In this document: one piece after another, positions 1-64,000 of the stretch
How the letters are laid out: every line of letters starts with the position of its first letter
How positions within the stretch are numbered: position 1 is the stretch's first letter
NCBI GenBank assembly: GCA_947488345.1
Contig: CANKZQ010000002.1
Coordinates: forward strand, 310,001 to 374,000
Length of the DNA: 64,000 bases
Direction: 5' to 3'
DNA from: an uncultured Flavobacteriaceae bacterium
GTDB taxonomy: Bacteria; Bacteroidota; Bacteroidia; Flavobacteriales; Flavobacteriaceae
Made by a program: the position numbers and the translations under genes
The notes under the pieces: model-generated
Databases searched by the model: none
Seen by the model: the letters and a program-made list of their open reading frames with translations, nothing else
Told to the model about the DNA's origin: nothing

Positions 1-1
1 G

Positions 2-793
2 ATAAAAATAGATGACGGTATTCATCTCAACTGGCCTTCAGCATATCAACAAGGTAGATGGTGGTTAGGAGAAGATCCTGCATTTAAGCCTAGTAAAAAT
101 TATACTAAACGAGTAGGTGAAATAGCCGATTTTTTCGATAATGCAAAAACCTATTTAAAAGGTGGGCAAAAAGAGAAAAATCTTCAATTCGGAGCCTTAA
201 AAGGGTTGATGGATGGGACCCAAAAACTCTATGTTCATGCAGGCAGAGAAAAAGAGATTGTTGATGCCGTTAATTGGGCTGTAAAGACAGGTATTTCGAA
301 AGTGGTAATTGTTCACGGAAACGAGGCTGAAAATGTTACAGACTTACTTAAAAAACACAATATTCCGGTACTTGTACCGAGACCACATCGCTTGCCATGG
401 GCACAAGATGATGATGTTTTAGGTCCGTTTAAATTGGCGAAAAAATTGTCAGACAAAGGAATACTGGTTGCCATTGAAATGGAAGGACAAATGGAACGTA
501 TGAATACGCGTAATTTACCATTCTATGCTGGTACGTATGCTGCTCATGGTCTTGACAAAGAAAAAGCGGTTCAAATGATTACCTTGAATGCAGCCAAAAT
601 TTTAGGTATTGATGCGATCGTTGGTAGTCTAGAAACTGGAAAAGATGCTACCTTATTCGTCTCAAAAGGAGATGCCTTAGATATGAGAACAAATATTGTA
701 GAGCATGCCTTTATCCAAGGGAGAACATTGAGTTTGGAGACACATCAAACAAAATTACATAAACGCTACATGGAAAAGTATAGTAAAAAATAA
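2..793 (+). CDS. Amidohydrolase family protein, C-terminal part only
   Basis: The frame is open from the left edge, so only about the last 263 residues are visible and the start lies outside the window. The visible part looks like the second half of an imidazolonepropionase-like amidohydrolase (TIM-barrel metal-dependent hydrolase): alternating strands and helices, a conserved VHGNEAENV stretch, PRPHRLPW, and the typical closing block MITLNAAKILGID...GSLETGKDATLFV, where the last barrel helix returns to the small beta-sandwich. The N-terminal HxH metal motif would be upstream. The substrate cannot be told. A bidirectional terminator follows. Confidence 0.8.
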   Translation: MKIDDGIHLNWPSAYQQGRWWLGEDPAFKPSKNYTKRVGEIADFFDNAKTYLKGGQKEKNLQFGALKGLMDGTQKLYVHAGREKEIVDAVNWAVKTGISKVVIVHGNEAENVTDLLKKHNIPVLVPRPHRLPWAQDDDVLGPFKLAKKLSDKGILVAIEMEGQMERMNTRNLPFYAGTYAAHGLDKEKAVQMITLNAAKILGIDAIVGSLETGKDATLFVSKGDALDMRTNIVEHAFIQGRTLSLETHQTKLHKRYMEKYSKK

Positions 794-813
794 CGAACAC
801 TTCACTGTATTAA

Positions 814-845
814 AAAAGCTCCTTCGATTAAGGAGCTTTTTAATT
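814..845. terminator. Bidirectional rho-independent terminator
   Basis: Inverted repeat AAAAGCTCCTT / AAGGAGCTTTT with a 5-nt loop, flanked by A-rich and T-rich runs. It lies between two convergent genes and can serve both. Confidence 0.85.
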
Positions 846-859
846 GGTTAAAGTTATAT

Positions 860-1642
860 TTATTCAACAACAACCGCATCGGTTGGTTGTGCAAACAGCG
901 CGCTCTCCATTTCTTTAGAAATGGTGACATTCGTAAACTTGCGCTCACTTCGCATATCTCCTACCTTTCCATCTTCATACACATACCACTGTAGAGTTGC
1001 AGGTAATTGCAGACCTCCTACATCTTGCCAATCTGCATATTTAATTAAGTTATAGTTGGTGGCCTTTTCTTTTGAAAAATAAGTTACGGTATAAGCTAAC
1101 CAAGCCATTTTTTTAGTTTCATCGTCATAATACAAAATATACTCATCATCTGGCGACTCTCCTACTCCAGCATCATAAGAAATATGAATACCAGGATACT
1201 GCTTGCCGTCAACCTCCAATGCAGGGGCATCAGAATATGTGATGCCATCATCCGCCAAGACAAAAGGCATAGCATAAAAATAGAACATTAAGTTATAGTA
1301 AAACTTTGCTTTACCCTTATAGGTTGCTGTATCTTTGTTATGTAACCAAACATTTGTGCCGTCGAAACCCAATTTGTGATGAGCAGTTTCAATAACAGAT
1401 TGCCGAGACTTCAAAGCGGTAGTCGTCATTTCCATATCTTCTCCTTTTTGCATACCAAAAACAAGATTTTCCATACTATTCCAAGTGTTTAAGCCACCAT
1501 GTGCATTAAAAATGCTAGAGATGTTCTTGGGGTATTCTTTTGCCTTCACTTCAGGAGCTACTTTTACTTCATTCTCACTAGTGTTTTTTTTACACGAACT
1601 CAATGCTAGGAGTGCTACAAATACAATTGCTATTTTTTTCAT
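860..1642 (-). CDS. DUF6503-like family lipoprotein
   Basis: A 260-residue predicted lipoprotein: the signal peptide MKKIAIVFVALLALSSC ends in a lipobox Cys at residue 17. The mature part begins with a charged linker, followed by a beta-rich domain with IFNAHGGLNTWNSM near residue 45 and KYADWQDVGGLQLPATLQWY near residue 205. It resembles the Bacteroidota DUF6503 family of outer-membrane-associated lipoproteins. The family assignment is from memory of the HGG...W pattern and is not certain. No enzymatic residues are evident. It is monocistronic, divergent from the SpoU gene, and ends at a shared terminator. Confidence 0.7.
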   Translation of the reverse strand: MKKIAIVFVALLALSSCKKNTSENEVKVAPEVKAKEYPKNISSIFNAHGGLNTWNSMENLVFGMQKGEDMEMTTTALKSRQSVIETAHHKLGFDGTNVWLHNKDTATYKGKAKFYYNLMFYFYAMPFVLADDGITYSDAPALEVDGKQYPGIHISYDAGVGESPDDEYILYYDDETKKMAWLAYTVTYFSKEKATNYNLIKYADWQDVGGLQLPATLQWYVYEDGKVGDMRSERKFTNVTISKEMESALFAQPTDAVVVE

Positions 1643-1722
1643 TTTATAAGATTGTTTTAGTTTTTCGCGTTTGTCGCAAATTGATGGACAAAATTACATT
1701 TATTACCCTATTTTTGTCAATA

Positions 1723-2523
1723 ATGATAAAAGAAATAACGAGCATACAGAATTCTTTGATTAAGGAGGTATTACAATTACAAGAGAAATCTAGAATTCGT
1801 AAAAAGAAAGGACTTTGTATTGTTGAAGGTGCACGAGAAATTAGTTTAGCTCAAAAGGCCAATTATGTTTTAGAAACGTTGCTTTTTTGTGAGGAAATTT
1901 CAGATTCTATCACATTAGAAAATTTTAACGTGCCTGTTTCAAATCTCATAAAAATATCGAGAGAGGTGTATCATAAAATTGCATTTAGAGATACCACAGA
2001 AGGTGTTATTGCAATATTTCGAACGAAAACATTAAATCTCGATAGTATTGTTTTCAAAAGAGAGCATCCATTAATTTTGGTAGCGGAAGCACCTGAAAAG
2101 CCGGGTAATATTGGGGCTCTTTTAAGAACAGCCGATGCAGCAGATGTCGATGCGGTATTCATTGCAAATCCGAAAACCGACGTTTATAACCCTAATATTA
2201 TTCGATCTAGTGTTGGTTGCCTTTTTACCAATCAAATAGCCACTGGTACCACCGAAGATATTATTGCTTTTTTGCAACAAAACAAGATTCAAATTTTCTG
2301 TGCTGCTTTAACGGCATCAAAATTGTATCATACTATGAGTTATACGTCTTCATGTGCAATTGTGGTTGGCACGGAGGCGACAGGGCTAAGTGCTAAATGG
2401 TTGGAGCATTCTACTCAAAACATTATTATTCCGATGCAAGGACAAATAGATTCGTTAAATGTATCTGTATCGGCTGCTATTGTTGTATTTGAGGCGAAAA
2501 GACAACGAAATTTTGAAGAATGA
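1723..2523 (+). CDS. SpoU/TrmH family RNA 2'-O-methyltransferase
   Basis: Transfers methyl from S-adenosylmethionine to a 2'-OH of rRNA or tRNA. The three SPOUT knot motifs are present: NIGALLRTADAADVDAVF, then GTEATGLS, then IPMQGQIDSLNVSVSAAI. An N-terminal substrate-binding domain (SIQNSLIKEVLQL...GLCIVEG) precedes them. The ATG at 1723 gives 266 residues, normal for the family. Earlier in-frame starts would run into the start of the divergent lipoprotein gene and add a non-homologous leader. The stop overlaps the start of the NlpC/P60 gene (ATGA), so the two are translationally coupled. The exact RNA target is unknown. Confidence 0.9.
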   Translation: MIKEITSIQNSLIKEVLQLQEKSRIRKKKGLCIVEGAREISLAQKANYVLETLLFCEEISDSITLENFNVPVSNLIKISREVYHKIAFRDTTEGVIAIFRTKTLNLDSIVFKREHPLILVAEAPEKPGNIGALLRTADAADVDAVFIANPKTDVYNPNIIRSSVGCLFTNQIATGTTEDIIAFLQQNKIQIFCAALTASKLYHTMSYTSSCAIVVGTEATGLSAKWLEHSTQNIIIPMQGQIDSLNVSVSAAIVVFEAKRQRNFEE

Positions 2524-2981
2524 AGTTAAAAAGCATCATACCGATACTATTAATAATGCAGGTCATATTGGCAAGTTGCGGTAGTACGAAAAAAACAACG
2601 GTAAAAATTTCCAATAAAACGAAAATTGAAAGTCAGTTTCGGTATTATAAAGGCACCAAATATAAATTCGGTGGTACGGATAAAAACGGAATCGATTGCT
2701 CTGGATTTACCAAAGCAGTGTATAAAAACGCCTTTAAAATAGAACTTCCAAGAACCACAAAAGAGATGTCTAAACTTGGAAAAAAGGTATCAAAGAAGAA
2801 ATTAAAACCAGGAGATCTTGTCTTTTTTAGACCATCGCGTAGGTATGAACATGTGGGCATTTATATAGGTGAAAACTCATTTATACATAGCTCAACATCT
2901 AAAGGTGTGATGAAGTCGAAACTCGATAACGTCTATTGGAAAAAGAAATATAGATTCGCAAAACGTTTATTAAAACACTAA
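2520..2981 (+). CDS. NlpC/P60 family lipoprotein, peptidoglycan endopeptidase
   Basis: A 153-residue lipoprotein (lipobox Cys at residue 20, LASC) with one NlpC/P60 domain, which cleaves peptide stems of peptidoglycan. The catalytic Cys is C60 in NGIDCSGF, the His is H111 in EHVGIYIG, and a second polar residue, H123, lies in FIHSS. It is likely anchored to the inner leaflet of the outer membrane. It is coupled to the upstream methyltransferase (ATGA overlap) and lies one base before the M48 protease gene, so the three form an operon. Confidence 0.92.
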   Translation: MKLKSIIPILLIMQVILASCGSTKKTTVKISNKTKIESQFRYYKGTKYKFGGTDKNGIDCSGFTKAVYKNAFKIELPRTTKEMSKLGKKVSKKKLKPGDLVFFRPSRRYEHVGIYIGENSFIHSSTSKGVMKSKLDNVYWKKKYRFAKRLLKH

Positions 2982-2982
2982 C

Positions 2983-4215
2983 ATGACAGCGCACATTCTA
3001 TTTAACGTAATTATAGCAATAATTACTATTAACTTTCTGTTTAACAAATTTTTAGATTATATAAATTCAAAGAATTTTGACGCGCCTATTCCAATTGAAT
3101 TAAAAGGTGTATACAAAGAGGAAGATTATATAAAATCTCAACGCTATAAGAAAGAAAATTTTAAATTTTCTATGTTGGTTTCCATAGTTTCTTTTGTGGC
3201 TACTATTATCTTTTTTTACGTTGAAGGATTCGCTTACATAGATCAAATCGCACGAAGCTTTAGTGAGAATGAAATCATAGTTACTTTGTTATTTTTTGGA
3301 ATCATAATGCTAGGAAGTGATATTTTAACAATTCCTCTTTCGTACTATAAAACATTTGTTATTGAAGAAAAATATGGCTTCAATACATCAACTAAAAGTC
3401 TATTCTTTCTTGACAAGATAAAAGGGTTGGGATTAATGATTGTTTTAGGAGGTTCAATTATGGCATTAATTGTTTGGTTCTATCAAAAAACAGGCACTAA
3501 TTTTTGGTTGTATACATGGTTATTTATAGGGGTCTTTTCTATATGTATGACCTTATTCTACTCTAGCCTAATCGTACCGTTATTTAATAAACAAACTCCA
3601 TTAGAAGATGGGGTATTGAAACAAAAACTTGAGGAATTTGCCCAAAAAGTTGGATTTACCTTAGCTAATATATTCGTCATCGACGGTTCGAAAAGGTCGA
3701 CAAAAGCCAATGCATATTTCACCGGCTTCGGTGCTAAAAAGCGTATTGTTTTATACGATACACTCATAAAAGATCTTGACGTTGATGAAATTGTAGCTGT
3801 TCTCGCTCATGAGGTAGGACATTACAAGAGAAAACATGTTGTTTTTAATATGTTTATTTCAATCTTATTAACTGGATTTACCTTATATATTTTATCGCTT
3901 CTTATTGATAATGCCCTGCTTTCAGATGCGCTATCGGTTCAGATACCTAGCTTTCACATTGGTCTGATTGCTTTTGGGGTGCTCTATACACCGATCTCCG
4001 TAGTTACTGGATTGTTCATGAATATTTTATCTAGAAAATTCGAATATCAAGCAGACAATTATGCAAAAGAACACTTTAATGCAGCTTCTCTGATTTCTTC
4101 CCTCAAAAAATTATCTAAAAATAGTTTGAGCAACCTTACTCCTCACAAGAGTTATGTTTTTATGCATTATTCTCATCCAACCTTATTGCAAAGAATTAAA
4201 AATTTAGCAGACTAA
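2983..4215 (+). CDS. M48 family integral-membrane metalloprotease (Ste24-like)
   Basis: A 410-residue multi-pass protein related to the CAAX protease Ste24. The zinc motif HEVGH starts at residue 276, and the downstream third-ligand motif is in FEYQAD, near residue 354. At least six hydrophobic segments are visible, two at the N-terminus, others around residues 65-85, 100-120 and 150-200, and more after the active site. In bacteria such enzymes help with membrane-protein quality control; prenylated substrates are not expected. It starts one base after the NlpC/P60 stop. Confidence 0.9.
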   Translation: MTAHILFNVIIAIITINFLFNKFLDYINSKNFDAPIPIELKGVYKEEDYIKSQRYKKENFKFSMLVSIVSFVATIIFFYVEGFAYIDQIARSFSENEIIVTLLFFGIIMLGSDILTIPLSYYKTFVIEEKYGFNTSTKSLFFLDKIKGLGLMIVLGGSIMALIVWFYQKTGTNFWLYTWLFIGVFSICMTLFYSSLIVPLFNKQTPLEDGVLKQKLEEFAQKVGFTLANIFVIDGSKRSTKANAYFTGFGAKKRIVLYDTLIKDLDVDEIVAVLAHEVGHYKRKHVVFNMFISILLTGFTLYILSLLIDNALLSDALSVQIPSFHIGLIAFGVLYTPISVVTGLFMNILSRKFEYQADNYAKEHFNAASLISSLKKLSKNSLSNLTPHKSYVFMHYSHPTLLQRIKNLAD

Positions 4216-4264
4216 ATATTCATGTGAGCTTGTTCAGTAACAATCTTTATAGTATTTTTAATCT

Positions 4265-6484
4265 ATGGCATACGTAGCGACAATAGAAGAAGAGAAAAAG
4301 GAAATAGCCAAGCGTTATAAAGATATGTTGAGTGTACCGTATCAAACTTTATCAGCTGCTGATAAAAAAATGATACGCAAGGCATTTGATATAGCTGCTG
4401 ATGCCCATAAAGATCAACGTCGAAAAACGGGAGAACCCTATATTTATCATCCGATTGCTGTGGCAAAATTGGTGGCGAATGAAATTGGTCTAGGAGCTAT
4501 TTCTATAGCATCAGCTTTGTTACACGATGTAGTAGAAGATTCTGATGACTATACATTCGATGATATTGAACAACTCTTCGGCGAAACTATTGCACGTATT
4601 GTTAACGGACTTACGAAAATTTCTCACTTAAGCAAAGATCAAAATATATCTGTTCAAGCTGAGAATTTTAGAAAAATGCTGCTGACGTTAAACGATGACG
4701 TGCGTGTAATTTTGATTAAGATTGCAGATCGTCTGCATAATATGCAAACGATGGAGGCCATGCCACAGCATAAACAAGTCAAAATTTCTTCTGAGACATT
4801 ATACATCTATGCTCCATTAGCACACAGATTGGGCCTTTATAATATCAAAACTGAGTTAGAAGATTTAGGTTTAAAATATACAGAACCCGAAGTCTTTAAT
4901 GATATTTACACAAAAATTACTGAAAGCAAAGAAGAGCAAAATAAATACATCAAAGACTTTTCTAAGGTGCTGAAAAATTCTTTTGACAAGGAAAAGTTAG
5001 AATATACGATCAAAGGGCGACCAAAATCTATCTATTCTATTCGTAAAAAGATGCTCAAACAGGGCGTCTCTTTTGATGAAGTATACGATAAGTTTGCTAT
5101 ACGAATAACGTATAAGTCAACCGAGGAAAAAGAAAAGTTCGATGCTTGGAAGATTTACTCAATTGTTACTGACCATTTTAGACCAAACCCCAATAGGCTA
5201 CGAGACTGGATTTCTCAGCCTAAATCAAATGGTTATGAATCCTTACATATCACCGTAATGGGATCGAAAGGACGATGGGTTGAAGTACAGATACGCTCGG
5301 AGCGGATGGATGAAATTGCCGAAATGGGCTATGCTGCGCATTTCAAATATAAACACAATGATGATCATGATTCAGGATTAGAAGGTTGGCTAAATCGATT
5401 AAAGGAAACTTTAGAAAATCCGGACGTAAATGCTGTTGATTTTGTAGAGCAATTTAAATTGAATTTATACGCCAAAGAAATTTATATTTTTACACCACAA
5501 GGAGATATTAAATCTCTTCCGAAAGGTGCTACTCCAATAGATTTTGCTTTTGCTATTCATACTGAAGTAGGTACAAAATGTAGAGGAGCTCGCGTAAACG
5601 GAAAACTCGTGCCGCTAAGTCATGAGTTGAAAAGTGGAGATCAAGTAGATATTATTACCTCGAACAACCAAAAGCCTAAGCTAAGTTGGTTAGATATGGC
5701 CATTACTGCGAGGGCTAAATCAAAAATTAAGGCATCTTTAAAAGAAGAGCAAAAAGAAATTGGCGAAGAAGGAAAAGCTGTATTGGCAAGAAAACTTCGC
5801 CATTTAAAGATTCCGTTTAACGAAAAGACCATCAATGAGTTAGTTAGCTACTTTAAATTAAAAACGAGCTTAGATCTGTTCTATCGATTAGGAAATGGTT
5901 CTATTTCTAATCAACAATTGAAGGACTTTATTGCGCAGCGCAACAATGCCTTTTATAGTTTTTTCAAGAATAGGATACGTCGCTCAGGCACCTCCGATTC
6001 TGAGACCAATAAGCAAGAAGTAACCAGCAATTATGATTTGTTAGTCTTCGGAAAAGATGAAGACAAATTAGACTATAAGTTCTCAAATTGTTGCAATCCC
6101 ATTCCTGGTGATAAAGTATTTGGTTTTGTAACAGTGAGTGATGGTATTAAAGTGCATAAGCAAAACTGCCCGAATGCCTTAAGTATGCAATCTCAATTTG
6201 CCTATAGAATTATGTCCGCCAAATGGATAGATTCTTCACAGCAAGAATACAAAGTCATGTTAAAAATAACAGGTATAGATAATATGGGGCTTGTAAACGA
6301 TGTTACCCGAATCATCTCTAATAATATGCATGTAAATATTCATAGCATAAATATTGCTGGTGACAATGGTATTTTTGAAGGTAGAATTACGGTAAGTATA
6401 AAAAATAATGCACAACTCAAGAAATTAACCGAGCAACTAAAGAATATTGAAGGGATCGATAAAGTCGAACGAATGAATAAATAA
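4265..6484 (+). CDS. Bifunctional RelA/SpoT (p)ppGpp synthetase/hydrolase
   Basis: Long stringent-response enzyme of 739 residues. Domain order: an HD hydrolase domain (about residues 45-155, with HPIAVAKLV and LLHDVVEDSD), the ppGpp synthetase domain (about 230-345, with GRPKSIYSIRKKM and FAIRITY), a TGS domain (about 405-465, IFTPQGDIKSLPKGATPIDF), a helical/Cys-containing stretch with FSNCCNPIPGD, and a C-terminal ACT domain (about 662-739). An intact HD motif together with the synthetase region supports a bifunctional Rel-type protein. It follows the M48 gene by 49 bp and precedes a Fur-family gene. Confidence 0.97.
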   Translation: MAYVATIEEEKKEIAKRYKDMLSVPYQTLSAADKKMIRKAFDIAADAHKDQRRKTGEPYIYHPIAVAKLVANEIGLGAISIASALLHDVVEDSDDYTFDDIEQLFGETIARIVNGLTKISHLSKDQNISVQAENFRKMLLTLNDDVRVILIKIADRLHNMQTMEAMPQHKQVKISSETLYIYAPLAHRLGLYNIKTELEDLGLKYTEPEVFNDIYTKITESKEEQNKYIKDFSKVLKNSFDKEKLEYTIKGRPKSIYSIRKKMLKQGVSFDEVYDKFAIRITYKSTEEKEKFDAWKIYSIVTDHFRPNPNRLRDWISQPKSNGYESLHITVMGSKGRWVEVQIRSERMDEIAEMGYAAHFKYKHNDDHDSGLEGWLNRLKETLENPDVNAVDFVEQFKLNLYAKEIYIFTPQGDIKSLPKGATPIDFAFAIHTEVGTKCRGARVNGKLVPLSHELKSGDQVDIITSNNQKPKLSWLDMAITARAKSKIKASLKEEQKEIGEEGKAVLARKLRHLKIPFNEKTINELVSYFKLKTSLDLFYRLGNGSISNQQLKDFIAQRNNAFYSFFKNRIRRSGTSDSETNKQEVTSNYDLLVFGKDEDKLDYKFSNCCNPIPGDKVFGFVTVSDGIKVHKQNCPNALSMQSQFAYRIMSAKWIDSSQQEYKVMLKITGIDNMGLVNDVTRIISNNMHVNIHSINIAGDNGIFEGRITVSIKNNAQLKKLTEQLKNIEGIDKVERMNK

Positions 6485-6545
6485 TTTTGTTCAAAAGTTG
6501 TTAATCTTTTTCATAAAGACCAGCTTTCATATTTCAATTAAAATG

Positions 6546-6553
6546 TAAATTTG
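6546..6553 (+). promoter_or_regulatory. -7 promoter box of the Fur-family gene
   Basis: TAAATTTG matches the Bacteroidota -7 consensus TAnnTTTG. It ends 8 bases before the ATG at 6562, so the mRNA would have almost no leader. Confidence 0.6.
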
Positions 6554-6561
6554 CTATATAT

Positions 6562-7029
6562 ATGAGCGCATTGAAACAAACAGATAATACCAAAAATCAA
6601 GAAATTGTAAAAAACGTTTTTACGAAATTTCTTGAAAAGAATGCGCATAGAAAAACGCCTGAACGTTACGCAATTCTTCAAGAGATTTATGATCATGATG
6701 AACATTTTGATATAGAATCGTTGTATATCTATATGAAGAATAAAAACTATCGCGTTAGTAGAGCTACCTTGTACAATACCATTGAGCTATTGTTAGAATG
6801 TGGTCTCGTAAGAAGGCATCAGTTTGGACAAAACCAATCGCATTATGAGAAATCATACTTTGACAAACAGCATGACCATATCATCCTAACAGATACAGGA
6901 GAAGTTATAGAGTTTTGTGATCCAAGAATTCAAATTATAAAAAAAACCATAGAAGAAGTTTTCGATATTACTGTTGAGAATCATTCTTTATACTTCTATG
7001 GGACCAAAAATCAAGAAAATAAAAATTAA
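6562..7029 (+). CDS. Fur family transcriptional regulator
   Basis: A 155-residue metal-dependent repressor of the Fur/PerR/Zur group. The N-terminal winged helix spans about residues 20-95 ([31 protein letters not shown]). The C-terminal dimerisation and metal-binding domain follows, with [15 protein letters not shown] and [10 protein letters not shown]. The CxxC structural zinc pairs of classical Fur are absent, leaving a single Cys in each half. The metal specificity cannot be assigned. It ends directly against the purA start with no gap, so the two are co-transcribed. Confidence 0.93.
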
Positions 7030-8301
7030 ATGGCTGTAGATTTACTATTAGGACTGCAATGGGGAGATGAAGGAAAAGGGAAAATTGTAGACGTTCTAAC
7101 GAAGAACTATGATATTATTGCACGTTTTCAAGGTGGTCCGAATGCGGGACACACATTAATCTTCGATGGAAACAAACATGTATTACATACGATACCATCA
7201 GGTATTTTTCATAAAACCGCAATTAATATTGTTGGAAATGGTGTTGTTATTGACCCTGTAATTTTCAAGAAAGAACTGGATAATTTAGCACAATATGATA
7301 TCGATTTTAAAACCAAGCTTCTTATTTCGCGTAAGGCTCATTTAATTTTACCAACACATCGTTTACTCGATGCAGCTTCCGAGACATCGAAAGGAAAAGC
7401 TAAAATTGGTTCTACACTAAAAGGCATAGGACCTACCTATATGGATAAGACAGGTAGAAATGGTATGCGCGTCGGTGATCTCGAAATGGCTGACTGGAAG
7501 GATAAATACAAGCAATTAACGAAGAAACATATTAAAATGATCGACTTTTTTGATGTTGATATACAATATGATCTAGATGAACTAGAAAAAGAATTCTGTA
7601 TTGCTGTTGATAGGTTGAAAGAATTGACATTTATAGATAGTGAAGAATATCTAAATCAAGCTGTGCGTAATGGAAAGTCAATTTTGGCCGAAGGAGCGCA
7701 AGGTTCATTATTGGATATTGATTTTGGTACATATCCTTTTGTAACTTCATCGAACACTACGGCTGCCGGTGCCTGTACAGGTCTAGGTATTGCTCCGAAT
7801 AAAATTGGTGATGTCTTTGGAATCTTTAAAGCGTACACCACAAGAGTTGGTTCTGGCCCCTTCCCTACTGAATTATTTGATAATGATGGCGAAACGATGG
7901 GACGCGTAGGTCATGAATTTGGTGCTACCACAGGTAGACCTAGAAGATGTGGATGGTTGGATTTAGTAGCTTTAAAATATGCTGTTCAAGTCAATGGAGT
8001 TACCCAATTAATGATGATGAAAGGTGATGTGCTTTCAGGGTTTGATACCCTCAAAATATGTACTTCATATACCTATAAAGGAACAGAAGTTACACACTTA
8101 CCATATAATATTGAGCCAGAGAATGTGTCTGTGAACTATACGGAATTTAAAGGTTGGCAAGCTGATTTAACACAAATGACATCAGATGCTGAGTTGCCCG
8201 ACAATTTGAATGCCTACATTGATTTTATTGAAAAGGAATTGGAAGTTCCAATTAAAATAGTTTCGGTTGGACCGGATAGAAAGCAGACGATATTGCGATA
8301 G
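7030..8301 (+). CDS. purA: Adenylosuccinate synthetase
   Basis: Converts IMP, aspartate and GTP to adenylosuccinate, the first committed step to AMP. Its 423 residues are normal for the family. The N-terminal signature GLQWGDEGKGKIVD and the NAGHT motif are intact, as are GSTLKGIGPTY, EGAQGSLLDIDFGTYPFVTSS and GVTTGRPRRCGW-type blocks (here GATTGRPRRCGW). It immediately follows a Fur-family gene, an arrangement I believe recurs in Flavobacteria. Confidence 0.98.
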   Translation: MAVDLLLGLQWGDEGKGKIVDVLTKNYDIIARFQGGPNAGHTLIFDGNKHVLHTIPSGIFHKTAINIVGNGVVIDPVIFKKELDNLAQYDIDFKTKLLISRKAHLILPTHRLLDAASETSKGKAKIGSTLKGIGPTYMDKTGRNGMRVGDLEMADWKDKYKQLTKKHIKMIDFFDVDIQYDLDELEKEFCIAVDRLKELTFIDSEEYLNQAVRNGKSILAEGAQGSLLDIDFGTYPFVTSSNTTAAGACTGLGIAPNKIGDVFGIFKAYTTRVGSGPFPTELFDNDGETMGRVGHEFGATTGRPRRCGWLDLVALKYAVQVNGVTQLMMMKGDVLSGFDTLKICTSYTYKGTEVTHLPYNIEPENVSVNYTEFKGWQADLTQMTSDAELPDNLNAYIDFIEKELEVPIKIVSVGPDRKQTILR

Positions 8302-8451
8302 TCTTCATCGTTAGTGTTAGAACTATAATGGATTAGCCTTATTCATTTGTGTTTATATTCTTATTATATCAAGAATATTTCACTAATAGTGTGGCTTCTA
8401 GCTTTAACATTAAATTAAAAATTCGACGTAGTCTACTATTCTCTTTTTCAC

Positions 8452-8459
8452 TAGTTTTG
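8452..8459 (+). promoter_or_regulatory. -7 promoter box of the OstA-like gene
   Basis: TAGTTTTG, an exact TAnnTTTG match, 16 bases before the TTG start at 8476. The AT-rich 174-bp gap after purA holds nothing else I can identify. Confidence 0.6.
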
Positions 8460-8475
8460 CAACAAATTATTTAAT

Positions 8476-10116
8476 TTGAAGAAGGTATTTCTTATTTTAC
8501 TTTTTAGCTTATGTACGTTTAGCTTATTTGCACAACAAAAACGTATTAAAGTTGTGCATGCAGACAATAATATTACCGATGAAGAAAAATATCCTGGTGC
8601 CACCATCTTACTTGGTAATGTCTATGTAGAACATGAGGGTATTACCCTGCGAAGTAAAAAGGCCATATATTATCAAAAACGTAATTTTCTAAAAGCTTTT
8701 GGTGACGTATTTCTAAATCAAGGAGATACCATTACGCAAACCAGTAAATATGTAGATTATGACGCGAATACCAAAAAGGCTTTGTCTTGGGGAAATGTGA
8801 TTTTGAAAAATCCAACCATTACATTGACCACAGACTCTTTGCGCTTCGATCGACTCAAACAGAAGTTGTATTATCAAAATGGCGCCACGATTCGAGATAC
8901 TACAAATGTACTTGTTAGCAATATTGGCAATTATTATCTTCAAAATAGTAAGTTTCAGGCCTTGTCGGAGGTTACACTAACCAATCCCGATTACGTATTA
9001 AAATCAAATGACCTTATTTACTTTACCGATTCTGGAAAATCATATTTAACAGGTCCTTCTACTATTACTGGAGAAAACAATTTTATTTATACTGAAAGTG
9101 GTTTTTATGATACGAAGGCCAACACATCTTATTTTACGAAGAATTCAAGAATAGAATATGACAATAAAGAGATCAAAGGAGATAGTTTGTACTATGATCG
9201 AAATTTAGGATTCGCCTCAGCCACAAATAATTTCCAATTAAAAGATACGACGAACAACTCTATAATAAGAGGAGATTATGCAGAAGTATTTCAAAAATTG
9301 GATTCTGCATTTGTCACAAAAAAAGCTGTCGCGATTACTGAAGTTGAAAAAGACTCTATGTATATTCATGGTGATACTTTATTGGTTACGGGGAAGGCAA
9401 AAAATAGAATAGTACGTGCCTTTCCAAGAGTTAAATTTTTCAAAAGTGATTTAAGTGGTAAATGTGATTCTATTCATTCTAATCAATTAACAGGGCTAAC
9501 GCAATTATATAGAAAACCTGTATTGTGGTCGGAAGATAGTCAAATAACAGGAGATACCATCCAATTACTATCAAATACAAAAACAGAAAAGTTAGATAGT
9601 TTAAAGGTATTAAGCAATGCGTTTATTATTCAAAAAGACTCTATAGGATTCAATCAAATCAAAGGTAGAAATCTCTTTGGTAAATTTATTGAAAATGACC
9701 TACGAGATGTAACCATTATTGGTAATGGAGAAGTCATTAATTACTTGCGTAATGACGAAAGCAAAGAACTCATCGGAATAGAAAAATTGGCATGTAGCTC
9801 AATGAATTTCAAATTTGAAAATAGTAAATTGATTACTTCTAAATTCCTGACTGACGCAGATGGTGATACGTATCCTCCTTCTGAATTTCCTGAAAACGCT
9901 AGAAAGTTTAGGGGTTTCGTTTGGAGAGAAAGTGAGCGTCCTTTCACAAAAGATGCGATTTTTTTAAAGGATGAAGTGGCGAATGATAATCCATCATTGG
10001 ATAAGAATGTATCGAATGACATCCTTCCTCAAGTATTCAAAAAAGAGACCTTATCCGCAAAGGAAAAGGTGCAATCGAAAAAAATAGTGAAGGATAAAGT
10101 AAAAAATGACGAATAG
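8476..10116 (+). CDS. OstA-like periplasmic protein (LPS transport, LptA family)
   Basis: A 546-residue secreted protein with signal peptide MKKVFLILLFSLCTFSLFAQ; translation starts at TTG. The N-terminal 120 residues form an OstA/LptA beta-jellyroll (GNVYVEHEGITLRSKKAIYY, DVFLNQGDTITQTSKYVDY). At least two further OstA-like blocks follow, giving a long beta-taco expected to bridge the periplasm for lipopolysaccharide. The last 60 residues are charged and low-complexity. The aminotransferase gene begins 3 bases after its stop. Confidence 0.88.
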   Translation: MKKVFLILLFSLCTFSLFAQQKRIKVVHADNNITDEEKYPGATILLGNVYVEHEGITLRSKKAIYYQKRNFLKAFGDVFLNQGDTITQTSKYVDYDANTKKALSWGNVILKNPTITLTTDSLRFDRLKQKLYYQNGATIRDTTNVLVSNIGNYYLQNSKFQALSEVTLTNPDYVLKSNDLIYFTDSGKSYLTGPSTITGENNFIYTESGFYDTKANTSYFTKNSRIEYDNKEIKGDSLYYDRNLGFASATNNFQLKDTTNNSIIRGDYAEVFQKLDSAFVTKKAVAITEVEKDSMYIHGDTLLVTGKAKNRIVRAFPRVKFFKSDLSGKCDSIHSNQLTGLTQLYRKPVLWSEDSQITGDTIQLLSNTKTEKLDSLKVLSNAFIIQKDSIGFNQIKGRNLFGKFIENDLRDVTIIGNGEVINYLRNDESKELIGIEKLACSSMNFKFENSKLITSKFLTDADGDTYPPSEFPENARKFRGFVWRESERPFTKDAIFLKDEVANDNPSLDKNVSNDILPQVFKKETLSAKEKVQSKKIVKDKVKNDE

Positions 10117-10119
10117 GAT

Positions 10120-11298
10120 ATGCCATCTGATTTTTTTACATATCAAGCACAAACATCGCCACATCCATTAGCTATTGAAATCTCACATGCAGAAGGATCT
10201 TACATCTACGATACCGCTAATAAAAAGTATCTTGATTTTGTAGCTGGAGTTTCCGCTAACAGCCTTGGTCATAATCCAATAGAGGTAAAACAAGCAATTC
10301 AAGCGCAATTAGATAAATATACTCATGTGATGGTATATGGTGAGTTCATCCAGCAGCCTCAATTAGATTTATGTAAAGCGCTCGCAAAAGTTTCACCTAG
10401 AAATCTAGATGCCGTATATTTAACAAATTCTGGAGCCGAAGCAATTGAAGGCGCCATTAAATTAGCTAAGAGAGCTACCGGACGATATGAAATAATCGCT
10501 GCTAAAAATTCCTATCACGGAAATACTCAAGGTGCTATGAGTGTCTCTGGTGTCGAACATCAAAATAATGCATTTCGTCCTTTAATTCCTGGAACGTGTT
10601 TTATTGAATTCAATGCTCTAGATGCTCTAGATAAGATTACTTCTAAAACTGCTGCTGTTGTATTAGAAACCATCCAAGGAGGTGCGGGATTTATCCTACC
10701 AAAAAATGACTATTTAAAACGTGTAAGAGAGCGATGTGATGCTGTTGGTGCCTTATTGATTTTGGATGAAATACAGCCTGGCATAGGAAGAACTGGTAAA
10801 TTTTGGGGTTTTGAAAATTATGATGTGATTCCGGATATTATTGTTGCCGGTAAAGGTTTAGGTGGTGGTATGCCTATTGGTGCATTTATTGCGCGACCAG
10901 TTATGATGCAACTTTTATCAAACTATCCAAAATTAGGACATATTACTACTTTTGGAGGTCATCCAGTGATTGCTGCTGCTGGTCTGGCTACTATTACAAA
11001 AATTACCACTTCTAACATTCAATCTGAAACCTTGAGAAAAGAGCAATTAATTCGTTCATTACTCGTACATCATGCCATTTTAGAGATTAGAGGCAAAGGT
11101 TTGATGCTTGCAGCGATAGTAGCTACTCCTGAATTCGCTACAAAAGTTATCATGCGTTGCTTAGAGAAAGGATTACTTCTTTTTTGGTTATTGTTCGAAG
11201 GACGAGCACTGCGAATTACGCCCCCACTTACCATTTCTGATGAGGACATAGTACTCGGCTGTACCATTATACTAGAAGTTCTAAATGAACTCAACTGA
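10120..11298 (+). CDS. Class III PLP-dependent aminotransferase (acetylornithine/ornithine type)
   Basis: A 392-residue fold-type I aminotransferase. Visible motifs are YLDFVAGVSANSLGHNP at the N-terminus, the cofactor-binding TNSGAEAIEGAIKLAK, the Asp in LLILDEIQPGIGRTG, and the Schiff-base Lys near residue 245 in VAGKGLGGGMPIGAF. The family includes ArgD, ornithine and 4-aminobutyrate aminotransferases. No arginine genes are adjacent, so substrate specificity stays open. It is co-transcribed with the OstA-like gene. Confidence 0.93.
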   Translation: MPSDFFTYQAQTSPHPLAIEISHAEGSYIYDTANKKYLDFVAGVSANSLGHNPIEVKQAIQAQLDKYTHVMVYGEFIQQPQLDLCKALAKVSPRNLDAVYLTNSGAEAIEGAIKLAKRATGRYEIIAAKNSYHGNTQGAMSVSGVEHQNNAFRPLIPGTCFIEFNALDALDKITSKTAAVVLETIQGGAGFILPKNDYLKRVRERCDAVGALLILDEIQPGIGRTGKFWGFENYDVIPDIIVAGKGLGGGMPIGAFIARPVMMQLLSNYPKLGHITTFGGHPVIAAAGLATITKITTSNIQSETLRKEQLIRSLLVHHAILEIRGKGLMLAAIVATPEFATKVIMRCLEKGLLLFWLLFEGRALRITPPLTISDEDIVLGCTIILEVLNELN

Positions 11299-11433
11299 TT
11301 ATTTAACAGCATGTTAATAAAGGTTAACAAAGGTTAAATACTATTAAAAAAGAGTTAAACTAGACATTTTAGCGTAACACTAATGTATCAATTCAAGTCT
11401 TATGTGTGTATGTCTAATTTAATTTAACTTATT

Positions 11434-11766
11434 ATGAAAAATCTAAAAATTTTTACCGCGGTCGTGGCCTTAGCGTTCTTATCGTTATCGTTCACTAGCA
11501 CAACTAAAGAAACAAAGAAGGAATTACATGATCAAATTGTCGAATTGATCGGTGATTCAAGTCAATCTTTGGCCGATATCAATTTAAACGCCGAAATCAC
11601 CTTTACCTTGAATGACAAAAGTGAGATCGTTGTTGTGTCAGTAAAATCAGACAACATTATTGTTGATAATTTTATTAAGTCAAAATTGAACTATAAAAAA
11701 GTAAATGTAAAGGCTTTAAATCCAGGTAAAATGTACCGCTTACCTTTCAAGGTAGTGAGCACTTGA
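11434..11766 (+). CDS. Small secreted protein of unknown function
   Basis: A 110-residue protein with an N-terminal signal peptide (MKNLKIFTAVVALAFLSLSFTS) and a compact mature domain of about 85 residues. Its mixed alpha/beta pattern (ITFTLNDKSEIVVVSVKSDN, FIKSKLNYKKV, MYRLPFKVV) recalls the TonB C-terminal fold found in many small Bacteroidota secreted proteins. That likeness is an impression only. Monocistronic, ending at a clear terminator. Confidence 0.75.
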   Translation: MKNLKIFTAVVALAFLSLSFTSTTKETKKELHDQIVELIGDSSQSLADINLNAEITFTLNDKSEIVVVSVKSDNIIVDNFIKSKLNYKKVNVKALNPGKMYRLPFKVVST

Positions 11767-11799
11767 TAGATTGATTCAAATACAACCATATCCTAAAAT

Positions 11800-11834
11800 A
11801 CCATTTTTTACTTGATGTAGAAAATGGTTTTTTA
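11800..11834 (+). terminator. Rho-independent terminator
   Basis: Stem ACCATTTT / AAAATGGT with a 13-nt loop, followed by TTTTTTATT. It overlaps the 3' end of the convergent TlpA-like gene. Confidence 0.75.
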
Positions 11835-12407
11835 TTCGAGTAGATTATCTAATATTTCCCGTATCGCATTTGTATTCCAATCTGCTGGACCGAATTCATC
11901 CAACACGACTCTACCTTCTTTATCGACTATAAATGTAGCAGGCAAAGTTCTCGTGTCTAATTGTTCTGGTAATTTTGACGTCGGTACATATGTGGGAAAA
12001 TCGAATTCATTTGCTGTATAATACTTGTCTACTGCCTTTTTAGGGTCATTTGTCAAAAATAGAAAAGTTACCTTATCTCCATAATCACGATACAACTTAT
12101 CTAATGATGGCATTTCTGCTCTGCATGGCCCACACCAAGTGGCCCAATGATTTATAAAGACTACCTTTCCTTTTAAAGCGTCTAAATTTGTGTCTTTGGC
12201 ATTAGAAATACCTTTAAAGTTCACATCAAAATTAGTTAACAAATTACTTTCTTCGGTACTTTTTACAGACGGTGTTATTATTTTACCCTTCAGATATATG
12301 AGACCTTGCGTTATTTTCGATTTGGTGTTCAAACCATATGGTGTAAACAGAAAAATTATGAATCCGAAAAATAATATATTATATATAAGTTTTTTTTTAA
12401 TGGCCAT
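11832..12407 (-). CDS. TlpA-like membrane-anchored thioredoxin
   Basis: A 191-residue thiol-disulfide oxidoreductase with one N-terminal hydrophobic anchor (about residues 8-24) and a periplasmic thioredoxin domain. The active site is WCGPC at residues 91-95, and the cis-Pro region is in LDTRTLPATFIVDKEGRVV. It probably reduces disulfides during envelope protein or cytochrome maturation. It is monocistronic. Confidence 0.93.
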   Translation of the reverse strand: MAIKKKLIYNILFFGFIIFLFTPYGLNTKSKITQGLIYLKGKIITPSVKSTEESNLLTNFDVNFKGISNAKDTNLDALKGKVVFINHWATWCGPCRAEMPSLDKLYRDYGDKVTFLFLTNDPKKAVDKYYTANEFDFPTYVPTSKLPEQLDTRTLPATFIVDKEGRVVLDEFGPADWNTNAIREILDNLLE

Positions 12408-12461
12408 TCACTTTTTAATTATTAGAGGTATTATGATCTTATTTCTTACAAATTTAAAACA

Positions 12462-12496
12462 AAAAAGAGTGTGATCATTATAATCACACTTTCTTC
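12462..12496 (-). terminator. Terminator downstream of the Crp/Fnr remnant
   Basis: Perfect stem AGTGTGAT / ATCACACT. On the minus strand it is followed by CTTTTTTGTTTT, a good U-tract. It lies about 20 bp after the stop of the decayed regulator gene. Confidence 0.7.
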
Positions 12497-12511
12497 TCAT
12501 TTTGATTTAAT

Positions 12512-12896
12512 TTATCTAGTCACACTTCCCGTTGGGAAAGAACTAGCACCAAATGTTAAGGGGTATGTAACCGGTGCTGGACATATTGAGGTCGTATTAT
12601 CTATAGATTGTGCAAATTCATTTCGTTTATCAATTCCCAGAATGGCTTTCTCTCCAAAAATTTCTCCCTTCGTTAAAAAAGGCTTTGATAATTTCATTTC
12701 CATCCTCCGTATAATATCCAATCTTTACCTTGCCTTCATTTATGAGATACATTTTATTTGCAGAATCCTCTTCGAAATAGATATAATCACTCTTTTTGTA
12801 GTTACTGAAATTATGATCTTGAGCGTATGCCTCATATTTATGTGGGCATAACAGTTTAAACAGGTTTACGTTCTCAAAATGCCAGAAATTATCCAT
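12512..12896 (-). pseudogene. Crp/Fnr family regulator, frameshifted and lacking its DNA-binding domain
   Basis: The frame from 12896 reads as the N-terminal cyclic-nucleotide-binding fold of a flavobacterial Crp/Fnr protein (NVNLFKLLCPHKYEAYA, YKKSDYIYFEEDSANKMYL, KVKIGYYTEDGNEIIKAF). It then loses homology. Removing one base from the six-A run at 12675-12680 restores FLTKGEIFGEKAILG and KRNEFAQSIDNTTSICP in the next frame. That frame soon stops after an unrelated tail (about 20 residues), so the C-terminal helix-turn-helix is missing and no further part is found before the TlpA gene. Both defects indicate a pseudogene. A single sequencing error could explain the frameshift but not the truncation. 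Confidence 0.85.
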
Positions 12897-12954
12897 ACTT
12901 CATCTTTTAGAACTAAGTCGAAAAAAGGTCAAAATCTTACATTTAATGGAAAAA

Positions 12955-13268
12955 AGTAGGTCATAAGCCGGATTCTGTTCTCCGAATAATCGGAGCCCTT
13001 ATCATTTATCTCAATTATAAATTACTCTATAATTTTAGCTGCTTACCCTTTGAAATCGAACGAGTAGTTCTCAAGCTTCAATATACATAACATTGCACCT
13101 CATAGAGTTTACCTGGTTTCACTACAGCCGAACTGTACTTGCTTTCTGTTGCACTTGTCCTCAACTCACGTTGGACGGATGTTATCCGCTATGATACTCT
13201 TTGGTGTCCGGACTTTCCTCTCTATGCCGAAAATGCTTCAGCACACAGCGACAAGGTGACCTACTTTG
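12955..13268 (-). ncRNA. rnpB: RNase P RNA
   Basis: Catalytic RNA of ribonuclease P, which matures tRNA 5' ends. On the minus strand the 5' part has AGGTCACCTTGTCGC and the universally conserved GAGGAAAGTCCGGACACC. The 3' part ends with ACAGAATCCGGCTTATGACC, which pairs with the 5' end. The length is about 314 nt. The boundaries are set by the terminal helix and are accurate to a few bases. Confidence 0.96.
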
Positions 13269-13271
13269 ATG

Positions 13272-13279
13272 CAAAAGTA
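13272..13279 (-). promoter_or_regulatory. -7 promoter box of rnpB
   Basis: On the minus strand TACTTTTG, an exact TAnnTTTG match, placed a few bases before the expected 5' end of RNase P RNA. Confidence 0.7.
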
Positions 13280-13313
13280 GTATAATAAAATAGCTTATTG
13301 AATGGCGATGGTA

Positions 13314-13392
13314 TAAAAAAATCCCACTCTCAAAAATAGGGAGTGGGAAAATTGCTATGAAAAAGAAATATTACTGTACTATTCCAGTAATA
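13314..13392 (-). ncRNA. Small-RNA-like element, copy A of a repeated 3' module
   Basis: On the minus strand: a hairpin TATTACTG / CAGTAATA, a pyrimidine-rich linker with TTTCTTTTTCATAGCAATTTT (13348-13368), a terminator stem CCCACTC / GAGTGGG and a run of seven T. The 15-mer TTTCATAGCAATTTT and the terminator stem recur in copy B and, with a different stem, at 50648-50662. No TAnnTTTG box stands directly upstream, so this copy may depend on read-through or on another promoter type. There is no coding capacity. Confidence 0.55.
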
Positions 13393-13499
13393 CACTTCTT
13401 TAACGTTAAGTAATTCTATTTATTGTGTACCTGTAAAATAATTTAAGAATAAAGATTTAATTAACTTAAAATCAATTAGTTAATTTTAATTACATGTAC

Positions 13500-13574
13500 A
13501 AAAAAACCCACTCAAAATTGAGTGGGAAAATTGCTATGAAAAAGAAAAAGTTGTTGAATACTTAAATTCAACAC
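13500..13574 (-). ncRNA. Small RNA candidate, copy B of the repeated module
   Basis: On the minus strand, a -7 box TACATTTG (13584-13577) is followed within about 5 bases by the hairpin GTTGAAT / ATTCAAC. Then come the linker carrying TTTCATAGCAATTTT, a strong stem CCCACTCAA / TTGAGTGGG and TTTTTTT. The predicted transcript is about 73 nt and non-coding. It lies between dnaJ and copy A; about 80 bp separate it from the dnaJ stop. Promoter, hairpin and terminator together make an independent gene likely. Confidence 0.65.
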
Positions 13575-13652
13575 TGCAAATGTAAAAAAATTATTATTAA
13601 AAACTTAAGATTTCATTAAAATAAATCTCATTTTTTGCGAAACTTTAACTTT

Positions 13653-14774
13653 TTAAGAGAACATATCCTTGACTTTTTCAAAGAAGGACTTTTCGTTATT
13701 CGTTAGATCAGGCTTAAAATTTGTATCATCCTTCATCTTTTCGAAAAATTGTTTTTGCTCTTTCGACAATTCTTTCGGTGTCCAAACATTTACATGTACG
13801 AGCAAGTCACCTTTTCCGTAGCTATCTAAGCTTGGTAAACCTTTTCCGCGCAAGCGTAAAATTTTTCCTGATTGCACACCAGCTTCAACTTTTAATCGAA
13901 CTTTACCAGTTAGTGTATCTATTTCTTTAGACCCTCCCAGAACCGCTTCAGAGAAATTAATATAAAGATCATAATGTAAATTACTACCTTCTCTTTTTAA
14001 ATTGGCATGTTCTTCTTCCTGTATCACAACCAATAGATCGCCAGAAATACCATTATTGCCAGGCGCATCATTTCCTTTACCAGAAACTTTTAATTGAACA
14101 CCATCGGTAACTCCTGGTGGAATTTTAATAGAAACATTCTCCTCACTAGAAACCATCCCTTGGGCATTTGCTCCACTTGGTTTGTTATCAATCGATTCTC
14201 CAGCTCCTTGACAAGTAGGACAGGCCGCTGCTGTTTGCATTCTACCCAAAATGGTATTCGTCACACGGGTTACTTGTCCTTGACCATTACAGGTTGTACA
14301 TGTCTTATAAGTAACTCCGTCAGCCTGAACTTGACGTTTTACCTTCACCTTCTTCTCTACTCCATTTAAAATCTCTTCTAAACTTAGTGTTACACGAATA
14401 CGGAGATTACTTCCTTTTACTCGAGCTCTACCGCCACCGCCAAAGCCACCACCACCAAAAGCACCACCAAACGCGCCTCCGAAAATATCGCCAAATTGAC
14501 TGAATATATCTTCCATATTCATACCGCCTCCGCCGAATCCTCCAGCTCCACCTTCAAATGCAGCATGACCGAATTGATCATATCGAGCTTTTTTATCAGC
14601 ATTACTCAATATTTCATAGGCTTCTGCAGCTTTTTTAAACTTTTCTTCGGCCTCTTTATTATCAGGATTTTTATCAGGATGGTATTTTATCGCCATCTTT
14701 CGATACGCCTTTTTGATTTCAGCGGCCGTAGCATTTTTACTTATACCTAATATTTCGTAATAATCTTCTTTCAT
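13653..14774 (-). CDS. dnaJ: Chaperone protein DnaJ
   Basis: Hsp40 co-chaperone of DnaK, 373 residues. It has a J domain (residues 1-70, HPD in KYHPDKNPD), a Gly/Phe-rich linker (about 75-120, [17 protein letters not shown]), a zinc-finger region, and C-terminal substrate-binding domains ending in [14 protein letters not shown]-like sequence. Only two CxxCxGxG motifs are present (CTTCNGQG and CPTCQGAG) instead of the four in E. coli DnaJ. This leaves one zinc centre, which I recall as usual in Flavobacteria. Eleven bases downstream of grpE, same operon. Confidence 0.97.
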
Positions 14775-14785
14775 CTATGCGAACT

Positions 14786-15307
14786 TTATTGACCAATCAC
14801 CACTTTTGGGAACCTGATAATTTTATCTCCTAGTTTATATCCTTGTTCTACTACATCTACAATCTTACCCACCAACTTTTTCGAAGGTGCTGGTATTTGT
14901 GTAATTGCTTCATGGATTTCAGCATCAAAGGTATCTCCTTTTTTCACTTCAGCTTTCTCCAAGCCTTTTTGCTCTAAGGTTTTCACTAATTTCTGATAAA
15001 TTAAAAGAACACCCTTGCGTAATTCTTCGGCTTCCTTATCGTCTTCAATATGTGTTAAAGCCCGTTCGAAATCATCTAAAACTGGCAACAAAACTGTCAT
15101 TAATTCTTGGTTGGCAGTTCTGAATAATTCAATACGCTCCTTAGAAGTTCTTTTTTTATAATTTTCAAACTCAGCAAACAAGCGCAAATATTTATCTTTT
15201 TCTTGCTGCATCAACTCTTCGGTAGTAGGTTCTACAACCTCCTGTTGTGTTTCTTGAGTTTCATCAACGCTATTTTCTTCTTCTTTTATCTCTTCTTTTT
15301 TACCCAT
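14786..15307 (-). CDS. grpE: Nucleotide exchange factor GrpE
   Basis: Exchange factor that releases ADP from DnaK. About 173 residues from the ATG at 15307 (MGKKEE). An upstream in-frame ATG at 15331 would lie very close to the predicted transcription start, so the later start is preferred. An acidic, disordered N-terminus (about 40 residues) is followed by the long coiled-coil dimerisation helix (DKYLRLFAEFENYKKRTSKERIE) and the C-terminal beta domain (FDAEIHEAITQIPAP, VVEQGYKLGDKIIRFPKVVIG). First gene of a grpE-dnaJ operon. Confidence 0.96.
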   Translation of the reverse strand: MGKKEEIKEEENSVDETQETQQEVVEPTTEELMQQEKDKYLRLFAEFENYKKRTSKERIELFRTANQELMTVLLPVLDDFERALTHIEDDKEAEELRKGVLLIYQKLVKTLEQKGLEKAEVKKGDTFDAEIHEAITQIPAPSKKLVGKIVDVVEQGYKLGDKIIRFPKVVIGQ

Positions 15308-15342
15308 AATTTTCTGGAAATTTATAAACATCTATCTATTAG

Positions 15343-15399
15343 CAAAAGTACTGCCAATAGCTAGGTTTGTGTCAAAATGTCACAACATCTTGTGACATT
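15343..15399 (-). promoter_or_regulatory. grpE-dnaJ promoter with palindromic operator
   Basis: On the minus strand: -7 box TACTTTTG (15350-15343) and a TTGAC -33 box (15375-15371), 20 bases apart. Directly upstream is a perfect inverted repeat AATGTCACAA / TTGTGACATT with a 4-nt spacer (15376-15399). It differs from the CIRCE element of HrcA. The position suggests a heat-shock or stress regulator site. Confidence 0.65.
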
Positions 15400-15435
15400 C
15401 CAATGTAAAGTGTGTTATGCAGTGAATAGTTGTTC

Positions 15436-16746
15436 TTAATTCACCCTTGTTATTTTCGCTCCGATAGCTCTTAATCGATCATCAATATTCTCATAACCTC
15501 TATCAATTTGCTCAATATTATGAATCGTGCTTGTCCCTTTTGCAGATAAGGCTGCAATCAATAAAGAGATTCCTGCTCTAATATCTGGAGAGGTCATCGT
15601 AGTAGCTTTCAATGGTGATTCAAAATTATGTCCGATTACGGTAGCTCTATGCGGATCACATAAAATAATCTTGGCTCCCATATCAATTAACTTATCGACA
15701 AAGAATAAACGGCTTTCAAACATTTTTTGATGAATCAATGCGCTACCTCTGGCTTGCGTGGCAACTACTAAAATGATACTCAATAAGTCTGGTGTAAATC
15801 CTGGCCATGGCGCATCAGATATAGTCAAAATAGAGCCGTCTATATAATTCTGGATTTCGTATCCATCTTTATGAGCTGGAATAAAAATATCATCCCCTTT
15901 TCGCTCGACGGTAATACCTACTTTTCTAAATACATTGGGAATTTGACCTAGATCATCCCAACTCACATTCTTAATGGTTAGTTCACTTTTGGTCATTGCC
16001 GCTAATCCTATCCAACTCCCTATTTCAATCATATCGGGGAGCATTCTATGGTCAGTACCACCCAATGCATCAACACCTTCAATTTCTAATAGATTAGAAC
16101 CAACACCAGTAATCTTAGCTCCCATTCTATTGAGCATTTTACATAACTGTTGTAAATAAGGCTCACATGCCGCATTATAGATAGATGTTTTACCTTCAGC
16201 AAGTACTGCAGCCATCACGATATTTGCAGTTCCAGTAACGGATGCTTCATCTAATAACATATAGGTTCCTTGCAACCTATCAGCTTCGACACCATAAAAA
16301 TGGTCTTCTTTATTATATCTAAATTTAGCGCCTAAATTGATAAAACCTTCAAAGTGTGTATCTAAACGTCTTCTTCCTATTTTATCACCTCCTGGCTTCG
16401 GAATATATCCTTTTCCAAACCGAGCTAATAAGGGCCCAACAATCATAATAGATCCTCTCAAACCTTTGCCTTCTTCCTTAAACTCTGGTGACTCTAGATA
16501 GTTTAGATTGACATCATCTGCTTTGAATGTATACGACCCTGTACCATTCTTACGAACCTTTACACCTAAATTACTGAGGAGTTTAATAAGTTTATTTACA
16601 TCAACGATGTCTGGAATATTTGTAATGGTAACTTCTTCGGGAGTTAATAATACTGCGCATAAAATTTGTAATGCTTCATTTTTTGCTCCTTGTGGTGTAA
16701 TATCACCTTTTAATTGATGACCTCCTTCAATTTTAAATGTTCCCAT
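15436..16746 (-). CDS. murA: UDP-N-acetylglucosamine 1-carboxyvinyltransferase MurA
   Basis: First committed step of peptidoglycan synthesis: adds enolpyruvate from PEP to UDP-GlcNAc. The 436 residues form two inside-out alpha/beta domains. KNEALQILCAVLL marks the N-terminus, and GPLLARFGKGYIPKPGGDKIG the active-site loop. The residue matching E. coli Cys115, the fosfomycin target, is Asp121 (PGGD). Asp at this position keeps the enzyme active and makes it insensitive to fosfomycin in other bacteria. The upstream DUF4290 gene is 24 bp away (stop to start). Confidence 0.97.
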   Translation of the reverse strand: MGTFKIEGGHQLKGDITPQGAKNEALQILCAVLLTPEEVTITNIPDIVDVNKLIKLLSNLGVKVRKNGTGSYTFKADDVNLNYLESPEFKEEGKGLRGSIMIVGPLLARFGKGYIPKPGGDKIGRRRLDTHFEGFINLGAKFRYNKEDHFYGVEADRLQGTYMLLDEASVTGTANIVMAAVLAEGKTSIYNAACEPYLQQLCKMLNRMGAKITGVGSNLLEIEGVDALGGTDHRMLPDMIEIGSWIGLAAMTKSELTIKNVSWDDLGQIPNVFRKVGITVERKGDDIFIPAHKDGYEIQNYIDGSILTISDAPWPGFTPDLLSIILVVATQARGSALIHQKMFESRLFFVDKLIDMGAKIILCDPHRATVIGHNFESPLKATTMTSPDIRAGISLLIAALSAKGTSTIHNIEQIDRGYENIDDRLRAIGAKITRVN

Positions 16747-16770
16747 GTACCTAAACCGTATTTTATGATG

Positions 16771-17409
16771 TTAGCGTTTACGCCAATTTTTATTACTCTT
16801 TTGATTTTTCTTCCCGCCATTATTTGATTTTGCGGGCTTTCCTCTTAATAAATTCTTACTGTCTGACAAGGTTTCTGAATCTGCAGATAAATTGAGTTTA
16901 CCTCCCGACAATTCTGATAAATGCTTAAAAATAACTGCATCATCAACTGTATCTTTGTTCCAGTTTAAAAAGCATTTTTTCATATGATTCGCAATGGTAT
17001 ATACCAATGCTTCTTTCATTTCACCTTCTTCCCATGTCAATGCAGTATCGATCATGATTTGTATGTTGTTTCCATAGAAACGATATTTTGAAGCTGACTT
17101 CGGATAGTTCAATGCTTCTGGCTTTGCTGTTAATTCTTCTTTTGATGGTGTTGGGTATGGTGAGTCTGCATCGAGCCTAAAGTCAGACATAATGAATAAT
17201 TGATCCCACAACTTATGTTTAAAATCAGGCACATCACGTAAATGTGGCTGTAAATTACCCATAACATCTATAATAGCATTCGCCATTTTATTACGTTCTT
17301 CTTTTGTTTCTAGTGCAACACAGTGGTTCACTAGCTTTTGAACATGTCTTCCATATTCTGGAATAATTAAATGTTCTCTTTTTGAATTATACTCTAAATC
17401 ATACTCCAT
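16771..17409 (-). CDS. DUF4290 family protein
   Basis: A 212-residue cytoplasmic protein of the Bacteroidota-specific DUF4290 family, recognised by MEYDLEYNSKREHLIIPEYG at the start, the helical core NLQPHLRDVPDFKHKLWDQL and a basic Lys/Asn-rich tail. The ATG at 17409 is chosen because family members start with this block; a longer frame adds 12 unconserved residues. The function is unknown. It is encoded between the UvrD helicase and MurA genes, in the same direction. Confidence 0.85.
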   Translation of the reverse strand: MEYDLEYNSKREHLIIPEYGRHVQKLVNHCVALETKEERNKMANAIIDVMGNLQPHLRDVPDFKHKLWDQLFIMSDFRLDADSPYPTPSKEELTAKPEALNYPKSASKYRFYGNNIQIMIDTALTWEEGEMKEALVYTIANHMKKCFLNWNKDTVDDAVIFKHLSELSGGKLNLSADSETLSDSKNLLRGKPAKSNNGGKKNQKSNKNWRKR

Positions 17410-17469
17410 TATATCTATATTAATTTCTGTACCACAAATAAACAATTAATTCTAGAAATCAATTGCTTT

Positions 17470-19800
17470 TTATCTCAAAATTTCAAGTTTTGCGAATTGC
17501 AATAATAATTTTCTATTTCCTGCATTTTCAAATTTAATTTCGGCTTTCTTATTAGAGCCAACGCCTTCTAAACTCACGACTTCACCTTTACCAAACTTAG
17601 CATGAGAAACAATATTGCCTACGGCAATCTTGCTATCAAATAAATTTGTTGTGACCTTGCTTATTTTTTTGAGATTTTTTGGAGGCGTAACTTGCACCGT
17701 TTTCGCAGTTGATTTCGTCATTTTCTTCGGTCGTTGAAATTCTCTGGTCACAGGTTTTTTGAATCTAATCTTATCTTGAGGGACCGATCCAAAAATATCT
17801 TCGTCTATAAACTTATTCATCTGCCGTGACATTTTTGGTGCCAAATGTTCGACAAATTGTTCATCAATTTCTTCTAAAAATCGACTTGGCTCGCAGTCGA
17901 TCAATTTTCCCCATCTATACCTTGACTGTGCGTAACTTAAATAAGCTTGTTTTTCGGCCCTTGTGAGTGCTACATAAAATAAACGTCTTTCCTCTTCCAA
18001 TTCGCTACGCGTATTCATACTCATGGCTGATGGGAATAAATTTTCTTCCAGACCAACAATGTATACATATTGAAATTCCAATCCCTTCGCTAGGTGTATG
18101 GTCATTAAAGAAACCGCATCCTGACCTTGTTTTTTGTCTTTGTCTAAGTCACTAGCTAACGCCACATCTTCTAAGAAAAATGCCAAAGAAGCATCTTCTT
18201 CCTTATCATTTTGCTCAACGATAAAATCTTTAATTCCATTGAGTAATTCTTGAACATTTTCAACTTTGCTAACGGCTTCTGGTGTTGCATCACGTTCTAA
18301 ATCTTTAATCACCTGTGTCTTTTTAATGACATGTTCGGTAACTTCAAAAGCATTTTTAGTTTGTGCTTCTATTTGAAAGCTTTTGATCATCGTTATAAAA
18401 TCATTCAGCTTATTCTTTGTTCCACCGTTAATTTTTAGGTCAATTTTATGGATATTTTCTATTATTTCAAAAATAGACTTCTTGTAATGATTGGCTGCAA
18501 CGACCAGTTTATCAACCGTGGTTTGTCCGATACCTCTTGCCGGATAATTAATGACACGTTTCAGTGCTTCTTCGTCACTTGGATTGACAAGTAATCGCAA
18601 ATAAGATAAGACATCTTTAATTTCCTTACGTTGGTAAAAAGATAGGCCTCCATAAATTTGATAAGCTATATCTTTTTTACGTAAGGCATCTTCTATGGCT
18701 CTTGATTGTGCATTTGTGCGATATAAAATAGCAAATTCACTATTTTTAAGTTGCATATTCAACTTATTTTCGAAGATAGAATCTGCTACAAAACGTCCTT
18801 CTTCACCATCAGAAATCGTACGCATTATCTTGACCAGTTCTCCCTTTTCATTGGATGTCCAGATTTCTTTATCGAGTTTCGTTTTGTTCTTTTCGATAAC
18901 ACTGTTCGCAGCATCCACAATATTACTTGTTGAACGATAATTTTGTTCTAATTTAAAAATTTTCACATCGTCATAATCACGTTGAAAATTTAAGATATTT
19001 TGAATATTCGCTCCACGAAAGGCGTAGATACTCTGAGAGTCATCACCTACCACACAAATATTTTGAAATCTATCCGCTAAGGCTCTAACAATTAAATATT
19101 GTGAATGATTTGTATCTTGGTACTCGTCGACCAATATATATTTAAACCGTTGCTGATACTTTGCTAACACATCAGGAAAACGCGTTAATAGTTCATTGGT
19201 CCTTAATAATAGGTCGTCAAAATCCATCGCTCCTGCCTTAAAACATCTCTCTACATATTGATGATAAATATCTCCTATTTTAGGACGACTCGCCATAACA
19301 TCTGCCTCTTGCAAATCGGCATTTTGATAGTATGCTTTCACAGTGATCAGGCTATTCTTAAACTGTGAAATTCGACCTAACACCTGTTTAGGTTTGTATT
19401 TTTCTTTATCAAGATTGAGTTCTTTTATTATCGATGTGATCAAACGAACCGAATCTTGTGTATCGTAGATTGTAAAATTGGAAGGGTATCCTAATTTATC
19501 CGCCTCTGAGCGCAAAATTCTGGCAAAAACGGAGTGAAAAGTACCCATCCATAAATTTTTGGCTTCACTTGCTCCAACAATTTGACCGATTCTGTTCTTC
19601 ATTTCTCGCGCTGCCTTATTCGTAAACGTCAGCGACAAGATGCTGAAAGCATCAATTCCTTTGCTCATTAAATGAGCGATACGATAGGTAAGGACACGTG
19701 TTTTACCAGAGCCTGCACCCGCAATAATAATCATGGGTCCATCTTGATGTAAAACGGCTTCTTTTTGGGCTTCGTTTAAATTCTGGAGATATTCAGTCAC
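17470..19800 (-). CDS. uvrD: UvrD/PcrA-type ATP-dependent DNA helicase
   Basis: Superfamily 1A 3'-5' helicase of 776 residues for repair and replication restart. Motifs in order: Q motif LNEAQKEAVLH, Walker A AGAGSGKT (about residues 27-34), Ia LTFTNKAAREMK, II/III VDEYQDTN and GDDSQSIYAFRGA, IV LEQNYRSTSNI, V MTIHLAKGLEFQ, VI YVALTRAEKQ. The C-terminal tail ends in a Tudor-like segment (VSHAKFGKGEVVSLEG), as in PcrA. A TATTTTTG -7 box lies at 19826-19819. Confidence 0.96.
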   Translation of the reverse strand: MTEYLQNLNEAQKEAVLHQDGPMIIIAGAGSGKTRVLTYRIAHLMSKGIDAFSILSLTFTNKAAREMKNRIGQIVGASEAKNLWMGTFHSVFARILRSEADKLGYPSNFTIYDTQDSVRLITSIIKELNLDKEKYKPKQVLGRISQFKNSLITVKAYYQNADLQEADVMASRPKIGDIYHQYVERCFKAGAMDFDDLLLRTNELLTRFPDVLAKYQQRFKYILVDEYQDTNHSQYLIVRALADRFQNICVVGDDSQSIYAFRGANIQNILNFQRDYDDVKIFKLEQNYRSTSNIVDAANSVIEKNKTKLDKEIWTSNEKGELVKIMRTISDGEEGRFVADSIFENKLNMQLKNSEFAILYRTNAQSRAIEDALRKKDIAYQIYGGLSFYQRKEIKDVLSYLRLLVNPSDEEALKRVINYPARGIGQTTVDKLVVAANHYKKSIFEIIENIHKIDLKINGGTKNKLNDFITMIKSFQIEAQTKNAFEVTEHVIKKTQVIKDLERDATPEAVSKVENVQELLNGIKDFIVEQNDKEEDASLAFFLEDVALASDLDKDKKQGQDAVSLMTIHLAKGLEFQYVYIVGLEENLFPSAMSMNTRSELEEERRLFYVALTRAEKQAYLSYAQSRYRWGKLIDCEPSRFLEEIDEQFVEHLAPKMSRQMNKFIDEDIFGSVPQDKIRFKKPVTREFQRPKKMTKSTAKTVQVTPPKNLKKISKVTTNLFDSKIAVGNIVSHAKFGKGEVVSLEGVGSNKKAEIKFENAGNRKLLLQFAKLEILR

Positions 19801-19818
19801 AATCTATAATAAGAGGCT

Positions 19819-19826
19819 CAAAAATA
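19819..19826 (-). promoter_or_regulatory. -7 promoter box of the UvrD gene
   Basis: On the minus strand TATTTTTG, with a TTG about 20 bases upstream, matching the TTG / TAnnTTTG layout. It lies 18 bp before the start codon. Confidence 0.6.
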
Positions 19827-19942
19827 CAATTGTATCTCATGATTCACAATAAAAGTTATTGACAAAATGGGTGATTTCTTAAGGAAAATTAGCATGATCG
19901 CGTAGTTTTTAAAAATCACGACGTACCAAACATAAATTTATG

Positions 19943-19950
19943 TATTTTTG
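19943..19950 (+). promoter_or_regulatory. -7 promoter box
   Basis: TATTTTTG, exact TAnnTTTG match, 23 bases before the ATG at 19974. Confidence 0.6.
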
Positions 19951-19973
19951 AGACATAAACTTTAATTACAAAC

Positions 19974-20495
19974 ATGGATTCAGCTAATTTTTTAAAATTT
20001 TTAAGCTATGTCATTCCTGCAATAATCACGGGAGGCATCGCCTATTATTTCTTTAAGCAACATATAAAAAACGAAGACGAAAGACGTCATTTCGAACTAC
20101 GCAAAGAAAAACAAAGTACATCACTACCGCTGCGCTTACAAGCCTATGAGAGAATGGCCCTATTCTTAGAACGGATTTCTCCGGCCAAATTATTGGTTCG
20201 TGTAAAGCCTACAGGTGATGATAAAATTGCTTATCAAACGAAATTAGTGAATGCCATTGAAAATGAATTTGAACATAATTTAGCACAGCAAATCTATTTA
20301 ACGGGTGAATGCTGGAATATAATTTTAGCCGCTAAAAACACCACCATGCATCAAATTAGAGGAGCCGCTGCGGATACCACAATTAATTCTGCCCGTGAAT
20401 TGCAAGAGCATATATTGAAAGAAGGTTCGACTAAGGAACCTCCGAGTAATACTGCGTTAGCATTTATCAAAGAAGAAGTACACTCTATATTTTAA
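19974..20495 (+). CDS. Conserved single-pass membrane protein of unknown function
   Basis: A 173-residue protein with one N-terminal transmembrane helix (about residues 8-27, FLSYVIPAIITGGIAYYFF). A cytoplasmic, mostly helical domain follows, with LPLRLQAYERMALFLERISP and NAIENEFEHNLAQQIYLTGECW. I recognise it as a conserved flavobacterial hypothetical (possibly DUF7935) but know no function. The MBL hydrolase gene starts 5 bases after its stop, so they form an operon. Confidence 0.8.
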   Translation: MDSANFLKFLSYVIPAIITGGIAYYFFKQHIKNEDERRHFELRKEKQSTSLPLRLQAYERMALFLERISPAKLLVRVKPTGDDKIAYQTKLVNAIENEFEHNLAQQIYLTGECWNIILAAKNTTMHQIRGAAADTTINSARELQEHILKEGSTKEPPSNTALAFIKEEVHSIF

Positions 20496-20500
20496 AAATT

Positions 20501-21262
20501 ATGAATAGTAAATACTCCCTAGTACTTATCATCTGTTTTATGATTGCATGTACCACATATGCGCAGCGTCCAAAAGCAGATATCATTAAAACGAATGATG
20601 GTGACCTTATCATCCAACCCATTACACATGGTACCTTGGTATTGCAATGGAAAAACAAAACTATTTATGTTGATCCTTATGGAGGTGCGGAAAAATTTAA
20701 GGGCATTGCACCCCCTGATGTAATTTTAATTACAGATATCCACGGTGACCATTTGAATATGGCTACCCTGGAAGGATTAGATACAAAGAAGGCGGCATTT
20801 GTTGTGCCTTCGGCGGTTGCAAAGAAATTAAAATCAAAATACGAAAAGCAATTGTACGTGCTAAAAAATGGAGGAATGCATATGCAAGAAGATTTATTTG
20901 TTAGCGCCGTACCGATGTATAATTTACCAGAAGACAGTAACTCTCGCCACCCTAAAGGACGAGGCAATGGTTATTTTTTAAATCTTGGTGGAAAAGGAAT
21001 ATATATTAGTGGTGATACCGAAGATATTAAGGAAATGCGCAAACTTGTGGGTGTCGATATTGCTTTTGTATGTATGAATTTACCCTACACAATGGATGTA
21101 AAACAGGCCGCTAGCGCAGTACTAGATTTCAAGCCTAAGATTGTATATCCATATCACTATCGTGGAAAACCTGACATGAGTGATACTACAGAATTTAAAA
21201 GGTTAGTGAACGCCAAAAACTCGAAGATTGAAGTGCGTTTACGCGATTGGTATACAAAATAG
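20501..21262 (+). CDS. Secreted metallo-beta-lactamase fold hydrolase (UlaG-like)
   Basis: A 253-residue MBL-fold protein with signal peptide MNSKYSLVLIICFMIACTTYAQ. The core strands lead to the metal motif ITDIHGDHLN and then SGDTEDIKEM and YPYHYRG, typical of the UlaG-like branch. In the HxHxDH motif the first His is replaced by Asp (DIHGDH), so metal binding at the first site may differ. Export is predicted, unlike cytoplasmic UlaG. The substrate is unknown. Confidence 0.87.
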   Translation: MNSKYSLVLIICFMIACTTYAQRPKADIIKTNDGDLIIQPITHGTLVLQWKNKTIYVDPYGGAEKFKGIAPPDVILITDIHGDHLNMATLEGLDTKKAAFVVPSAVAKKLKSKYEKQLYVLKNGGMHMQEDLFVSAVPMYNLPEDSNSRHPKGRGNGYFLNLGGKGIYISGDTEDIKEMRKLVGVDIAFVCMNLPYTMDVKQAASAVLDFKPKIVYPYHYRGKPDMSDTTEFKRLVNAKNSKIEVRLRDWYTK

Positions 21263-21347
21263 GTGTTTTTGTTAGGTGTACATATTGGGCAGATACAGAC
21301 CAAGTAAACATGCCTTTAGGTAACAGGTAATTTAAGAAACTTAATGC

Positions 21348-22499
21348 ATGAAAAACAAAATTGCACTTATTTTTTGCTTAGTAGCACTATCTAGTTGCGG
21401 GCAAAACAACTCAAACACAGAGTTTTCTTACGACATAAAACAGCCAATTGATTCTCTATTTGCTGAGTTTCATAATTTAAATTCTCCAGGTTACGCGGTA
21501 GCAGTTTCAAAAGATGGAACCACGTTGTATAAAAATGGATACGGTGCTGCAAATTTGGATTACAATATACCCATTCGTACAAATTCAGCATTCAGCATAG
21601 CCTCTGTTTCTAAACAATTCACGGCTGCTTGTATTGCATTATTAATATTAGAAAACAAAATTTCATTAGAAACTGATGCTTCAAAATTCGTTCCAGCACT
21701 AAAAAAATATACCGATACTATTCGAATTAAACATCTCATCTATAATACTAGTGGCATTAAGGATTATCCTCGTCTAAAACGAAGCAGTGGGAAGTCTTGG
21801 GTTACCTTTAATTACTTCGATATTGATGAGTGTATTTCGACATCTCTTGAGGAAAAAAATCTACAATTTAAACCTGGAACAAAATGGGACTATTGCAACG
21901 TCAATTTTATGCTGCTGACAAAAATTGTGGAAAAGGTAAGTGGACAACGATTCAGTGATTTTGCGAAAACAAGACTATTTGAGCCATTAGAAATGCACAA
22001 CACTTTAATAAATGACGATATCACCACCATTATTCGAAATAGAGTCACGCCTTACAATTTGAGAAATGACCTTTATCTTGAGGCTTATGCAGCGCAAGGT
22101 TTTCATTTAAAGGAGGAAGGTGAATTTATACAACATCCGAGAAACTCGCCACATTATGGTGGAAGTGGTGTCGTTTCTACTATAGATGATCTGCTTAAAT
22201 GGACTCTAAACATGACAACCAAAAAATTCGGAAAATCTGAGTTTTATGATTTAATGCATACCACGTTAAAATTTAAGCATGACCGAGATAATCAAGCATT
22301 CGGGCTATATTTTGGAAACTATAAGAAAAGAAAAATAGTCGCTTGGGAAGGAGGTGATTATGGTATAAGTTCACAGATTTTACGATTTCCAGATCAAAAC
22401 ATTTCGATCATCGTTTTATCAAATCTTGGCTCAGGACAAGCAGCACAAAAAGCAACCTCAATTGCCGACATTTTGATCAGTAAAAATATTTTAAAATAA
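21348..22499 (+). CDS. Serine hydrolase of the class C beta-lactamase/DD-peptidase family, lipoprotein
   Basis: A 383-residue lipoprotein (lipobox LSSC, Cys17) with a beta-lactamase-related domain. The SxxK motif is S86-V-S-K89, the tyrosine motif YCN is near residue 183, and the third region is around HYGGSGVVSTIDDLLKW. This family includes D-aminopeptidases, esterases and PBP-like enzymes, so true beta-lactamase activity should not be assumed. It is monocistronic, with an 85-bp gap upstream. Confidence 0.88.
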   Translation: MKNKIALIFCLVALSSCGQNNSNTEFSYDIKQPIDSLFAEFHNLNSPGYAVAVSKDGTTLYKNGYGAANLDYNIPIRTNSAFSIASVSKQFTAACIALLILENKISLETDASKFVPALKKYTDTIRIKHLIYNTSGIKDYPRLKRSSGKSWVTFNYFDIDECISTSLEEKNLQFKPGTKWDYCNVNFMLLTKIVEKVSGQRFSDFAKTRLFEPLEMHNTLINDDITTIIRNRVTPYNLRNDLYLEAYAAQGFHLKEEGEFIQHPRNSPHYGGSGVVSTIDDLLKWTLNMTTKKFGKSEFYDLMHTTLKFKHDRDNQAFGLYFGNYKKRKIVAWEGGDYGISSQILRFPDQNISIIVLSNLGSGQAAQKATSIADILISKNILK

Positions 22500-22704
22500 A
22501 ACTACCTACGATAACTACGGATGTAATTAATTGCTTGTTGTTCTGTTAATCTTCACCTAAAAATCCAAGCGGTTTTCAATTTCCCCAACTTTTTCATTAA
22601 ATTGGTTCACGTATCAGTTGAATGAACACAAACACAAGACATCATCAATTTTGTGATACTGTATTTATAAAAATGAATTTTTGATAGTTTAAAAATACTA
22701 AAAC

Positions 22705-23172
22705 ATGAAAAAATCATGGCGGGAATATATTAATTCTGTTGAAGAAAAGATTCACATTATAACTCCTGAATGGGAGATGAAAATGGGCAAAGGCAAAATT
22801 TTAATACCAAAACCTTTAGATATCGAACGCCTTATAAACAGCACTAAAAAAGGAGAGTTATTAACCACAGATACCATTCGAGAGCAGCTAGCGAAAGAGA
22901 AAAATGTACGGTTAACTGCCTCTGCGCCAACCAAAATATATCTAAAACATATTGCTCTGGCATCAGAGGAAGACATTGCAGAGGGGAAAAATAACATCAC
23001 CCCATATTGGAGAGTATTATTACCCAATGGCTTGATTAATGATAAATTTCCTGGCGGATTTGAAAAACAGCAGAAATTATTAGAATCTGAAGGTCATAAA
23101 ATCGAGTTGTATGGAAAAAGAAAAAAGGTGTCGAAAGTAGTTTCTTATCAGGAATCATTAAAAAAGTTCTGA
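22705..23172 (+). CDS. MGMT-fold protein (alkyltransferase-like)
   Basis: A 155-residue protein resembling the DNA-binding domain of O6-methylguanine methyltransferases and Atl proteins: KPLDIERLINSTKKGELLTTDTI, then TPYWRVLLPNGLIN and PGGFEKQQKLLESEGHKIE. The catalytic PCHR motif is absent (no Cys at all in the protein), so it cannot accept alkyl groups as MGMT does. It may bind DNA lesions like Atl. It is monocistronic; the 205-bp gap upstream holds nothing I recognise. Confidence 0.78.
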   Translation: MKKSWREYINSVEEKIHIITPEWEMKMGKGKILIPKPLDIERLINSTKKGELLTTDTIREQLAKEKNVRLTASAPTKIYLKHIALASEEDIAEGKNNITPYWRVLLPNGLINDKFPGGFEKQQKLLESEGHKIELYGKRKKVSKVVSYQESLKKF

Positions 23173-23345
23173 AAATAGTACAAATTTTGTTGCATGGCAA
23201 CATGTGGAGAATCAATCCTCTTACCTATGTATCTATAATGCGTCAAGATTTCCTTTAGCCAAACATGCCGCAATTACTACTCGCATTTGATACAACCTTT
23301 TTGTACATACGACATCTCAAATAATATACAGATAAATGAAAAATC

Positions 23346-23669
23346 ATGAAAATTAGATTTTTGACTATGCTTATTGTTTTGGGGGTTGGTTTGCTAACAA
23401 ATTGTAATAAAGACGATAATACCACACTTCAATTCGAATCAACAGCCAAAATTTTAGGATTCGATTATACTGAATGCGCTTGTTGTGGTGGCTGGATTAT
23501 AGAAATAAATGGAGAAGAGAACGATAGAAGGTTCTCAGAATTACCCAGCAATTCGAACATAGATTTAGACAATATTGCAACGCCTATCGACGTTCAATTG
23601 AATTGGTCTGAATCGAACGAATATTGTGGAAAAGGAATTCTCATTGAATCTGTTCGATTAATAAATTAA
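23346..23669 (+). CDS. Small lipoprotein with a CACCGGW motif
   Basis: A 107-residue lipoprotein (Cys20 in LLTNC) with a short beta-rich domain. A cysteine cluster TECACCGGWIIEI near residue 40 and a further Cys in NEYCGKGI suggest a metal site or disulfides. I recognise this as a recurring Bacteroidota small lipoprotein but know no function. The 173 bp before it are AT-rich with no evident signal. Confidence 0.75.
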   Translation: MKIRFLTMLIVLGVGLLTNCNKDDNTTLQFESTAKILGFDYTECACCGGWIIEINGEENDRRFSELPSNSNIDLDNIATPIDVQLNWSESNEYCGKGILIESVRLIN

Positions 23670-23735
23670 ACATATCGATACTGCAACAATAATTTTTTCA
23701 ATAGCTCTGGGTATATCTTATTGTTCGTTGCAGCA

Positions 23736-24770
23736 CTAATCGACCCCTTCAAAATCATCTAAAACCCCTTGTGCGATCCACTCAGCTAAGGCTTGACGAT
23801 TTACCGGATATAAGATACGCTTCTGATCTTTTTTGTTCTGTAAATTGCCAATTTCAATGTACGCCATCGCGGGTAAGGTGAAATTCACCAAATACAAATT
23901 CCGTTCAGAGAAGGTACCGTTATAAGCCCTATTTGGCTGATATTTTTTGTATTTTCTCTTAAAAACTTGATGGATACTTTCTGCCAATTTTTGGCCACTT
24001 TTACTCTTTTTATGATGGTAAAAGAATACATCGATATTTTCCCCTTTGCTACGACTATCCACGTGTGTCACGATAAGTCGGCGATACGCCCCTTTATGTT
24101 TTTGGTACAAGGCATTCACAACCTCTGTTCGTTGTCGTAGCCGTTTCATTTGATTTAACGGAATCTTCTTTTTGGGATATACCAATTCATCATGATCTAC
24201 TGTTAGAAGACGTTTATTTCGGATACCGTCATTTTCATCACGAACGATCATATAAACCGTGGCACTGTGAGAGATCAATTCTTTCGCCAATCGTAGGGTT
24301 ACATCATAGGCATATTCATCTTCTGCAAGTAACTTATTTTTGTATTTTGTGACTGTACCTGGATCAGGTCCGCCGTGTCCGGAAATCAAATAGTAAATAT
24401 TCCCTTTTAATCTAGTACTCACTATTTCAGTATCCTCATACTTCTTACCAAATATTTCATGAGATACAATTTTAGTGTTTGTAGGTTTGGTGCTAGTGGC
24501 AGCCTCGGTCTCAGTTTTTATGATTGCTGGAATCTTATAAGTTCTTCCGGCATATAAATGAATGCTGTCTCTTAGATTCGCTTGGTTCAAAGCAATAAAT
24601 CTATCAAAATACTTGTAGGGATTCACGCCCTGTTTTCGAAGCAGTGAATAAATACCATCACCTTTTTGAGCAGTTACCGTTACCAAAGAATCTTGCCCAT
24701 ATATCAGCTGACAATAGCAAAGAAACACTAATAAAAAGGAAATTTTATCTGTTGAAAACCTAAAATTCAT
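23736..24770 (-). CDS. LysM-containing N-acetylmuramoyl-L-alanine amidase
   Basis: A 344-residue secreted cell-wall hydrolase. A signal peptide (about residues 1-25) is followed by a LysM-like peptidoglycan-binding repeat (about 33-83, KGDGIYSLLRKQGVNPYKYF) and a C-terminal Amidase_3 domain (about 125-340). The zinc site is expected from the His in SGHGGPDPG, from ARD-like ENDGI/HVDSRS residues and from the Glu in AYIEIGNLQNKKD. It cleaves the amide bond between muramic acid and the stem peptide. It is monocistronic. Confidence 0.88.
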   Translation of the reverse strand: MNFRFSTDKISFLLVFLCYCQLIYGQDSLVTVTAQKGDGIYSLLRKQGVNPYKYFDRFIALNQANLRDSIHLYAGRTYKIPAIIKTETEAATSTKPTNTKIVSHEIFGKKYEDTEIVSTRLKGNIYYLISGHGGPDPGTVTKYKNKLLAEDEYAYDVTLRLAKELISHSATVYMIVRDENDGIRNKRLLTVDHDELVYPKKKIPLNQMKRLRQRTEVVNALYQKHKGAYRRLIVTHVDSRSKGENIDVFFYHHKKSKSGQKLAESIHQVFKRKYKKYQPNRAYNGTFSERNLYLVNFTLPAMAYIEIGNLQNKKDQKRILYPVNRQALAEWIAQGVLDDFEGVD

Positions 24771-25025
24771 AGATCAAATTAATTTAAAAGCTATACTGAT
24801 AACACATTCTAAATCAGCATTCGTATAGTAACAAAAATAAATTTTCTTTCAGAGTAACTATTCCTGAAAAAGAAAAAAAATAAGAAACTTATCAAACAAA
24901 CATTAACACTATTTCATCAAATTGGAGGTTCTTAAACTATTCGTATTTTTGGTTAAAATACATTCAAGATTTGTTTGGAATGATATTTGTTTCTTTAGGT
25001 TATAGTTGATCATAAACCTCAAATA

Positions 25026-26342
25026 ATGAAAAACGTACACATCCTCCTATTCGTTAGTATATTCTTGTTGAACCTTCAAACAATAAGTGCCCAAAAAGGT
25101 TGGAAGAGAACAGCATCCAATAACAATCTTGTCTACACCCCGACTACCATCAAACAAGGAAAAACATTTAAGTATATATTTTTTAAACCTGTCAACCTTA
25201 ACGGAAAGCAAGAAAAGGATTGGCTATTAGCACAAGCAAAAAAAGAACATGGCAAATTAGGGAAAGCGTCGAAACCTTGGACATTAAAGCAGGAAAAATC
25301 GGGTGGTTGGAGCGTTAATAATACCTATACGAATAGCAACGGAACTAAAATGTCAACGGGTTATGTTAGTAAAAAGCTAGCCAACGGTAAGGTCTATATG
25401 ATGCAAATGATCTCAAGTTTTGATTTGGTCATCTTATTAAAATACGGTAAACAAATAAACAGTGTAAGGACTGCTGCCGAAGCTATTTTTGTGCAAAATA
25501 AAACCTTAGCAAACACACCAGCTAAGACTAAAAAGAAAGTGTCTACCCCGACACCTAAAAAGTCAACAATTACGAATAGTACATCTAAACTTACAGGCAA
25601 AGAAAAAAGACGTATGATCGAAAGATCAATTAGAACATCTCCAGGCAAAGGCGTAAAGCCGTCTCAAGTTCAGGTTTTATGGGTCGATAGTGGTATCGAT
25701 ATATTGAGAGGTGGTATCAAAGTGAATACTTATCTTCTTTTAAAGGATGGCACCGTTTATACCGACTGTGAAATACCCCCAAATGAATTGGTCGTGTCAA
25801 AATCAAAGGAATTACAACCAAAAAAATGGACAATATGGCGAAAATCGGGTACTTCGTATCAAATAAAAAATAAGAAAAAAGGTATTTGGAAAACACTCAA
25901 AGGTGCGAAAGCCATCGCCACAATTGCCAATGAAAAAATCAACAGAAAATTTATCACTACTGGCGGCAGCCAATACAAAGGATCATGGAAAAACAGTATT
26001 ACGTTTAAAGCAAACGGACGCTTTGAAATGAGTCGTTTTTCTATGCGAGATAATTCAGGTTTAGGTGGTGGAACTACGGGTCCGTCGCTGAGTACTGTCC
26101 GTAAAAGTGACAAAACTGGTACGCGTAGTAGCACAACAGTTGCTGGAAGCGGTCTTGGTGGTGGCACAACTTCACAAAAAAATAATGGATCTGCTAATAC
26201 CGGCACTTATTACTTAAAAGGGAATACGATTACGCTCAAACATGATAATGGTTATGTGCACACTGAGCTTTTCTTTTTTGATAAAAGAGATAAGAAGTCT
26301 TTTATTTATAAAGATGATCGATTTTGGATTCCGAAACCCTAA
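25026..26342 (+). CDS. Large secreted protein of unknown function with SGLGGGTT repeats
   Basis: A 438-residue protein with signal peptide MKNVHILLFVSIFLLNLQTISAQ. The N-terminal domain (about residues 25-150, Trp/Lys-rich) looks like a stress- or envelope-associated beta domain. A Thr/Lys/Pro-rich linker (about 155-190) follows, then a basic middle region and a C-terminal lipocalin-like barrel (TFKANGRFEMSRF, GTYYLKGNTITLKHDNG). Two copies of SGLGGGTT sit in an inserted Gly/Ser/Thr loop (about residues 345-385). No function is assigned. The gene stands alone, convergent with the acyltransferase gene. Confidence 0.75.
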   Translation: MKNVHILLFVSIFLLNLQTISAQKGWKRTASNNNLVYTPTTIKQGKTFKYIFFKPVNLNGKQEKDWLLAQAKKEHGKLGKASKPWTLKQEKSGGWSVNNTYTNSNGTKMSTGYVSKKLANGKVYMMQMISSFDLVILLKYGKQINSVRTAAEAIFVQNKTLANTPAKTKKKVSTPTPKKSTITNSTSKLTGKEKRRMIERSIRTSPGKGVKPSQVQVLWVDSGIDILRGGIKVNTYLLLKDGTVYTDCEIPPNELVVSKSKELQPKKWTIWRKSGTSYQIKNKKKGIWKTLKGAKAIATIANEKINRKFITTGGSQYKGSWKNSITFKANGRFEMSRFSMRDNSGLGGGTTGPSLSTVRKSDKTGTRSSTTVAGSGLGGGTTSQKNNGSANTGTYYLKGNTITLKHDNGYVHTELFFFDKRDKKSFIYKDDRFWIPKP

Positions 26343-26348
26343 TAATTT

Positions 26349-26888
26349 TTATAAACTGAATTCAGGTTTTTTTCCTTTAATACCTCTAAAATATGAATAG
26401 AAATACTCAAAGTCTGCTTCCATATCATCCGTTACGTAATAAGGTTCGGCAATCTTTATTTTCTTATGTTCAAAGTCTAAGGTAGCCATTACAATAGGTA
26501 CATTGGCTCCTTTAGCAACATAATAAAATCCAGTTTTAAATTCGCTAACTTTTTTACGAGTACCTTCCGGAGATAATCCTAAAATAAACTGTTCTCGTGA
26601 ATTAAATACATCCACAATACCATCAACAACATTATTATTCTTTGAACGATCTACAGGTGCGCCTCCCAGCCATCTAAAGAAAAATCCAAAAGGCCATTTA
26701 AACAGAGAAGCTTTACCAATATAATTAACCTTCGCTCCTTTTATGAATTTAGCCATAATGGCTATTGGAAAGTCTTGCCAACTTGTATGAGGAGCTGCAA
26801 TGACGACATATTTCTTTAGTTTAGGAAAATCGTGAATAATCTTCCATCCCATGATATGGATGAGAATAAGCTTGGATAGAAATTTCAT
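26349..26888 (-). CDS. PlsC-like 1-acylglycerol-3-phosphate acyltransferase
   Basis: A 179-residue lysophosphatidic-acid-type acyltransferase. The catalytic HX4D motif is HTSWQD (PHTSWQDFPIAIM), followed by the GAPVDRSKNN substrate block and LSPEGTRKK. A hydrophobic N-terminus associates it with the inner membrane. The short length is common for the flavobacterial version. The acceptor lipid is not certain. It is convergent with the preceding gene with a 6-bp gap. Confidence 0.88.
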   Translation of the reverse strand: MKFLSKLILIHIMGWKIIHDFPKLKKYVVIAAPHTSWQDFPIAIMAKFIKGAKVNYIGKASLFKWPFGFFFRWLGGAPVDRSKNNNVVDGIVDVFNSREQFILGLSPEGTRKKVSEFKTGFYYVAKGANVPIVMATLDFEHKKIKIAEPYYVTDDMEADFEYFYSYFRGIKGKKPEFSL

Positions 26889-26968
26889 TGTTCAATGATA
26901 AGATATTAATAACAAAAGGACAAATTCTTATAGATATTTCGTAATATTAATGCATTAAATATGACATC

Positions 26969-27511
26969 ATGAAACGGATCTTATTATTCACGTTATTTAT
27001 TTGCTATTCAATATCTTACGGCCAAAAAAGCACATCAAAATCTGGACCGGTAATTAAGAATTTTGGTCAGGTATATAAGATCAAAAATCCAGATCTTAAC
27101 TTACAAAAGAATAAGGAGTACAAAGTTATTTTTGATGTCTACACAAACACAACTAAAAAAGGTGCGATCAATCCTTTAATAAATACTGTAGCGAGATACT
27201 TAAATATGCATGCCCAGCATGGAGTTCCTGCAAAAAATATGAAAGTTGCTTTAGTGATGCACGGAAAAGCCGCTAAAGATGCCTTAACGAATGATGCCTA
27301 TAAGAAGCAATTTGGGGTGGACAATCCAAATGCAAAACTAATCACTGCTTTACGGAAAGCTGACGTGGATATTTTTGTATGCGGGCAATCCTACAAATCA
27401 CGAGGTTTTCCTATTAAAGGTATCTCAAAAGACGTAAAACTTTCATTATCTGCCCTCACAGCATTGATCGAATATCAAGAAAACGGGTACAACATTATAA
27501 ACTTTAATTAA
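26969..27511 (+). CDS. Secreted DsrE family protein
   Basis: A 180-residue protein with a signal peptide (MKRILLFTLFICYSISYG) and a DsrE/DsrF-like alpha/beta domain (EYKVIFDVYTNT, VALVMHGKAAKDAL, VDIFVCGQSYKSRGF). One Cys (FVCGQ) sits where DsrE proteins carry their reactive Cys. Exported DsrE proteins are common in Bacteroidota and their role is unknown. Its stop overlaps the rmuC start by one base. Confidence 0.85.
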   Translation: MKRILLFTLFICYSISYGQKSTSKSGPVIKNFGQVYKIKNPDLNLQKNKEYKVIFDVYTNTTKKGAINPLINTVARYLNMHAQHGVPAKNMKVALVMHGKAAKDALTNDAYKKQFGVDNPNAKLITALRKADVDIFVCGQSYKSRGFPIKGISKDVKLSLSALTALIEYQENGYNIINFN

Positions 27512-28839
27512 TGTCAGAAAGTATTGTATACATTATCATTTTTATCGTGGCCGCTGTTATTGGCGTTTTACTAGGTATGTACATTTCGGGTTTAAAAAAC
27601 AAAGCTCAACTAAGTGGTTTAGAAGAACGGGATGCACAATTACAGAACGCTATTAACGGATTGCAAGAAAACATTGAGAAAACAACGAATGAACGTGAAG
27701 AGATACGAAGAGAAAAGGATTTCCTAAATACCGAATTGACACGTAAGAATGCTGAGTATGAGAATTTATATCAACAAAATCTAAAGCGCGATGAAGAACT
27801 TGCAAAACAGCAAGAAGAATTAGAAAATAAATTTGAACTGCTCGCCAATAAAATTTTGGACAAAAAGTCTGAAAAATTCACCCTTCAAAACAAGGAAAAC
27901 ATAAAAAACATCTTAGATCCGCTTCAAGAGAAAATTAAGTTATTCGAAGACAAAGTTGACAAGACCCACAAAGAAAGTATTGATTACCATGCGGCATTAC
28001 GCCAACAAATCATTGGATTGAAAGACTTGAATCAACAAATGAGTAAGGAGACATTGAATCTTACAAAAGCATTAAAAGGCGATAGCAAAACCCAAGGAAA
28101 TTGGGGAGAGCTCATTTTAGAGCGTGTGTTGGAAAAATCTGGTTTAGAAAAAGATCGAGAATATGTTTTAGAAAAAAGTTTCAACGTCGAAGGAGAGCAC
28201 AAAACTCGTTTACGACCAGATGTCATTATAAATCTGCCTGATAACAAGAAAATGATCGTAGATTCAAAGGTTTCGTTGACTGCCTATGAACAATTTATAA
28301 ATAGTGAAGATGAAGTTGAGAAAGCACAATTTTTAAAAGATCACATAGCGTCACTGAATAGACACGTAACACAATTGAGTGAGAAGAAGTATGAAGATCT
28401 ACACGAAATTGAGTCTCCAGATTTCGTATTACTTTTCGTGCCCGTTGAGCCAGCATTCGCCGTGGCTTTGAATGCCGATAACGAACTATACAATAAGGCT
28501 TTCGAAAAGAATATTGTAATTGTTACTCCTTCGACCTTATTAGCCACATTACGTACCATTGACACCATGTGGAATAATGAAAAGCAACAACGTAACGCAA
28601 TTGAGATTGCCCGACAAGCCGGTGCTTTATATGATAAATTTGAAGGTTTCGTAACTGATCTGACCAAAGTTGGTAAAAAAATGGATGAGGCCAAATCCGA
28701 ATATAAAGGGGCCATGAATAAACTTGTAGAAGGCCGTGGAAATTTAATTACAAGTGTTGAAAAACTCAAAAAATTAGGAGCGAAAGCGAAAAAAGCTCTG
28801 CCTCAAAATATCATTGAAAGAGCTAATGAGGATGATTAA
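27511..28839 (+). CDS. rmuC: RmuC family DNA recombination protein
   Basis: A 442-residue protein: an N-terminal membrane helix (residues 4-25), a long coiled coil (about 30-170, Glu/Lys/Gln-rich), and the C-terminal RmuC nuclease-like domain (about 185-415) with GNWGELILERVLEKSGLE, LRPDVIINLPDNKKMIVDSK and VPVEPAFAVAL. The D...DSK pattern fits the PD-(D/E)xK fold. RmuC limits inversions at short inverted repeats. It is coupled to the DsrE gene by an ATGA-like overlap. Confidence 0.94.
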   Translation: MSESIVYIIIFIVAAVIGVLLGMYISGLKNKAQLSGLEERDAQLQNAINGLQENIEKTTNEREEIRREKDFLNTELTRKNAEYENLYQQNLKRDEELAKQQEELENKFELLANKILDKKSEKFTLQNKENIKNILDPLQEKIKLFEDKVDKTHKESIDYHAALRQQIIGLKDLNQQMSKETLNLTKALKGDSKTQGNWGELILERVLEKSGLEKDREYVLEKSFNVEGEHKTRLRPDVIINLPDNKKMIVDSKVSLTAYEQFINSEDEVEKAQFLKDHIASLNRHVTQLSEKKYEDLHEIESPDFVLLFVPVEPAFAVALNADNELYNKAFEKNIVIVTPSTLLATLRTIDTMWNNEKQQRNAIEIARQAGALYDKFEGFVTDLTKVGKKMDEAKSEYKGAMNKLVEGRGNLITSVEKLKKLGAKAKKALPQNIIERANEDD

Positions 28840-28846
28840 GTGTTGC

Positions 28847-30562
28847 TTACTTCGAGTATACTACTTTTCTAGTAGCAACTCCCCTATTCGACTGAATTTT
28901 GAAGAAATAAATACCCTCTGAAAAATTGTGTATGTCAACCGCAGTTGTTAGCTCCGTAATGCTTTGGGTTTTTACTTGTCTACCAGAGACATCGTAGATA
29001 ACTAATTTTTCATCAGTATTGAGCGTACTTAGCTTAAGCATATACTTACCATTACTGGGATTTGGATAAATATTAAAATCAGCCGCAGCGATCGTATTAA
29101 CCGACAAAGTAGCCTGTCCTTCGACAATAGTGATGGTTTTATTTACATCTACGTTGTTAAAGGTACTCACCATGCCGCTTAGCCAAGTCACTTTTATATA
29201 ATCAATCGTCGTTGCATCTTCCAATCCGAAAAACTCGGTATTCGAATTTTGTGCTAAGTAAGCTTCTCCACACAAGGTATATCGATACTGTTTTTTTCCA
29301 TTAGCAGAAATCTCAATGACACTACCTATCCCATCTCGATTACTGGTAGTGCCATTTAGTTTTATCTTGAGCCAATTATTTGTATTAGTTGTGGTGTTTT
29401 CCCATAAAAAATTATTATCGGTATCATTCATTACGATAATATCAGGCAAACCATCGTTATTGATATCTCCAATAGCATTTGCATAACTTGTTCTAGTATC
29501 ATTTTCAAAACCTATATCTACGGGAATATGAAAAGTACCATCTCCTTGATTTTCATAGAACGCCGAAGGCAATGTTGTTGAACCATCGAGCATTCCGCTT
29601 ACATATAAATCAAGATCAGTATCATTATCAGCATCTAAAAAATTAGCGCCCCAAGCAATACTGTAGAATCCGGTTCCTACATCATCAGAAATATCTGTAA
29701 AAGTACCATCTTGATTGTTTTTTAGTAAATGGTTCCCGGCTTGTTTGTTGGTAACATAGATATCAAACCATCCGTCACTATTGTAATCTCCAATCGTTGC
29801 CGACATAGCATGTGTGCCTAACCCAGCTCCACTGGCGACAGAAACATCCGTAAAGGTATTATCACCATTATTTCGGTAGAGTCGATTAATATATTGTAAG
29901 CGATCACTGATAACATAGATATCTTGATCACCGTCATTATCATAATCAAAAAAAGAAGAACAAAATGGTGTATGAACCGTCTGACCAATTCCTGAACTCG
30001 ATGTAATGTCTGTGAAAACACCATTATCATTTCGATACAGATAGTTAAACTGATTTAACCCTACGTTATCTCTATTACAAATAAAAACATCTAGGTCGCC
30101 GTCATTATCAATATCCCCAAAAGAAGCTCCTGTTGTAAAAAGGTCCTCGGTAAATAACCCACAAGAAGCCGTAATATCGGTAAAGGTCATATCCCCATTG
30201 TTCTCATAGAATTTATTAACTCCTACAATACTAGTGACAAAAAAGTCTTTGTCACCATCGTTATCATGGTCAACCCAAATCACTTGTTTCGATTGATTGG
30301 TATCATTGATTCCGAGATCTATTCGCGTGAAGGTTCCATTATTATTTTTAAAAAATAAAACTTCTTCGCCTCCTTTGGTTGAATAGGTGATATCATCCCA
30401 ACCATCTCCATCAAAATCACAGAAAGAGACTCCACCACCACCAAAACCACTTACTCCATAAGACACCCCAACTCCTTTAGACGAAGCACTATCTTGAAAC
30501 GATAATTGACCCGACATAAATAGCGGTATTGTAAGGCAAGTAACTAGTAGTAATCTTCTCAT
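28847..30562 (-). CDS. CRTAC1-like secreted protein with FG-GAP repeats, ASPIC domain and T9SS tail
   Basis: A 571-residue exported protein. A signal peptide (MRRLLLVTCLTIPLFMSG) is followed by an FG-GAP/VCBS beta-propeller with many Asp-rich calcium loops (DFDGDGWDD, DHDNDGDKD, DIDNDGDLD, DYDNDGDQD, DADNDTDLD), an ASPIC/UnbV domain (YRYTLCGEAYLAQNSNTEFF near residue 425) and a type A C-terminal sorting domain (FNIYPNPSNGKYMLKL to the end). It is therefore predicted cargo of the type IX secretion system, released or attached at the surface. It is convergent with rmuC. Confidence 0.93.
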   Translation of the reverse strand: MRRLLLVTCLTIPLFMSGQLSFQDSASSKGVGVSYGVSGFGGGGVSFCDFDGDGWDDITYSTKGGEEVLFFKNNNGTFTRIDLGINDTNQSKQVIWVDHDNDGDKDFFVTSIVGVNKFYENNGDMTFTDITASCGLFTEDLFTTGASFGDIDNDGDLDVFICNRDNVGLNQFNYLYRNDNGVFTDITSSSGIGQTVHTPFCSSFFDYDNDGDQDIYVISDRLQYINRLYRNNGDNTFTDVSVASGAGLGTHAMSATIGDYNSDGWFDIYVTNKQAGNHLLKNNQDGTFTDISDDVGTGFYSIAWGANFLDADNDTDLDLYVSGMLDGSTTLPSAFYENQGDGTFHIPVDIGFENDTRTSYANAIGDINNDGLPDIIVMNDTDNNFLWENTTTNTNNWLKIKLNGTTSNRDGIGSVIEISANGKKQYRYTLCGEAYLAQNSNTEFFGLEDATTIDYIKVTWLSGMVSTFNNVDVNKTITIVEGQATLSVNTIAAADFNIYPNPSNGKYMLKLSTLNTDEKLVIYDVSGRQVKTQSITELTTAVDIHNFSEGIYFFKIQSNRGVATRKVVYSK

Positions 30563-30598
30563 ATTGACATTCTTACAAGAGCAAAAATATAAAAATAA

Positions 30599-31873
30599 TT
30601 AAGCATGAAAAAGCTCACGCTTACCCATCATGGCGTTTACCTTGTCAGCAACTGCTTCTAATGCAGCTTCATTTTCAAAATTCATAATCACTTCATCTAT
30701 CAATGATACAATAGTTTCCATATCATCTTCTTTTAATCCGCGCGTAGTAATAGCGGCTGTACCTACTCGAATACCCGACGTAACAAAAGGCGATTTGTCG
30801 TCAAAAGGCACCATATTTTTATTGACCGTAATATCTGCTTTCACTAAGGCATTCTCGGCCTGTTTGCCATTGATATTTTTGTTACGGAGGTCGATGAGCA
30901 TCATATGATTATCTGTTCCTCCCGAAATCAAGTGATAATCTCTTTCTACAAATGCCTTTGCCATGGCTGCAGCATTCTTTTTCACTTGTAATTGATATTC
31001 TAAGAATTCATCCGTCAAGGCTTCTCCAAAAGCGATCGCCTTCGCTGCGATAATATGTTCTAATGGACCACCCTGATTTCCAGGGAAGACTGCTCCGTTC
31101 AAATAAGAAGACATCATTTTGGGTTTACCACTTTTCAAGGTTACTCCCCAAGGATTTTCAAAATCTTGTCCCATCATAATCATACCTCCCCTAGGACCTC
31201 TTAGGGTTTTGTGGGTGGTGGTTGTAACTACGTGGCAATGAGGCATTGGATCATTTAAAATACCTTTCGCTATCAATCCGGCTGGATGTGAAATATCCGC
31301 TAATAAAAAGGCTCCAACACTATCAGCAATTTCTCTAAAACGCTTAAAGTCGATGTCACGTGAATAAGCAGAGGCACCTGCAATGATCAATTTCGGTTGT
31401 TCTCTAGTTGCAGTTTCTTGAATTTTATCATAGTTCAATATACCGGTTTCTTTTTCAACTCCATAAAAAGAAGTTTCATATAAAGTACCTGAAAAATTAA
31501 CAGGTGAGCCGTGTGTTAAATGCCCCCCATGAGACAAGTCAAAACCTAAAATTTTATCACCTGGTTTGATCAATGCAAAAAATACTGCTGTATTAGCTTG
31601 AGAACCCGAGTGCGGTTGCACATTTACATAAGCCGCTCCAAACAATGCTTTCGCTCTATCAATGGCCAATTGCTCTACTTCGTCAACAACTTCACAACCT
31701 CCATAATAACGTTTTCCAGGATACCCTTCGGCATATTTATTTGTAAGTACTGAACCCGCAGCCTCCATCACTTGCTCACTTACAAAATTCTCTGAAGCTA
31801 TTAATTCTAATCCGTTTAATTGTCTTTCTTTTTCTTCCTCAATAAGGTCAAAAATTTGTTGATCACGTTGCAT
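30599..31873 (-). CDS. glyA: Serine hydroxymethyltransferase
   Basis: PLP enzyme that interconverts serine and glycine and charges tetrahydrofolate. From the ATG at 31873 ([15 protein letters not shown]) it has 424 residues, the family norm; upstream in-frame codons overlap the divergent gene and are not coding. The PLP Lys lies in [38 protein letters not shown] and [11 protein letters not shown] are all intact. A TATTTTTG box is at 31916-31909. Confidence 0.97.
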
Positions 31874-31908
31874 TGTTAAATTTTCTTTAAGATTGATAAT
31901 AATGCCAT

Positions 31909-31956
31909 CAAAAATACTAATTTCATTTCGCAAATACATATAAAGATGTATTTTTG
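31909..31956. promoter_or_regulatory. Divergent promoters for glyA and fumarylacetoacetase
   Basis: TATTTTTG occurs on the minus strand at 31916-31909 (facing glyA) and on the plus strand at 31949-31956 (18 bases before the ATG of the hydrolase gene). Both match TAnnTTTG. Confidence 0.6.
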
Positions 31957-31973
31957 AAACAAAAAAGACATAA

Positions 31974-33251
31974 ATGTTAATAACTGCTAACAATACGAAT
32001 AGAAAATCCTGGTTAAACGTTGATAAAGGCTCGGATTTCCCCATACAAAACATCCCTTTTGGAGTTTTCTTAACGAGAGATGATATCATTACTATTGGTA
32101 CCCGAATTGGTAATTTTGCCATCGATTTAGGAGCCTTGCATCAGTTGGGATATTTTAGTGAAATTCCCTTAACGGATGATATTTTTTTACAGGACTCTTT
32201 GAATGATTTCATTGCTGATGGGCGAAAAACATGGAGATTGGTAAGAAATAGAATCGCAGAAATATTCGACACCACAAACGGTGAATTACGCGACAATGCT
32301 ATTCACAAGGATAAAATTATTTTTAGAATGGAAGAAGTAGAAATGCAGCTTCCTGTTGAGATTGGTGATTATACTGATTTCTATGCGAGTAAAGAGCACG
32401 CCACAAATGTAGGTACTTTATTCCGCGGAGCTGATAACGCTCTTATGCCAAATTGGTTACATGTACCTATTGGATATCATGGTAGAAGTTCTTCAATTGT
32501 ACCTTCGGAAACTCCAATACGACGACCGATTGGACAATCACGACCTGCTGAAGGTGAAACAACTCCTGGCTTTGGGCCGTCGAAGCTCCTAGATTTTGAG
32601 TTAGAAATGGCATTCATCACAGCCGACGCAAACAAAATGGGTGAACGCATTAACATAGAAGAAGCAGAAGAATATATATTTGGTATTGTACTCTTCAATG
32701 ACTGGAGTGCAAGAGACATACAGGCGTGGGAATATCAACCTTTAGGCCCTTTTTTAGGAAAAAACTTTGCCTCTACCATTTCGCCTTGGATTGTAACCTT
32801 AGATGCCTTAGAACCATTTAGAGTAACCAATCCAACACAAGAACCCACACCGCTACCCTATTTACAATTAGAAGGGAATAATAGTTTTGATATCAACTTA
32901 CAAGTTGGCATCAAACCAAACGGATCAAAAGAGACTGTAGTCGCGAATTCGAACTTTAAATATATGTACTGGACAATGGCGCAGCAACTCGCACACCATA
33001 CTGTAAATGGTTGCAACGTTCGCGCTGGCGATATGATGGGTTCTGGAACTATCTCTGGACCAACACCAGATAGTTATGGATCTATGTTAGAATTGACTTG
33101 GCGTGGTGCAAATCCAATAAAAATGAACGATGGTACCGAGCGTAAGTTCATCAATGATCATGACACAGTGGTCATGCGTGCCTATAGCGAAAATGACCAA
33201 GTACGTATCGGTTTTGGTGAATGCATAGGAAAAATAGAACCAGCCAAATAG
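31974..33251 (+). CDS. fahA: Fumarylacetoacetase
   Basis: Hydrolyses fumarylacetoacetate to fumarate and acetoacetate, the last step of tyrosine and phenylalanine degradation. Its 425 residues match full-length FAH, with the small N-terminal SH3-like domain ([15 protein letters not shown]) and the catalytic beta-roll ([47 protein letters not shown]). The calcium-binding Asp/Glu residues and the catalytic His in SKEHATN are present. No other tyrosine-degradation gene is adjacent. Confidence 0.95.
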
Positions 33252-33358
33252 TAATACATTAATATTGCAGTCGAAATAGTCTAATACTGATAGAAACTTT
33301 GAATTCTGACAGAATTAGGCTATTTTAGTATGACCAAAAATCAACTAATAATCTTATT

Positions 33359-34531
33359 ATGAAAAAGTTAATTGTCGCTCTAATGGCTGTCGTTCTTTGC
33401 GCAGCATGTGGCGGAACACAAAAAGCCACGAACCTTATCTCTAGCGGAAACTATGAAAATGCTTTTGCCGTTTCTATTCAAAAGTTAACGAAGGATAAGA
33501 GCAGTAAATCAAGTCAAAAGCATGTCCCAGTTTTAAAAGAAGCCTATACTAAAGCTGCTACAAATGACCTGCAAACCATTGCCAATCTTAAAAAAACCAA
33601 TACTCCCGAATCTTTAAAGAAAATATATGGTACCTATTTGAATCTTGACCTACGACAAGATGAGGTACGTGTGTTACAGCCTTTATATTTTGAAGGTAGT
33701 GAAGTGCAATTTGATTTTACTGATTACAGTAAAAGTATTACCAACGCTAAAAACAACTATTCTTCTAAATTGTATACCGATGCGGTACAGGAAATGAAAG
33801 GAGATAAGCTAGCAGCTCGTAAGGCATACAAGTTATTTCAAGAATTAATTTATGTCAACCCGACTTATAAAAACAATTTAACTCAACTAAGTCAAAATGC
33901 TAAAAATAAAGGAAGTAGCTTTGTTTTAGTCGCCTTAAAAAACAATGTGCAGCGTATATCAAATGACAGTATAGAAAGTGTTAACCAAATCAATTCTGGT
34001 AATTTTGACAATCAATGGGTCATTTACCACAATAAAAAAGATTCGAAGGTTCGCTATGATTACCAGATAGATATTGTTTTTAACACATTACAGTTTCAGC
34101 CAGAAAAGACAGAACAGCAAACGGTTCCGCAAGAAGCGAAAATTCAAGATGGATGGCAATACCAATTAGACGCCAATGGCAATGTTGTAAAAGATGATAA
34201 AGGTAATGACGTTAAGGTTGCAAAATACAAGGTGGTTCGCGCCGAAGTAGCTCTTTATCAACAAAATAAAGCATCAAAACTAGATGGTAATGTTGTAATA
34301 AAAAACAGAAAAACCGGTGCTGTCGTTTCTTCAACACCAATTTTTGGAGAAGCAAAATTTCAACATTTATATGGGACGTTTAGAGGAGATCAACGAGCCA
34401 TTGAACAAAAGTATTATGACGCTTTAAAGTCAAAAGCATTGGTCTACCCTAAAGATGATGAATTTATAAAGTATTCGGTTCTTAATTTCAAACAAAAAGT
34501 AACAGCTTTACTCAGCCAGCAGCAGTTATAG
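33359..34531 (+). CDS. Lipoprotein with helical repeats, paralogue 1
   Basis: A 390-residue lipoprotein (lipobox AACG, Cys17). The first 200 residues are helical and TPR-like (NLISSGNYENAFAVSIQKL, YKLFQELIYVNPTYKNNLTQL). The second half is beta-rich with an acidic loop (DANGNVVKDDKGNDVKVAKY). It is clearly related over its full length to the next gene. No function is known. It may be an outer-membrane-associated assembly or stress protein. Confidence 0.8.
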   Translation: MKKLIVALMAVVLCAACGGTQKATNLISSGNYENAFAVSIQKLTKDKSSKSSQKHVPVLKEAYTKAATNDLQTIANLKKTNTPESLKKIYGTYLNLDLRQDEVRVLQPLYFEGSEVQFDFTDYSKSITNAKNNYSSKLYTDAVQEMKGDKLAARKAYKLFQELIYVNPTYKNNLTQLSQNAKNKGSSFVLVALKNNVQRISNDSIESVNQINSGNFDNQWVIYHNKKDSKVRYDYQIDIVFNTLQFQPEKTEQQTVPQEAKIQDGWQYQLDANGNVVKDDKGNDVKVAKYKVVRAEVALYQQNKASKLDGNVVIKNRKTGAVVSSTPIFGEAKFQHLYGTFRGDQRAIEQKYYDALKSKALVYPKDDEFIKYSVLNFKQKVTALLSQQQL

Positions 34532-34625
34532 AGACGTTTTCGGTAGATTTAGTGTTTTTTACAATATCTAAAAGAGCTAGTCGTTATTAGTCATAACTAA
34601 ATCTCTAGAAGATAAACTAACCGTT

Positions 34626-35831
34626 ATGAACCTATCTACCAAATTTCCAAAGTTATTATTACTTTCATCTGCCCTATTGTTTGTAATTTCGTGCAGCACT
34701 TCTAAAAGAACGCAAGAAGCCTTAAATAGCGGTAACTATGCTAGTGCAATTAATACATCAATCACAAAATTATCATCGAATAAGACAAAAAAAGCCAACC
34801 AGAAGTACATCTATATGCTCGAAGAGGCTTTTTCAAAGAATTCTGCTAGAGAATTAAAAGATATTGACTTTCTATTGCGAGAGGGTAATGCTGCGAACTA
34901 TGAAAAAGTGTACAATACGTATCTAAGACTGAACAGTATTCAAGATAGAATCAATCCATTATTACCATTACATCTTTCAGAAGAAGGAAGAAAAGCTGAA
35001 TTTTCATTCAATGACTATACCAACGATATTCTCAGTTCTAAAGAGCGACTATCTTCATATTTGTATACCAATGCGACGAATTTAGTGAAGACAGCCAGTA
35101 CAAAATACGATTTTAGAAAAGCCTATAATGATTTTGTTTATTTAGATAAGTTGAGCCCGGGTTACAAAGACACTAAGGAAAAAATTGAAGAGGCTTATGA
35201 AAAAGGTATTGATTATGTCAAAGTGAAATCCTACAACGCGAGTGATAAGGTAATTCCACAACCATTAGAAGATGATCTATTGAACTTTAATGCTTATGGC
35301 CTGAACGATTTATGGACTAAATACCACACGAATCCGCAGAAAGGTATTGCCTATAACTATGAAATGATATTAGAATTTGTGAGTATTAATATTAGCCCTG
35401 AGTCTATTAATCAGAAGGAAATCATCAAGGAAAAAGAAATAAAAGATGGGCAAAAATATGTATTAGATACAAACGGAAATGTTGCCAAAGATAGCCTCGG
35501 TAATGATATTAAAGAGGATAAGTTTATAAAAGTACGAAGTGTTTTTAATCGACTCGCTCAGCATAAAGAAGCCAATATAACTGCAAAAGTGAGTTATTTC
35601 GATTTAAACACGAAGCAATTGGTAAATACCTATCCAATCACTTCAGGGTTTATATTTGAGCATGTTTATGGTACGTATACCGGTGATAAAAGAGCTCTTG
35701 ATAAAGATCTTATGGATATGTCTAGAAGAAATGCTATTCCATTTCCTACTAGCGAACAAATGATTTATGATTCGGGTGAAGATCTAAAATTAAAGCTCAA
35801 AAACATCGTGGTTGCATATAAATTTAATTAA
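34626..35831 (+). CDS. Lipoprotein with helical repeats, paralogue 2
   Basis: A 401-residue lipoprotein (Cys23 in VISC) and tandem paralogue of the gene before it. Both share ALNSGNYASAI-like helical repeats, a motif like NTYLRLNSIQDR..PLLPLHL, the beta domain with DTNGNVAKDSLGNDIKEDKF, and the closing HVYGTYTGDKRALDKDLMD. The 94-bp gap suggests either separate promoters or an operon. Function unknown. Confidence 0.8.
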   Translation: MNLSTKFPKLLLLSSALLFVISCSTSKRTQEALNSGNYASAINTSITKLSSNKTKKANQKYIYMLEEAFSKNSARELKDIDFLLREGNAANYEKVYNTYLRLNSIQDRINPLLPLHLSEEGRKAEFSFNDYTNDILSSKERLSSYLYTNATNLVKTASTKYDFRKAYNDFVYLDKLSPGYKDTKEKIEEAYEKGIDYVKVKSYNASDKVIPQPLEDDLLNFNAYGLNDLWTKYHTNPQKGIAYNYEMILEFVSINISPESINQKEIIKEKEIKDGQKYVLDTNGNVAKDSLGNDIKEDKFIKVRSVFNRLAQHKEANITAKVSYFDLNTKQLVNTYPITSGFIFEHVYGTYTGDKRALDKDLMDMSRRNAIPFPTSEQMIYDSGEDLKLKLKNIVVAYKFN

Positions 35832-35843
35832 CCAAACTAAGTT

Positions 35844-36215
35844 TTAAATTTTTACGCTCATAATATCATAATGTGAGCCATGTGCAGTCACTGCTCCATC
35901 TTTCAATACTAATAATTGAGGAGATTGATGCATCACTCCAAATCTAGAAGCAATTTCATCTGAAATAGTTCGATGACTCAATAAATCTAAATAATAGAAA
36001 TCTATTTCTCCAGTGTCCTCTTGACGCTCAAACTGTCGTTTTACCCCACTACTTATTCCACAACGTGTACTATGCTTAAAAATCGCTTGATACTTTGTTG
36101 ATGACTTCTTAACTATTTCATCAAGCTGATTTCCATCGGTCAATGGAATCCAATTAATTATTGGTTGTTCCGTTTTTTCTGATTTCTCTCCAAAAAGGTT
36201 CTTAAAAATTCCCAT
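35844..36215 (-). CDS. ytxJ: Bacillithiol system redox-active protein YtxJ
   Basis: A 123-residue thioredoxin-fold protein of the YtxJ (DUF2847) family, proposed to act as a bacilliredoxin-like protein with bacillithiol. The active site is a monothiol CxxS, in HSTRCGISSGVKRQF, where thioredoxin has CxxC. The typical ending MHQSPQLLVLKDG...HGSHYDI is present. It suggests the organism makes bacillithiol. It is convergent with the second lipoprotein gene. Confidence 0.9.
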   Translation of the reverse strand: MGIFKNLFGEKSEKTEQPIINWIPLTDGNQLDEIVKKSSTKYQAIFKHSTRCGISSGVKRQFERQEDTGEIDFYYLDLLSHRTISDEIASRFGVMHQSPQLLVLKDGAVTAHGSHYDIMSVKI

Positions 36216-36337
36216 ATATTCTATATAAAGTTAGACAATTTGTCCTGTTTTTTGTGGTTTTACAGTCATTTTGTCGTTCGAATCTCCACTTTCTTACGAT
36301 GGAATACTATTTGTGCAAAGATTATAAAAATAACACT

Positions 36338-38926
36338 ATGAATTTTAATAATTATACTATAAAATCACAAGAAGCCGTGCAACAAGCTCAGCAAATTGCA
36401 CAAGGCTATGGTCATCAACAAATCGAAAACGCTCACCTACTAAAAGGTGTTTTCGAAGTTGATGAAAACGTTACCCCTTTTTTACTCAATAAACTAGGTG
36501 TAAATGTTGATATTTTCAAACAAGCATTGGATAAAGTTTTAGATAGCTTCTCAAAAGTATCAGGAGCCGATATTGTGCTTTCACGAAATACAGGTACCGT
36601 ATTTAACGATGCGGCGAATATTGCTAAAAAAATGAAAGACGAATACGTATCTATAGAACATTTGCTCTTAGGGCTTTTAAAATCAAAAGATGCCGTTGGG
36701 CAATTGCTCAAAGACAATGGCGTTACCGATAAAGGCTTAAAAGCAGCTATACAAGAACTTCGTAAAGGTAGCAATGTAACCTCACAAGGTGCTGAGGACA
36801 CCTACAATTCGTTAAGTAAGTATGCCAAAAACTTAAATGAACTCGCCAATGACGGTAAGTTAGATCCAGTAATTGGTAGAGATGAAGAAATACGTAGAAT
36901 TCTACAAATTTTATCACGACGTACGAAAAACAATCCAATTTTAATTGGAGAGCCTGGTGTTGGTAAGACCGCTATTGCGGAAGGCTTAGCACATAGAATA
37001 GTAAAAGGAGATGTACCTGATAATTTACAAGAAAAAATCATTTATTCTCTAGATATGGGGGCCTTGATTGCCGGAGCTAAATACAAAGGTGAATTCGAAG
37101 AACGGTTAAAATCTGTTGTAAAAGAAGTAACTTCGGCAGATGGACAAATTGTATTGTTCATTGATGAGATCCATACCTTGGTTGGTGCTGGTGGCGGACA
37201 AGGCGCCATGGACGCCGCAAATATTTTAAAACCTGCTTTAGCAAGAGGAGAGCTCCGTGCTATTGGTGCAACTACCTTAGATGAATATCAAAAACACTTT
37301 GAAAAAGACAAAGCATTAGAGCGTCGTTTCCAAAAAGTAGTAGTCGATGAGCCCGATACTGAAAGCGCTATTTCAATATTAAGAGGTATTAAAGACAAAT
37401 ACGAAACACATCACAAGGTTCAAATAAAAGATGCCGCAATTATTGCTGCGGTAGAATTATCTCAACGATATATAACAGATCGATTTTTACCGGATAAAGC
37501 CATCGATTTGATGGATGAATCAGCTGCTAAACTGCGTATGGAAATCAATTCGAAACCTGAGGAGTTGGATGCTCTCGATCGCAAAATAATGCAGCTAGAA
37601 ATAGAAATTGAAGCGATAAAACGTGAAGATGATAAAGAAAAATTACAAAATCTTCAAAAGGAAGTTGCCAATCTAAAGGATGAACGAGAGGACATAAACG
37701 CAAAATGGAAAAGTGAAAAAGATGTTGTAGATCAAATTCAGGCAGCAAAAAAAGCTATTGAAAGCTACAAATTAGAAGCCGAAAAAGCCGAACGTGAAGG
37801 TGATTATGGTAAAGTTGCAGAGTTACGCTATGGGAAAATAAAAGCGGAAGAAGAAAAGTTGGCTTCACAACAAATAGAGCTGGCTAAAAATCAAGAGAAT
37901 GCTTTAATCAAAGAGGAAGTAACTAGTGAGGATATTGCCGAAGTCGTTGCAAAATGGACGGGAATACCAGTACAAAAAATGTTGCAAAGTGAACGTGAAA
38001 AGCTGTTAGATTTAGAAAAGGAATTACATAAAAGAGTCATTGGTCAAGAAGAAGCCATTGAAGCGGTTTCTGATGCTGTAAGACGCTCAAGAGCGGGATT
38101 ACAAGATGATAAAAAACCTATTGGTTCGTTTTTATTTTTAGGAACTACTGGTGTTGGAAAAACAGAATTAGCAAAAGCATTAGCCGAATATTTATTTGAT
38201 GATGAAAGTGCTATGACCCGTATTGACATGAGTGAATATCAAGAACGCCATGCAGTAAGCAGATTGGTCGGAGCACCTCCGGGATATGTGGGTTATGATG
38301 AAGGTGGACAATTAACCGAAGCTGTACGAAGAAAACCATATTCTGTCGTGTTATTAGATGAAATAGAAAAAGCGCATCCAGACACCTTCAATATACTTTT
38401 ACAAGTGCTAGATGAAGGTAGATTGACTGATAATAAAGGACGTGTCGCCGATTTTAGAAATGCAATTATTATCATGACCTCTAACATTGGTGCACATATA
38501 ATTCAAGAGAATTTCGAAGAAATTGATATGTCGAAGCGTGATCAAATTACACAGAAAACAAAAATTGATGTGTTGGGTTTACTCAAACAAACAGTACGAC
38601 CAGAATTTTTGAACAGGATTGATGAAGTTATTATGTTCACACCTTTGAATAAAGCAGAAGTTGCACGAATCGTAGAATTACAATTAAGTAACTTAATAAC
38701 AATGCTTTCCGATAAAGGGATTACAATGACTTGGACAGATGAAGCCTTAGAAAGTTTGGTCAATCAAGGTTTTGACCCTCAATTCGGAGCACGCCCGATC
38801 AAACGAGTGATACAACGAAAAGTACTGAATGAATTGTCAAAGGAGATATTATCAAACAATATTGCTGATAATAGTTCAATCTTACTTGATGCTTTTGACG
38901 ATAAATTAGTGTTTAGAAATAAGTAA
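36338..38926 (+). CDS. clpB: ATP-dependent chaperone ClpB
   Basis: Hsp100 disaggregase that works with DnaK. From the ATG at 36338 ([14 protein letters not shown]) it has about 862 residues; an upstream in-frame start adds 28 unconserved residues. It has an N-terminal Clp repeat domain, AAA-1 with GEPGVGKTA and [14 protein letters not shown], the coiled-coil M domain (about 400-520), AAA-2 with [19 protein letters not shown], and a C-terminal D2-small domain ([20 protein letters not shown]). No heat-shock operator like that of grpE is seen upstream. Confidence 0.97.
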
Positions 38927-38944
38927 TAAATTTGACAAGTTTGC

Positions 38945-38978
38945 AAAACCATTTCTTTTAGTAGGAATGGTTTTTGTA
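38945..38978 (+). terminator. Terminator after clpB
   Basis: Stem AAAACCATT / AATGGTTTT followed by a short T-run (TTTTTG). Confidence 0.65.
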
Positions 38979-39024
38979 TTTCATAGATTTAAGTATCTTT
39001 CAAAAAATAAACTTATTCTTAACT

Positions 39025-40356
39025 ATGAAATTAAAATCAATATTCTTTACGCTCATTTTTTTTAGTTTGGGGGCATTATCTTTTGCGCAATCTTCAGCAA
39101 AAATTGAAGCAGACAAAGAAGTCTATCGCATAGGAGAGCCTATTACCGTTGATTTTAATACCACCTCTCCTCTAGCCGTCAAATCATGGGTTGGACTTTT
39201 TAAAAAATCTGTTCCAAGGAATAGTACCACCGGGTATTTAGAATATTTTTACACGGATGCAAAAAAATCAAAGAAATATACCTTTAAAGCTCCTAAAGAT
39301 ATTGGTGCCTATGAACTGCGGTTATTTAGTAATGATCCTGGTAAAGAACTACTGCATATTCCATTAAAGATTCGCGCAAATTACGAAAGCGAACTATCAT
39401 TTTCATTAGTCACGGAAGAGATCAAACCGGCACAACCTTTCAAGGTAAAGATAGAGCATACAGTCTCTGTGAATCCATATGCATGGGTTGGTATTTTCAA
39501 AAAGAATCATCCGCAAAGTGATCCTGGAGGGTATGAATCTTATCAATATTTTAGTAATAATCAAGCTAATATTATAGAATTAACCGCACCAAATACCAGT
39601 GGCGATTTTCAATTACGCTTATATGCTAGTGATCCTGGTGCTCTTATTAAGATGATACCGTTTAGAATTGGCCTACTCGATCTGCCAGGAATAAAATTCA
39701 GTCCGGATAAACAAAAATATGACCCCGAAGAAGATATGGTTGTTACCTATACAGGGCATAAAGACCTTACCGATAGAGCATGGATTGGGTTATTCAAAGC
39801 AGATGCAAAAGTTGATTCTTATGTTGGATATTTGACCTATCATTATTTAAATCCCAAAGAAAATGGTCTCCTTACATTTAAGGCTCCCTCAACTAAAGGA
39901 GATTATCAAATTAGAATGTTCTATGCTGACTATGGACCTCAGTTACTAAAGCCAATGACATTTTCTGTAACATCCTCATTAGATAAAAATTATATAAAGA
40001 AAAATCTAGATACTAAAGGGAAAGTTGCGTTATATGGCATCTATTTTGACACCAATAAAAGTAGTATAAAATCAGAATCGTATCCTATAATTAAGGAGAT
40101 AGCTGATTTATTAAATGAAAACAACAATTTAAAAATCAGAATTGAAGGACATACAGATGCTATTGGCAATACAGACTATAACCAGCAGCTTTCTGAGCAA
40201 CGATCAACTGCCGTGTTAAAAATGTTAGTAGAAAAATATCAAGTTTCTAAAGCGCAATTACAAGCAAAAGGTTTCGGAGAATCAAAACCTGTCGGCGATA
40301 ATAAGACTACACAAGGCCGAAGTAAGAATAGAAGAGTCGAACTGGTGAAATTTTAA
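39025..40356 (+). CDS. OmpA family protein with three WVGLF-type repeats
   Basis: A 443-residue envelope protein. The ATG at 39025 gives a clean signal peptide (MKLKSIFFTLIFFSLGALSFAQ). Three repeats of about 105 residues follow, each with W-(V/I)-G-(L/I)-F-K near the start and YELRLF/FQLRLY/YQIRMF...DxG near the end. The C-terminal OmpA domain (about residues 335-443) has GIYFDTNKSSIKSESYPII, IEGHTDAIGNTDYNQQLSEQR and SKNRRVELVKF, and binds peptidoglycan. The repeats look like immunoglobulin-like beta-sandwiches, similar in pattern to SKICH domains. The partner is unknown. Confidence 0.88.
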   Translation: MKLKSIFFTLIFFSLGALSFAQSSAKIEADKEVYRIGEPITVDFNTTSPLAVKSWVGLFKKSVPRNSTTGYLEYFYTDAKKSKKYTFKAPKDIGAYELRLFSNDPGKELLHIPLKIRANYESELSFSLVTEEIKPAQPFKVKIEHTVSVNPYAWVGIFKKNHPQSDPGGYESYQYFSNNQANIIELTAPNTSGDFQLRLYASDPGALIKMIPFRIGLLDLPGIKFSPDKQKYDPEEDMVVTYTGHKDLTDRAWIGLFKADAKVDSYVGYLTYHYLNPKENGLLTFKAPSTKGDYQIRMFYADYGPQLLKPMTFSVTSSLDKNYIKKNLDTKGKVALYGIYFDTNKSSIKSESYPIIKEIADLLNENNNLKIRIEGHTDAIGNTDYNQQLSEQRSTAVLKMLVEKYQVSKAQLQAKGFGESKPVGDNKTTQGRSKNRRVELVKF

Positions 40357-40425
40357 ACTAACGTCCGAAAATCGATTAATTACTGGCTTTTTTTACTATT
40401 TTTAAGGGTCAAAAAAATAACTATT

Positions 40426-40794
40426 ATGAAAAAAATCATCCCTCTCATACTAATAACACTTTTTATTGGAAACTTTGTATCTGCTCAAGAAACGACTGCT
40501 AAAGAGCCCAAAAAATGGAAATATGGCTTGCATTTTGACACCTTAACAGAAAAGCAAAAAGCCTTTAATGGGGTCACGAAAGGAGTTAGAATACATAAAG
40601 TTTCTAAAGACCATCCTGCCGAAGCAGCTGGAATGCTTGTTGGAGACATTTTAACACATGTAAGTGGTATTGAAATCATCGATCAACCTCATTGTGTAGA
40701 AGTGATGAAAAACGTAGACGTATCTAGTGGTACTTCCATTCTTAAAATTATTAGGAACGGTGTTAAAATGGATGTTCTCGTAAAATTTGAATAA
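40426..40794 (+). CDS. Small secreted PDZ-domain protein
   Basis: A 122-residue exported protein with signal peptide MKKIIPLILITLFIGNFVSAQ and essentially one PDZ domain (about residues 30-120: GVRIHKVSKDHPAEAAGMLVGD, ILTHVSGIEIIDQPHCVEVM). No protease domain is attached, so it probably binds C-terminal peptides of a partner. It follows the OmpA gene by about 70 bp and is convergent with the alpha/beta hydrolase gene. Confidence 0.85.
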   Translation: MKKIIPLILITLFIGNFVSAQETTAKEPKKWKYGLHFDTLTEKQKAFNGVTKGVRIHKVSKDHPAEAAGMLVGDILTHVSGIEIIDQPHCVEVMKNVDVSSGTSILKIIRNGVKMDVLVKFE

Positions 40795-40797
40795 TGC

Positions 40798-41724
40798 CTA
40801 TTCTATAAAGTCAGTGATGAACTTTAAAATCTCATCAGTACTTTCTTCTTGAATATAGTGCTTAGAATCTATTACATGAATATGTTCGGGCTTAACCTTT
40901 AAATCCGCTATGACGGCATCTTTCATAGGCTCCCATTGTAACATTTTGTCGTGTTTGCCCCAAATAACCATCGATGGAATATCAATTTTCTTGAGCGTTT
41001 CACGATAATCGGGTAACGCATTACAAGTGCTGGAAAAGAAAGTATACAGCGAATTAGTTTTCCCTTCTAGCAGCGGTTTTCGATAACCTTCAACTTCATT
41101 TGCCGTTAAATTGTTTTCCATCAACGCATTTTTAAACAGCTTTTTCATGATGGTTCTATTTGTTAGCTTATTACTATAAAAGCTGACCGATAGTTTTGTC
41201 AAGCCGCCTCTTTCAAATCGCATCGGAGGCTTAAAACCATCTTCATAAATAATAGAATTCAACACAACGAGTTTTTCAATTCTGTTCGGTGCTAACTTGA
41301 ATAATTCCCATGTCCACAAACCTCCAGCATCATGAAAAACATGTGTCCAGTGCTCAATTTTTAAAAAATCTAGTAAGGCCAAGAGTCTTTTGCCATGCGC
41401 TTCTGGGGTATATAAATCATATCCTTTTGGAGAATCACTAGAACCAAAACCTAACATATCAGGAGCAATTACTCTATATCCCTTAGCTACAAGACCATCT
41501 ATCATCTTACGATATAACCAAGCAGACGTAGGAACACCATGGAGCAACACAATGACTTCACCCTCTCCTCTATCAATATATTTTATGAGACCGTCATCTG
41601 ATTGAAATGATTCTTGACCCGCTCTAAAATCAGCGTAGGTAGGTTTGGTAGTATCAATCATGTTTTTCTTTGATTTACAGGAGACAATAACTGTTAGCAA
41701 CAGTATACAAAAGATATATTTCAT
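40798..41724 (-). CDS. Alpha/beta hydrolase with Asp nucleophile (haloalkane dehalogenase-like), lipoprotein
   Basis: A 308-residue alpha/beta hydrolase with a lipobox (Cys16 in IVSC). The oxyanion motif is HGVPTSAW (residues 62-69). The nucleophile elbow reads FHDAGG, placing Asp132 where esterases have Ser, as in haloalkane and haloacid dehalogenases and epoxide hydrolases. The catalytic His is near residue 289 (SKHYIQEE). The Asp makes dehalogenase or epoxide hydrolase chemistry likely. An exported, lipid-anchored member is unusual. Confidence 0.85.
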   Translation of the reverse strand: MKYIFCILLLTVIVSCKSKKNMIDTTKPTYADFRAGQESFQSDDGLIKYIDRGEGEVIVLLHGVPTSAWLYRKMIDGLVAKGYRVIAPDMLGFGSSDSPKGYDLYTPEAHGKRLLALLDFLKIEHWTHVFHDAGGLWTWELFKLAPNRIEKLVVLNSIIYEDGFKPPMRFERGGLTKLSVSFYSNKLTNRTIMKKLFKNALMENNLTANEVEGYRKPLLEGKTNSLYTFFSSTCNALPDYRETLKKIDIPSMVIWGKHDKMLQWEPMKDAVIADLKVKPEHIHVIDSKHYIQEESTDEILKFITDFIE

Positions 41725-41823
41725 TGGTATTTTAATGGTTATGGCTTAAAAGTACTAAACTTTTAACGAAGTAAAATAAAGCAGTTAAGTCTATTTGTGT
41801 ATTTTTGATCAAAACATTAAACT

Positions 41824-42324
41824 ATGAAACGTCTTTTCCTTATTCTATTCTTGTCTTTATATACGCTCGGTGCATTTGCTCAAGAAACTACTACTTCTAC
41901 ATATTATCTTATACGTCATGCCGAAAAAGATAGAACTGATAAGGCAAATAGAAACCCAGATTTAACTGAGGAAGGTCAAAAGAGGGCTGTGAAATGGAGT
42001 GAAGTATTGAATAAATTCGGAATCAATGCCGTTTATTCTACCAATTATAACCGTACGTTAAACACAGGTAAGCCAACTGCGGATGCTAATAATTTAACAG
42101 TTAAAACCTACCACCCTTTTAAAATTGATATGGAGGCATTTCTAAAAGAAACGGAAGGAAAAAATGTCTTGATTGTCGGTCATAGCAATACCACAGCTAG
42201 CTTTGCGAATAAATTAATAGGTAGTGATGTTTATGAAGAAATTAAAGATGATAATAATGCGAATTTATACATTGTAACCATTCATGGAGATAAGAGATCA
42301 CATGTGCTGATTAAAATGCAATAG
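41824..42324 (+). CDS. Secreted histidine phosphatase (SixA-like)
   Basis: A 166-residue histidine phosphatase family protein with signal peptide MKRLFLILFLSLYTLGAFAQ. The phosphohistidine motif is LIRHAEKDR (RHA in place of RHG), followed by DLTEEGQKRAVKW, the STNYNRTLNTGKP arginine block and the second His in LIVGHSNTTA. The small size, close to SixA, fits a phosphatase, but export argues against a role on cytoplasmic HPt proteins. The substrate is unknown. Confidence 0.88.
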   Translation: MKRLFLILFLSLYTLGAFAQETTTSTYYLIRHAEKDRTDKANRNPDLTEEGQKRAVKWSEVLNKFGINAVYSTNYNRTLNTGKPTADANNLTVKTYHPFKIDMEAFLKETEGKNVLIVGHSNTTASFANKLIGSDVYEEIKDDNNANLYIVTIHGDKRSHVLIKMQ

Positions 42325-42350
42325 AAATAGGCATATTCTTTAAATTTAGC

Positions 42351-42358
42351 TAGTTTTG
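42351..42358 (+). promoter_or_regulatory. -7 promoter box of smpB
   Basis: TAGTTTTG, exact TAnnTTTG match, ending 6 bases before the ATG at 42365. If used, the smpB mRNA would be leaderless or nearly so. It also rules out the in-frame TTG at 42356 as start. Confidence 0.55.
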
Positions 42359-42364
42359 CAACCA

Positions 42365-42820
42365 ATGCAACCCAACATAAATATAAAGAATAAAAAAGCA
42401 CGTTTCGAATACGAAATTCTTGATACGTATACAGCTGGCATACAGCTTACTGGCACTGAAATAAAGTCTATTCGTGCAAGTAAGGCAAGAATTACTGAAA
42501 GCTTTTGTGAGTTCAATGACCAGGGAGAATTGTTTGTTATTAATATGTTCATTGAAGAATATATCAATGGTAATATTTATAATCACAAACCTAAAAGCGA
42601 ACGTCGCTTACTCTTAACTAAGCGAGAGCTCAAGAAATTGCAAAAAGAGGTTCAAAACGTCGGTTTAACGATTATTCCTTTGCGACTTTTCTTAACGGAA
42701 AAAGGTTGGGCAAAACTTGACATCGCTCTATGTAAGGGTAAAAAATTACATGATAAAAGAAACACGTTAAAAGATAGAGATAACAAACGTGATTTAGATC
42801 GAATTAAAAAGAATTTTTAA
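42365..42820 (+). CDS. smpB: SsrA-binding protein SmpB
   Basis: Partner of tmRNA in trans-translation, which rescues stalled ribosomes. About 151 residues from the ATG at 42365 (MQPNINIKNKKARFEYEIL). The OB-fold carries GIQLTGTEIKSIRASKARI and ITESFCEFNDQGELFVINM, and the basic tail KLHDKRNTLKDRDNKRDLDRI folds on the ribosome. The tmRNA gene itself is not in this window. Its stop overlaps the start of the UbiA-like gene by one base. Confidence 0.96.
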   Translation: MQPNINIKNKKARFEYEILDTYTAGIQLTGTEIKSIRASKARITESFCEFNDQGELFVINMFIEEYINGNIYNHKPKSERRLLLTKRELKKLQKEVQNVGLTIIPLRLFLTEKGWAKLDIALCKGKKLHDKRNTLKDRDNKRDLDRIKKNF

Positions 42821-43749
42821 TGGGTCTACCTGTTTTTTTACGATTGATTAGGTGGAAAAATTTATCAATGATTGCGGCCATACAGCTATTATTTAAATAC
42901 GTCTATCTTCCCGCTTTTGGTATTGCTACCGTTTTAAATCCTATTCATTTCACCTTGCTTATCTTGGCAACCATATCTATTGCAGCTGCGGGAAACATCA
43001 TTAATGACATTGAAGATATTGAAGCCGATGTAATTAATAAACCGAGTAAAGTTTTAGTTACGAAACATCTTTCAAAAAAAAAGGCAAGTCAATATTACTA
43101 CCTATGCAACTTAGTAGGTATTGTAGTAGGTTTTTATATTGCCTTTCACGTTAATCACGCATCATTTGTAGCCACCTTTATTGGTACGGCATTATTGCTT
43201 AATGTATATTCAATGTCCCTGAAAAAGCGACCAATTATTGGGAATATAGTAGTTTCTTTATTGATTTCTTTAAGTATTTTAATTGTTGGTTTCTTCGATA
43301 TCATACCGGCGATATCATCACAGAATGGAGTGGATCAATATTTTGCATTTAAGGGTTTAATTGATTATTCCGTTTTCGCATTTATGTTTAATTTTTTAAG
43401 AGAAATGGTTAAAGACATTGAAGACATAAAAGGTGATAAAAATTTAGAAATGAAAACATTGCCAATTCTTATAGGGGCGAAAAAAACGAAATATGTTATT
43501 TTTGCATTGTCCTTTATTCCTTTAACACTGGTCACCTATTATAGCTATGCTAATTTTGAAAAGTTACCAGTCGTTTTGGCGTACATGCTTATTGTAGTCC
43601 AATTACCTTTTCTTCATTTCATGACAAAATTACTCTATGCCGAAAACAAAAAGCAGTATCGGTACTTAAGTCGTTTGTTAAAGCTTATCATGCTTTTAGG
43701 AATGCTCTCAATAATAGTTATCTCATTATCCTTTCATTATGCTCAATAA
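42820..43749 (+). CDS. UbiA-superfamily prenyltransferase
   Basis: A 309-residue integral-membrane prenyltransferase with eight to nine hydrophobic helices. The first Asp motif is NDIEDIEADVINKP and the second is KDIEDIKGDKNLEMKTLPI, both needed for Mg-prenyl-diphosphate binding. It resembles the geranylgeranylglycerol-phosphate geranylgeranyltransferase-like branch commonly found next to maf in Flavobacteria. The acceptor (quinone precursor, glycerol phosphate or other) is not determined. It overlaps smpB by 1 base and maf by 11 bases. Confidence 0.88.
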   Translation: MGLPVFLRLIRWKNLSMIAAIQLLFKYVYLPAFGIATVLNPIHFTLLILATISIAAAGNIINDIEDIEADVINKPSKVLVTKHLSKKKASQYYYLCNLVGIVVGFYIAFHVNHASFVATFIGTALLLNVYSMSLKKRPIIGNIVVSLLISLSILIVGFFDIIPAISSQNGVDQYFAFKGLIDYSVFAFMFNFLREMVKDIEDIKGDKNLEMKTLPILIGAKKTKYVIFALSFIPLTLVTYYSYANFEKLPVVLAYMLIVVQLPFLHFMTKLLYAENKKQYRYLSRLLKLIMLLGMLSIIVISLSFHYAQ

Positions 43750-44320
43750 AAAATTAGAACCCTATACCATTATTTTGGCGTCTGGATCTCCAAGAAGGCA
43801 ACAATTTTTAAAAGATTTGCAGCTCGATTTCATTGTTAAAACCGAAGATGTAGAAGAAGTATATCCTAAATATCTTCATGGTAAAGAAATTACAAATTAT
43901 CTGGCCGAATTAAAAGCGAATGCATTTGCAAATAAGCTAAAAGAAAAGGAAATACTAATAACAGCAGATACCATCGTTCGCTTTAACGGAAAAGTACTAG
44001 GTAAGCCCACAGATGCCACCGATGCAAAAGCAATGCTCAAAGAGTTATCAGGTCAGGCACATGAGGTAATTACGTCGGTTTGTATTAAAACGGTTGATAA
44101 ACAAATTCTTATCAATGATTCTACAGATGTATACTTTAAAAAGCTGTCGGATGAGGAAATTAATTTTTATGTTGAAAACTATCAACCTTTTGATAAGGCA
44201 GGTAGCTATGGAATTCAAGAATGGCTAGGTTATATAGGGGTAGAAAAAATTGTGGGCAGCTACTTTAATGTGATGGGATTTCCTGTTCATAAGTTCTATA
44301 AAGAAATGATGAATTTATAA
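43739..44320 (+). CDS. maf: Maf family nucleotide pyrophosphatase
   Basis: A 193-residue house-cleaning nucleoside triphosphate pyrophosphatase that removes non-canonical or modified nucleotides (dTTP/UTP-type Maf). The signature LASGSPRRQQFLKDLQL is at the N-terminus. ITADTIVRFNGKVLGKP carries the catalytic Asp, and YQPFDKAGSYGIQEWLGYIG is the C-terminal block. It overlaps the prenyltransferase gene, so smpB-ubiA-like-maf are co-transcribed. Confidence 0.95.
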   Translation: MLNKKLEPYTIILASGSPRRQQFLKDLQLDFIVKTEDVEEVYPKYLHGKEITNYLAELKANAFANKLKEKEILITADTIVRFNGKVLGKPTDATDAKAMLKELSGQAHEVITSVCIKTVDKQILINDSTDVYFKKLSDEEINFYVENYQPFDKAGSYGIQEWLGYIGVEKIVGSYFNVMGFPVHKFYKEMMNL

Positions 44321-44341
44321 ACTCAAAAACGTTACAATTTT

Positions 44342-44349
44342 TATTTTTG
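44342..44349 (+). promoter_or_regulatory. -7 promoter box of the transketolase C-subunit gene
   Basis: TATTTTTG, exact TAnnTTTG match, 20 bases before the ATG at 44370, indicating transcription separate from maf. Confidence 0.6.
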
Positions 44350-44369
44350 TTCACTAGATAATTATACAA

Positions 44370-45323
44370 ATGAAAACATACACTTTTACAGAAAAAAAAG
44401 ACACCCGTTCAGGTTTTGGAGATGGACTAACTGAGTTGGGAAGAACAAATCCGAAGGTCGTTGCGCTTTGTGCAGATCTAATTGGGTCTTTGAAAATGCA
44501 AGATTTTATCGACGAAAACCCTTCACGTTTTTTTCAAGTTGGGATTGCCGAAGCAAATATGATGGGTATCGCTGCAGGTTTGACCATTGGAGGTAAAATA
44601 CCGTTTACAGGTACATTTGCTAATTTTTCGACAGGTAGAGTATATGACCAGATACGCCAGTCAATTGCCTATTCTGGGAAAAATGTAAAAATATGTGCTT
44701 CTCATGCCGGATTAACATTAGGTGAAGATGGCGCAACACATCAGATTTTAGAAGATATTGGATTGATGAAAATGCTTCCAGGTATGACTGTTATAAATAC
44801 TTGTGATTATAATCAAACAAAGGCAGCGACCATTGCTATTGCAGATCATGAGGGTCCTGTGTATTTACGTTTTGGAAGACCAAAAGTACCTGTGTTTATG
44901 CCGACAGACCAACCCTTTGAAATTGGAAAAGCGGTTCATTTAACAGAAGGAAATGATGTTACCATTGTGGCTACAGGACATTTAGTTTGGGAAGCTTTAC
45001 AGGCTTCAGAACAGTTACTAGCCAAGGGTATTTCTGCTGAAGTCATTAATATACATACCATTAAACCTTTAGATGCCGATGCTATTCTAACATCAGTTGC
45101 GAAAACTGGTTGTATAGTCACGGCTGAAGAACATAATTATTTAGGCGGTTTAGGAGAAAGTGTAGCACGTGTATTAGGGCAACACCATCCTACTCCTCAA
45201 GAATTCATTGCTACGAATGATACTTTTGGTGAATCTGGCACACCAGATCAACTAATGGAAAAATATGGCCTAAATGCTGCTGCTATTATAAAAGCGGTTG
45301 AAAAAGTAGTGAAAAGAAAATAG
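44370..45323 (+). CDS. Transketolase C-terminal subunit
   Basis: A 317-residue protein covering the pyrimidine-binding domain (KDTRSGFGDGLTELGRTNP, FQVGIAEANMMGIAAGLTIGG with the cofactor-activating Glu, HAGLTLGEDGATHQ) and the C-terminal transketolase domain (EGNDVTIVATGHLVWEALQA, EEHNYLGGLGESV). It lacks the PP-binding domain and must pair with a separate N-terminal subunit (about 280 residues). In many Flavobacteria that partner is the adjacent upstream gene. Here the upstream neighbour is maf, so the partner is encoded elsewhere. Confidence 0.93.
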   Translation: MKTYTFTEKKDTRSGFGDGLTELGRTNPKVVALCADLIGSLKMQDFIDENPSRFFQVGIAEANMMGIAAGLTIGGKIPFTGTFANFSTGRVYDQIRQSIAYSGKNVKICASHAGLTLGEDGATHQILEDIGLMKMLPGMTVINTCDYNQTKAATIAIADHEGPVYLRFGRPKVPVFMPTDQPFEIGKAVHLTEGNDVTIVATGHLVWEALQASEQLLAKGISAEVINIHTIKPLDADAILTSVAKTGCIVTAEEHNYLGGLGESVARVLGQHHPTPQEFIATNDTFGESGTPDQLMEKYGLNAAAIIKAVEKVVKRK

Positions 45324-45380
45324 CATTTAAACGCAACGAATGCGTATATTTTCATCTTATTGAAAATAAAACTAAATTAC

Positions 45381-45992
45381 ATGAAAAAGCTATTCTTAAC
45401 ACTTTGCTTAGTCAGCAGTCTAATAGCCACAGGGCAACTTGATTTTGGGGTAAAGGCTGGACTCAATTATAATTCTATAGATGATTTAAATGTGAGTGGT
45501 GGATTTATTGGTTTGAATGAAGATATTAAAAGTGATGGTAAAATTGGATTTCATGTCGGTATTTTTACTCAGTTTAACTTCACCAAATTATATGTAAAGG
45601 GAGAATTATTATATGTGCAAAATAGTAGTTCATATGACGACATGCTCGCACCGTCTACAAAATTAAAATTATCAACTTTAGAAATGCCTATTCTTGTTGG
45701 ATTCAAAGTTGTGGGACCTTTAAAATTTTATATTGGGCCTTCATTGGTATATAATTTAGATAGTGATTTTGCCGATTTGTTCGATTTAAATTTTGAAAGA
45801 GATATAAGTATTGGATACAATGTGGGTACTACTCTTACCTTTAACAAAATTGAAGTAGATCTTAGATATTCGAGTGGTTTTTCTGATAATGTAGCATCTT
45901 ATCTAGACGACATTCCCTCTGACGGTCTTGGTTATACCATCAACACGCGACCAAACCAATTCTTGTTAAGTGTCTCGTACAAGATAAATTAA
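45381..45992 (+). CDS. Outer-membrane beta-barrel protein (PorT-like), paralogue 1
   Basis: A 203-residue barrel from the ATG at 45381 (signal peptide MKKLFLTLCLVSSLIATGQ); an upstream TTG adds an unlikely leader. The mature protein begins DFGVKAGLNYNS and shows alternating amphipathic strands, ending in QFLLSVSYKIN, a typical outer-membrane terminal strand. It shares layout with the next gene (KAGLNYN, GPLKFYIGPSLVYNLDSDF, RPNQ). Function unknown, probably a small porin-like barrel. Confidence 0.88.
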   Translation: MKKLFLTLCLVSSLIATGQLDFGVKAGLNYNSIDDLNVSGGFIGLNEDIKSDGKIGFHVGIFTQFNFTKLYVKGELLYVQNSSSYDDMLAPSTKLKLSTLEMPILVGFKVVGPLKFYIGPSLVYNLDSDFADLFDLNFERDISIGYNVGTTLTFNKIEVDLRYSSGFSDNVASYLDDIPSDGLGYTINTRPNQFLLSVSYKIN

Positions 45993-46057
45993 CATTTAGA
46001 AAACAGTATTGGCATCACTTTTGCGTTTAATGATTACTTAACAAAAAATCATTTATC

Positions 46058-46696
46058 ATGAAAAAAGTATTTGTAACAATACTAACCCTTACCTTATTTA
46101 CAACTATTTCATTTTCACAAACAATTGATTGGGGCGCCAAAGCTGGTCTCAATTATAATTTCGGAGGTGACCTCTCTGAAGTACCTGCCAATGTTGGCGA
46201 CAGCTTTGAAGATGTCATCACTGGGGCTGATAGTAAAGCCGGTTATCATCTCGGCTTATGGACAAAAATAAAGGTTCTTGGCCTCTATATTCGTCCAGAA
46301 TTGGTCTATACCCAATTGAATAACACGTATGGTCCGAACACAGAAAATAGCAGGAATGAAGCCGATTTTAAAACCAAAAAATTGGATATTCCTCTATTGA
46401 TTGGAGCAAAAATAGCTGGCCCATTGCATATTTTTGCAGGTCCGTCATTTCAATATATTTTAGATTCGGACTTCGATGTGAACGACATCGACAACTTAGA
46501 AACAAACGATTTTAGCGTTGGTTTGCAAATTGGTGCAGGTTTAGAATTGGGCAAACTAGGACTCGATGTACGATGGGAAAAAGGCTTTTCTAATGATGCA
46601 GATGGTCGATTTTTAAATACTGATTTTAATGTTGACAATAGACCAAATCAGATTATTTTTGGATTATCATATCGTTTTAATGAACGAAATAACTAA
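46058..46696 (+). CDS. Outer-membrane beta-barrel protein (PorT-like), paralogue 2
   Basis: A 212-residue barrel and paralogue of the previous gene, with signal peptide MKKVFVTILTLTLFTTISFSQ and KAGLNYNFGGDLSEV. It has GPLHIFAGPSFQYILDSDF, VGLQIGAGLELGKLGLDVRW and the final strand QIIFGLSYRFNERNN. The two genes are 65 bp apart and end at a bidirectional terminator. Confidence 0.88.
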   Translation: MKKVFVTILTLTLFTTISFSQTIDWGAKAGLNYNFGGDLSEVPANVGDSFEDVITGADSKAGYHLGLWTKIKVLGLYIRPELVYTQLNNTYGPNTENSRNEADFKTKKLDIPLLIGAKIAGPLHIFAGPSFQYILDSDFDVNDIDNLETNDFSVGLQIGAGLELGKLGLDVRWEKGFSNDADGRFLNTDFNVDNRPNQIIFGLSYRFNERNN

Positions 46697-46716
46697 AGAA
46701 AAACAGTGCTAAAAAA

Positions 46717-46756
46717 CTCATAAAAGCTTCACTTAAACGTGAAGCTTTTTTTATGA
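46717..46756. terminator. Bidirectional rho-independent terminator
   Basis: Stem AAAAGCTTCAC / GTGAAGCTTTT, 6-nt loop, extended by the outer pair CTCAT / ATGAG, with A and T runs on both sides. It lies between convergent genes. Confidence 0.85.
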
Positions 46757-46774
46757 GTTTCTTCTCATGAAATC

Positions 46775-48157
46775 CTAGCCAAATAATTTGAAGAAAGTCT
46801 TTAACGATTTTATTTTTCCTTCGTAGGGAGCATAACGTACCGGAATATCTATCCAATTACTCTTTCTAATAATAGATTTACTATGTGTAAAAGTCTCAAA
46901 AGTATGTTTGCCATGATAGCCGCCTATTCCACTATTACCAACACCTCCGAAAGGCAACTTATGATTTCCGTAATGAATCATTGTGTCATTTACGACACCT
47001 CCTCCAAACGAAAATTTTTCCAATAAGAACTCAATAAATGAGTTATCCCTAGAGAATATATAAAATGACAGCGGTTTTTCAAAATGACCAATTATGGTGT
47101 CAATATCATCATTGTTTTTATATGTAAGAATGGGTAAAATAGGACCAAATATTTCATCTTTCATTACTTCACTTTCCAAGCTTGGCTCATCAACTATAGT
47201 AGGTGCAATATAGAGGTCACTTTCATCTGTTTCTCCACCAACAACAACAGTGACCTCATTTAGCATCTGTTTAAGTCGATGGAAGTTTTTAGTATTTATG
47301 ATTCGTGGATAATCTACCGATTGTTTCGGATTCGCACCATATGCCAATTTGATTTCTTCCTCAATACACTTAATAAAACGGCCTTTGACTTCGTCTTTAA
47401 TAATTATATAATCTGGCGCAATACATGTTTGCCCCCCATTTAAGAACTTTCCCCAAACGATTCTTTTAGCAGCTAACGCGAGTTTTGCGGTTTCATCAAT
47501 TACACAAGGGCTTTTCCCTCCCAACTCTAGAGTAACCGGAGTAAGGTGTTCTGCTGCTGCTTTGGCAACAATTTTTCCAACAGAAACACTTCCCGTGAAA
47601 AAAATATAATCCCATCGCTTTGACAAAAGTTCTTGCGATATTGAGACTCCTCCTTGCACCACTGTTACATGCGTTTCTTCAAATATTGATGTTATGATAT
47701 CTTCGATCAAATCTGAAGTATTTGGAGTGAGTTCAGAAGGTTTCACAACAGTAGTATTTCCACCAGATATTGCACCTATCAAGGGTACCATCGCTAGTTG
47801 ATATGGGTAATTCCATGGTGCAATGATTAGTACGGTACCATACGGATCTTTGTAAATATAATCTGACGATGGAAAATTTAGCATCGACGCCCTCACTTTT
47901 TTAGGCTTAGCCCAAGACCTAAGTTTTTTTATGGCGAGATCTAGTTCTGCATTTACAATGCCGGTTTCAGATAAGACAGATTCAAATTCTGACTTCTTAA
48001 AATCTTTATATAAAGCTTCATGTATATCTTCCTCACGCTTGTTAATGATGGCTTTAAGCCTTTTCAACGCCTTCAATCTAAAATCTACAGATTTCGTCGT
48101 GCCAGTTCTAAAAAACTCCTGCTGTTTGTCTAGTAAATTATTTATGCTTTCTTTCAT
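46775..48157 (-). CDS. Aldehyde dehydrogenase (class 3-like)
   Basis: NAD(P)-dependent aldehyde dehydrogenase of 460 residues, the short form typical of class 3 fatty-aldehyde enzymes. The catalytic Cys is in FLNGGQTCIAPDY, the general-base Glu in TLELGGKSPCVID, with IIAPWNYPYQLAMVPLIGAI, FTGSVSVGK (NAD loop) and the terminal GGVGNSGIGGYHGKHTFETF. A TACCTTTG -7 box is at 48185-48178. Likely role: detoxification of aldehydes. Confidence 0.95.
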   Translation of the reverse strand: MKESINNLLDKQQEFFRTGTTKSVDFRLKALKRLKAIINKREEDIHEALYKDFKKSEFESVLSETGIVNAELDLAIKKLRSWAKPKKVRASMLNFPSSDYIYKDPYGTVLIIAPWNYPYQLAMVPLIGAISGGNTTVVKPSELTPNTSDLIEDIITSIFEETHVTVVQGGVSISQELLSKRWDYIFFTGSVSVGKIVAKAAAEHLTPVTLELGGKSPCVIDETAKLALAAKRIVWGKFLNGGQTCIAPDYIIIKDEVKGRFIKCIEEEIKLAYGANPKQSVDYPRIINTKNFHRLKQMLNEVTVVVGGETDESDLYIAPTIVDEPSLESEVMKDEIFGPILPILTYKNNDDIDTIIGHFEKPLSFYIFSRDNSFIEFLLEKFSFGGGVVNDTMIHYGNHKLPFGGVGNSGIGGYHGKHTFETFTHSKSIIRKSNWIDIPVRYAPYEGKIKSLKTFFKLFG

Positions 48158-48372
48158 TAAATAAGATTGAATTTTGGCAAAGGTAGAAATTTAGGATTAG
48201 CAGAAAAATTTGACCTTAAGTTTGTCAGTTTTTTATAAAATTGAATCATTCTTAATTTGTAAAATATAAAATCTTAGTCTTGATTATTAAGAACTTGTAA
48301 TCTTCAGAATAAAAATATGTTGAATAGCTTAAAAAAAGCGAGTAAAATTATGGTTCTAAAAATCTATTTTAT

Positions 48373-48380
48373 TACATTTG
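48373..48380 (+). promoter_or_regulatory. -7 promoter box for tRNA-Ser
   Basis: TACATTTG, exact TAnnTTTG match, about 38 bases before the tRNA. The rest of the 260-bp gap to the aldehyde dehydrogenase gene shows only that gene's TACCTTTG box (48185-48178). Confidence 0.6.
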
Positions 48381-48417
48381 CACCCGCACTTTTAGAAGTG
48401 TAGTTCATTAAAATTTA

Positions 48418-48504
48418 GGAGAGGTGCCGGAGTGGTCGAACGGGGCTCCCTGCTAAGGAGTTGTACCCGTAAGGGTACCGGGGGTTCGAATCCCTTCCTC
48501 TCCG
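48418..48504 (+). tRNA. tRNA-Ser (GCT)
   Basis: An 87-nt cloverleaf with a long variable arm (GTACCCGTAAGGGTAC) as expected for serine. Acceptor GGAGAGG pairs with CCTCTCC, the anticodon is GCT in CTGCTAA, the T loop is GGTTCGAATCC, and the discriminator is G. CCA is not encoded. Confidence 0.97.
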
Positions 48505-48633
48505 CTTTTTATGAATTCATAGGCTTGATTCGCCTAATTAAAAGAATCACGGTTTGAGTACGTGATATAAAGCCATGCGCAAGTTGGCACTATCGCTAAA
48601 AAATGTCTACCAGGCATTTTCAAACACTCAGTC

Positions 48634-48711
48634 CGGGGTGTAGCGTAGCCCGGTTATCGCGCCGCGTTTGGGACGCGGAGGTCGCAGGTTCGAATCCTGC
48701 CACCCCGACCA
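48634..48711 (+). tRNA. tRNA-Pro (TGG)
   Basis: Acceptor CGGGGTG pairs with CACCCCG. The anticodon arm CCGCG / CGCGG has loop TTTGGGA (anticodon TGG, G37), and the T arm is GCAGGTTCGAATCCTGC. Unlike the serine tRNA it has CCA encoded (48709-48711). Confidence 0.97.
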
Positions 48712-48713
48712 TT

Positions 48714-48748
48714 AAAAGCTGAACATAATGTTCAGCTTTTTTGTTTTT
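48714..48748 (+). terminator. Terminator after the tRNA-Ser/tRNA-Pro pair
   Basis: Stem AAAAGCTGAAC / GTTCAGCTTTT with TTGTTTTT behind it. Confidence 0.85.
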
Positions 48749-48766
48749 ATAAGGATGGAGCTTGCT

Positions 48767-49251
48767 CAACATCTGAAATGAAAACAAAAAAATAGAAAGA
48801 CATCGTCTTTCAGCTTTTAATAAGCAACAAGCCCACTATCAGGATCACAAGTGAAGCGAGTAACCCGAAAAAATTCTACTGTTTCTGGATCACAGATCAA
48901 GTCTGGAGTGACAAATAATATGTACATTGATAAAATCGTTCAGTTTTTAATGAGCAACAAGCCCACTATCAGGATCACGAGTGATGCGAGTAATCCTAGA
49001 TTCCTACCTTCACAGGAATGACAAAAGAAAACAACACTTTCAACTTTTAATGAGCAACAAGCCCACTATCAGGACCACGAGTGAAGCGAGTAATCCTGAA
49101 TTCCTGCCTTCGCAGGAATGACAAAAGAAAACAGCACTTTCAGCTTTTAATGAGCAACAAGTCCATTATCAGGATTACGAACTTTCGCGAGATAATCCGT
49201 TAAAATCTCAGTAATAAATCATCATCAACATCCGAAATGAAAACAAAAAAA
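48767..49251. repeat. Tandem-repeat block bracketed by 26-bp direct repeats
   Basis: Four units begin at 48811, 48941, 49041 and 49141, each starting like CAGCTTTTAATGAGCAACAA followed by GCCCACTATCAGGAT and a GAAGCGAGTAATCC-like hairpin arm. The units starting at 48941 and 49041 are 100 bp long and also carry ATTCCTGCCTTCGCAGGAAT, a short hairpin common in dispersed bacterial repeats. The block is flanked by CAACATCTGAAATGAAAACA (48767) and CAACATCCGAAATGAAAACA (49226), each followed by A-runs. The 579-bp gap from tRNA-Pro to the next gene contains this block, two terminators and no reading frame. Confidence 0.85.
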
Positions 49252-49272
49252 CCGACACAAATGTGTCGGTTT
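49249..49272 (-). terminator. Terminator of the 97-residue protein gene
   Basis: Stem AAACCGACAC / GTGTCGGTTT. On the minus strand it continues into TTTTTTTGTTTTC. Confidence 0.8.
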
Positions 49273-49290
49273 CACTCATATTGTGTTTCA

Positions 49291-49584
49291 TTAGTTTAAG
49301 GAAAATCCTTCAAAATCATCAACTATTTCCTCTTCTTTAGGCGTAATCGACTCCAAAATTTGATCTACGAAACTATAATCTAGCTTTCTGAATCTATCCC
49401 TTGCATATGCCCGGAATCCGCTATTTGGACTCTTCAACTCTCTCAAAATTAAACCACCATCAAACGGATTAAACCCAATAATGGTATATATTTCATTTTC
49501 GGTAAGACCACCTACATTATACAATCTACGTTTTGCATTTAAACAAACTACTTTTTCTCCGATTTCAAATTGTGTATTTCTCAT
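49291..49584 (-). CDS. Small conserved protein of unknown function
   Basis: A 97-residue cytoplasmic protein. The first 70 residues look like a small SH3/KOW-like beta-barrel (FEIGEKVVCLNAKRRLYNVG, NEIYTIIGFNP, GLILRELKSPN, RDRFRKL). An acidic tail (ITPKEEEIVDDFEGF) follows. The beta-barrel pattern recalls proteins that bind nucleic acid or ribosomes. No family name is given. It is monocistronic. Confidence 0.7.
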   Translation of the reverse strand: MRNTQFEIGEKVVCLNAKRRLYNVGGLTENEIYTIIGFNPFDGGLILRELKSPNSGFRAYARDRFRKLDYSFVDQILESITPKEEEIVDDFEGFSLN

Positions 49585-49713
49585 TATGCTATTCTTTACT
49601 ATTATAAAATTACATCAAAAAAATCGTTTAGAAGGATAAATTAGATGTAACAACAATTACTATCGACCAATGGAAGATAATGATAGGTAAGTTGATAACC
49701 AGTATGTTAAATA

Positions 49714-49779
49714 TAAAAAACCGCCTTATGAACTTCATAAGGCGGGCACTTTATTGGATGATATCAGATTATGATATCA
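49714..49779 (-). terminator. Terminator of DUF2911 gene 1 with an upstream palindrome pair
   Basis: Strong stem CCGCCTTATGAA / TTCATAAGGCGG followed on the minus strand by TTTTTTATATTT. Just before it lie two copies of the palindrome TGATATCA (49759-49766 and 49772-49779), which can form a further hairpin. Confidence 0.85.
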
Positions 49780-49817
49780 ATGTTTAGCGCTCTCATGTAT
49801 ACTTTTATATAAACTAT

Positions 49818-50426
49818 TTAGCTTTTTTTATCTTCTTGCAATTCGCTACGATCAGTATTGAACTTTGTAGCCACTGTTCCTTTCTTTTTCACTTCTAAAG
49901 GAATTTTTACTCTTGTCGTATCCCAACCTAACACCATTTGCAATGCTTCTTTATGCTCTCTAAAACTTATTGAAAATACTTTCAACTCTTCAGCTCTGCT
50001 TGGATTTACTCTAACTCTAGCAACATCAAATACTGGATCATATTGAAATGCGCCTAAAACGTCTAAATTTGAACTCAAGATCACTTCCCACTCTCTTTCA
50101 CCTGGTATAGTATATAATACATATGTACCTGCAGGAACTTTGACCCCACCAAATACAATATCTTGATAAAATTTAACCTCGGTTGCTTCGTTGGCTCCTG
50201 TTCTCCATATTTCATTGTAGGCCACAGTATTTCCAAATACTTTTACATCTTTTTTCGCTGGTCTACCGTATAACACTTTAACTAATGGAGGCGTGACCAT
50301 ACTTTCTCTATAATAAGAAATGTCATGTGGCGCTTCATCTAGTTGACTAAAGCCTTGAGCTGAAGCGTTAACTGTAACTAGCATAATGATTAGAACGAAT
50401 ACGATACTCTGATTTGACTTTTTCAT
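49818..50426 (-). CDS. Secreted DUF2911 family protein, paralogue 1
   Basis: A 202-residue exported protein with signal peptide MKKSNQSIVFVLIIMLVTVNASAQ. The DUF2911 domain (about residues 30-180) is marked by PHDISYYRESMVTPPLVKVLYGRP, EIWRTGANEATEVKFYQDI, VPAGTYVLYTIP and EWEVILSSN. The family's function is unknown; it is found in many Bacteroidota and the fold is probably a beta-sandwich. Two paralogues lie 9-10 kb away. Its promoter carries a three-repeat operator (50530-50580). Confidence 0.9.
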   Translation of the reverse strand: MKKSNQSIVFVLIIMLVTVNASAQGFSQLDEAPHDISYYRESMVTPPLVKVLYGRPAKKDVKVFGNTVAYNEIWRTGANEATEVKFYQDIVFGGVKVPAGTYVLYTIPGEREWEVILSSNLDVLGAFQYDPVFDVARVRVNPSRAEELKVFSISFREHKEALQMVLGWDTTRVKIPLEVKKKGTVATKFNTDRSELQEDKKS

Positions 50427-50494
50427 TTTCTTTTTTTTCTAGACTTTATAATTATGATAGCTTCATATTTCTAAAGTCACATTCAATTATGGTT

Positions 50495-50502
50495 CAAAAG
50501 TA
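50495..50502 (-). promoter_or_regulatory. -7 promoter box of DUF2911 gene 1
   Basis: On the minus strand TACTTTTG, exact TAnnTTTG match. No TTG -33 box is found upstream. Instead the three-repeat operator ends 27 bases away, suggesting an activator-dependent promoter with a leader of about 62 nt. Confidence 0.7.
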
Positions 50503-50529
50503 TTGCCTTTTAGTCTTGTCTCTTATGAT

Positions 50530-50580
50530 ATTCGTTTATTGAATACCTTATGTCGATGAGTGGTATTCTTTTATCGATGA
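50530..50580 (-). promoter_or_regulatory. Operator site 1: three direct repeats with 21-bp period
   Basis: Minus-strand repeats TCATCGATA (50580-50572), TCATCGACA (50559-50551) and TAAACGAAT (50538-50530), spaced exactly 21 bp. Nine-base direct repeats with a 12-base gap are the known layout of LytTR-domain binding sites (for example AgrA). The LytTR gene is 400 bp away. Confidence 0.75.
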
Positions 50581-50600
50581 AGTGAATTAATTACTATAAC

Positions 50601-50866
50601 GTAAAAAAAATAGCTCTAACCATCAATGATTAAAGCTATTTTCAATAAAAATTGCTATGAAATGTTTATACTGATAGGTGCAAGACCTCTATTCTTTTCT
50701 ATAAAATAGTTAAGGAGATTTGTATAGATATACTCATCTCCTTTTCCCCCAACTATGGCGCTATACGCCTATATAAAGGAAGGCGGTTATTGAACCTGAA
50801 AGCACCCCTACTTTCCTTCCTATATATTCCCTTTAACTTACTATGAAAAATTGTTTCGTTAAATTA
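50601..50866 (-). ncRNA. Structured non-coding RNA of about 265 nt under operator site 2
   Basis: A -7 box (50879-50872) predicts a start near 50866; a terminator (stem AAAATAGCT / AGCTATTTT, then T-run) ends it near 50603. Between them I find only a 12-codon frame. Four hairpins are visible: 50771-50783 with 50815-50827 (inner GGTT/AACC), GGCG/CGCC at 50757-50769, AAGGAGAT/ATCTCCTT at 50712-50743, and AGGT/ACCT at 50776-unrelated numbering aside, near 50676-50688. The 3' end carries TTTCATAGCAATTTT, shared with the two elements at 13.3-13.6 kb. A 3'-UTR of the LytTR gene is the alternative. Confidence 0.6.
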
Positions 50867-50871
50867 TATCG

Positions 50872-50879
50872 CAAATATA
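50872..50879 (-). promoter_or_regulatory. -7 promoter box of the non-coding RNA
   Basis: On the minus strand TATATTTG, exact TAnnTTTG match, 28 bases below operator site 2. The same geometry occurs at the other three operator sites. Confidence 0.65.
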
Positions 50880-50907
50880 TATTGAGCACCTGCTGTTATA
50901 GAGGATT

Positions 50908-50958
50908 TTTCGTTTATTGCAACAAATGTATCGGTGAATGGTAACCTAGCGTCGCTAA
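50908..50958 (-). promoter_or_regulatory. Operator site 2: three direct repeats with 21-bp period
   Basis: Minus-strand repeats TTAGCGACG (50958-50950), TCACCGATA (50937-50929) and TAAACGAAA (50916-50908), exactly 21 bp apart, just after the stop of the LytTR gene. Compare sites 1, 3 and 4. Confidence 0.72.
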
Positions 50959-50984
50959 GTTATAATGAAAATAAGAATTGCTAA

Positions 50985-51692
50985 TTAAAGTAAATTGAGT
51001 CGTGTCATCAACTCTGTTCTATTAGATCGACTCACAGGAACCACATCTTTTCGAATTAACACACTATTATCTTCAATATCTATGATCTCATTGGTATTGA
51101 TAATAAAAGAGCGATGAATTTTCAAAAATAAATGAGCAGGTAACTTATTCTCAATCTTCTTCATAGTAGAATGAACCGTATAGTTTTTAGCATCAGTTTT
51201 TATAAGAATATAATCACCTTTCGCTTCAATTAGATAAATACTTGGTAGGTCAATTTTCACCAAGCGACGATCTATGTTTACATACAAATCATCTTGTGAA
51301 TCATCTTTCGTGGTGGATACATCAGCTTTTTTTGACAACGTTCTCTTCGAAGCTTTCTCAATTGATTTTTGAAATCGGTTGAGCTCGATGGGCTTCACTA
51401 AATAATCAATAACACAATCGTATTCAAAAGCTTCGATTGCAAAATTCTTATCAGATGTTGTAAGTATTATTTTTGGGGGATTTTTTAAGGCTTGAATGAA
51501 ATCGAAACCATTAAAATTTGGCATATGAATATCTAAGAAAATCAGATCTACCTCCTCTTGATTCAAAAACTTCATCCCCTCAATAGCACTTGGAAATTGA
51601 TCAACAACTTCTAATCTACTATCGTTAGAACAAAACTGATTAATAATCAATCTTGCTGTAGCATCATCATCTATAATAAGACATTTCATCAT
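50985..51692 (-). CDS. LytTR family response regulator
   Basis: A 235-residue DNA-binding response regulator. The receiver domain (about residues 1-118) has the acidic pair IDDD, phospho-acceptor Asp54 in LIFLDIHMPNFNG and KPIELNRF. The LytTR domain (about 135-235) has DDLYVNIDRRLVKIDLPSIYLIEAKGDYI and HLFLKIHRSFIINTNEI. Last gene of the signalling operon, 4 bp after the HPt gene. It is the obvious candidate to bind the 21-bp-period repeats found at four places nearby. Confidence 0.95.
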   Translation of the reverse strand: MMKCLIIDDDATARLIINQFCSNDSRLEVVDQFPSAIEGMKFLNQEEVDLIFLDIHMPNFNGFDFIQALKNPPKIILTTSDKNFAIEAFEYDCVIDYLVKPIELNRFQKSIEKASKRTLSKKADVSTTKDDSQDDLYVNIDRRLVKIDLPSIYLIEAKGDYILIKTDAKNYTVHSTMKKIENKLPAHLFLKIHRSFIINTNEIIDIEDNSVLIRKDVVPVSRSNRTELMTRLNLL

Positions 51693-51696
51693 TAGA

Positions 51697-52014
51697 CTAT
51701 AACTCGTTTAAATAATTAGATATATTCATTAGCACTTTATTAAACTCCAACGTTAACGATTTATTATTATTTTTAAGGTTATTTTCGTAATCAACCGCTA
51801 ATTGATAGCCCTTGTCTAAGCCTAAGATACTAAATTTATGCTTAAGTTTATGTACAATCTCTGCAGCTTCCTCTAATTTATCAGATTCAATACTACGCTT
51901 GAATTGTTCTATTTCTAAGGGAAATTCTTTCTTCAACACTGAAATCAATTTCAATTCGAAAGCTGCATCACCACTTGACAATTTCTGAATATACTTAAGA
52001 TTTGGTTGTTCCAT
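51697..52014 (-). CDS. Histidine phosphotransfer (HPt) protein
   Basis: A 105-residue all-helical HPt domain. The phospho-accepting His is H55 in AAEIVHKLKHKFSILGL, with conserved hydrophobic helix patterns on both sides. As a separate HPt it would carry phosphate from the hybrid kinase receiver to a response regulator. Intergenic gaps are 3 bp to the PAS kinase gene and 4 bp to the LytTR gene, so a His-Asp-His-Asp relay is encoded in order. Confidence 0.85.
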   Translation of the reverse strand: MEQPNLKYIQKLSSGDAAFELKLISVLKKEFPLEIEQFKRSIESDKLEEAAEIVHKLKHKFSILGLDKGYQLAVDYENNLKNNNKSLTLEFNKVLMNISNYLNEL

Positions 52015-52017
52015 AAT

Positions 52018-53925
52018 TTAAAATTTCTTTAAGGTAAAAAAGATTTTGGTTCCTTTACCTAATTCAGATTCTGCATATACTTTACCTTCATATGCTTCTA
52101 CTATTTTCTTGACGATAGATAAGCCTATTCCCGAAGAATCAAATTCATTGTCTAATTTTTGAAAAACTTCGAATATTTTTTTTAAATATTTTGTTTCAAT
52201 CCCCTTACCATTATCTTCGATACAAAACTTCCAATATTTCCCAAGATCTTCACAACTAATGGTCACAACGGCTTCTGCCTTGTCATTATATGCAATTGCA
52301 TTATGTATTAAGTTCTGAAAAAGTTGCAACAGTCGATATTTGTCGGCCTTTACAATTGGTAATTTACCAATAACATGCATGTTGGTATTCTCTGGAATAT
52401 GCAAAATTGTAGAGATCTCTTCAACCAATTTGTTGGCGTCAATATTATACAATTCTATTTTATCGTAATTCAATGAAGAATAAACTAGAATACCACGAAT
52501 GAGATGCTCCATTTTTTCAACGGTCGCTCTTATAGTATCAAGGGTCTTCATCCCATTGACATCAATTTTATTCTTATAATCTTCTTTAAACCAAGAAATC
52601 AGAGTGTCTAGATTCCGCAAAGGGGCTTTCAAATCATGTGAAACCATATGTGCATAATCTTGCAACTCTTCGTTGCTTTTACTTAGTTTCTTAAGTAATT
52701 GATCTTTTTGATATTCTAATCTTTTGAGATGTGTTATGTCGAGGTGACCTACGATATAACCAACTACTTCGCCATTAATATTATAGTTAGGAGCTACACT
52801 AATTAACCAATACCTCCTACCATTTGAGTCAGTATCAAAATCAAATTCTAATGATTCTGATTTACCCTCTTTGATTCTAGTTTGAAGTTCATTCAGTAAC
52901 TTGTTTACATTTTCATTGGGAAATAAATCGCTAATTTGCTTTCCAAGTACTTCTTCTTCAGTTCGGTTATACATTTTTAGCAAACGTTTATTGATGGTTT
53001 TTACCGTATCGAAACCTTCAATTTCTACCAGTCCAAGATTGGTATTGTTTATAATGCTTTCGTACTTATACTTTTCAGCTTGAATATTTTTCTTGTATCG
53101 TTTCTTCAGCGTTATGTCTCTATAGGTCCATAAATGACCATTATAAACACTATCAATATATATAGGAATAAAATCGCGTTCCAAAACGCTGCCGTTTTTC
53201 ATTATTAATTCATCTCCATAAACGGGCTTTTTGTTTTTTGAAATAGCCTTTATTCTATTTACAAACCCATCTCCGTCTACAAAAAGATGTTTGCTTTGCT
53301 CTGCAGAATTTGAACAGTCTTGCCCTTCGAGAGATTCTGGTGCTAAAGGTATCTTAAACAAATCACAAAACTTTTGGTTTGTACTTAAGATGATTCTATT
53401 CTCATCTTCTAACAAAACGGCATTGTCTTTATCTAATATAAGCGTTTCTAATCTTTTCTCCGATTTGACAAGCGCTTGCTCTTTTCGATGAGATTCGGTA
53501 ATATCTCTTACAATACCTTGCGCGGCAATAGGTATGTTATTTTCATCATAGATAATACTCGCATTTACACTTGTATACTTTACAGTAGTATCTTTTGTTT
53601 TAATAAAAGTTCGAAAGTTTGTTAAAACACCCTCTTGAACCAGTTTTTTAAAAGAATCTGAAATGTTATCAAATTCTTCAGGTAAGGTTAATTGCATTAA
53701 GTTAAAATCATCTTTCTCGATATTATAACCTAGCATTTCCTTCGCTTTTCCGTTCATTTTAAGAACGTTACCACTCAAATCAATCATCAAGTAGGCATCA
53801 GCCAAGTTTTGAAAAACAGCATTAAATTCGGCTTTCTGTTTGTTAAAATTTCTTTCGAGAATTCGTCTCTCTTTTCGCTCCTTCAATAAGGCATTTTGTA
53901 GATGTTCGAGTTCACCAGTTGCCAT
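52018..53925 (-). CDS. Soluble PAS-domain sensor histidine kinase
   Basis: A 635-residue kinase without a transmembrane segment. A short coiled coil (1-35) is followed by three PAS domains (about 36-145, 160-275, 285-400, each ending like GIVRDITE/WTYRDITLK/GHLDITHLKR), a HisKA domain with H430 in HMVSHDLKAPLRNLDTL, and the HATPase domain (about 520-635, NLIHNAIAY, CIEDNGKGIE, GIGLSIVKKIVEAYEGKV). The HDLKAPLRNLDTL block resembles phytochrome-type kinases, which often pair with single-domain receivers like the gene 4 bp upstream. No chromophore-binding GAF domain is seen. Confidence 0.95.
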   Translation of the reverse strand: MATGELEHLQNALLKERKERRILERNFNKQKAEFNAVFQNLADAYLMIDLSGNVLKMNGKAKEMLGYNIEKDDFNLMQLTLPEEFDNISDSFKKLVQEGVLTNFRTFIKTKDTTVKYTSVNASIIYDENNIPIAAQGIVRDITESHRKEQALVKSEKRLETLILDKDNAVLLEDENRIILSTNQKFCDLFKIPLAPESLEGQDCSNSAEQSKHLFVDGDGFVNRIKAISKNKKPVYGDELIMKNGSVLERDFIPIYIDSVYNGHLWTYRDITLKKRYKKNIQAEKYKYESIINNTNLGLVEIEGFDTVKTINKRLLKMYNRTEEEVLGKQISDLFPNENVNKLLNELQTRIKEGKSESLEFDFDTDSNGRRYWLISVAPNYNINGEVVGYIVGHLDITHLKRLEYQKDQLLKKLSKSNEELQDYAHMVSHDLKAPLRNLDTLISWFKEDYKNKIDVNGMKTLDTIRATVEKMEHLIRGILVYSSLNYDKIELYNIDANKLVEEISTILHIPENTNMHVIGKLPIVKADKYRLLQLFQNLIHNAIAYNDKAEAVVTISCEDLGKYWKFCIEDNGKGIETKYLKKIFEVFQKLDNEFDSSGIGLSIVKKIVEAYEGKVYAESELGKGTKIFFTLKKF

Positions 53926-53929
53926 TAAA

Positions 53930-54343
53930 CTACTTTATGATTAACTTATTGATGCTCCAATAATCGAGTAACATTTCCATTTTAAGAACATATTCCTCAT
54001 ATTTTAACGGTTTTATAATATAACCAGCGATACCCAATTCATAGCAACGTTTTAAGTCTTTATAGTTACTTGATGTGGTTAAAACAACTACTGGTATATA
54101 TTGTAACTCCTTATTATTTTTTAACTCGGCAAGAAATTCGATACCATTAACTTTTGGCATATTTAAATCGAGTAAGATAATACTTGGCAATTTGTCTTTT
54201 TCAGTCAATATCTGCTGTGCTTCTTCACCATTGTTTGCCTCAATTACCTCATGATTAACTTCAAATTTTGACAATACTCGTTTGAACTTCATCACCTCAA
54301 TTGCATCATCTTCAATTAATAATATTTTCAACGGTGTTAACAT
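53930..54343 (-). CDS. Stand-alone response regulator receiver
   Basis: A 137-residue single-domain receiver, similar in layout to Rcp1 of cyanobacterial phytochromes. It has the acidic pair EDD (residues 11-13), phospho-acceptor Asp59 in PSIILLDLNMPKVNGIEF, Thr in VVVLTTSSNYKD and Lys in GYIIKPLKYEEY. It has no output domain, so it works through protein contacts or as a phosphate sink. It is the first gene after a 138-bp gap that holds operator site 3 and a -7-like box. Confidence 0.93.
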   Translation of the reverse strand: MLTPLKILLIEDDAIEVMKFKRVLSKFEVNHEVIEANNGEEAQQILTEKDKLPSIILLDLNMPKVNGIEFLAELKNNKELQYIPVVVLTTSSNYKDLKRCYELGIAGYIIKPLKYEEYVLKMEMLLDYWSINKLIIK

Positions 54344-54366
54344 ATATAACTGTTTATCTTAACGTG

Positions 54367-54452
54367 TAAAATTAATAGAACAGTATAAAATATATAATGA
54401 ATATCGACAAAGCTACTTGATGCTTCGTTAAAACGTAGGAAAGTATCGGTGA
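54367..54452 (-). promoter_or_regulatory. Operator site 3 and internal promoter of the signalling operon
   Basis: Minus-strand repeats TCACCGATA (54452-54444), TTAACGAAG (54431-54423) and TTGTCGATA (54410-54402) again have exact 21-bp spacing. Twenty-seven bases below lies TAATTTTA (54374-54367), a one-mismatch -7 box. This would give receiver-PAS kinase-HPt-LytTR their own promoter under LytTR autocontrol. Confidence 0.68.
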
Positions 54453-54481
54453 ACGGTTTTTCAACAATCTTAAGGTAAAAA

Positions 54482-56014
54482 TTACTTCTCATAATAGGTA
54501 CTTACCACACTTATTAATTGATCTGGCGTATATGGTTTAGAGATAACTTCTAAAAAACCTAAATTTTTATAATTCTCAATATCCTCTTTATTGCTATTCG
54601 CCGTTAAGGCAATTATTGGTGTTGAACCATTAAATTCTGCAAATAGTTGTTTTTCTTGAATCAAATCTGAACCTGATTTATTGGGCATATTGATATCTAA
54701 CAATATAAGATCAAAGGTCTTATCCTGCAACGCTGACAAGGCTTCCATCCCATCATTCACCAAGGTCGTACTCGCACCTTCCTTCGATAATAAGTGTGCT
54801 ACAATAACGTGGTTCAATTCGTCGTCATCGGCATATAAAATCTCTGCTCCTTTTAAATCATGTTTGAACAACCTTGATTTTAAAAAATTGTTTGGTGCTA
54901 GATCTGAACTTGAAACTTTTCTAAATGGAATTTCAATATTAAATGAAGTTCCAATATTGACTTCGCTCTCGACAGTGATGTTTCCATTCATGGCCTCCAC
55001 CAATCGTTTCACAATGGACAGTCCTAATCCGGCTCCACCATAAACGCGATTATCATTTAGTTCCACCTGTTCGTATTCATTAAACATTCTATTGACTTGC
55101 TCAGTGGTCATTCCGCGCCCTGTATCTTTCAGGTTTAATGCTATGGTTACCGATTCATCTGTTTCAGACGTTGGACTTACCGTTAGTTTTATACTTCCTT
55201 TTTTTGTGAATTTGTATGCATTACTAATGAGATTCGACAATATTTGTGTTAATCGCACAGCGTCTGCTAAAACCTCTGATGGAATTTTTTCTGATATAGT
55301 ACATTCTAAAGGAACACCACTTCCCTTATGCTGTAATTCAAAATCTTGAACGCACATTTGCACCGTTTCCTTTATAGATATAGGTTCAATTACTAGTTCA
55401 AGTTTCCCTGCTTCAATTCGTGAGATATCTAAAATATCATTAACAATCACTTTTAAATTGTTTCCGGCCATCAACAGCGATTTCACATATCCTAATGCAG
55501 AAGGACAATTAGATTCGGTAGCGATCATATTCGCATAACCCAAAATGGCATTTAGGGGGTTCCTAACTTCGTGACTCATCATGGCTAGAAAACGTGACTT
55601 CTCTTCGGTAGCCTTTTCTGCAACTTTACGGAGTTCTGCGAGTTCTTTGTTTTGGCGGTCAATTTGATGTTTAACGATAGAAATTTCATTTCTATTTTGA
55701 TTTAACTCTCGTACGTACTTATAAACATTTGTGCGATTTATAATCAAAACAGCAATAGAATCTGCAGTCTTTAACAATTCTACATCGACATTATATTCTT
55801 CATTACCTGAATTAATGAGCATCCCATCCATTGAGAAAGATTCTTGAGAAGGCAAACTATCAAGTGTAGATTCTAAAAAAGGACATGTAGCATAAATAGA
55901 AGTTCCTTCTATAAATTCCGATAAGGCAAAAAAACCCGCTTCGATTTCAATAATTTGGCCTGAAAAGTCGACGATAATCTGTATGAATCTATCTTGAATC
56001 GTAGCTGGTAGCAC
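54482..56014 (-). CDS. Soluble hybrid sensor histidine kinase with receiver
   Basis: A 510-residue cytoplasmic hybrid kinase starting at GTG. The N-terminal 115 residues are PAS-like (FIQIIVDFSGQIIEIEAGF). A short coiled coil leads to HisKA with H148 (MMSHEVRNPLNAILGYANMI), HATPase (about 255-370, NLISNAYKFTKKGSI, DTGRGMT, GAGLGLSIVKRLVEAM) and a receiver (about 388-508) with phospho-acceptor Asp near residue 438 (DLILLDINMPNKSGSDL). No membrane segment or recognisable ligand domain is present. Six base pairs after the GTPase gene, it may take its input from that module. Confidence 0.95.
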   Translation of the reverse strand: MLPATIQDRFIQIIVDFSGQIIEIEAGFFALSEFIEGTSIYATCPFLESTLDSLPSQESFSMDGMLINSGNEEYNVDVELLKTADSIAVLIINRTNVYKYVRELNQNRNEISIVKHQIDRQNKELAELRKVAEKATEEKSRFLAMMSHEVRNPLNAILGYANMIATESNCPSALGYVKSLLMAGNNLKVIVNDILDISRIEAGKLELVIEPISIKETVQMCVQDFELQHKGSGVPLECTISEKIPSEVLADAVRLTQILSNLISNAYKFTKKGSIKLTVSPTSETDESVTIALNLKDTGRGMTTEQVNRMFNEYEQVELNDNRVYGGAGLGLSIVKRLVEAMNGNITVESEVNIGTSFNIEIPFRKVSSSDLAPNNFLKSRLFKHDLKGAEILYADDDELNHVIVAHLLSKEGASTTLVNDGMEALSALQDKTFDLILLDINMPNKSGSDLIQEKQLFAEFNGSTPIIALTANSNKEDIENYKNLGFLEVISKPYTPDQLISVVSTYYEK

Positions 56015-56020
56015 AGAAGT

Positions 56021-56506
56021 TTATTTTAATGATTGTTCACCTAATAATGTAAAAGCGTCTTCTACAAATTCATCTTCCTTAGCACTCGTTACAAAGTCAA
56101 CGGTAACCTCAACACTTTTTAGCACTTTATCTAACGCAGCATCGTCCAATAAATCTTTTTTATTACCAATAACGGTAATATCTTTTAGCCCAGACAGCTC
56201 TCTAACTCCATCAATGTATTTGTTTATATCTACATAAGTCTCTTCTCTACTAACATCGAATACAAACATAGCCGCACTGGCCCCCAAAAAGTAAGCCTTT
56301 GGTACTTTCTCATCATTTTGTGTGCCGGCAACATCCCAAATTAATAATTTCAATGGTTGGTTGTTGATTAGAACTTCTTTCGTACTCACCCGAACACCAA
56401 TGGTACTAATATAGTCTTCGGAAAATTCATTATTCACAAATCTTCTGATTAAAGAAGTCTTGCCGACGCCAAAATTACCAACGAGTAATACTTTTTTTGC
56501 AATCAT
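56021..56506 (-). CDS. Ras-like small GTPase
   Basis: A 161-residue Ras-superfamily GTPase. G1 is GNFGVGKTS (10-18). A switch I Thr lies in DYISTIGV, G3 is WDVAGTQ (D58), G4 is NKKD (115-118) and G5 is TSAK (140-143). G3 departs from DTAGQE: Thr follows Gly and Gln comes one place later, which may alter intrinsic hydrolysis. There is no lipidation motif. It resembles the bacterial Rup/MglA-type small GTPases described in surveys of prokaryotic Ras proteins. It is encoded 17 bp after the roadblock/longin-like gene, a likely regulator. Confidence 0.9.
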   Translation of the reverse strand: MIAKKVLLVGNFGVGKTSLIRRFVNNEFSEDYISTIGVRVSTKEVLINNQPLKLLIWDVAGTQNDEKVPKAYFLGASAAMFVFDVSREETYVDINKYIDGVRELSGLKDITVIGNKKDLLDDAALDKVLKSVEVTVDFVTSAKEDEFVEDAFTLLGEQSLK

Positions 56507-56523
56507 ATAGTTTGGGGATGAAA

Positions 56524-57345
56524 TTACTGTTCTATATCTTCATTGATTAAATAGGTAACAATCGCTTTATTAAGTTTGGATTCATTTTCTAAATACGATC
56601 TATCGCCTAAAATAACTTCAGCAAAATTATTGATATTTGTAGTAAGTTGTTCTTTAAAATCAGTGGTTTGCACGCCAGAGATCGCCATGGCTATATATAT
56701 GGTATTAAAATTATGCAATGCAATATGAAATGTTTCAAATTTAATATCCTCTAAATCTTGTCCTTCTTTTGCAAAAGCATCTTCGGCAAAAGATTTAATC
56801 GCCGTTAACATGCCCGACACCATATCTTTATTCGCAATATTTCCGGTAGAATGATTACCTAATAAAATTCCAGAGTTTTTTTCGATGATAAAAATCTCTT
56901 CCAATGCAGGTTTAAAGGCATCTTGCAATGCTGCATCGCCTTCACTAACACCACTCACCTTTCTTTTAAAATACTCTTTAAACGAAAAGGTTCGTTTTAC
57001 ACTTTGATTAATACTGTCAGATAGTTTTTTTATTTCGGCGACAATCGCCTTCTTAATAAGTTTACCCATGATAGGATACAAAGCGTCTACAACTTCATCT
57101 TGAGAATCTCGAATCTGAGTTTTAATCGTTTGTGTTATGGTATCACCAAAATATGTTGGGAAGTTTTCACGTAAATCTTCAATTTTCTCGTCGATCAGTG
57201 GGTCTACACGGGAAGCTACTTTTTCGCGCATGACAATTTCGTCACTCAGCGCGTTGAACTTCTCTCTATCATCTTCTAGAAGTAATTCTCTAAGCAACTC
57301 AAAACGGTCATCTCCTTTTGGATTATCTTGAGGTGATTTTTTCAT
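56524..57345 (-). CDS. Roadblock/longin-like protein, probable GTPase partner
   Basis: A 273-residue cytoplasmic protein. The helical N-terminal half (FELLRELLLEDDREKFNALS, VVDALYPIMGKLIKKAIVAEI) matches the N-terminal region I remember from OmpA-type proteins of Cyanobacteria and Proteobacteria, here without the OmpA domain. The second half (about 165-260; EIFIIEKNSGILLGNHSTG, DMVSGMLTAIKSFAEDAF) has the strand-helix pattern of roadblock/longin domains such as MglB, which regulate small GTPases. The start abuts the stop of the coiled-coil gene. The domain call is by pattern only. Confidence 0.72.
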   Translation of the reverse strand: MKKSPQDNPKGDDRFELLRELLLEDDREKFNALSDEIVMREKVASRVDPLIDEKIEDLRENFPTYFGDTITQTIKTQIRDSQDEVVDALYPIMGKLIKKAIVAEIKKLSDSINQSVKRTFSFKEYFKRKVSGVSEGDAALQDAFKPALEEIFIIEKNSGILLGNHSTGNIANKDMVSGMLTAIKSFAEDAFAKEGQDLEDIKFETFHIALHNFNTIYIAMAISGVQTTDFKEQLTTNINNFAEVILGDRSYLENESKLNKAIVTYLINEDIEQ

Positions 57346-57705
57346 CTATCCTTGCAGCATCGTAGCAATCTTCTCCAGCGCCTTTCCTAATTTTTTTCTA
57401 TCTGCTTTGCCCTCGTCTAATTGCGTCATTTTTTTCTCAAATGTCTCAATCATTTTTTGCATCGCCATTTCATTTGACTTTTGAAGTTTCTCTATTTTAT
57501 TTTCAAGGCTCGAAGCTAAATTTACTAAGTTTTTATCGGTGTCTTCTTTAAGTGCAGAAATTTGATTTGAGACTTCGGTAAAGTCCTTATCGTATTGCTG
57601 CATGTTCTCACCGAAAATTAAGTCTCTTACCGCTGCTAACCTATTTTCAGCAGCACTATTTGAAGCACCACTATTTGCGATATCTTCATTCTTGTGTTTG
57701 GCCAT
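57346..57705 (-). CDS. Coiled-coil protein, first gene of the GTPase-phosphorelay operon
   Basis: A 119-residue soluble protein. It starts with a block RLAAVRDLIFGENMQQYDKDF, followed by a long coiled coil (about residues 40-100) and the ending KADRKKLGKALEKIATMLQG. Proteins of this layout are found beside the roadblock-like protein in other phyla, where they are often misnamed. Likely a scaffold for the module. The promoter is TATATTTG at 57829-57822, giving a leader of about 110 nt. Confidence 0.75.
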   Translation of the reverse strand: MAKHKNEDIANSGASNSAAENRLAAVRDLIFGENMQQYDKDFTEVSNQISALKEDTDKNLVNLASSLENKIEKLQKSNEMAMQKMIETFEKKMTQLDEGKADRKKLGKALEKIATMLQG

Positions 57706-57821
57706 TTTAAAATGTTTGTGGGTTCCTATTAATTATTAAATAACGTAAAAATCAACTTTTAGTATTGTTTTTAATTCAAAAAACACCCCAAAGCAGATAC
57801 ATTTTTAACATCTCCTTTGAA

Positions 57822-57829
57822 CAAATATA
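57822..57829 (-). promoter_or_regulatory. -7 promoter box of the GTPase-phosphorelay operon
   Basis: On the minus strand TATATTTG, exact match. No 21-bp-period repeats are found upstream, so the first half of the operon seems not to be under the LytTR-type operator. The 424-bp gap to tRNA-Arg otherwise holds only the tRNA-side TATATTTG at 58019-58026 on the plus strand. Confidence 0.6.
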
Positions 57830-58129
57830 GATAAAAAAACGCATCTGAAGTCTCAAAACCACATAACACACTGCTTTAAAAGCCTTTATCTTTTATGTTT
57901 TTGAGAAAAAGTAATAGAAGTAACGGGTGTGTTTATTCTTCAATCTAATTGATTTATAAAGTTGATGTAGAAATACTAAAAAAAAGTCATTTTATGTATC
58001 TCATTTTATCAAAAATTGTATATTTGCCAACCTTAAAAAGGGAAAATAAAACAAACGTTCTTATCAAACATATATCATTGTTTAAAAGCCAGCTTAAAGC
58101 ATTGATAAAAATATACTAATTCAAATACT

Positions 58130-58203
58130 GGTCGCGTAGCTCAGCTGGATAGAGCATCTGCCTTCTAAGCAGACGGTCATAGGTTCGAATCCTATCGCGA
58201 TCA
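58130..58203 (+). tRNA. tRNA-Arg (TCT)
   Basis: A 74-nt cloverleaf: acceptor GGTCGCG pairs with CGCGATC (one G-U pair), D arm GCTCAGCTGGATAGAGC, anticodon loop CTTCTAA (TCT), T arm ATAGGTTCGAATCCTAT, discriminator A. CCA is not encoded. A terminator follows (58211-58246). Confidence 0.97.
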
Positions 58204-58210
58204 CAGATAT

Positions 58211-58246
58211 AAAGCCTCAAAAGTAATTTCTTTTGAGGTTTTCTGT
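58211..58246 (+). terminator. Terminator after tRNA-Arg
   Basis: Stem CCTCAAAAG / CTTTTGAGG followed by TTTTCTG. Confidence 0.75.
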
Positions 58247-58344
58247 TTTAAGTAAGACAAGACTTATATTCTTATCACAAAAAAAACCTAAAGCTTACAC
58301 CTTAGATTTTTTATTACAGTTTAGCGAGTTGTATGATGAACTGA

Positions 58345-58929
58345 CTAGTTTGTCAAAATCAGATTATTCTCGTTAATTATTTTTCTCATATTAATTAAAG
58401 CATACCGCATTCTACCCAATGAAGTATTGATACTTGACCCGGTGTTTTCTGCTATTTCTTTAAAGCTCATATCTCTATAAATTCGCATATTTAACACTTC
58501 TTTTTGCTCATTAGGCAATGCTTCCATTACCTTTCGAACGTCACAATGAATTTGCTCTTTTATTGTTTGCTTTTCGGCGTTCAACGAAGTATCACTAATG
58601 ACCGAGAAAATATCAAAATCATCGGTATTCTTAAATAGTGGTTTTCTACTTGCCTTTCTGAAATGATCCATAGTTAAATTATGCGCAATACGCATTGCCC
58701 AAGAAATAAACCTGCCCTCTTCGTTGTATCTGCCTGCTTTTAAAGTGGTTATTATTTTTATAAATGTATCTTGAAAAATGTCTTCAGTTGTTTCTCTATC
58801 TAGCACTTTAGAATAGATTAAGCTGTAAATTCTTTGTTTGTGACGGCGAATTAAAACCTCTAATGATTTTTCATTCCCGTTAATGTAGTTGGCGACTAGA
58901 ACATTGTCCTCCAGTTTTTGATTTTGCAT
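58345..58929 (-). CDS. ECF-type RNA polymerase sigma factor
   Basis: A 194-residue sigma-70 family factor from the ATG at 58929 (MQNQKLEDN). Region 2 is about residues 20-90 (VLIRRHKQRIYSLIYSKV, DIFQDTFIKIITTL, GRFISWAMRIAHNLTMDHFRK). Region 4 is about 130-185 (LPNEQKEVLNMRIYRDMSFKEIAENTGSSINTSLGRMRYAL). No anti-sigma gene is adjacent, so control may be at transcription. The promoter carries operator site 4. The three genes upstream share ECF-like promoters it may recognise. Confidence 0.93.
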   Translation of the reverse strand: MQNQKLEDNVLVANYINGNEKSLEVLIRRHKQRIYSLIYSKVLDRETTEDIFQDTFIKIITTLKAGRYNEEGRFISWAMRIAHNLTMDHFRKASRKPLFKNTDDFDIFSVISDTSLNAEKQTIKEQIHCDVRKVMEALPNEQKEVLNMRIYRDMSFKEIAENTGSSINTSLGRMRYALINMRKIINENNLILTN

Positions 58930-58993
58930 AATTCCCTTATTAATATTAATTCGATGTAATTCACTAAACACTCCTCGGTTAGTGATTCAATTA

Positions 58994-59079
58994 CAAAGTT
59001 ATCTTAGTTATTGCATGAAATGTCTCTTTTTCGATAGGACCAATAAAAGTATCGATGAATGGAAACTTAATATCGATGT
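58994..59079 (-). promoter_or_regulatory. Sigma factor promoter with operator site 4
   Basis: Minus-strand repeats ACATCGATA (59079-59071), TCATCGATA (59058-59050) and CTATCGAAA (59037-59029), exactly 21 bp apart. Twenty-seven bases below is TAACTTTG (59001-58994), an exact -7 box. The leader is about 58 nt. Confidence 0.74.
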
Positions 59080-59104
59080 TTCGTTTATATGCCATAAGTT
59101 CAAA

Positions 59105-59135
59105 AGAGAAACCCCGCCTAAAGGCAAGGTTTTTA
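59105..59135 (-). terminator. Terminator of DUF2911 gene 2
   Basis: Stem AAACCCCGCC / GGCAAGGTTT (two G-U pairs on the transcript) with a 4-nt loop, followed on the minus strand by TCTCTTTTG. Confidence 0.65.
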
Positions 59136-59159
59136 CTCATTAATTCAAACAATTTAAAT

Positions 59160-59765
59160 TCAATTTTGATGTGTTTTTTTAGGCTTGTACAAACCTGCAT
59201 AGTATTCTTGCTCATTAAAATCTAACATAACCTTCGCTCGAGTACTTCCCCATCCGAATACCATTGAAATATTATTCTTTGCCACTTTCTTAAAACCTAT
59301 AGAAAAGGTAGCTATCTTTTCTGCTTTGCTAACAGGTACCAAAACGCGTGCAACGTCAAAAACGCTACTATATTGATGCGCTCCAAATACATCGGTATTA
59401 CTACTTAAAATTATTTCCCATTGATTTTCATTAGGGATTGTATAAAGAACATAAGTACCGGCACTCACTAATTTGTCACCGAACATAACATCTTTGTATA
59501 TTTTTATCTCAGTTGCTTCATTTGCCCCTGTTCTCCACACTTCATTAAATGGAACTTCCGAACCAAAAACTTCAGTATCTTTTGTATGAGTAGGTCTACC
59601 ATACAATACCTTTACTAAAGGCGTAGTTACCTTTGAAGTTCTGTAATAGGCAATATCATGAGGGGTGTCATCTAACGCTTTGAACCTTTGAGCGGTAGAA
59701 GATAGCGTATACAATACAGCCGCTACTAAAATGATAATTAATCTAACATCGAATGATCTTTTCAT
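59160..59765 (-). CDS. Secreted DUF2911 family protein, paralogue 2
   Basis: A 201-residue exported protein with an N-terminal signal segment (RLIIILVAAVLYTLSSTAQ). It has PHDIAYYRTSKVTTPLVKVLYGRP, EVWRTGANEATEIKIYKDV, GTYVLYTIPNENQWEIILSSN and FGWGSTRAKV. It is about as similar to paralogue 1 as to paralogue 3 across the whole domain. The promoter has AGGA and TTGT boxes at the spacing shared with the next two genes, weaker than theirs. Confidence 0.9.
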   Translation of the reverse strand: MKRSFDVRLIIILVAAVLYTLSSTAQRFKALDDTPHDIAYYRTSKVTTPLVKVLYGRPTHTKDTEVFGSEVPFNEVWRTGANEATEIKIYKDVMFGDKLVSAGTYVLYTIPNENQWEIILSSNTDVFGAHQYSSVFDVARVLVPVSKAEKIATFSIGFKKVAKNNISMVFGWGSTRAKVMLDFNEQEYYAGLYKPKKTHQN

Positions 59766-59800
59766 AATTAAAGGTTTGAATTATTTCTTTGTCCTTTAAT

Positions 59801-59828
59801 ATGAAACAATTAAGATCAAAAAATTCCT
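59801..59828 (-). promoter_or_regulatory. ECF-like promoter of DUF2911 gene 2
   Basis: On the minus strand AGGA starts at 59828 and TTGT at 59809, 19 bases apart, the same spacing as at 60578/60559 and 61393/61374. The flanks are less conserved here (TTGTTTCATA). Confidence 0.45.
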
Positions 59829-59849
59829 ACCATAAATAATTATAAATAC

Positions 59850-59883
59850 AAAATGCTCAAACTAGTGAAAGTTTGAGCATTTT
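59850..59883 (-). terminator. Terminator of DUF2911 gene 3
   Basis: Stem AAAATGCTCAAACT / AGTTTGAGCATTTT. On the minus strand it is preceded by AGGGGAGTTA, similar to the sequence before the terminator at 60823-60855. Confidence 0.75.
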
Positions 59884-59906
59884 AACTCCCCTATTTATTT
59901 AGCGCA

Positions 59907-60515
59907 TTAATTCATTATTCTTTTCTTTGCTATAGCGTCATGTATTGATGCGTAGTCCTCATCTGTACTAAATCCTAATGGTACATGCACTCTTGTTGCA
60001 CCCCACCCTAGTGTCATTACAATTTTATTCCTTTCTTGTTTTCTAAAACTAATTGCAAATGTTTCTATATTCTCTCCTTTACGAACAGGTACTTTCATTC
60101 TTGCTATATCAAACATCGCATCATATTGGAAAGCTCCTATAACATCAGTATTGCTACTTATAATAACTTCCCATTCCTTTTTATTTGGAATTGTATATAA
60201 TACATATGTCCCTGCTTCTATAACTGTGTCTCCAAATACAACTTTATCATAGAATCTAATTTCAGTTGCCTCGTTAGCTCCTGTTCTCCACAATTCATTA
60301 AATGGAACTTCAGTACCAAAAACATCTTTATTACCATTGTTTGATGGTCTTCCATAAATAGCCTTTACCAATGGTTTTGTAATTCTCGTTTCTCTATAAT
60401 ACGCAATATCATGCGGTGCTTTATCTACTTTTACAGAACCTTGTGAAAACATTGTTGTAGTTGTCATTAAGGTCAAAATTATGATAATCGTGTTTGGGCT
60501 GATTAACTTTTTCAT
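59907..60515 (-). CDS. Secreted DUF2911 family protein, paralogue 3
   Basis: About 202 residues from the ATG at 60515 (MKKLISPNTIIIILTLMTTT, a signal peptide); an upstream in-frame ATG would add 11 residues within the leader. It has PHDIAYYRETRITKPLVKAIYGRP, ELWRTGANEATEIRFYDKV, GTYVLYTIPNKKEWEVIISSN and LGWGATRVHVPLGF. It is the third member of the DUF2911 set in this locus. It has its own promoter and terminator, so it is probably a single-gene unit. Confidence 0.9.
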   Translation of the reverse strand: MKKLISPNTIIIILTLMTTTTMFSQGSVKVDKAPHDIAYYRETRITKPLVKAIYGRPSNNGNKDVFGTEVPFNELWRTGANEATEIRFYDKVVFGDTVIEAGTYVLYTIPNKKEWEVIISSNTDVIGAFQYDAMFDIARMKVPVRKGENIETFAISFRKQERNKIVMTLGWGATRVHVPLGFSTDEDYASIHDAIAKKRIMN

Positions 60516-60550
60516 ATTGTAATTTTTATATAATACTTTCTCTTTCACTA

Positions 60551-60578
60551 TAAAGACAACTGCTTCTATAAATCTCCT
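60551..60578 (-). promoter_or_regulatory. ECF-like promoter of DUF2911 gene 3
   Basis: On the minus strand CAGGAGAT (AGGA starts at 60578), 12 bases, then TTGTCTTTA (TTGT starts at 60559), followed by TAGTGAAAGAGAAAG. The same blocks with the same spacing precede the gene at 61317. There is no TAnnTTTG box. This fits a -35/-10 pair of the GGA...GTC type used by ECF sigma factors. Confidence 0.6.
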
Positions 60579-60656
60579 GAAAAAAAATCAAAAAAATTAT
60601 TTAATTTCATTTAAATAACTAATAAACAGCGCTTTAAACATACTTTATTTAACCCC

Positions 60657-60670
60657 GAACTTATAAGTTC
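60657..60670. repeat. Perfect 14-bp palindrome
   Basis: GAACTTATAAGTTC in the 367-bp gap between DUF2911 gene 3 and the 133-residue protein gene. Apart from this palindrome, the promoter and the terminator, nothing else is evident in that gap. Confidence 0.5.
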
Positions 60671-60822
60671 ATTTTATATACTCTCCACTATACTTACGTT
60701 AAATACGAAGTAACATACAACCTTACAGATGTTTACTATTAAGAATTAGACTGGTATAACATGTTTAGTTTGTTTTTACAGACCTCATATGCGTGAAAAA
60801 ACAGCTTTCCTTTTATACGATA

Positions 60823-60855
60823 AAATGCCTTAACCGAAGATCGGTTAAGGCATTT
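60823..60855 (-). terminator. Terminator of the 133-residue secreted protein gene
   Basis: Stem AAATGCCTTAACCGA / TCGGTTAAGGCATTT with a 3-base loop. On the minus strand it is preceded by ATAGCAAAAAGGGGAATTA. Confidence 0.8.
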
Positions 60856-60915
60856 CGTAATTCCCCTTTTTGCTATAATTTATTCTAGGTAATGCTTTAT
60901 TGCTATTTAATTTTA

Positions 60916-61317
60916 TTACTCATTCATTGCTACACCATCTTCCCTCAAAGACGCCGCCAATCTTCGTGATGCGGATACTTTAATCTTAGAAGTTATAACA
61001 AAGTTAGATGTATATAAACGAATATTATAAGTTCCCTCAATTACTTTAGATTTATCTATCTGGCATTTTTTACCATTATTTTTTGCAGAAAAAATTGGTT
61101 CATTTGTTTTTGAATCCAGTAATTGATATTTATAAAAAGAGTTTGCAGCTTCTAGTTTAATGCTTTCATCATTGCTATTATCAAAAACAGTTAGGGCCAC
61201 AGTGCCATCAGGAGCCATTGTAACATATTTTAAAATTTTTGGAATGCTTGAATTGGTTTGTGCAAAAGTTGCTATTGTTATAAAACTTATGATAATGGTT
61301 AGGAATAATTTTCTCAT
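60916..61317 (-). CDS. Small secreted protein of unknown function
   Basis: A 133-residue exported protein with signal peptide MRKLFLTIIISFITIATFAQ. The mature domain is a short beta-sandwich (AVALTVFDNSNDESIKL-like, YKYQLLDSKTNEPIFSAKN, GTYNIRLYTSNFVITSKIKVS). Its last 70 residues resemble a type IX secretion C-terminal domain (the GTYNIRLYT...SKIKV layout), but a longer tail (ASRRLAASLREDGVAMNE) follows. Its promoter is nearly identical to that of DUF2911 gene 3, suggesting co-regulation. Confidence 0.75.
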   Translation of the reverse strand: MRKLFLTIIISFITIATFAQTNSSIPKILKYVTMAPDGTVALTVFDNSNDESIKLEAANSFYKYQLLDSKTNEPIFSAKNNGKKCQIDKSKVIEGTYNIRLYTSNFVITSKIKVSASRRLAASLREDGVAMNE

Positions 61318-61365
61318 CGCAATTTATTTTTTTCGGGATTATTATAATTTCTTTCTCTTTCACTG

Positions 61366-61393
61366 TAAAGACAAGAATGTTTTAATATCTCCT
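61366..61393 (-). promoter_or_regulatory. ECF-like promoter of the 133-residue protein gene
   Basis: On the minus strand CAGGAGAT (AGGA starts at 61393), 12 bases, TTGTCTTTA (TTGT starts at 61374), then CAGTGAAAGAGAAAG. The layout and sequence match the promoter at 60551-60578. Confidence 0.6.
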
Positions 61394-61453
61394 GAAAAAA
61401 ATATGTTTAGTTCGAATTAAAAATCATAACTACTTGATTTTTAGGTACAAAAA

Positions 61454-62422
61454 TTAATCTCTGTTAAAATCAAAAATAGTTTCATTTATATATTTTTCCA
61501 TAGGAAGTACCAAAGTAGAAGGAAAATCATTTTGATTAGGTGTATCTGGGAATTTTTGAGCTTCAAAACAAATAGCAGGATATTCAGTATACATAGCACC
61601 ATTTTTAAAATTGGCTTGTTTTATTTCCTTCGGAGTATATACGACCATTGCAGGTTGATTTGTTCTAACTTTCATCTGAATACCCGTTTTCTCCGAGTAG
61701 AAAGATGCATGTACCTCACTATCATTTAAAATAACAGTATCATCAAAACCTATAAAGTCCTTTCTTCCAATAATAGATTGCTCTAAAAAATCAAAACGTG
61801 AATTTTTGATAGGTACCATGGTACCTGTAGGAATTAGTTGCTCATCCACTTCTAAATACCCTTTTCCATTCAATACTAATTCTTGATCTAAAACTGACCC
61901 GTTTCCGTTCAAGTTAAAATAAGAATGATTTGTAAGATTGATATGTGTAGTCATATCAGTTGCGGCTTTGTATAGAATCTTTAAACTATTCTCATTAGTA
62001 AGTTGATACCTGACTGTCACTTTTACATTGCCTGGATACCCTTCTTCTAAGTGCTTACTATAATAAGATAATGTAACCGAAGGATTTACTCCCTTTTCTA
62101 CATGTTCTATAGCCCAGAATTGGTTACTGAAACCATTTTCACCTCCATGCAAATGAACTCCATTGTCGACTTCTAACTGGTATTCTTTTGAACCTATATT
62201 AAACCCACCTCTAGATATTCTACCTGCATATCTGCCAACTGTTTTCCCTAAATAATAAGGTTCATTTATATAGTCGGTTTCATTTTCAAGCCCTACAACT
62301 ACATTAACCAGCTTACCCTCTCTATCGGGTACTTTCAAACTTATAATACTAGCACCAAGGTTCAGCACTTCTAATTCTAAACCATTACTATTTATAAGCT
62401 TGGTTACTTTAAGTTCTTGCAT
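61454..62422 (-). CDS. galM: Aldose 1-epimerase (galactose mutarotase)
   Basis: A 322-residue mutarotase that interconverts alpha and beta anomers of galactose and other aldoses. Sugar-binding and catalytic blocks are present: GRYAGRISRGGF, HLHGGENGFSNQFW, THINLTNHSYFNLNG (catalytic His) and AICFEAQKFPDTPNQNDFP (catalytic Glu). There is no signal peptide, so it is cytoplasmic. No galactose operon is adjacent. The 172 bp upstream show no clear promoter. Confidence 0.95.
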   Translation of the reverse strand: MQELKVTKLINSNGLELEVLNLGASIISLKVPDREGKLVNVVVGLENETDYINEPYYLGKTVGRYAGRISRGGFNIGSKEYQLEVDNGVHLHGGENGFSNQFWAIEHVEKGVNPSVTLSYYSKHLEEGYPGNVKVTVRYQLTNENSLKILYKAATDMTTHINLTNHSYFNLNGNGSVLDQELVLNGKGYLEVDEQLIPTGTMVPIKNSRFDFLEQSIIGRKDFIGFDDTVILNDSEVHASFYSEKTGIQMKVRTNQPAMVVYTPKEIKQANFKNGAMYTEYPAICFEAQKFPDTPNQNDFPSTLVLPMEKYINETIFDFNRD

Positions 62423-62594
62423 AGATCATTATAAATGATAAAACTAGCTATAAAATAAATAGAATAAAAAAACTGCTTCAATTTTATATTGAAGCAGCCG
62501 TTGAGAATTAAATCGAAAAAGTTAATATATCTTCCCATTCCTGAGCCATTTGATGTAGCTCTATACTATTTTTCATTTTGATATTTAATTTCTC

Positions 62595-63050
62595 TTATCT
62601 TTTTTGAAAGGTCGACAGATCTGTTCCGCCATTGCCTCCATTTATATCAATTAAATCAATCTTAAAGTTACTTATTGCTACAATCTCCCAATCATCAGAT
62701 AGTTCTTCAAAGTTGGGCGGTGAGGAGAATGAAATATTAAAATCAATATCTCCGTCATTACTACTACTATCGTCCGTTACAGACCAGATTCCATTTATAG
62801 TAGTTGAACCATTGGTAGCCGTTAACGTACCGCTATCACTAAAAGTAAAATCATTACCGTTGTAGTCATTGGTTTCATTTTCTCCCGAATCTATATAATT
62901 CGATATATACCAAGTTCCAGATTTGGCTACAGCTATGGCATCTTGGATACTTGTGCTATCTATTGTATCATCTGACGAACAACTTAGTGAGGTCAGTGAT
63001 AAGCTCAAAAGGCACAAAACATTTAAAAAATACTTGTTATTTTTCATCAT
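62595..63050 (-). CDS. Lipoprotein with a lipocalin-like domain
   Basis: A 151-residue lipoprotein (Cys24 in LSLTSLSC) followed by an acidic linker and a beta-barrel-like domain of about 105 residues: GTWYISNYIDSGENETNDYN, FTFSDSGTLTATNG, INGIWSVTDD, NFEELSDDWEIVAIS. The same block order (W-(Y/F)-(I/V)-x..., F-F/S-DGT, G-(T/I)WSV, PNF...W.(I/V)) ends the large protein encoded just upstream. Function unknown. It may be a stand-alone copy of that domain. Confidence 0.78.
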   Translation of the reverse strand: MMKNNKYFLNVLCLLSLSLTSLSCSSDDTIDSTSIQDAIAVAKSGTWYISNYIDSGENETNDYNGNDFTFSDSGTLTATNGSTTINGIWSVTDDSSSNDGDIDFNISFSSPPNFEELSDDWEIVAISNFKIDLIDINGGNGGTDLSTFQKR

Positions 63051-63073
63051 ATTATGTTTAAATAATTACGCTT

Positions 63074-64000
63074 CTAATTACAGGTACTTTCAAATCGTAA
63101 ACGTCGATTTCCTAAGCGAAAATCTATCTTAGTCTCTCCTGGCTCCTCTTCTATTTCATGTACGAACCAATTACCATTAAAATTAGGTAATGTTGCTATT
63201 ACTATCATAAATCTCAAATCGTTTCCTGACCCTGAAACACTCCAAGTGCCAGAATGATTTGTAGCGCCATCTTGTACGGAGATTGTTCCATCTGTCGCAA
63301 AGTTGAACGTAAAACCAGCATATAAACCTTCCAAATCATTATTATTTCTTTCTAATTTATCTACGAACCAGTTTGTACAGGTAGTAATAAGATCAGTTAC
63401 TTGAGTCGTTGTACAACCATTACAATCGTCATTAAAATCAAAGTCATCATCTTCATCGCAATCATCTTTTATAGTATCAATGATTGTTTCTAATTCAGAA
63501 AGTGAATTTGCTGTCATTTGACTATTATCAAATAGAATCAAAGTAACAGGAAAATTAATTCGAGCCACATCATCTACACTTAAATCTTCGATAAATCTAT
63601 TTAATTGATTGTCATTATTTATGGTAATGGTATTTGTTTGCTCAGTGATTGTATTAAATACTATAGCACTTATTGGATACAAAAAATCAACGCATTCAAT
63701 ATCATCGTCCTCTTCATTTTCACCATTACAACTGGCAGCAAGACCATTTAATTGATCTTGATTATTTACTACAACATCAGAATAATTTGTTAACAGTACG
63801 GTAATAGGAAAGTTAATGACTAAGGTATCGGTGTCTGTATCTGATGCATTCAAAATGGTTTCTACAGTATCGAAATCATCTTCGGTATTGATAGTAATCG
63901 GCGTGCCATTTGCAATAACTGATATTGGCAATTCAATATCTAAACAATTGGCGAAATCGATAATGTTATCATCAGACCCATCATTTAAGGAAACCCTTTT
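63074..64000 (-). CDS. Repetitive surface protein, C-terminal part (runs off the right edge)
   Basis: The frame is still open at the right edge; at least 308 residues are visible and the N-terminus lies outside. Acidic and Asn/Asp-rich. At least two repeats of about 90 residues are present, each with a Cys-Asx-Gly or Cys-Val block, an INFPIT(V/L)LL strand and a helix with a NQDQLNGL/NDNQLNRFIED pattern. A lipocalin-like domain (about the last 120 residues; NWFVDKLERNNNDLEG, HSGTWSVSGSGND, LPNFNGNWFVHEIEEE) follows. There is no C-terminal sorting domain. It is probably an exported envelope protein. The downstream lipoprotein carries the same domain. Confidence 0.72.
   Translation of the reverse strand, partial: KRVSLNDGSDDNIIDFANCLDIELPISVIANGTPITINTEDDFDTVETILNASDTDTDTLVINFPITVLLTNYSDVVVNNQDQLNGLAASCNGENEEDDDIECVDFLYPISAIVFNTITEQTNTITINNDNQLNRFIEDLSVDDVARINFPVTLILFDNSQMTANSLSELETIIDTIKDDCDEDDDFDFNDDCNGCTTTQVTDLITTCTNWFVDKLERNNNDLEGLYAGFTFNFATDGTISVQDGATNHSGTWSVSGSGNDLRFMIVIATLPNFNGNWFVHEIEEEPGETKIDFRLGNRRLRFESTCN

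Follow-up and report, generated by a model that had tools for sequence, protein, structure and literature searches.

Three-repeat sites of 21-bp period at a fixed distance from promoter boxes: putative LytTR operators in a Flavobacteriaceae genome

The window, a 64-kb stretch of DNA from an uncultured Flavobacteriaceae bacterium with an AT content of 65%, carries on its minus strand an operon encoding a stand-alone receiver protein as its first gene product (53930..54343; Pfam Response_reg), a PAS-domain histidine kinase (52018..53925; Pfam PAS and HATPase_c, with HisKA at 25.7 bits, below the cut-off of 26.9), an Hpt phosphotransfer protein (51697..52014; Pfam Hpt) and a LytTR response regulator (50985..51692; Pfam LytTR E 3.5e-19, Response_reg E 2.6e-18), the last being the sole DNA-binding protein recognised within the conserved operon. 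The same strand bears a DUF2911 gene (49818..50426; Pfam DUF2911 E 8.5e-41), a gene for a 97-aa protein with no Pfam match (49291..49584), a gene for a sigma-70-family sigma factor with regions 2 and 4 (58345..58929, a 194-aa ORF from ATG; the Pfam search used 58345-58935) and a predicted small RNA of ∼260 nt, RNA A (50604..50867, approximate ends), with a GGGG-loop hairpin and a terminator.

Four minus-strand sites, all intergenic relative to the ORFs taken as genes, each consist of three 9-bp repeats: O1 (50530..50580) lies 5' of the DUF2911 gene, O2 (50908..50958) 5' of the predicted small RNA, O3 (54402..54452) 5' of the receiver-kinase-Hpt-LytTR operon, and O4 (59029..59079) 5' of the sigma factor gene. 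Direct reading confirms the four triplets that the initial annotation had reported, with an exact 21-bp period, CGA at positions 5-7 of the nonamer in 12/12 copies and A at position 3 in 11/12; the targets it had named (the DUF2911 gene, a non-coding RNA, the receiver-to-LytTR genes and the sigma factor gene) are also correct. Its count of four promoters proved too low, the window having five such sites and the remainder of the genome at least one. The fifth site, O5 (49640..49690, minus strand), absent from that annotation, is a weaker triplet (CTA/CGA/CTA, period 21) 5' of the 97-aa gene. In the window and its relatives the repeats are of the TCATCGATA / TTCRTCKACA type.

Each site is followed by a -7 box on the same strand: TACTTTTG (50495..50502) starts 29 nt after the last CGA of O1, TATATTTG (50872..50879) 30 nt after that of O2, TAATTTTA (54367..54374) 29 nt after that of O3, TAACTTTG (58994..59001) 29 nt after that of O4, and a further TAATTTTA (49605..49612) 29 nt after the last CTA of O5. 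Below O1-O4 the general form is thus TAnnTTT[GA], 29-30 nt from the last CGA, and counted from the end of the last nonamer the distances are the 27, 28, 27 and 27 nt originally given. The O3 box ends in A, the same place in the nearest relative, genome G004, being occupied by TAATTTTG. Below 55 arrays, 39 TAnnTTT[GA] boxes were found, and in 29/39 the distance from the last CNA to the start of the box is 29 or 30 nt; the boxes fit the sigma-A -7 consensus as described in PMC9723704.

Within the window, three CGA at period 21 occur four times on the minus strand, the single plus-strand match arising from the palindrome TCGA in the fourth site, and periods of 18, 19, 20, 22, 23, 24, 31 and 32 yield one match in total on both strands; 200 dinucleotide shuffles give a mean of 0.125 and a maximum of 2 period-21 matches per window on both strands. 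The triplet ANCGA with at most one mismatch has five matches in the window against 0.18 expected, a number reached in 0/100 shuffles. Over the whole genome this loose triplet shows no excess (25 matches with at most one mismatch vs 34 in the reversed control), the operator signal being local and needing a fuller matrix; a fourth exact match to it lies on contig C4.

A matrix trained on the operon promoters of nine relatives, with the window and G004 left out, gives as its top scores over the 64 kb 29.3, 27.2, 24.6, 19.4 and 17.4, which are the four sites and then O5, the next score with register shifts excluded being 11.9. The first repeat scores low in the relatives' model (O1 0.8, O2 -1.4, O4 0.9, O5 -7.8). 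Under the full model of pair plus box, the five window scores include two (24.8 and 25.6) that are lower than the one top-scoring shuffle among 200 (26.2); for O3 the score comes from repeats one and two with a different box, and the O3 counterpart in G004 does not exceed 14. The genome-wide searches are pattern searches. The pair pattern matches the bacterium's own genome 13 times vs 8 in the control, of which five fall within O1-O4, three belong to a second locus on contig C3, one precedes a 132-aa gene and four score below 14 in the full model. Beyond the five window sites, one more operator site lies elsewhere in this genome.

Conservation at orthologous promoters, proposed earlier as a check, is borne out by G004, in which counterparts of all five sites stand at the same promoters, constitute the five best scores of the locus and keep the window's distance to the box; the first repeat of its O2 counterpart reads CGT, not CGA. 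An array precedes the operon's first gene in 19/20 fetched loci, including 10/11 of those outside training, and among 76 sites of other loci the distal repeat has an in-phase C.A in 37, no other offset giving more than 16. In 27 loci that lack the LytTR operon (501,687 bases), no site scores above 20. An origin of the sites by chance, or from phased curvature of AT-rich intergenic DNA, is contradicted by the shuffles, the period test and this conservation, as well as by those 27 loci, and its probability is negligible. The Ras-like GTPase operon was rejected as a part of the system: 26 of the 27 are Polaribacter-type loci that have this operon and no LytTR match (E 1e-6).

Searched over 100 genomes, a pattern of repeat pair plus box, itself built from LytTR loci, gives 76 matches vs 18 in the reversed control (the control summed by hand). 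A LytTR ortholog is present within 35 kb of all 15 exact matches, of 22/23 with one mismatch (jointly 37/38) and of 17/38 with two mismatches, the 35-kb limit having been chosen after the matches were seen and orthologous arrays not being independent; ten of the 15 exact matches fall outside sequence known before that search. The pair pattern without the box shows no excess at up to two mismatches in these genomes (136 matches vs 137 in the control, hand sums), its 7/7 exact matches at LytTR loci being in the operon promoters that supplied the pattern. A version with pair and box at a 29-nt gap does not discriminate either (91 matches vs 62 in the control, hand sums; 53/100 genomes); three of its four exact matches are at LytTR loci in previously read stretches and one is at a secreted 132-aa gene of G004. 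The expectation that the best matches in relatives would be confined to LytTR loci therefore holds for the repeat pair with its box, and together with promoter conservation this supports the initial annotation's reading of the sites as LytTR operators for the adjacent LytTR protein. Binding by another protein, for example the nearby-encoded sigma factor, whose gene lies among the window sites and itself bears one, is very improbable: the best pattern matches track LytTR, and the sigma gene has a match (E 1e-6) only in G004 among 20 LytTR loci, the operator being present in all but one of the others, and the boxes have the sigma-A form.

The repeats are very probably the operator of the adjacent LytTR regulator, predicted to bind there and to mediate phosphorelay-driven activation of sigma-A promoters. 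Phosphate would pass from the kinase to the stand-alone receiver, then to the Hpt protein and the LytTR regulator, molecules of which would occupy the three repeats side by side, all on the same DNA face, with a repeat every two helical turns. Because the last repeat ends ∼30 nt above the -7 box, the bound protein would sit at about the place of the -33 element, from where it would activate sigma-A RNA polymerase. The same position, with the site overlapping the -33 region, could also suit a LytTR protein that represses in the manner of CoxC, a repressor acting from a triplet over the -35 box (PMC11347149); this is unlikely, given that the repeat-to-box distance of 29-30 nt is constant across genera and that most LytTR regulators, as described in the same source, bind upstream of -35 and activate. 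With activation by the LytTR regulator, the outputs would be its own operon (positive feedback), the small RNA, the sigma factor, the DUF2911 protein and the 97-aa protein.

The small RNA, whose transcription is predicted, has a fold (50604-50858) with a z-score of -4.11 and is 86% identical to G004 across 152 nt; it matches 5/100 genomes, with just 28-30 nt beyond genomes G000 and G004. RNA B matches 6/100 genomes, with just 22-37 nt beyond G000 and G002; its single-sequence fold (z -2.61) is without the GGGG hairpin, which appears in the two-sequence fold. Rfam at gathering score over 46000-64000 returns three tRNAs and leaves RNA A unmatched. A role for RNA A as a CsrA sponge was rejected for lack of a CsrA (PF02599) match in the genome, which is 95% complete, 3/14 control genomes having a match; a peptide gene was likewise rejected, the ATG of a 12-codon ORF picked out by eye being missing in G004. 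AgrA and VirR have small-RNA targets, and AgrA with RNAIII follows a logic comparable to that of a small RNA under LytTR control.

An H-NOX gene lies in the operon at 17/19 other loci, the window and G004 C2 copies being without one, and operator-marked genes in the relatives include polysaccharide genes. Among ten matches to the window LytTR regulator at E <=1e-30, the bacterium's own genome has on contig C3 a paralog 68% identical to it, with a closely similar LytTR domain, operators of the same layout and the only HNOB match of the genome. From these features the main binder of the window sites may be the C3 paralog, or both regulators, placing the window genes in one nitric-oxide regulon; this is a tentative reading and rather the less probable, as O3 stands on the window operon's own promoter, like the arrays of relatives where one copy was seen, and on visual inspection the window repeats tend towards CGATA, with CGACA or CTACA at most other loci (window-type sites in G004 are mixed). 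A broader scheme has about an even chance of being right: in Flavobacteriaceae an H-NOX nitric-oxide phosphorelay would act through LytTR directly on polysaccharide and secreted-protein genes via triple operators, and in this genus a second branch, which lost or never had H-NOX, would have been rewired to a GGGG-loop small RNA and a sigma factor as a two-layer cascade.

The literature searched yielded nothing on this Bacteroidota promoter layout, on a link between H-NOX and polysaccharide genes, or on the small RNA. The sites offer a readable promoter layout for a Flavobacteriaceae transcription factor (a TAnnTTTG box 29-30 nt below a set of three repeats with 21-bp period), a testable output for Flavobacteriaceae H-NOX proteins in polysaccharide and secreted-protein genes, and a small RNA predicted to be under direct LytTR control. 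The H-NOX of Kordia algicida has a solved structure (6bdd).

Published LytTR sites consist of 9-bp repeats 12 bp apart (PMC2766830), and the window and its relatives show a regulator at the locus, direct repeats of ∼9 bp ∼12 bp apart, and co-occurrence of the two across genomes. The response regulators of the SilA, AgrA and VirR type, as described in PMC2766830, act on 9-10 bp direct repeats with a 21-bp period, but on two repeats rather than the three of the window. Pairs are usual and triple operators are already known, being described for RcoM1 and CoxC (PMC11347149); the window sites share with these the three in-phase repeats. RcoM1 of Paraburkholderia xenovorans LB400 has three direct repeats 12-13 bp apart in an activator site 5' of -35, but its repeats are 8-bp TTCNNGCA and it controls CO-oxidation genes; here the repeats are of the TCATCGATA / TTCRTCKACA type, the -7 box is that of Bacteroidota and the protein is a response regulator encoded in one operon with a kinase and Hpt. 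The MHYT-LytTR protein CoxC of Afipia carboxidovorans requires three direct repeats at a two-turn spacing of 18-21 bp for its LytTR domain, and differs as a repressor over -35 with a membrane CO sensor within the same protein. Compared with the motifs as printed in PMC11347149, neither TTCNNGCA nor TTNNNGCN occurs in the repeats. The window copy, without H-NOX, is unlike the H-NOX nitric-oxide two-component systems, whereas the relatives and the C3 locus resemble the H-NOX / histidine kinase systems of Shewanella and Vibrio in pairing an H-NOX gene with a kinase, and in those systems a link to biofilm is described (PMC6769237); their described outputs run through c-di-GMP or LuxU/LuxO signalling, where here a LytTR regulator would act on promoters directly.

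Four triplets of nonamers at 21-bp spacing, proposed in the initial annotation as putative LytTR operators, are present, intergenic and on the minus strand, at 50530-50580, 50908-50958, 54402-54452 and 59029-59079, with CGA at nonamer positions 5-7 in 12/12 copies and A at position 3 in 11/12. For threefold CGA at period 21, the minus strand of the window has four occurrences and the plus strand a single one, which is the palindrome of the fourth site; eight other periods tried gave one match altogether, and 200 dinucleotide shuffles, both strands searched, gave a mean of 0.125 period-21 occurrences and a maximum of 2. A repeat-unit matrix derived from nine relatives, using the promoters of their orthologous operons (window and nearest relative, G004, left out; one of its 27 units one base out of register) places these four sites in the top four places of the window. 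Scored at period 21, the five top-ranking distinct positions (minus strand, numbered by the first base of the 15-mer) are 50961 (29.3), 59082 (27.2), 54455 (24.6), 50583 (19.4) and 49693 (17.4), the next-best match, register shifts aside, scoring 11.9 and the best at eight other periods 15.5. The fifth is a new site, 49640-49690, upstream of a 97-aa gene whose product has no Pfam match. Conservation at orthologous promoters, on which the proposal depended, is likewise seen: these positions also take the top five ranks in G004 (LytTR protein 89% identical to that of the window), and their distances to the -7 box (TAnnTTT[GA]) match.

An array lies ahead of the first operon gene in 19 of 20 fetched LytTR loci (nine used for training, 11 not), the sole exception being the order-level relative G062, and in 10 of the 11 non-training loci, two of the ten being near-copies of a training locus. 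Across the 20 loci and the window, a comparison that takes in the nine training loci, there are 75 high-scoring pairs at period 21; period 42 yields 29, and no other period between 10 and 44 more than 24. Among 76 sites from other loci, some of them overlapping or orthologous, 37 have an in-phase C.A in the unit located 21 bp above the pair that was scored, against no more than 16 at other offsets; triplets are thus a family trait, the distal repeat being the weakest of the three. A full model of two repeats plus box, trained without the window and the G004 C2 contig locus, scores the five window sites at 24.8 to 37.2, with a mean best score of 10.2 and a largest of 26.2 in 200 shuffled windows. 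The sites at 49640-49690 (24.8) and 54402-54452 (25.6) fall below that single largest shuffle score; for the latter, the first two repeats were scored together with a different box, and its G004 counterpart does not exceed 14; both are clear in a three-repeat scan.

Within 59 nt below 55 arrays (25 loci and the window, orthologous arrays counted apart), 39 TAnnTTT[GA] boxes were found, starting 29 nt after the last CNA in 19 and 30 nt after it in 10. The remaining 10 are scattered across seven distances; in three of them (50, 50 and 51) the third repeat scored too low, so that their boxes also lie at 29 or 30. In F. psychrophilum, according to PMC9723704, the sigma-A -7 box is TAnnTTTG at -12 to -5, which puts the last repeat near -40, and we infer that the bound protein is an activator touching polymerase.

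A search of 100 genomes for the repeat pair with a box at 30 nt, allowing up to two mismatches, returned 76 matches versus 18 for the reversed control; the pair without the box showed no excess (136 versus 137), and a 29-nt gap a weak one (91 versus 62). LytTR orthologs of at least 57% identity occupy 24 loci in 22 genomes: 15/15 exact and 22/23 one-mismatch matches lie within 35 kb of an ortholog, as do 17/38 two-mismatch matches, the pattern having been derived from LytTR loci and the limit chosen afterwards. Ten of the 15 exact matches are outside stretches read before the search, up to ~32 kb from the LytTR gene. Loci that lack the LytTR operon (27, of which 26 Polaribacter-type; 501,687 bases) gave no site with a score above 20.

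Of 21 LytTR proteins placed in a tree, in which half of the inner branches are weak and the root is unsure, those of the window and of G004 C2 form one group (97/91), separate from the C3 copies, C3 being the contig of the paralogous locus. H-NOX is absent from the window operon, the single HNOB match in its genome being on C3. Operators of the window branch mark their own operon, a predicted small RNA, a sigma factor, a DUF2911 gene and the 97-aa gene; a further site outside the window, conserved in three genomes (G000, the window's own, G002 and G004), precedes a secreted 132-aa gene (L139 983-1381, G000 contig C2) and could be bound by either LytTR paralog. The 132-aa protein resembles, by eye, the product of window gene 60916-61317, to which G004 has three matches in a row. 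Three DUF2911-like genes cluster at 49818-50426, 59160-59765 and 59907-60548, the first by Pfam and the other two alike by eye; in the scans made, only the first has an operator. At 56021-57705, a Ras-like small GTPase gene, preceded by two genes without Pfam match (273 and 119 aa) and followed by a hybrid kinase, recurs with them as a four-gene set in 26 Polaribacter-type loci without LytTR.

The predicted small RNA after the window LytTR operator folds better than shuffles (z -4.11) and is 86% identical to that of G004 over 152 nt, with 3/61 predicted pairs changed on both sides. A different predicted RNA (L099 14140-14290, L085 3755-3910), with a terminator stem, takes the corresponding position behind the C3 LytTR, and also in G002, with 2/29 predicted pairs changed on both sides; a GGGG-loop hairpin appears in two-sequence folds of both RNAs. 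This second RNA, also behind a LytTR operator, has a two-sided change in its terminator stem.

The operon includes an H-NOX gene in 17/19 non-window-type loci, among them the C3 locus (L099, G000:C3:87000-106000), where it lies at 10443-10985 in an RR-HNOX-HK-Hpt-LytTR operon, with polysaccharide genes and matching operators after it. No H-NOX was found at the locus in G021 and G062; L086, of G021, has the LytTR operon and operators, yet no H-NOX match. The C3 protein matches HNOB (E 2.7e-40), and its closest solved chain is 6bdd (E 2.4e-98), the Kordia algicida H-NOX according to PMC7356049. Operator-marked products, assigned by Pfam on representatives and otherwise by similar N-termini, comprise a DUF6923 protein with a T9SS tail, STAS proteins, a flippase, group 1 and group 2 glycosyltransferases, a receiver-glycosyltransferase fusion and, in one genome, UDP-glucose dehydrogenase. 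In the window's own genome, the C3 cluster additionally contains a flippase and a glycosyltransferase that have no operator of their own and perhaps belong to the STAS-led gene run. H-NOX influence on biofilm is a known theme, as PMC6769237 describes, and might apply to this system too, LytTR then being the output.

No paper on this LytTR operator/H-NOX system was found in the literature searched, whose coverage excluded most subscription journals. Triple LytTR operators have been described for RcoM1 and CoxC in PMC11347149, and this kind of operator is therefore already known; CoxC, as described there, is a LytTR protein whose operator has three direct repeats, as in the window operators.
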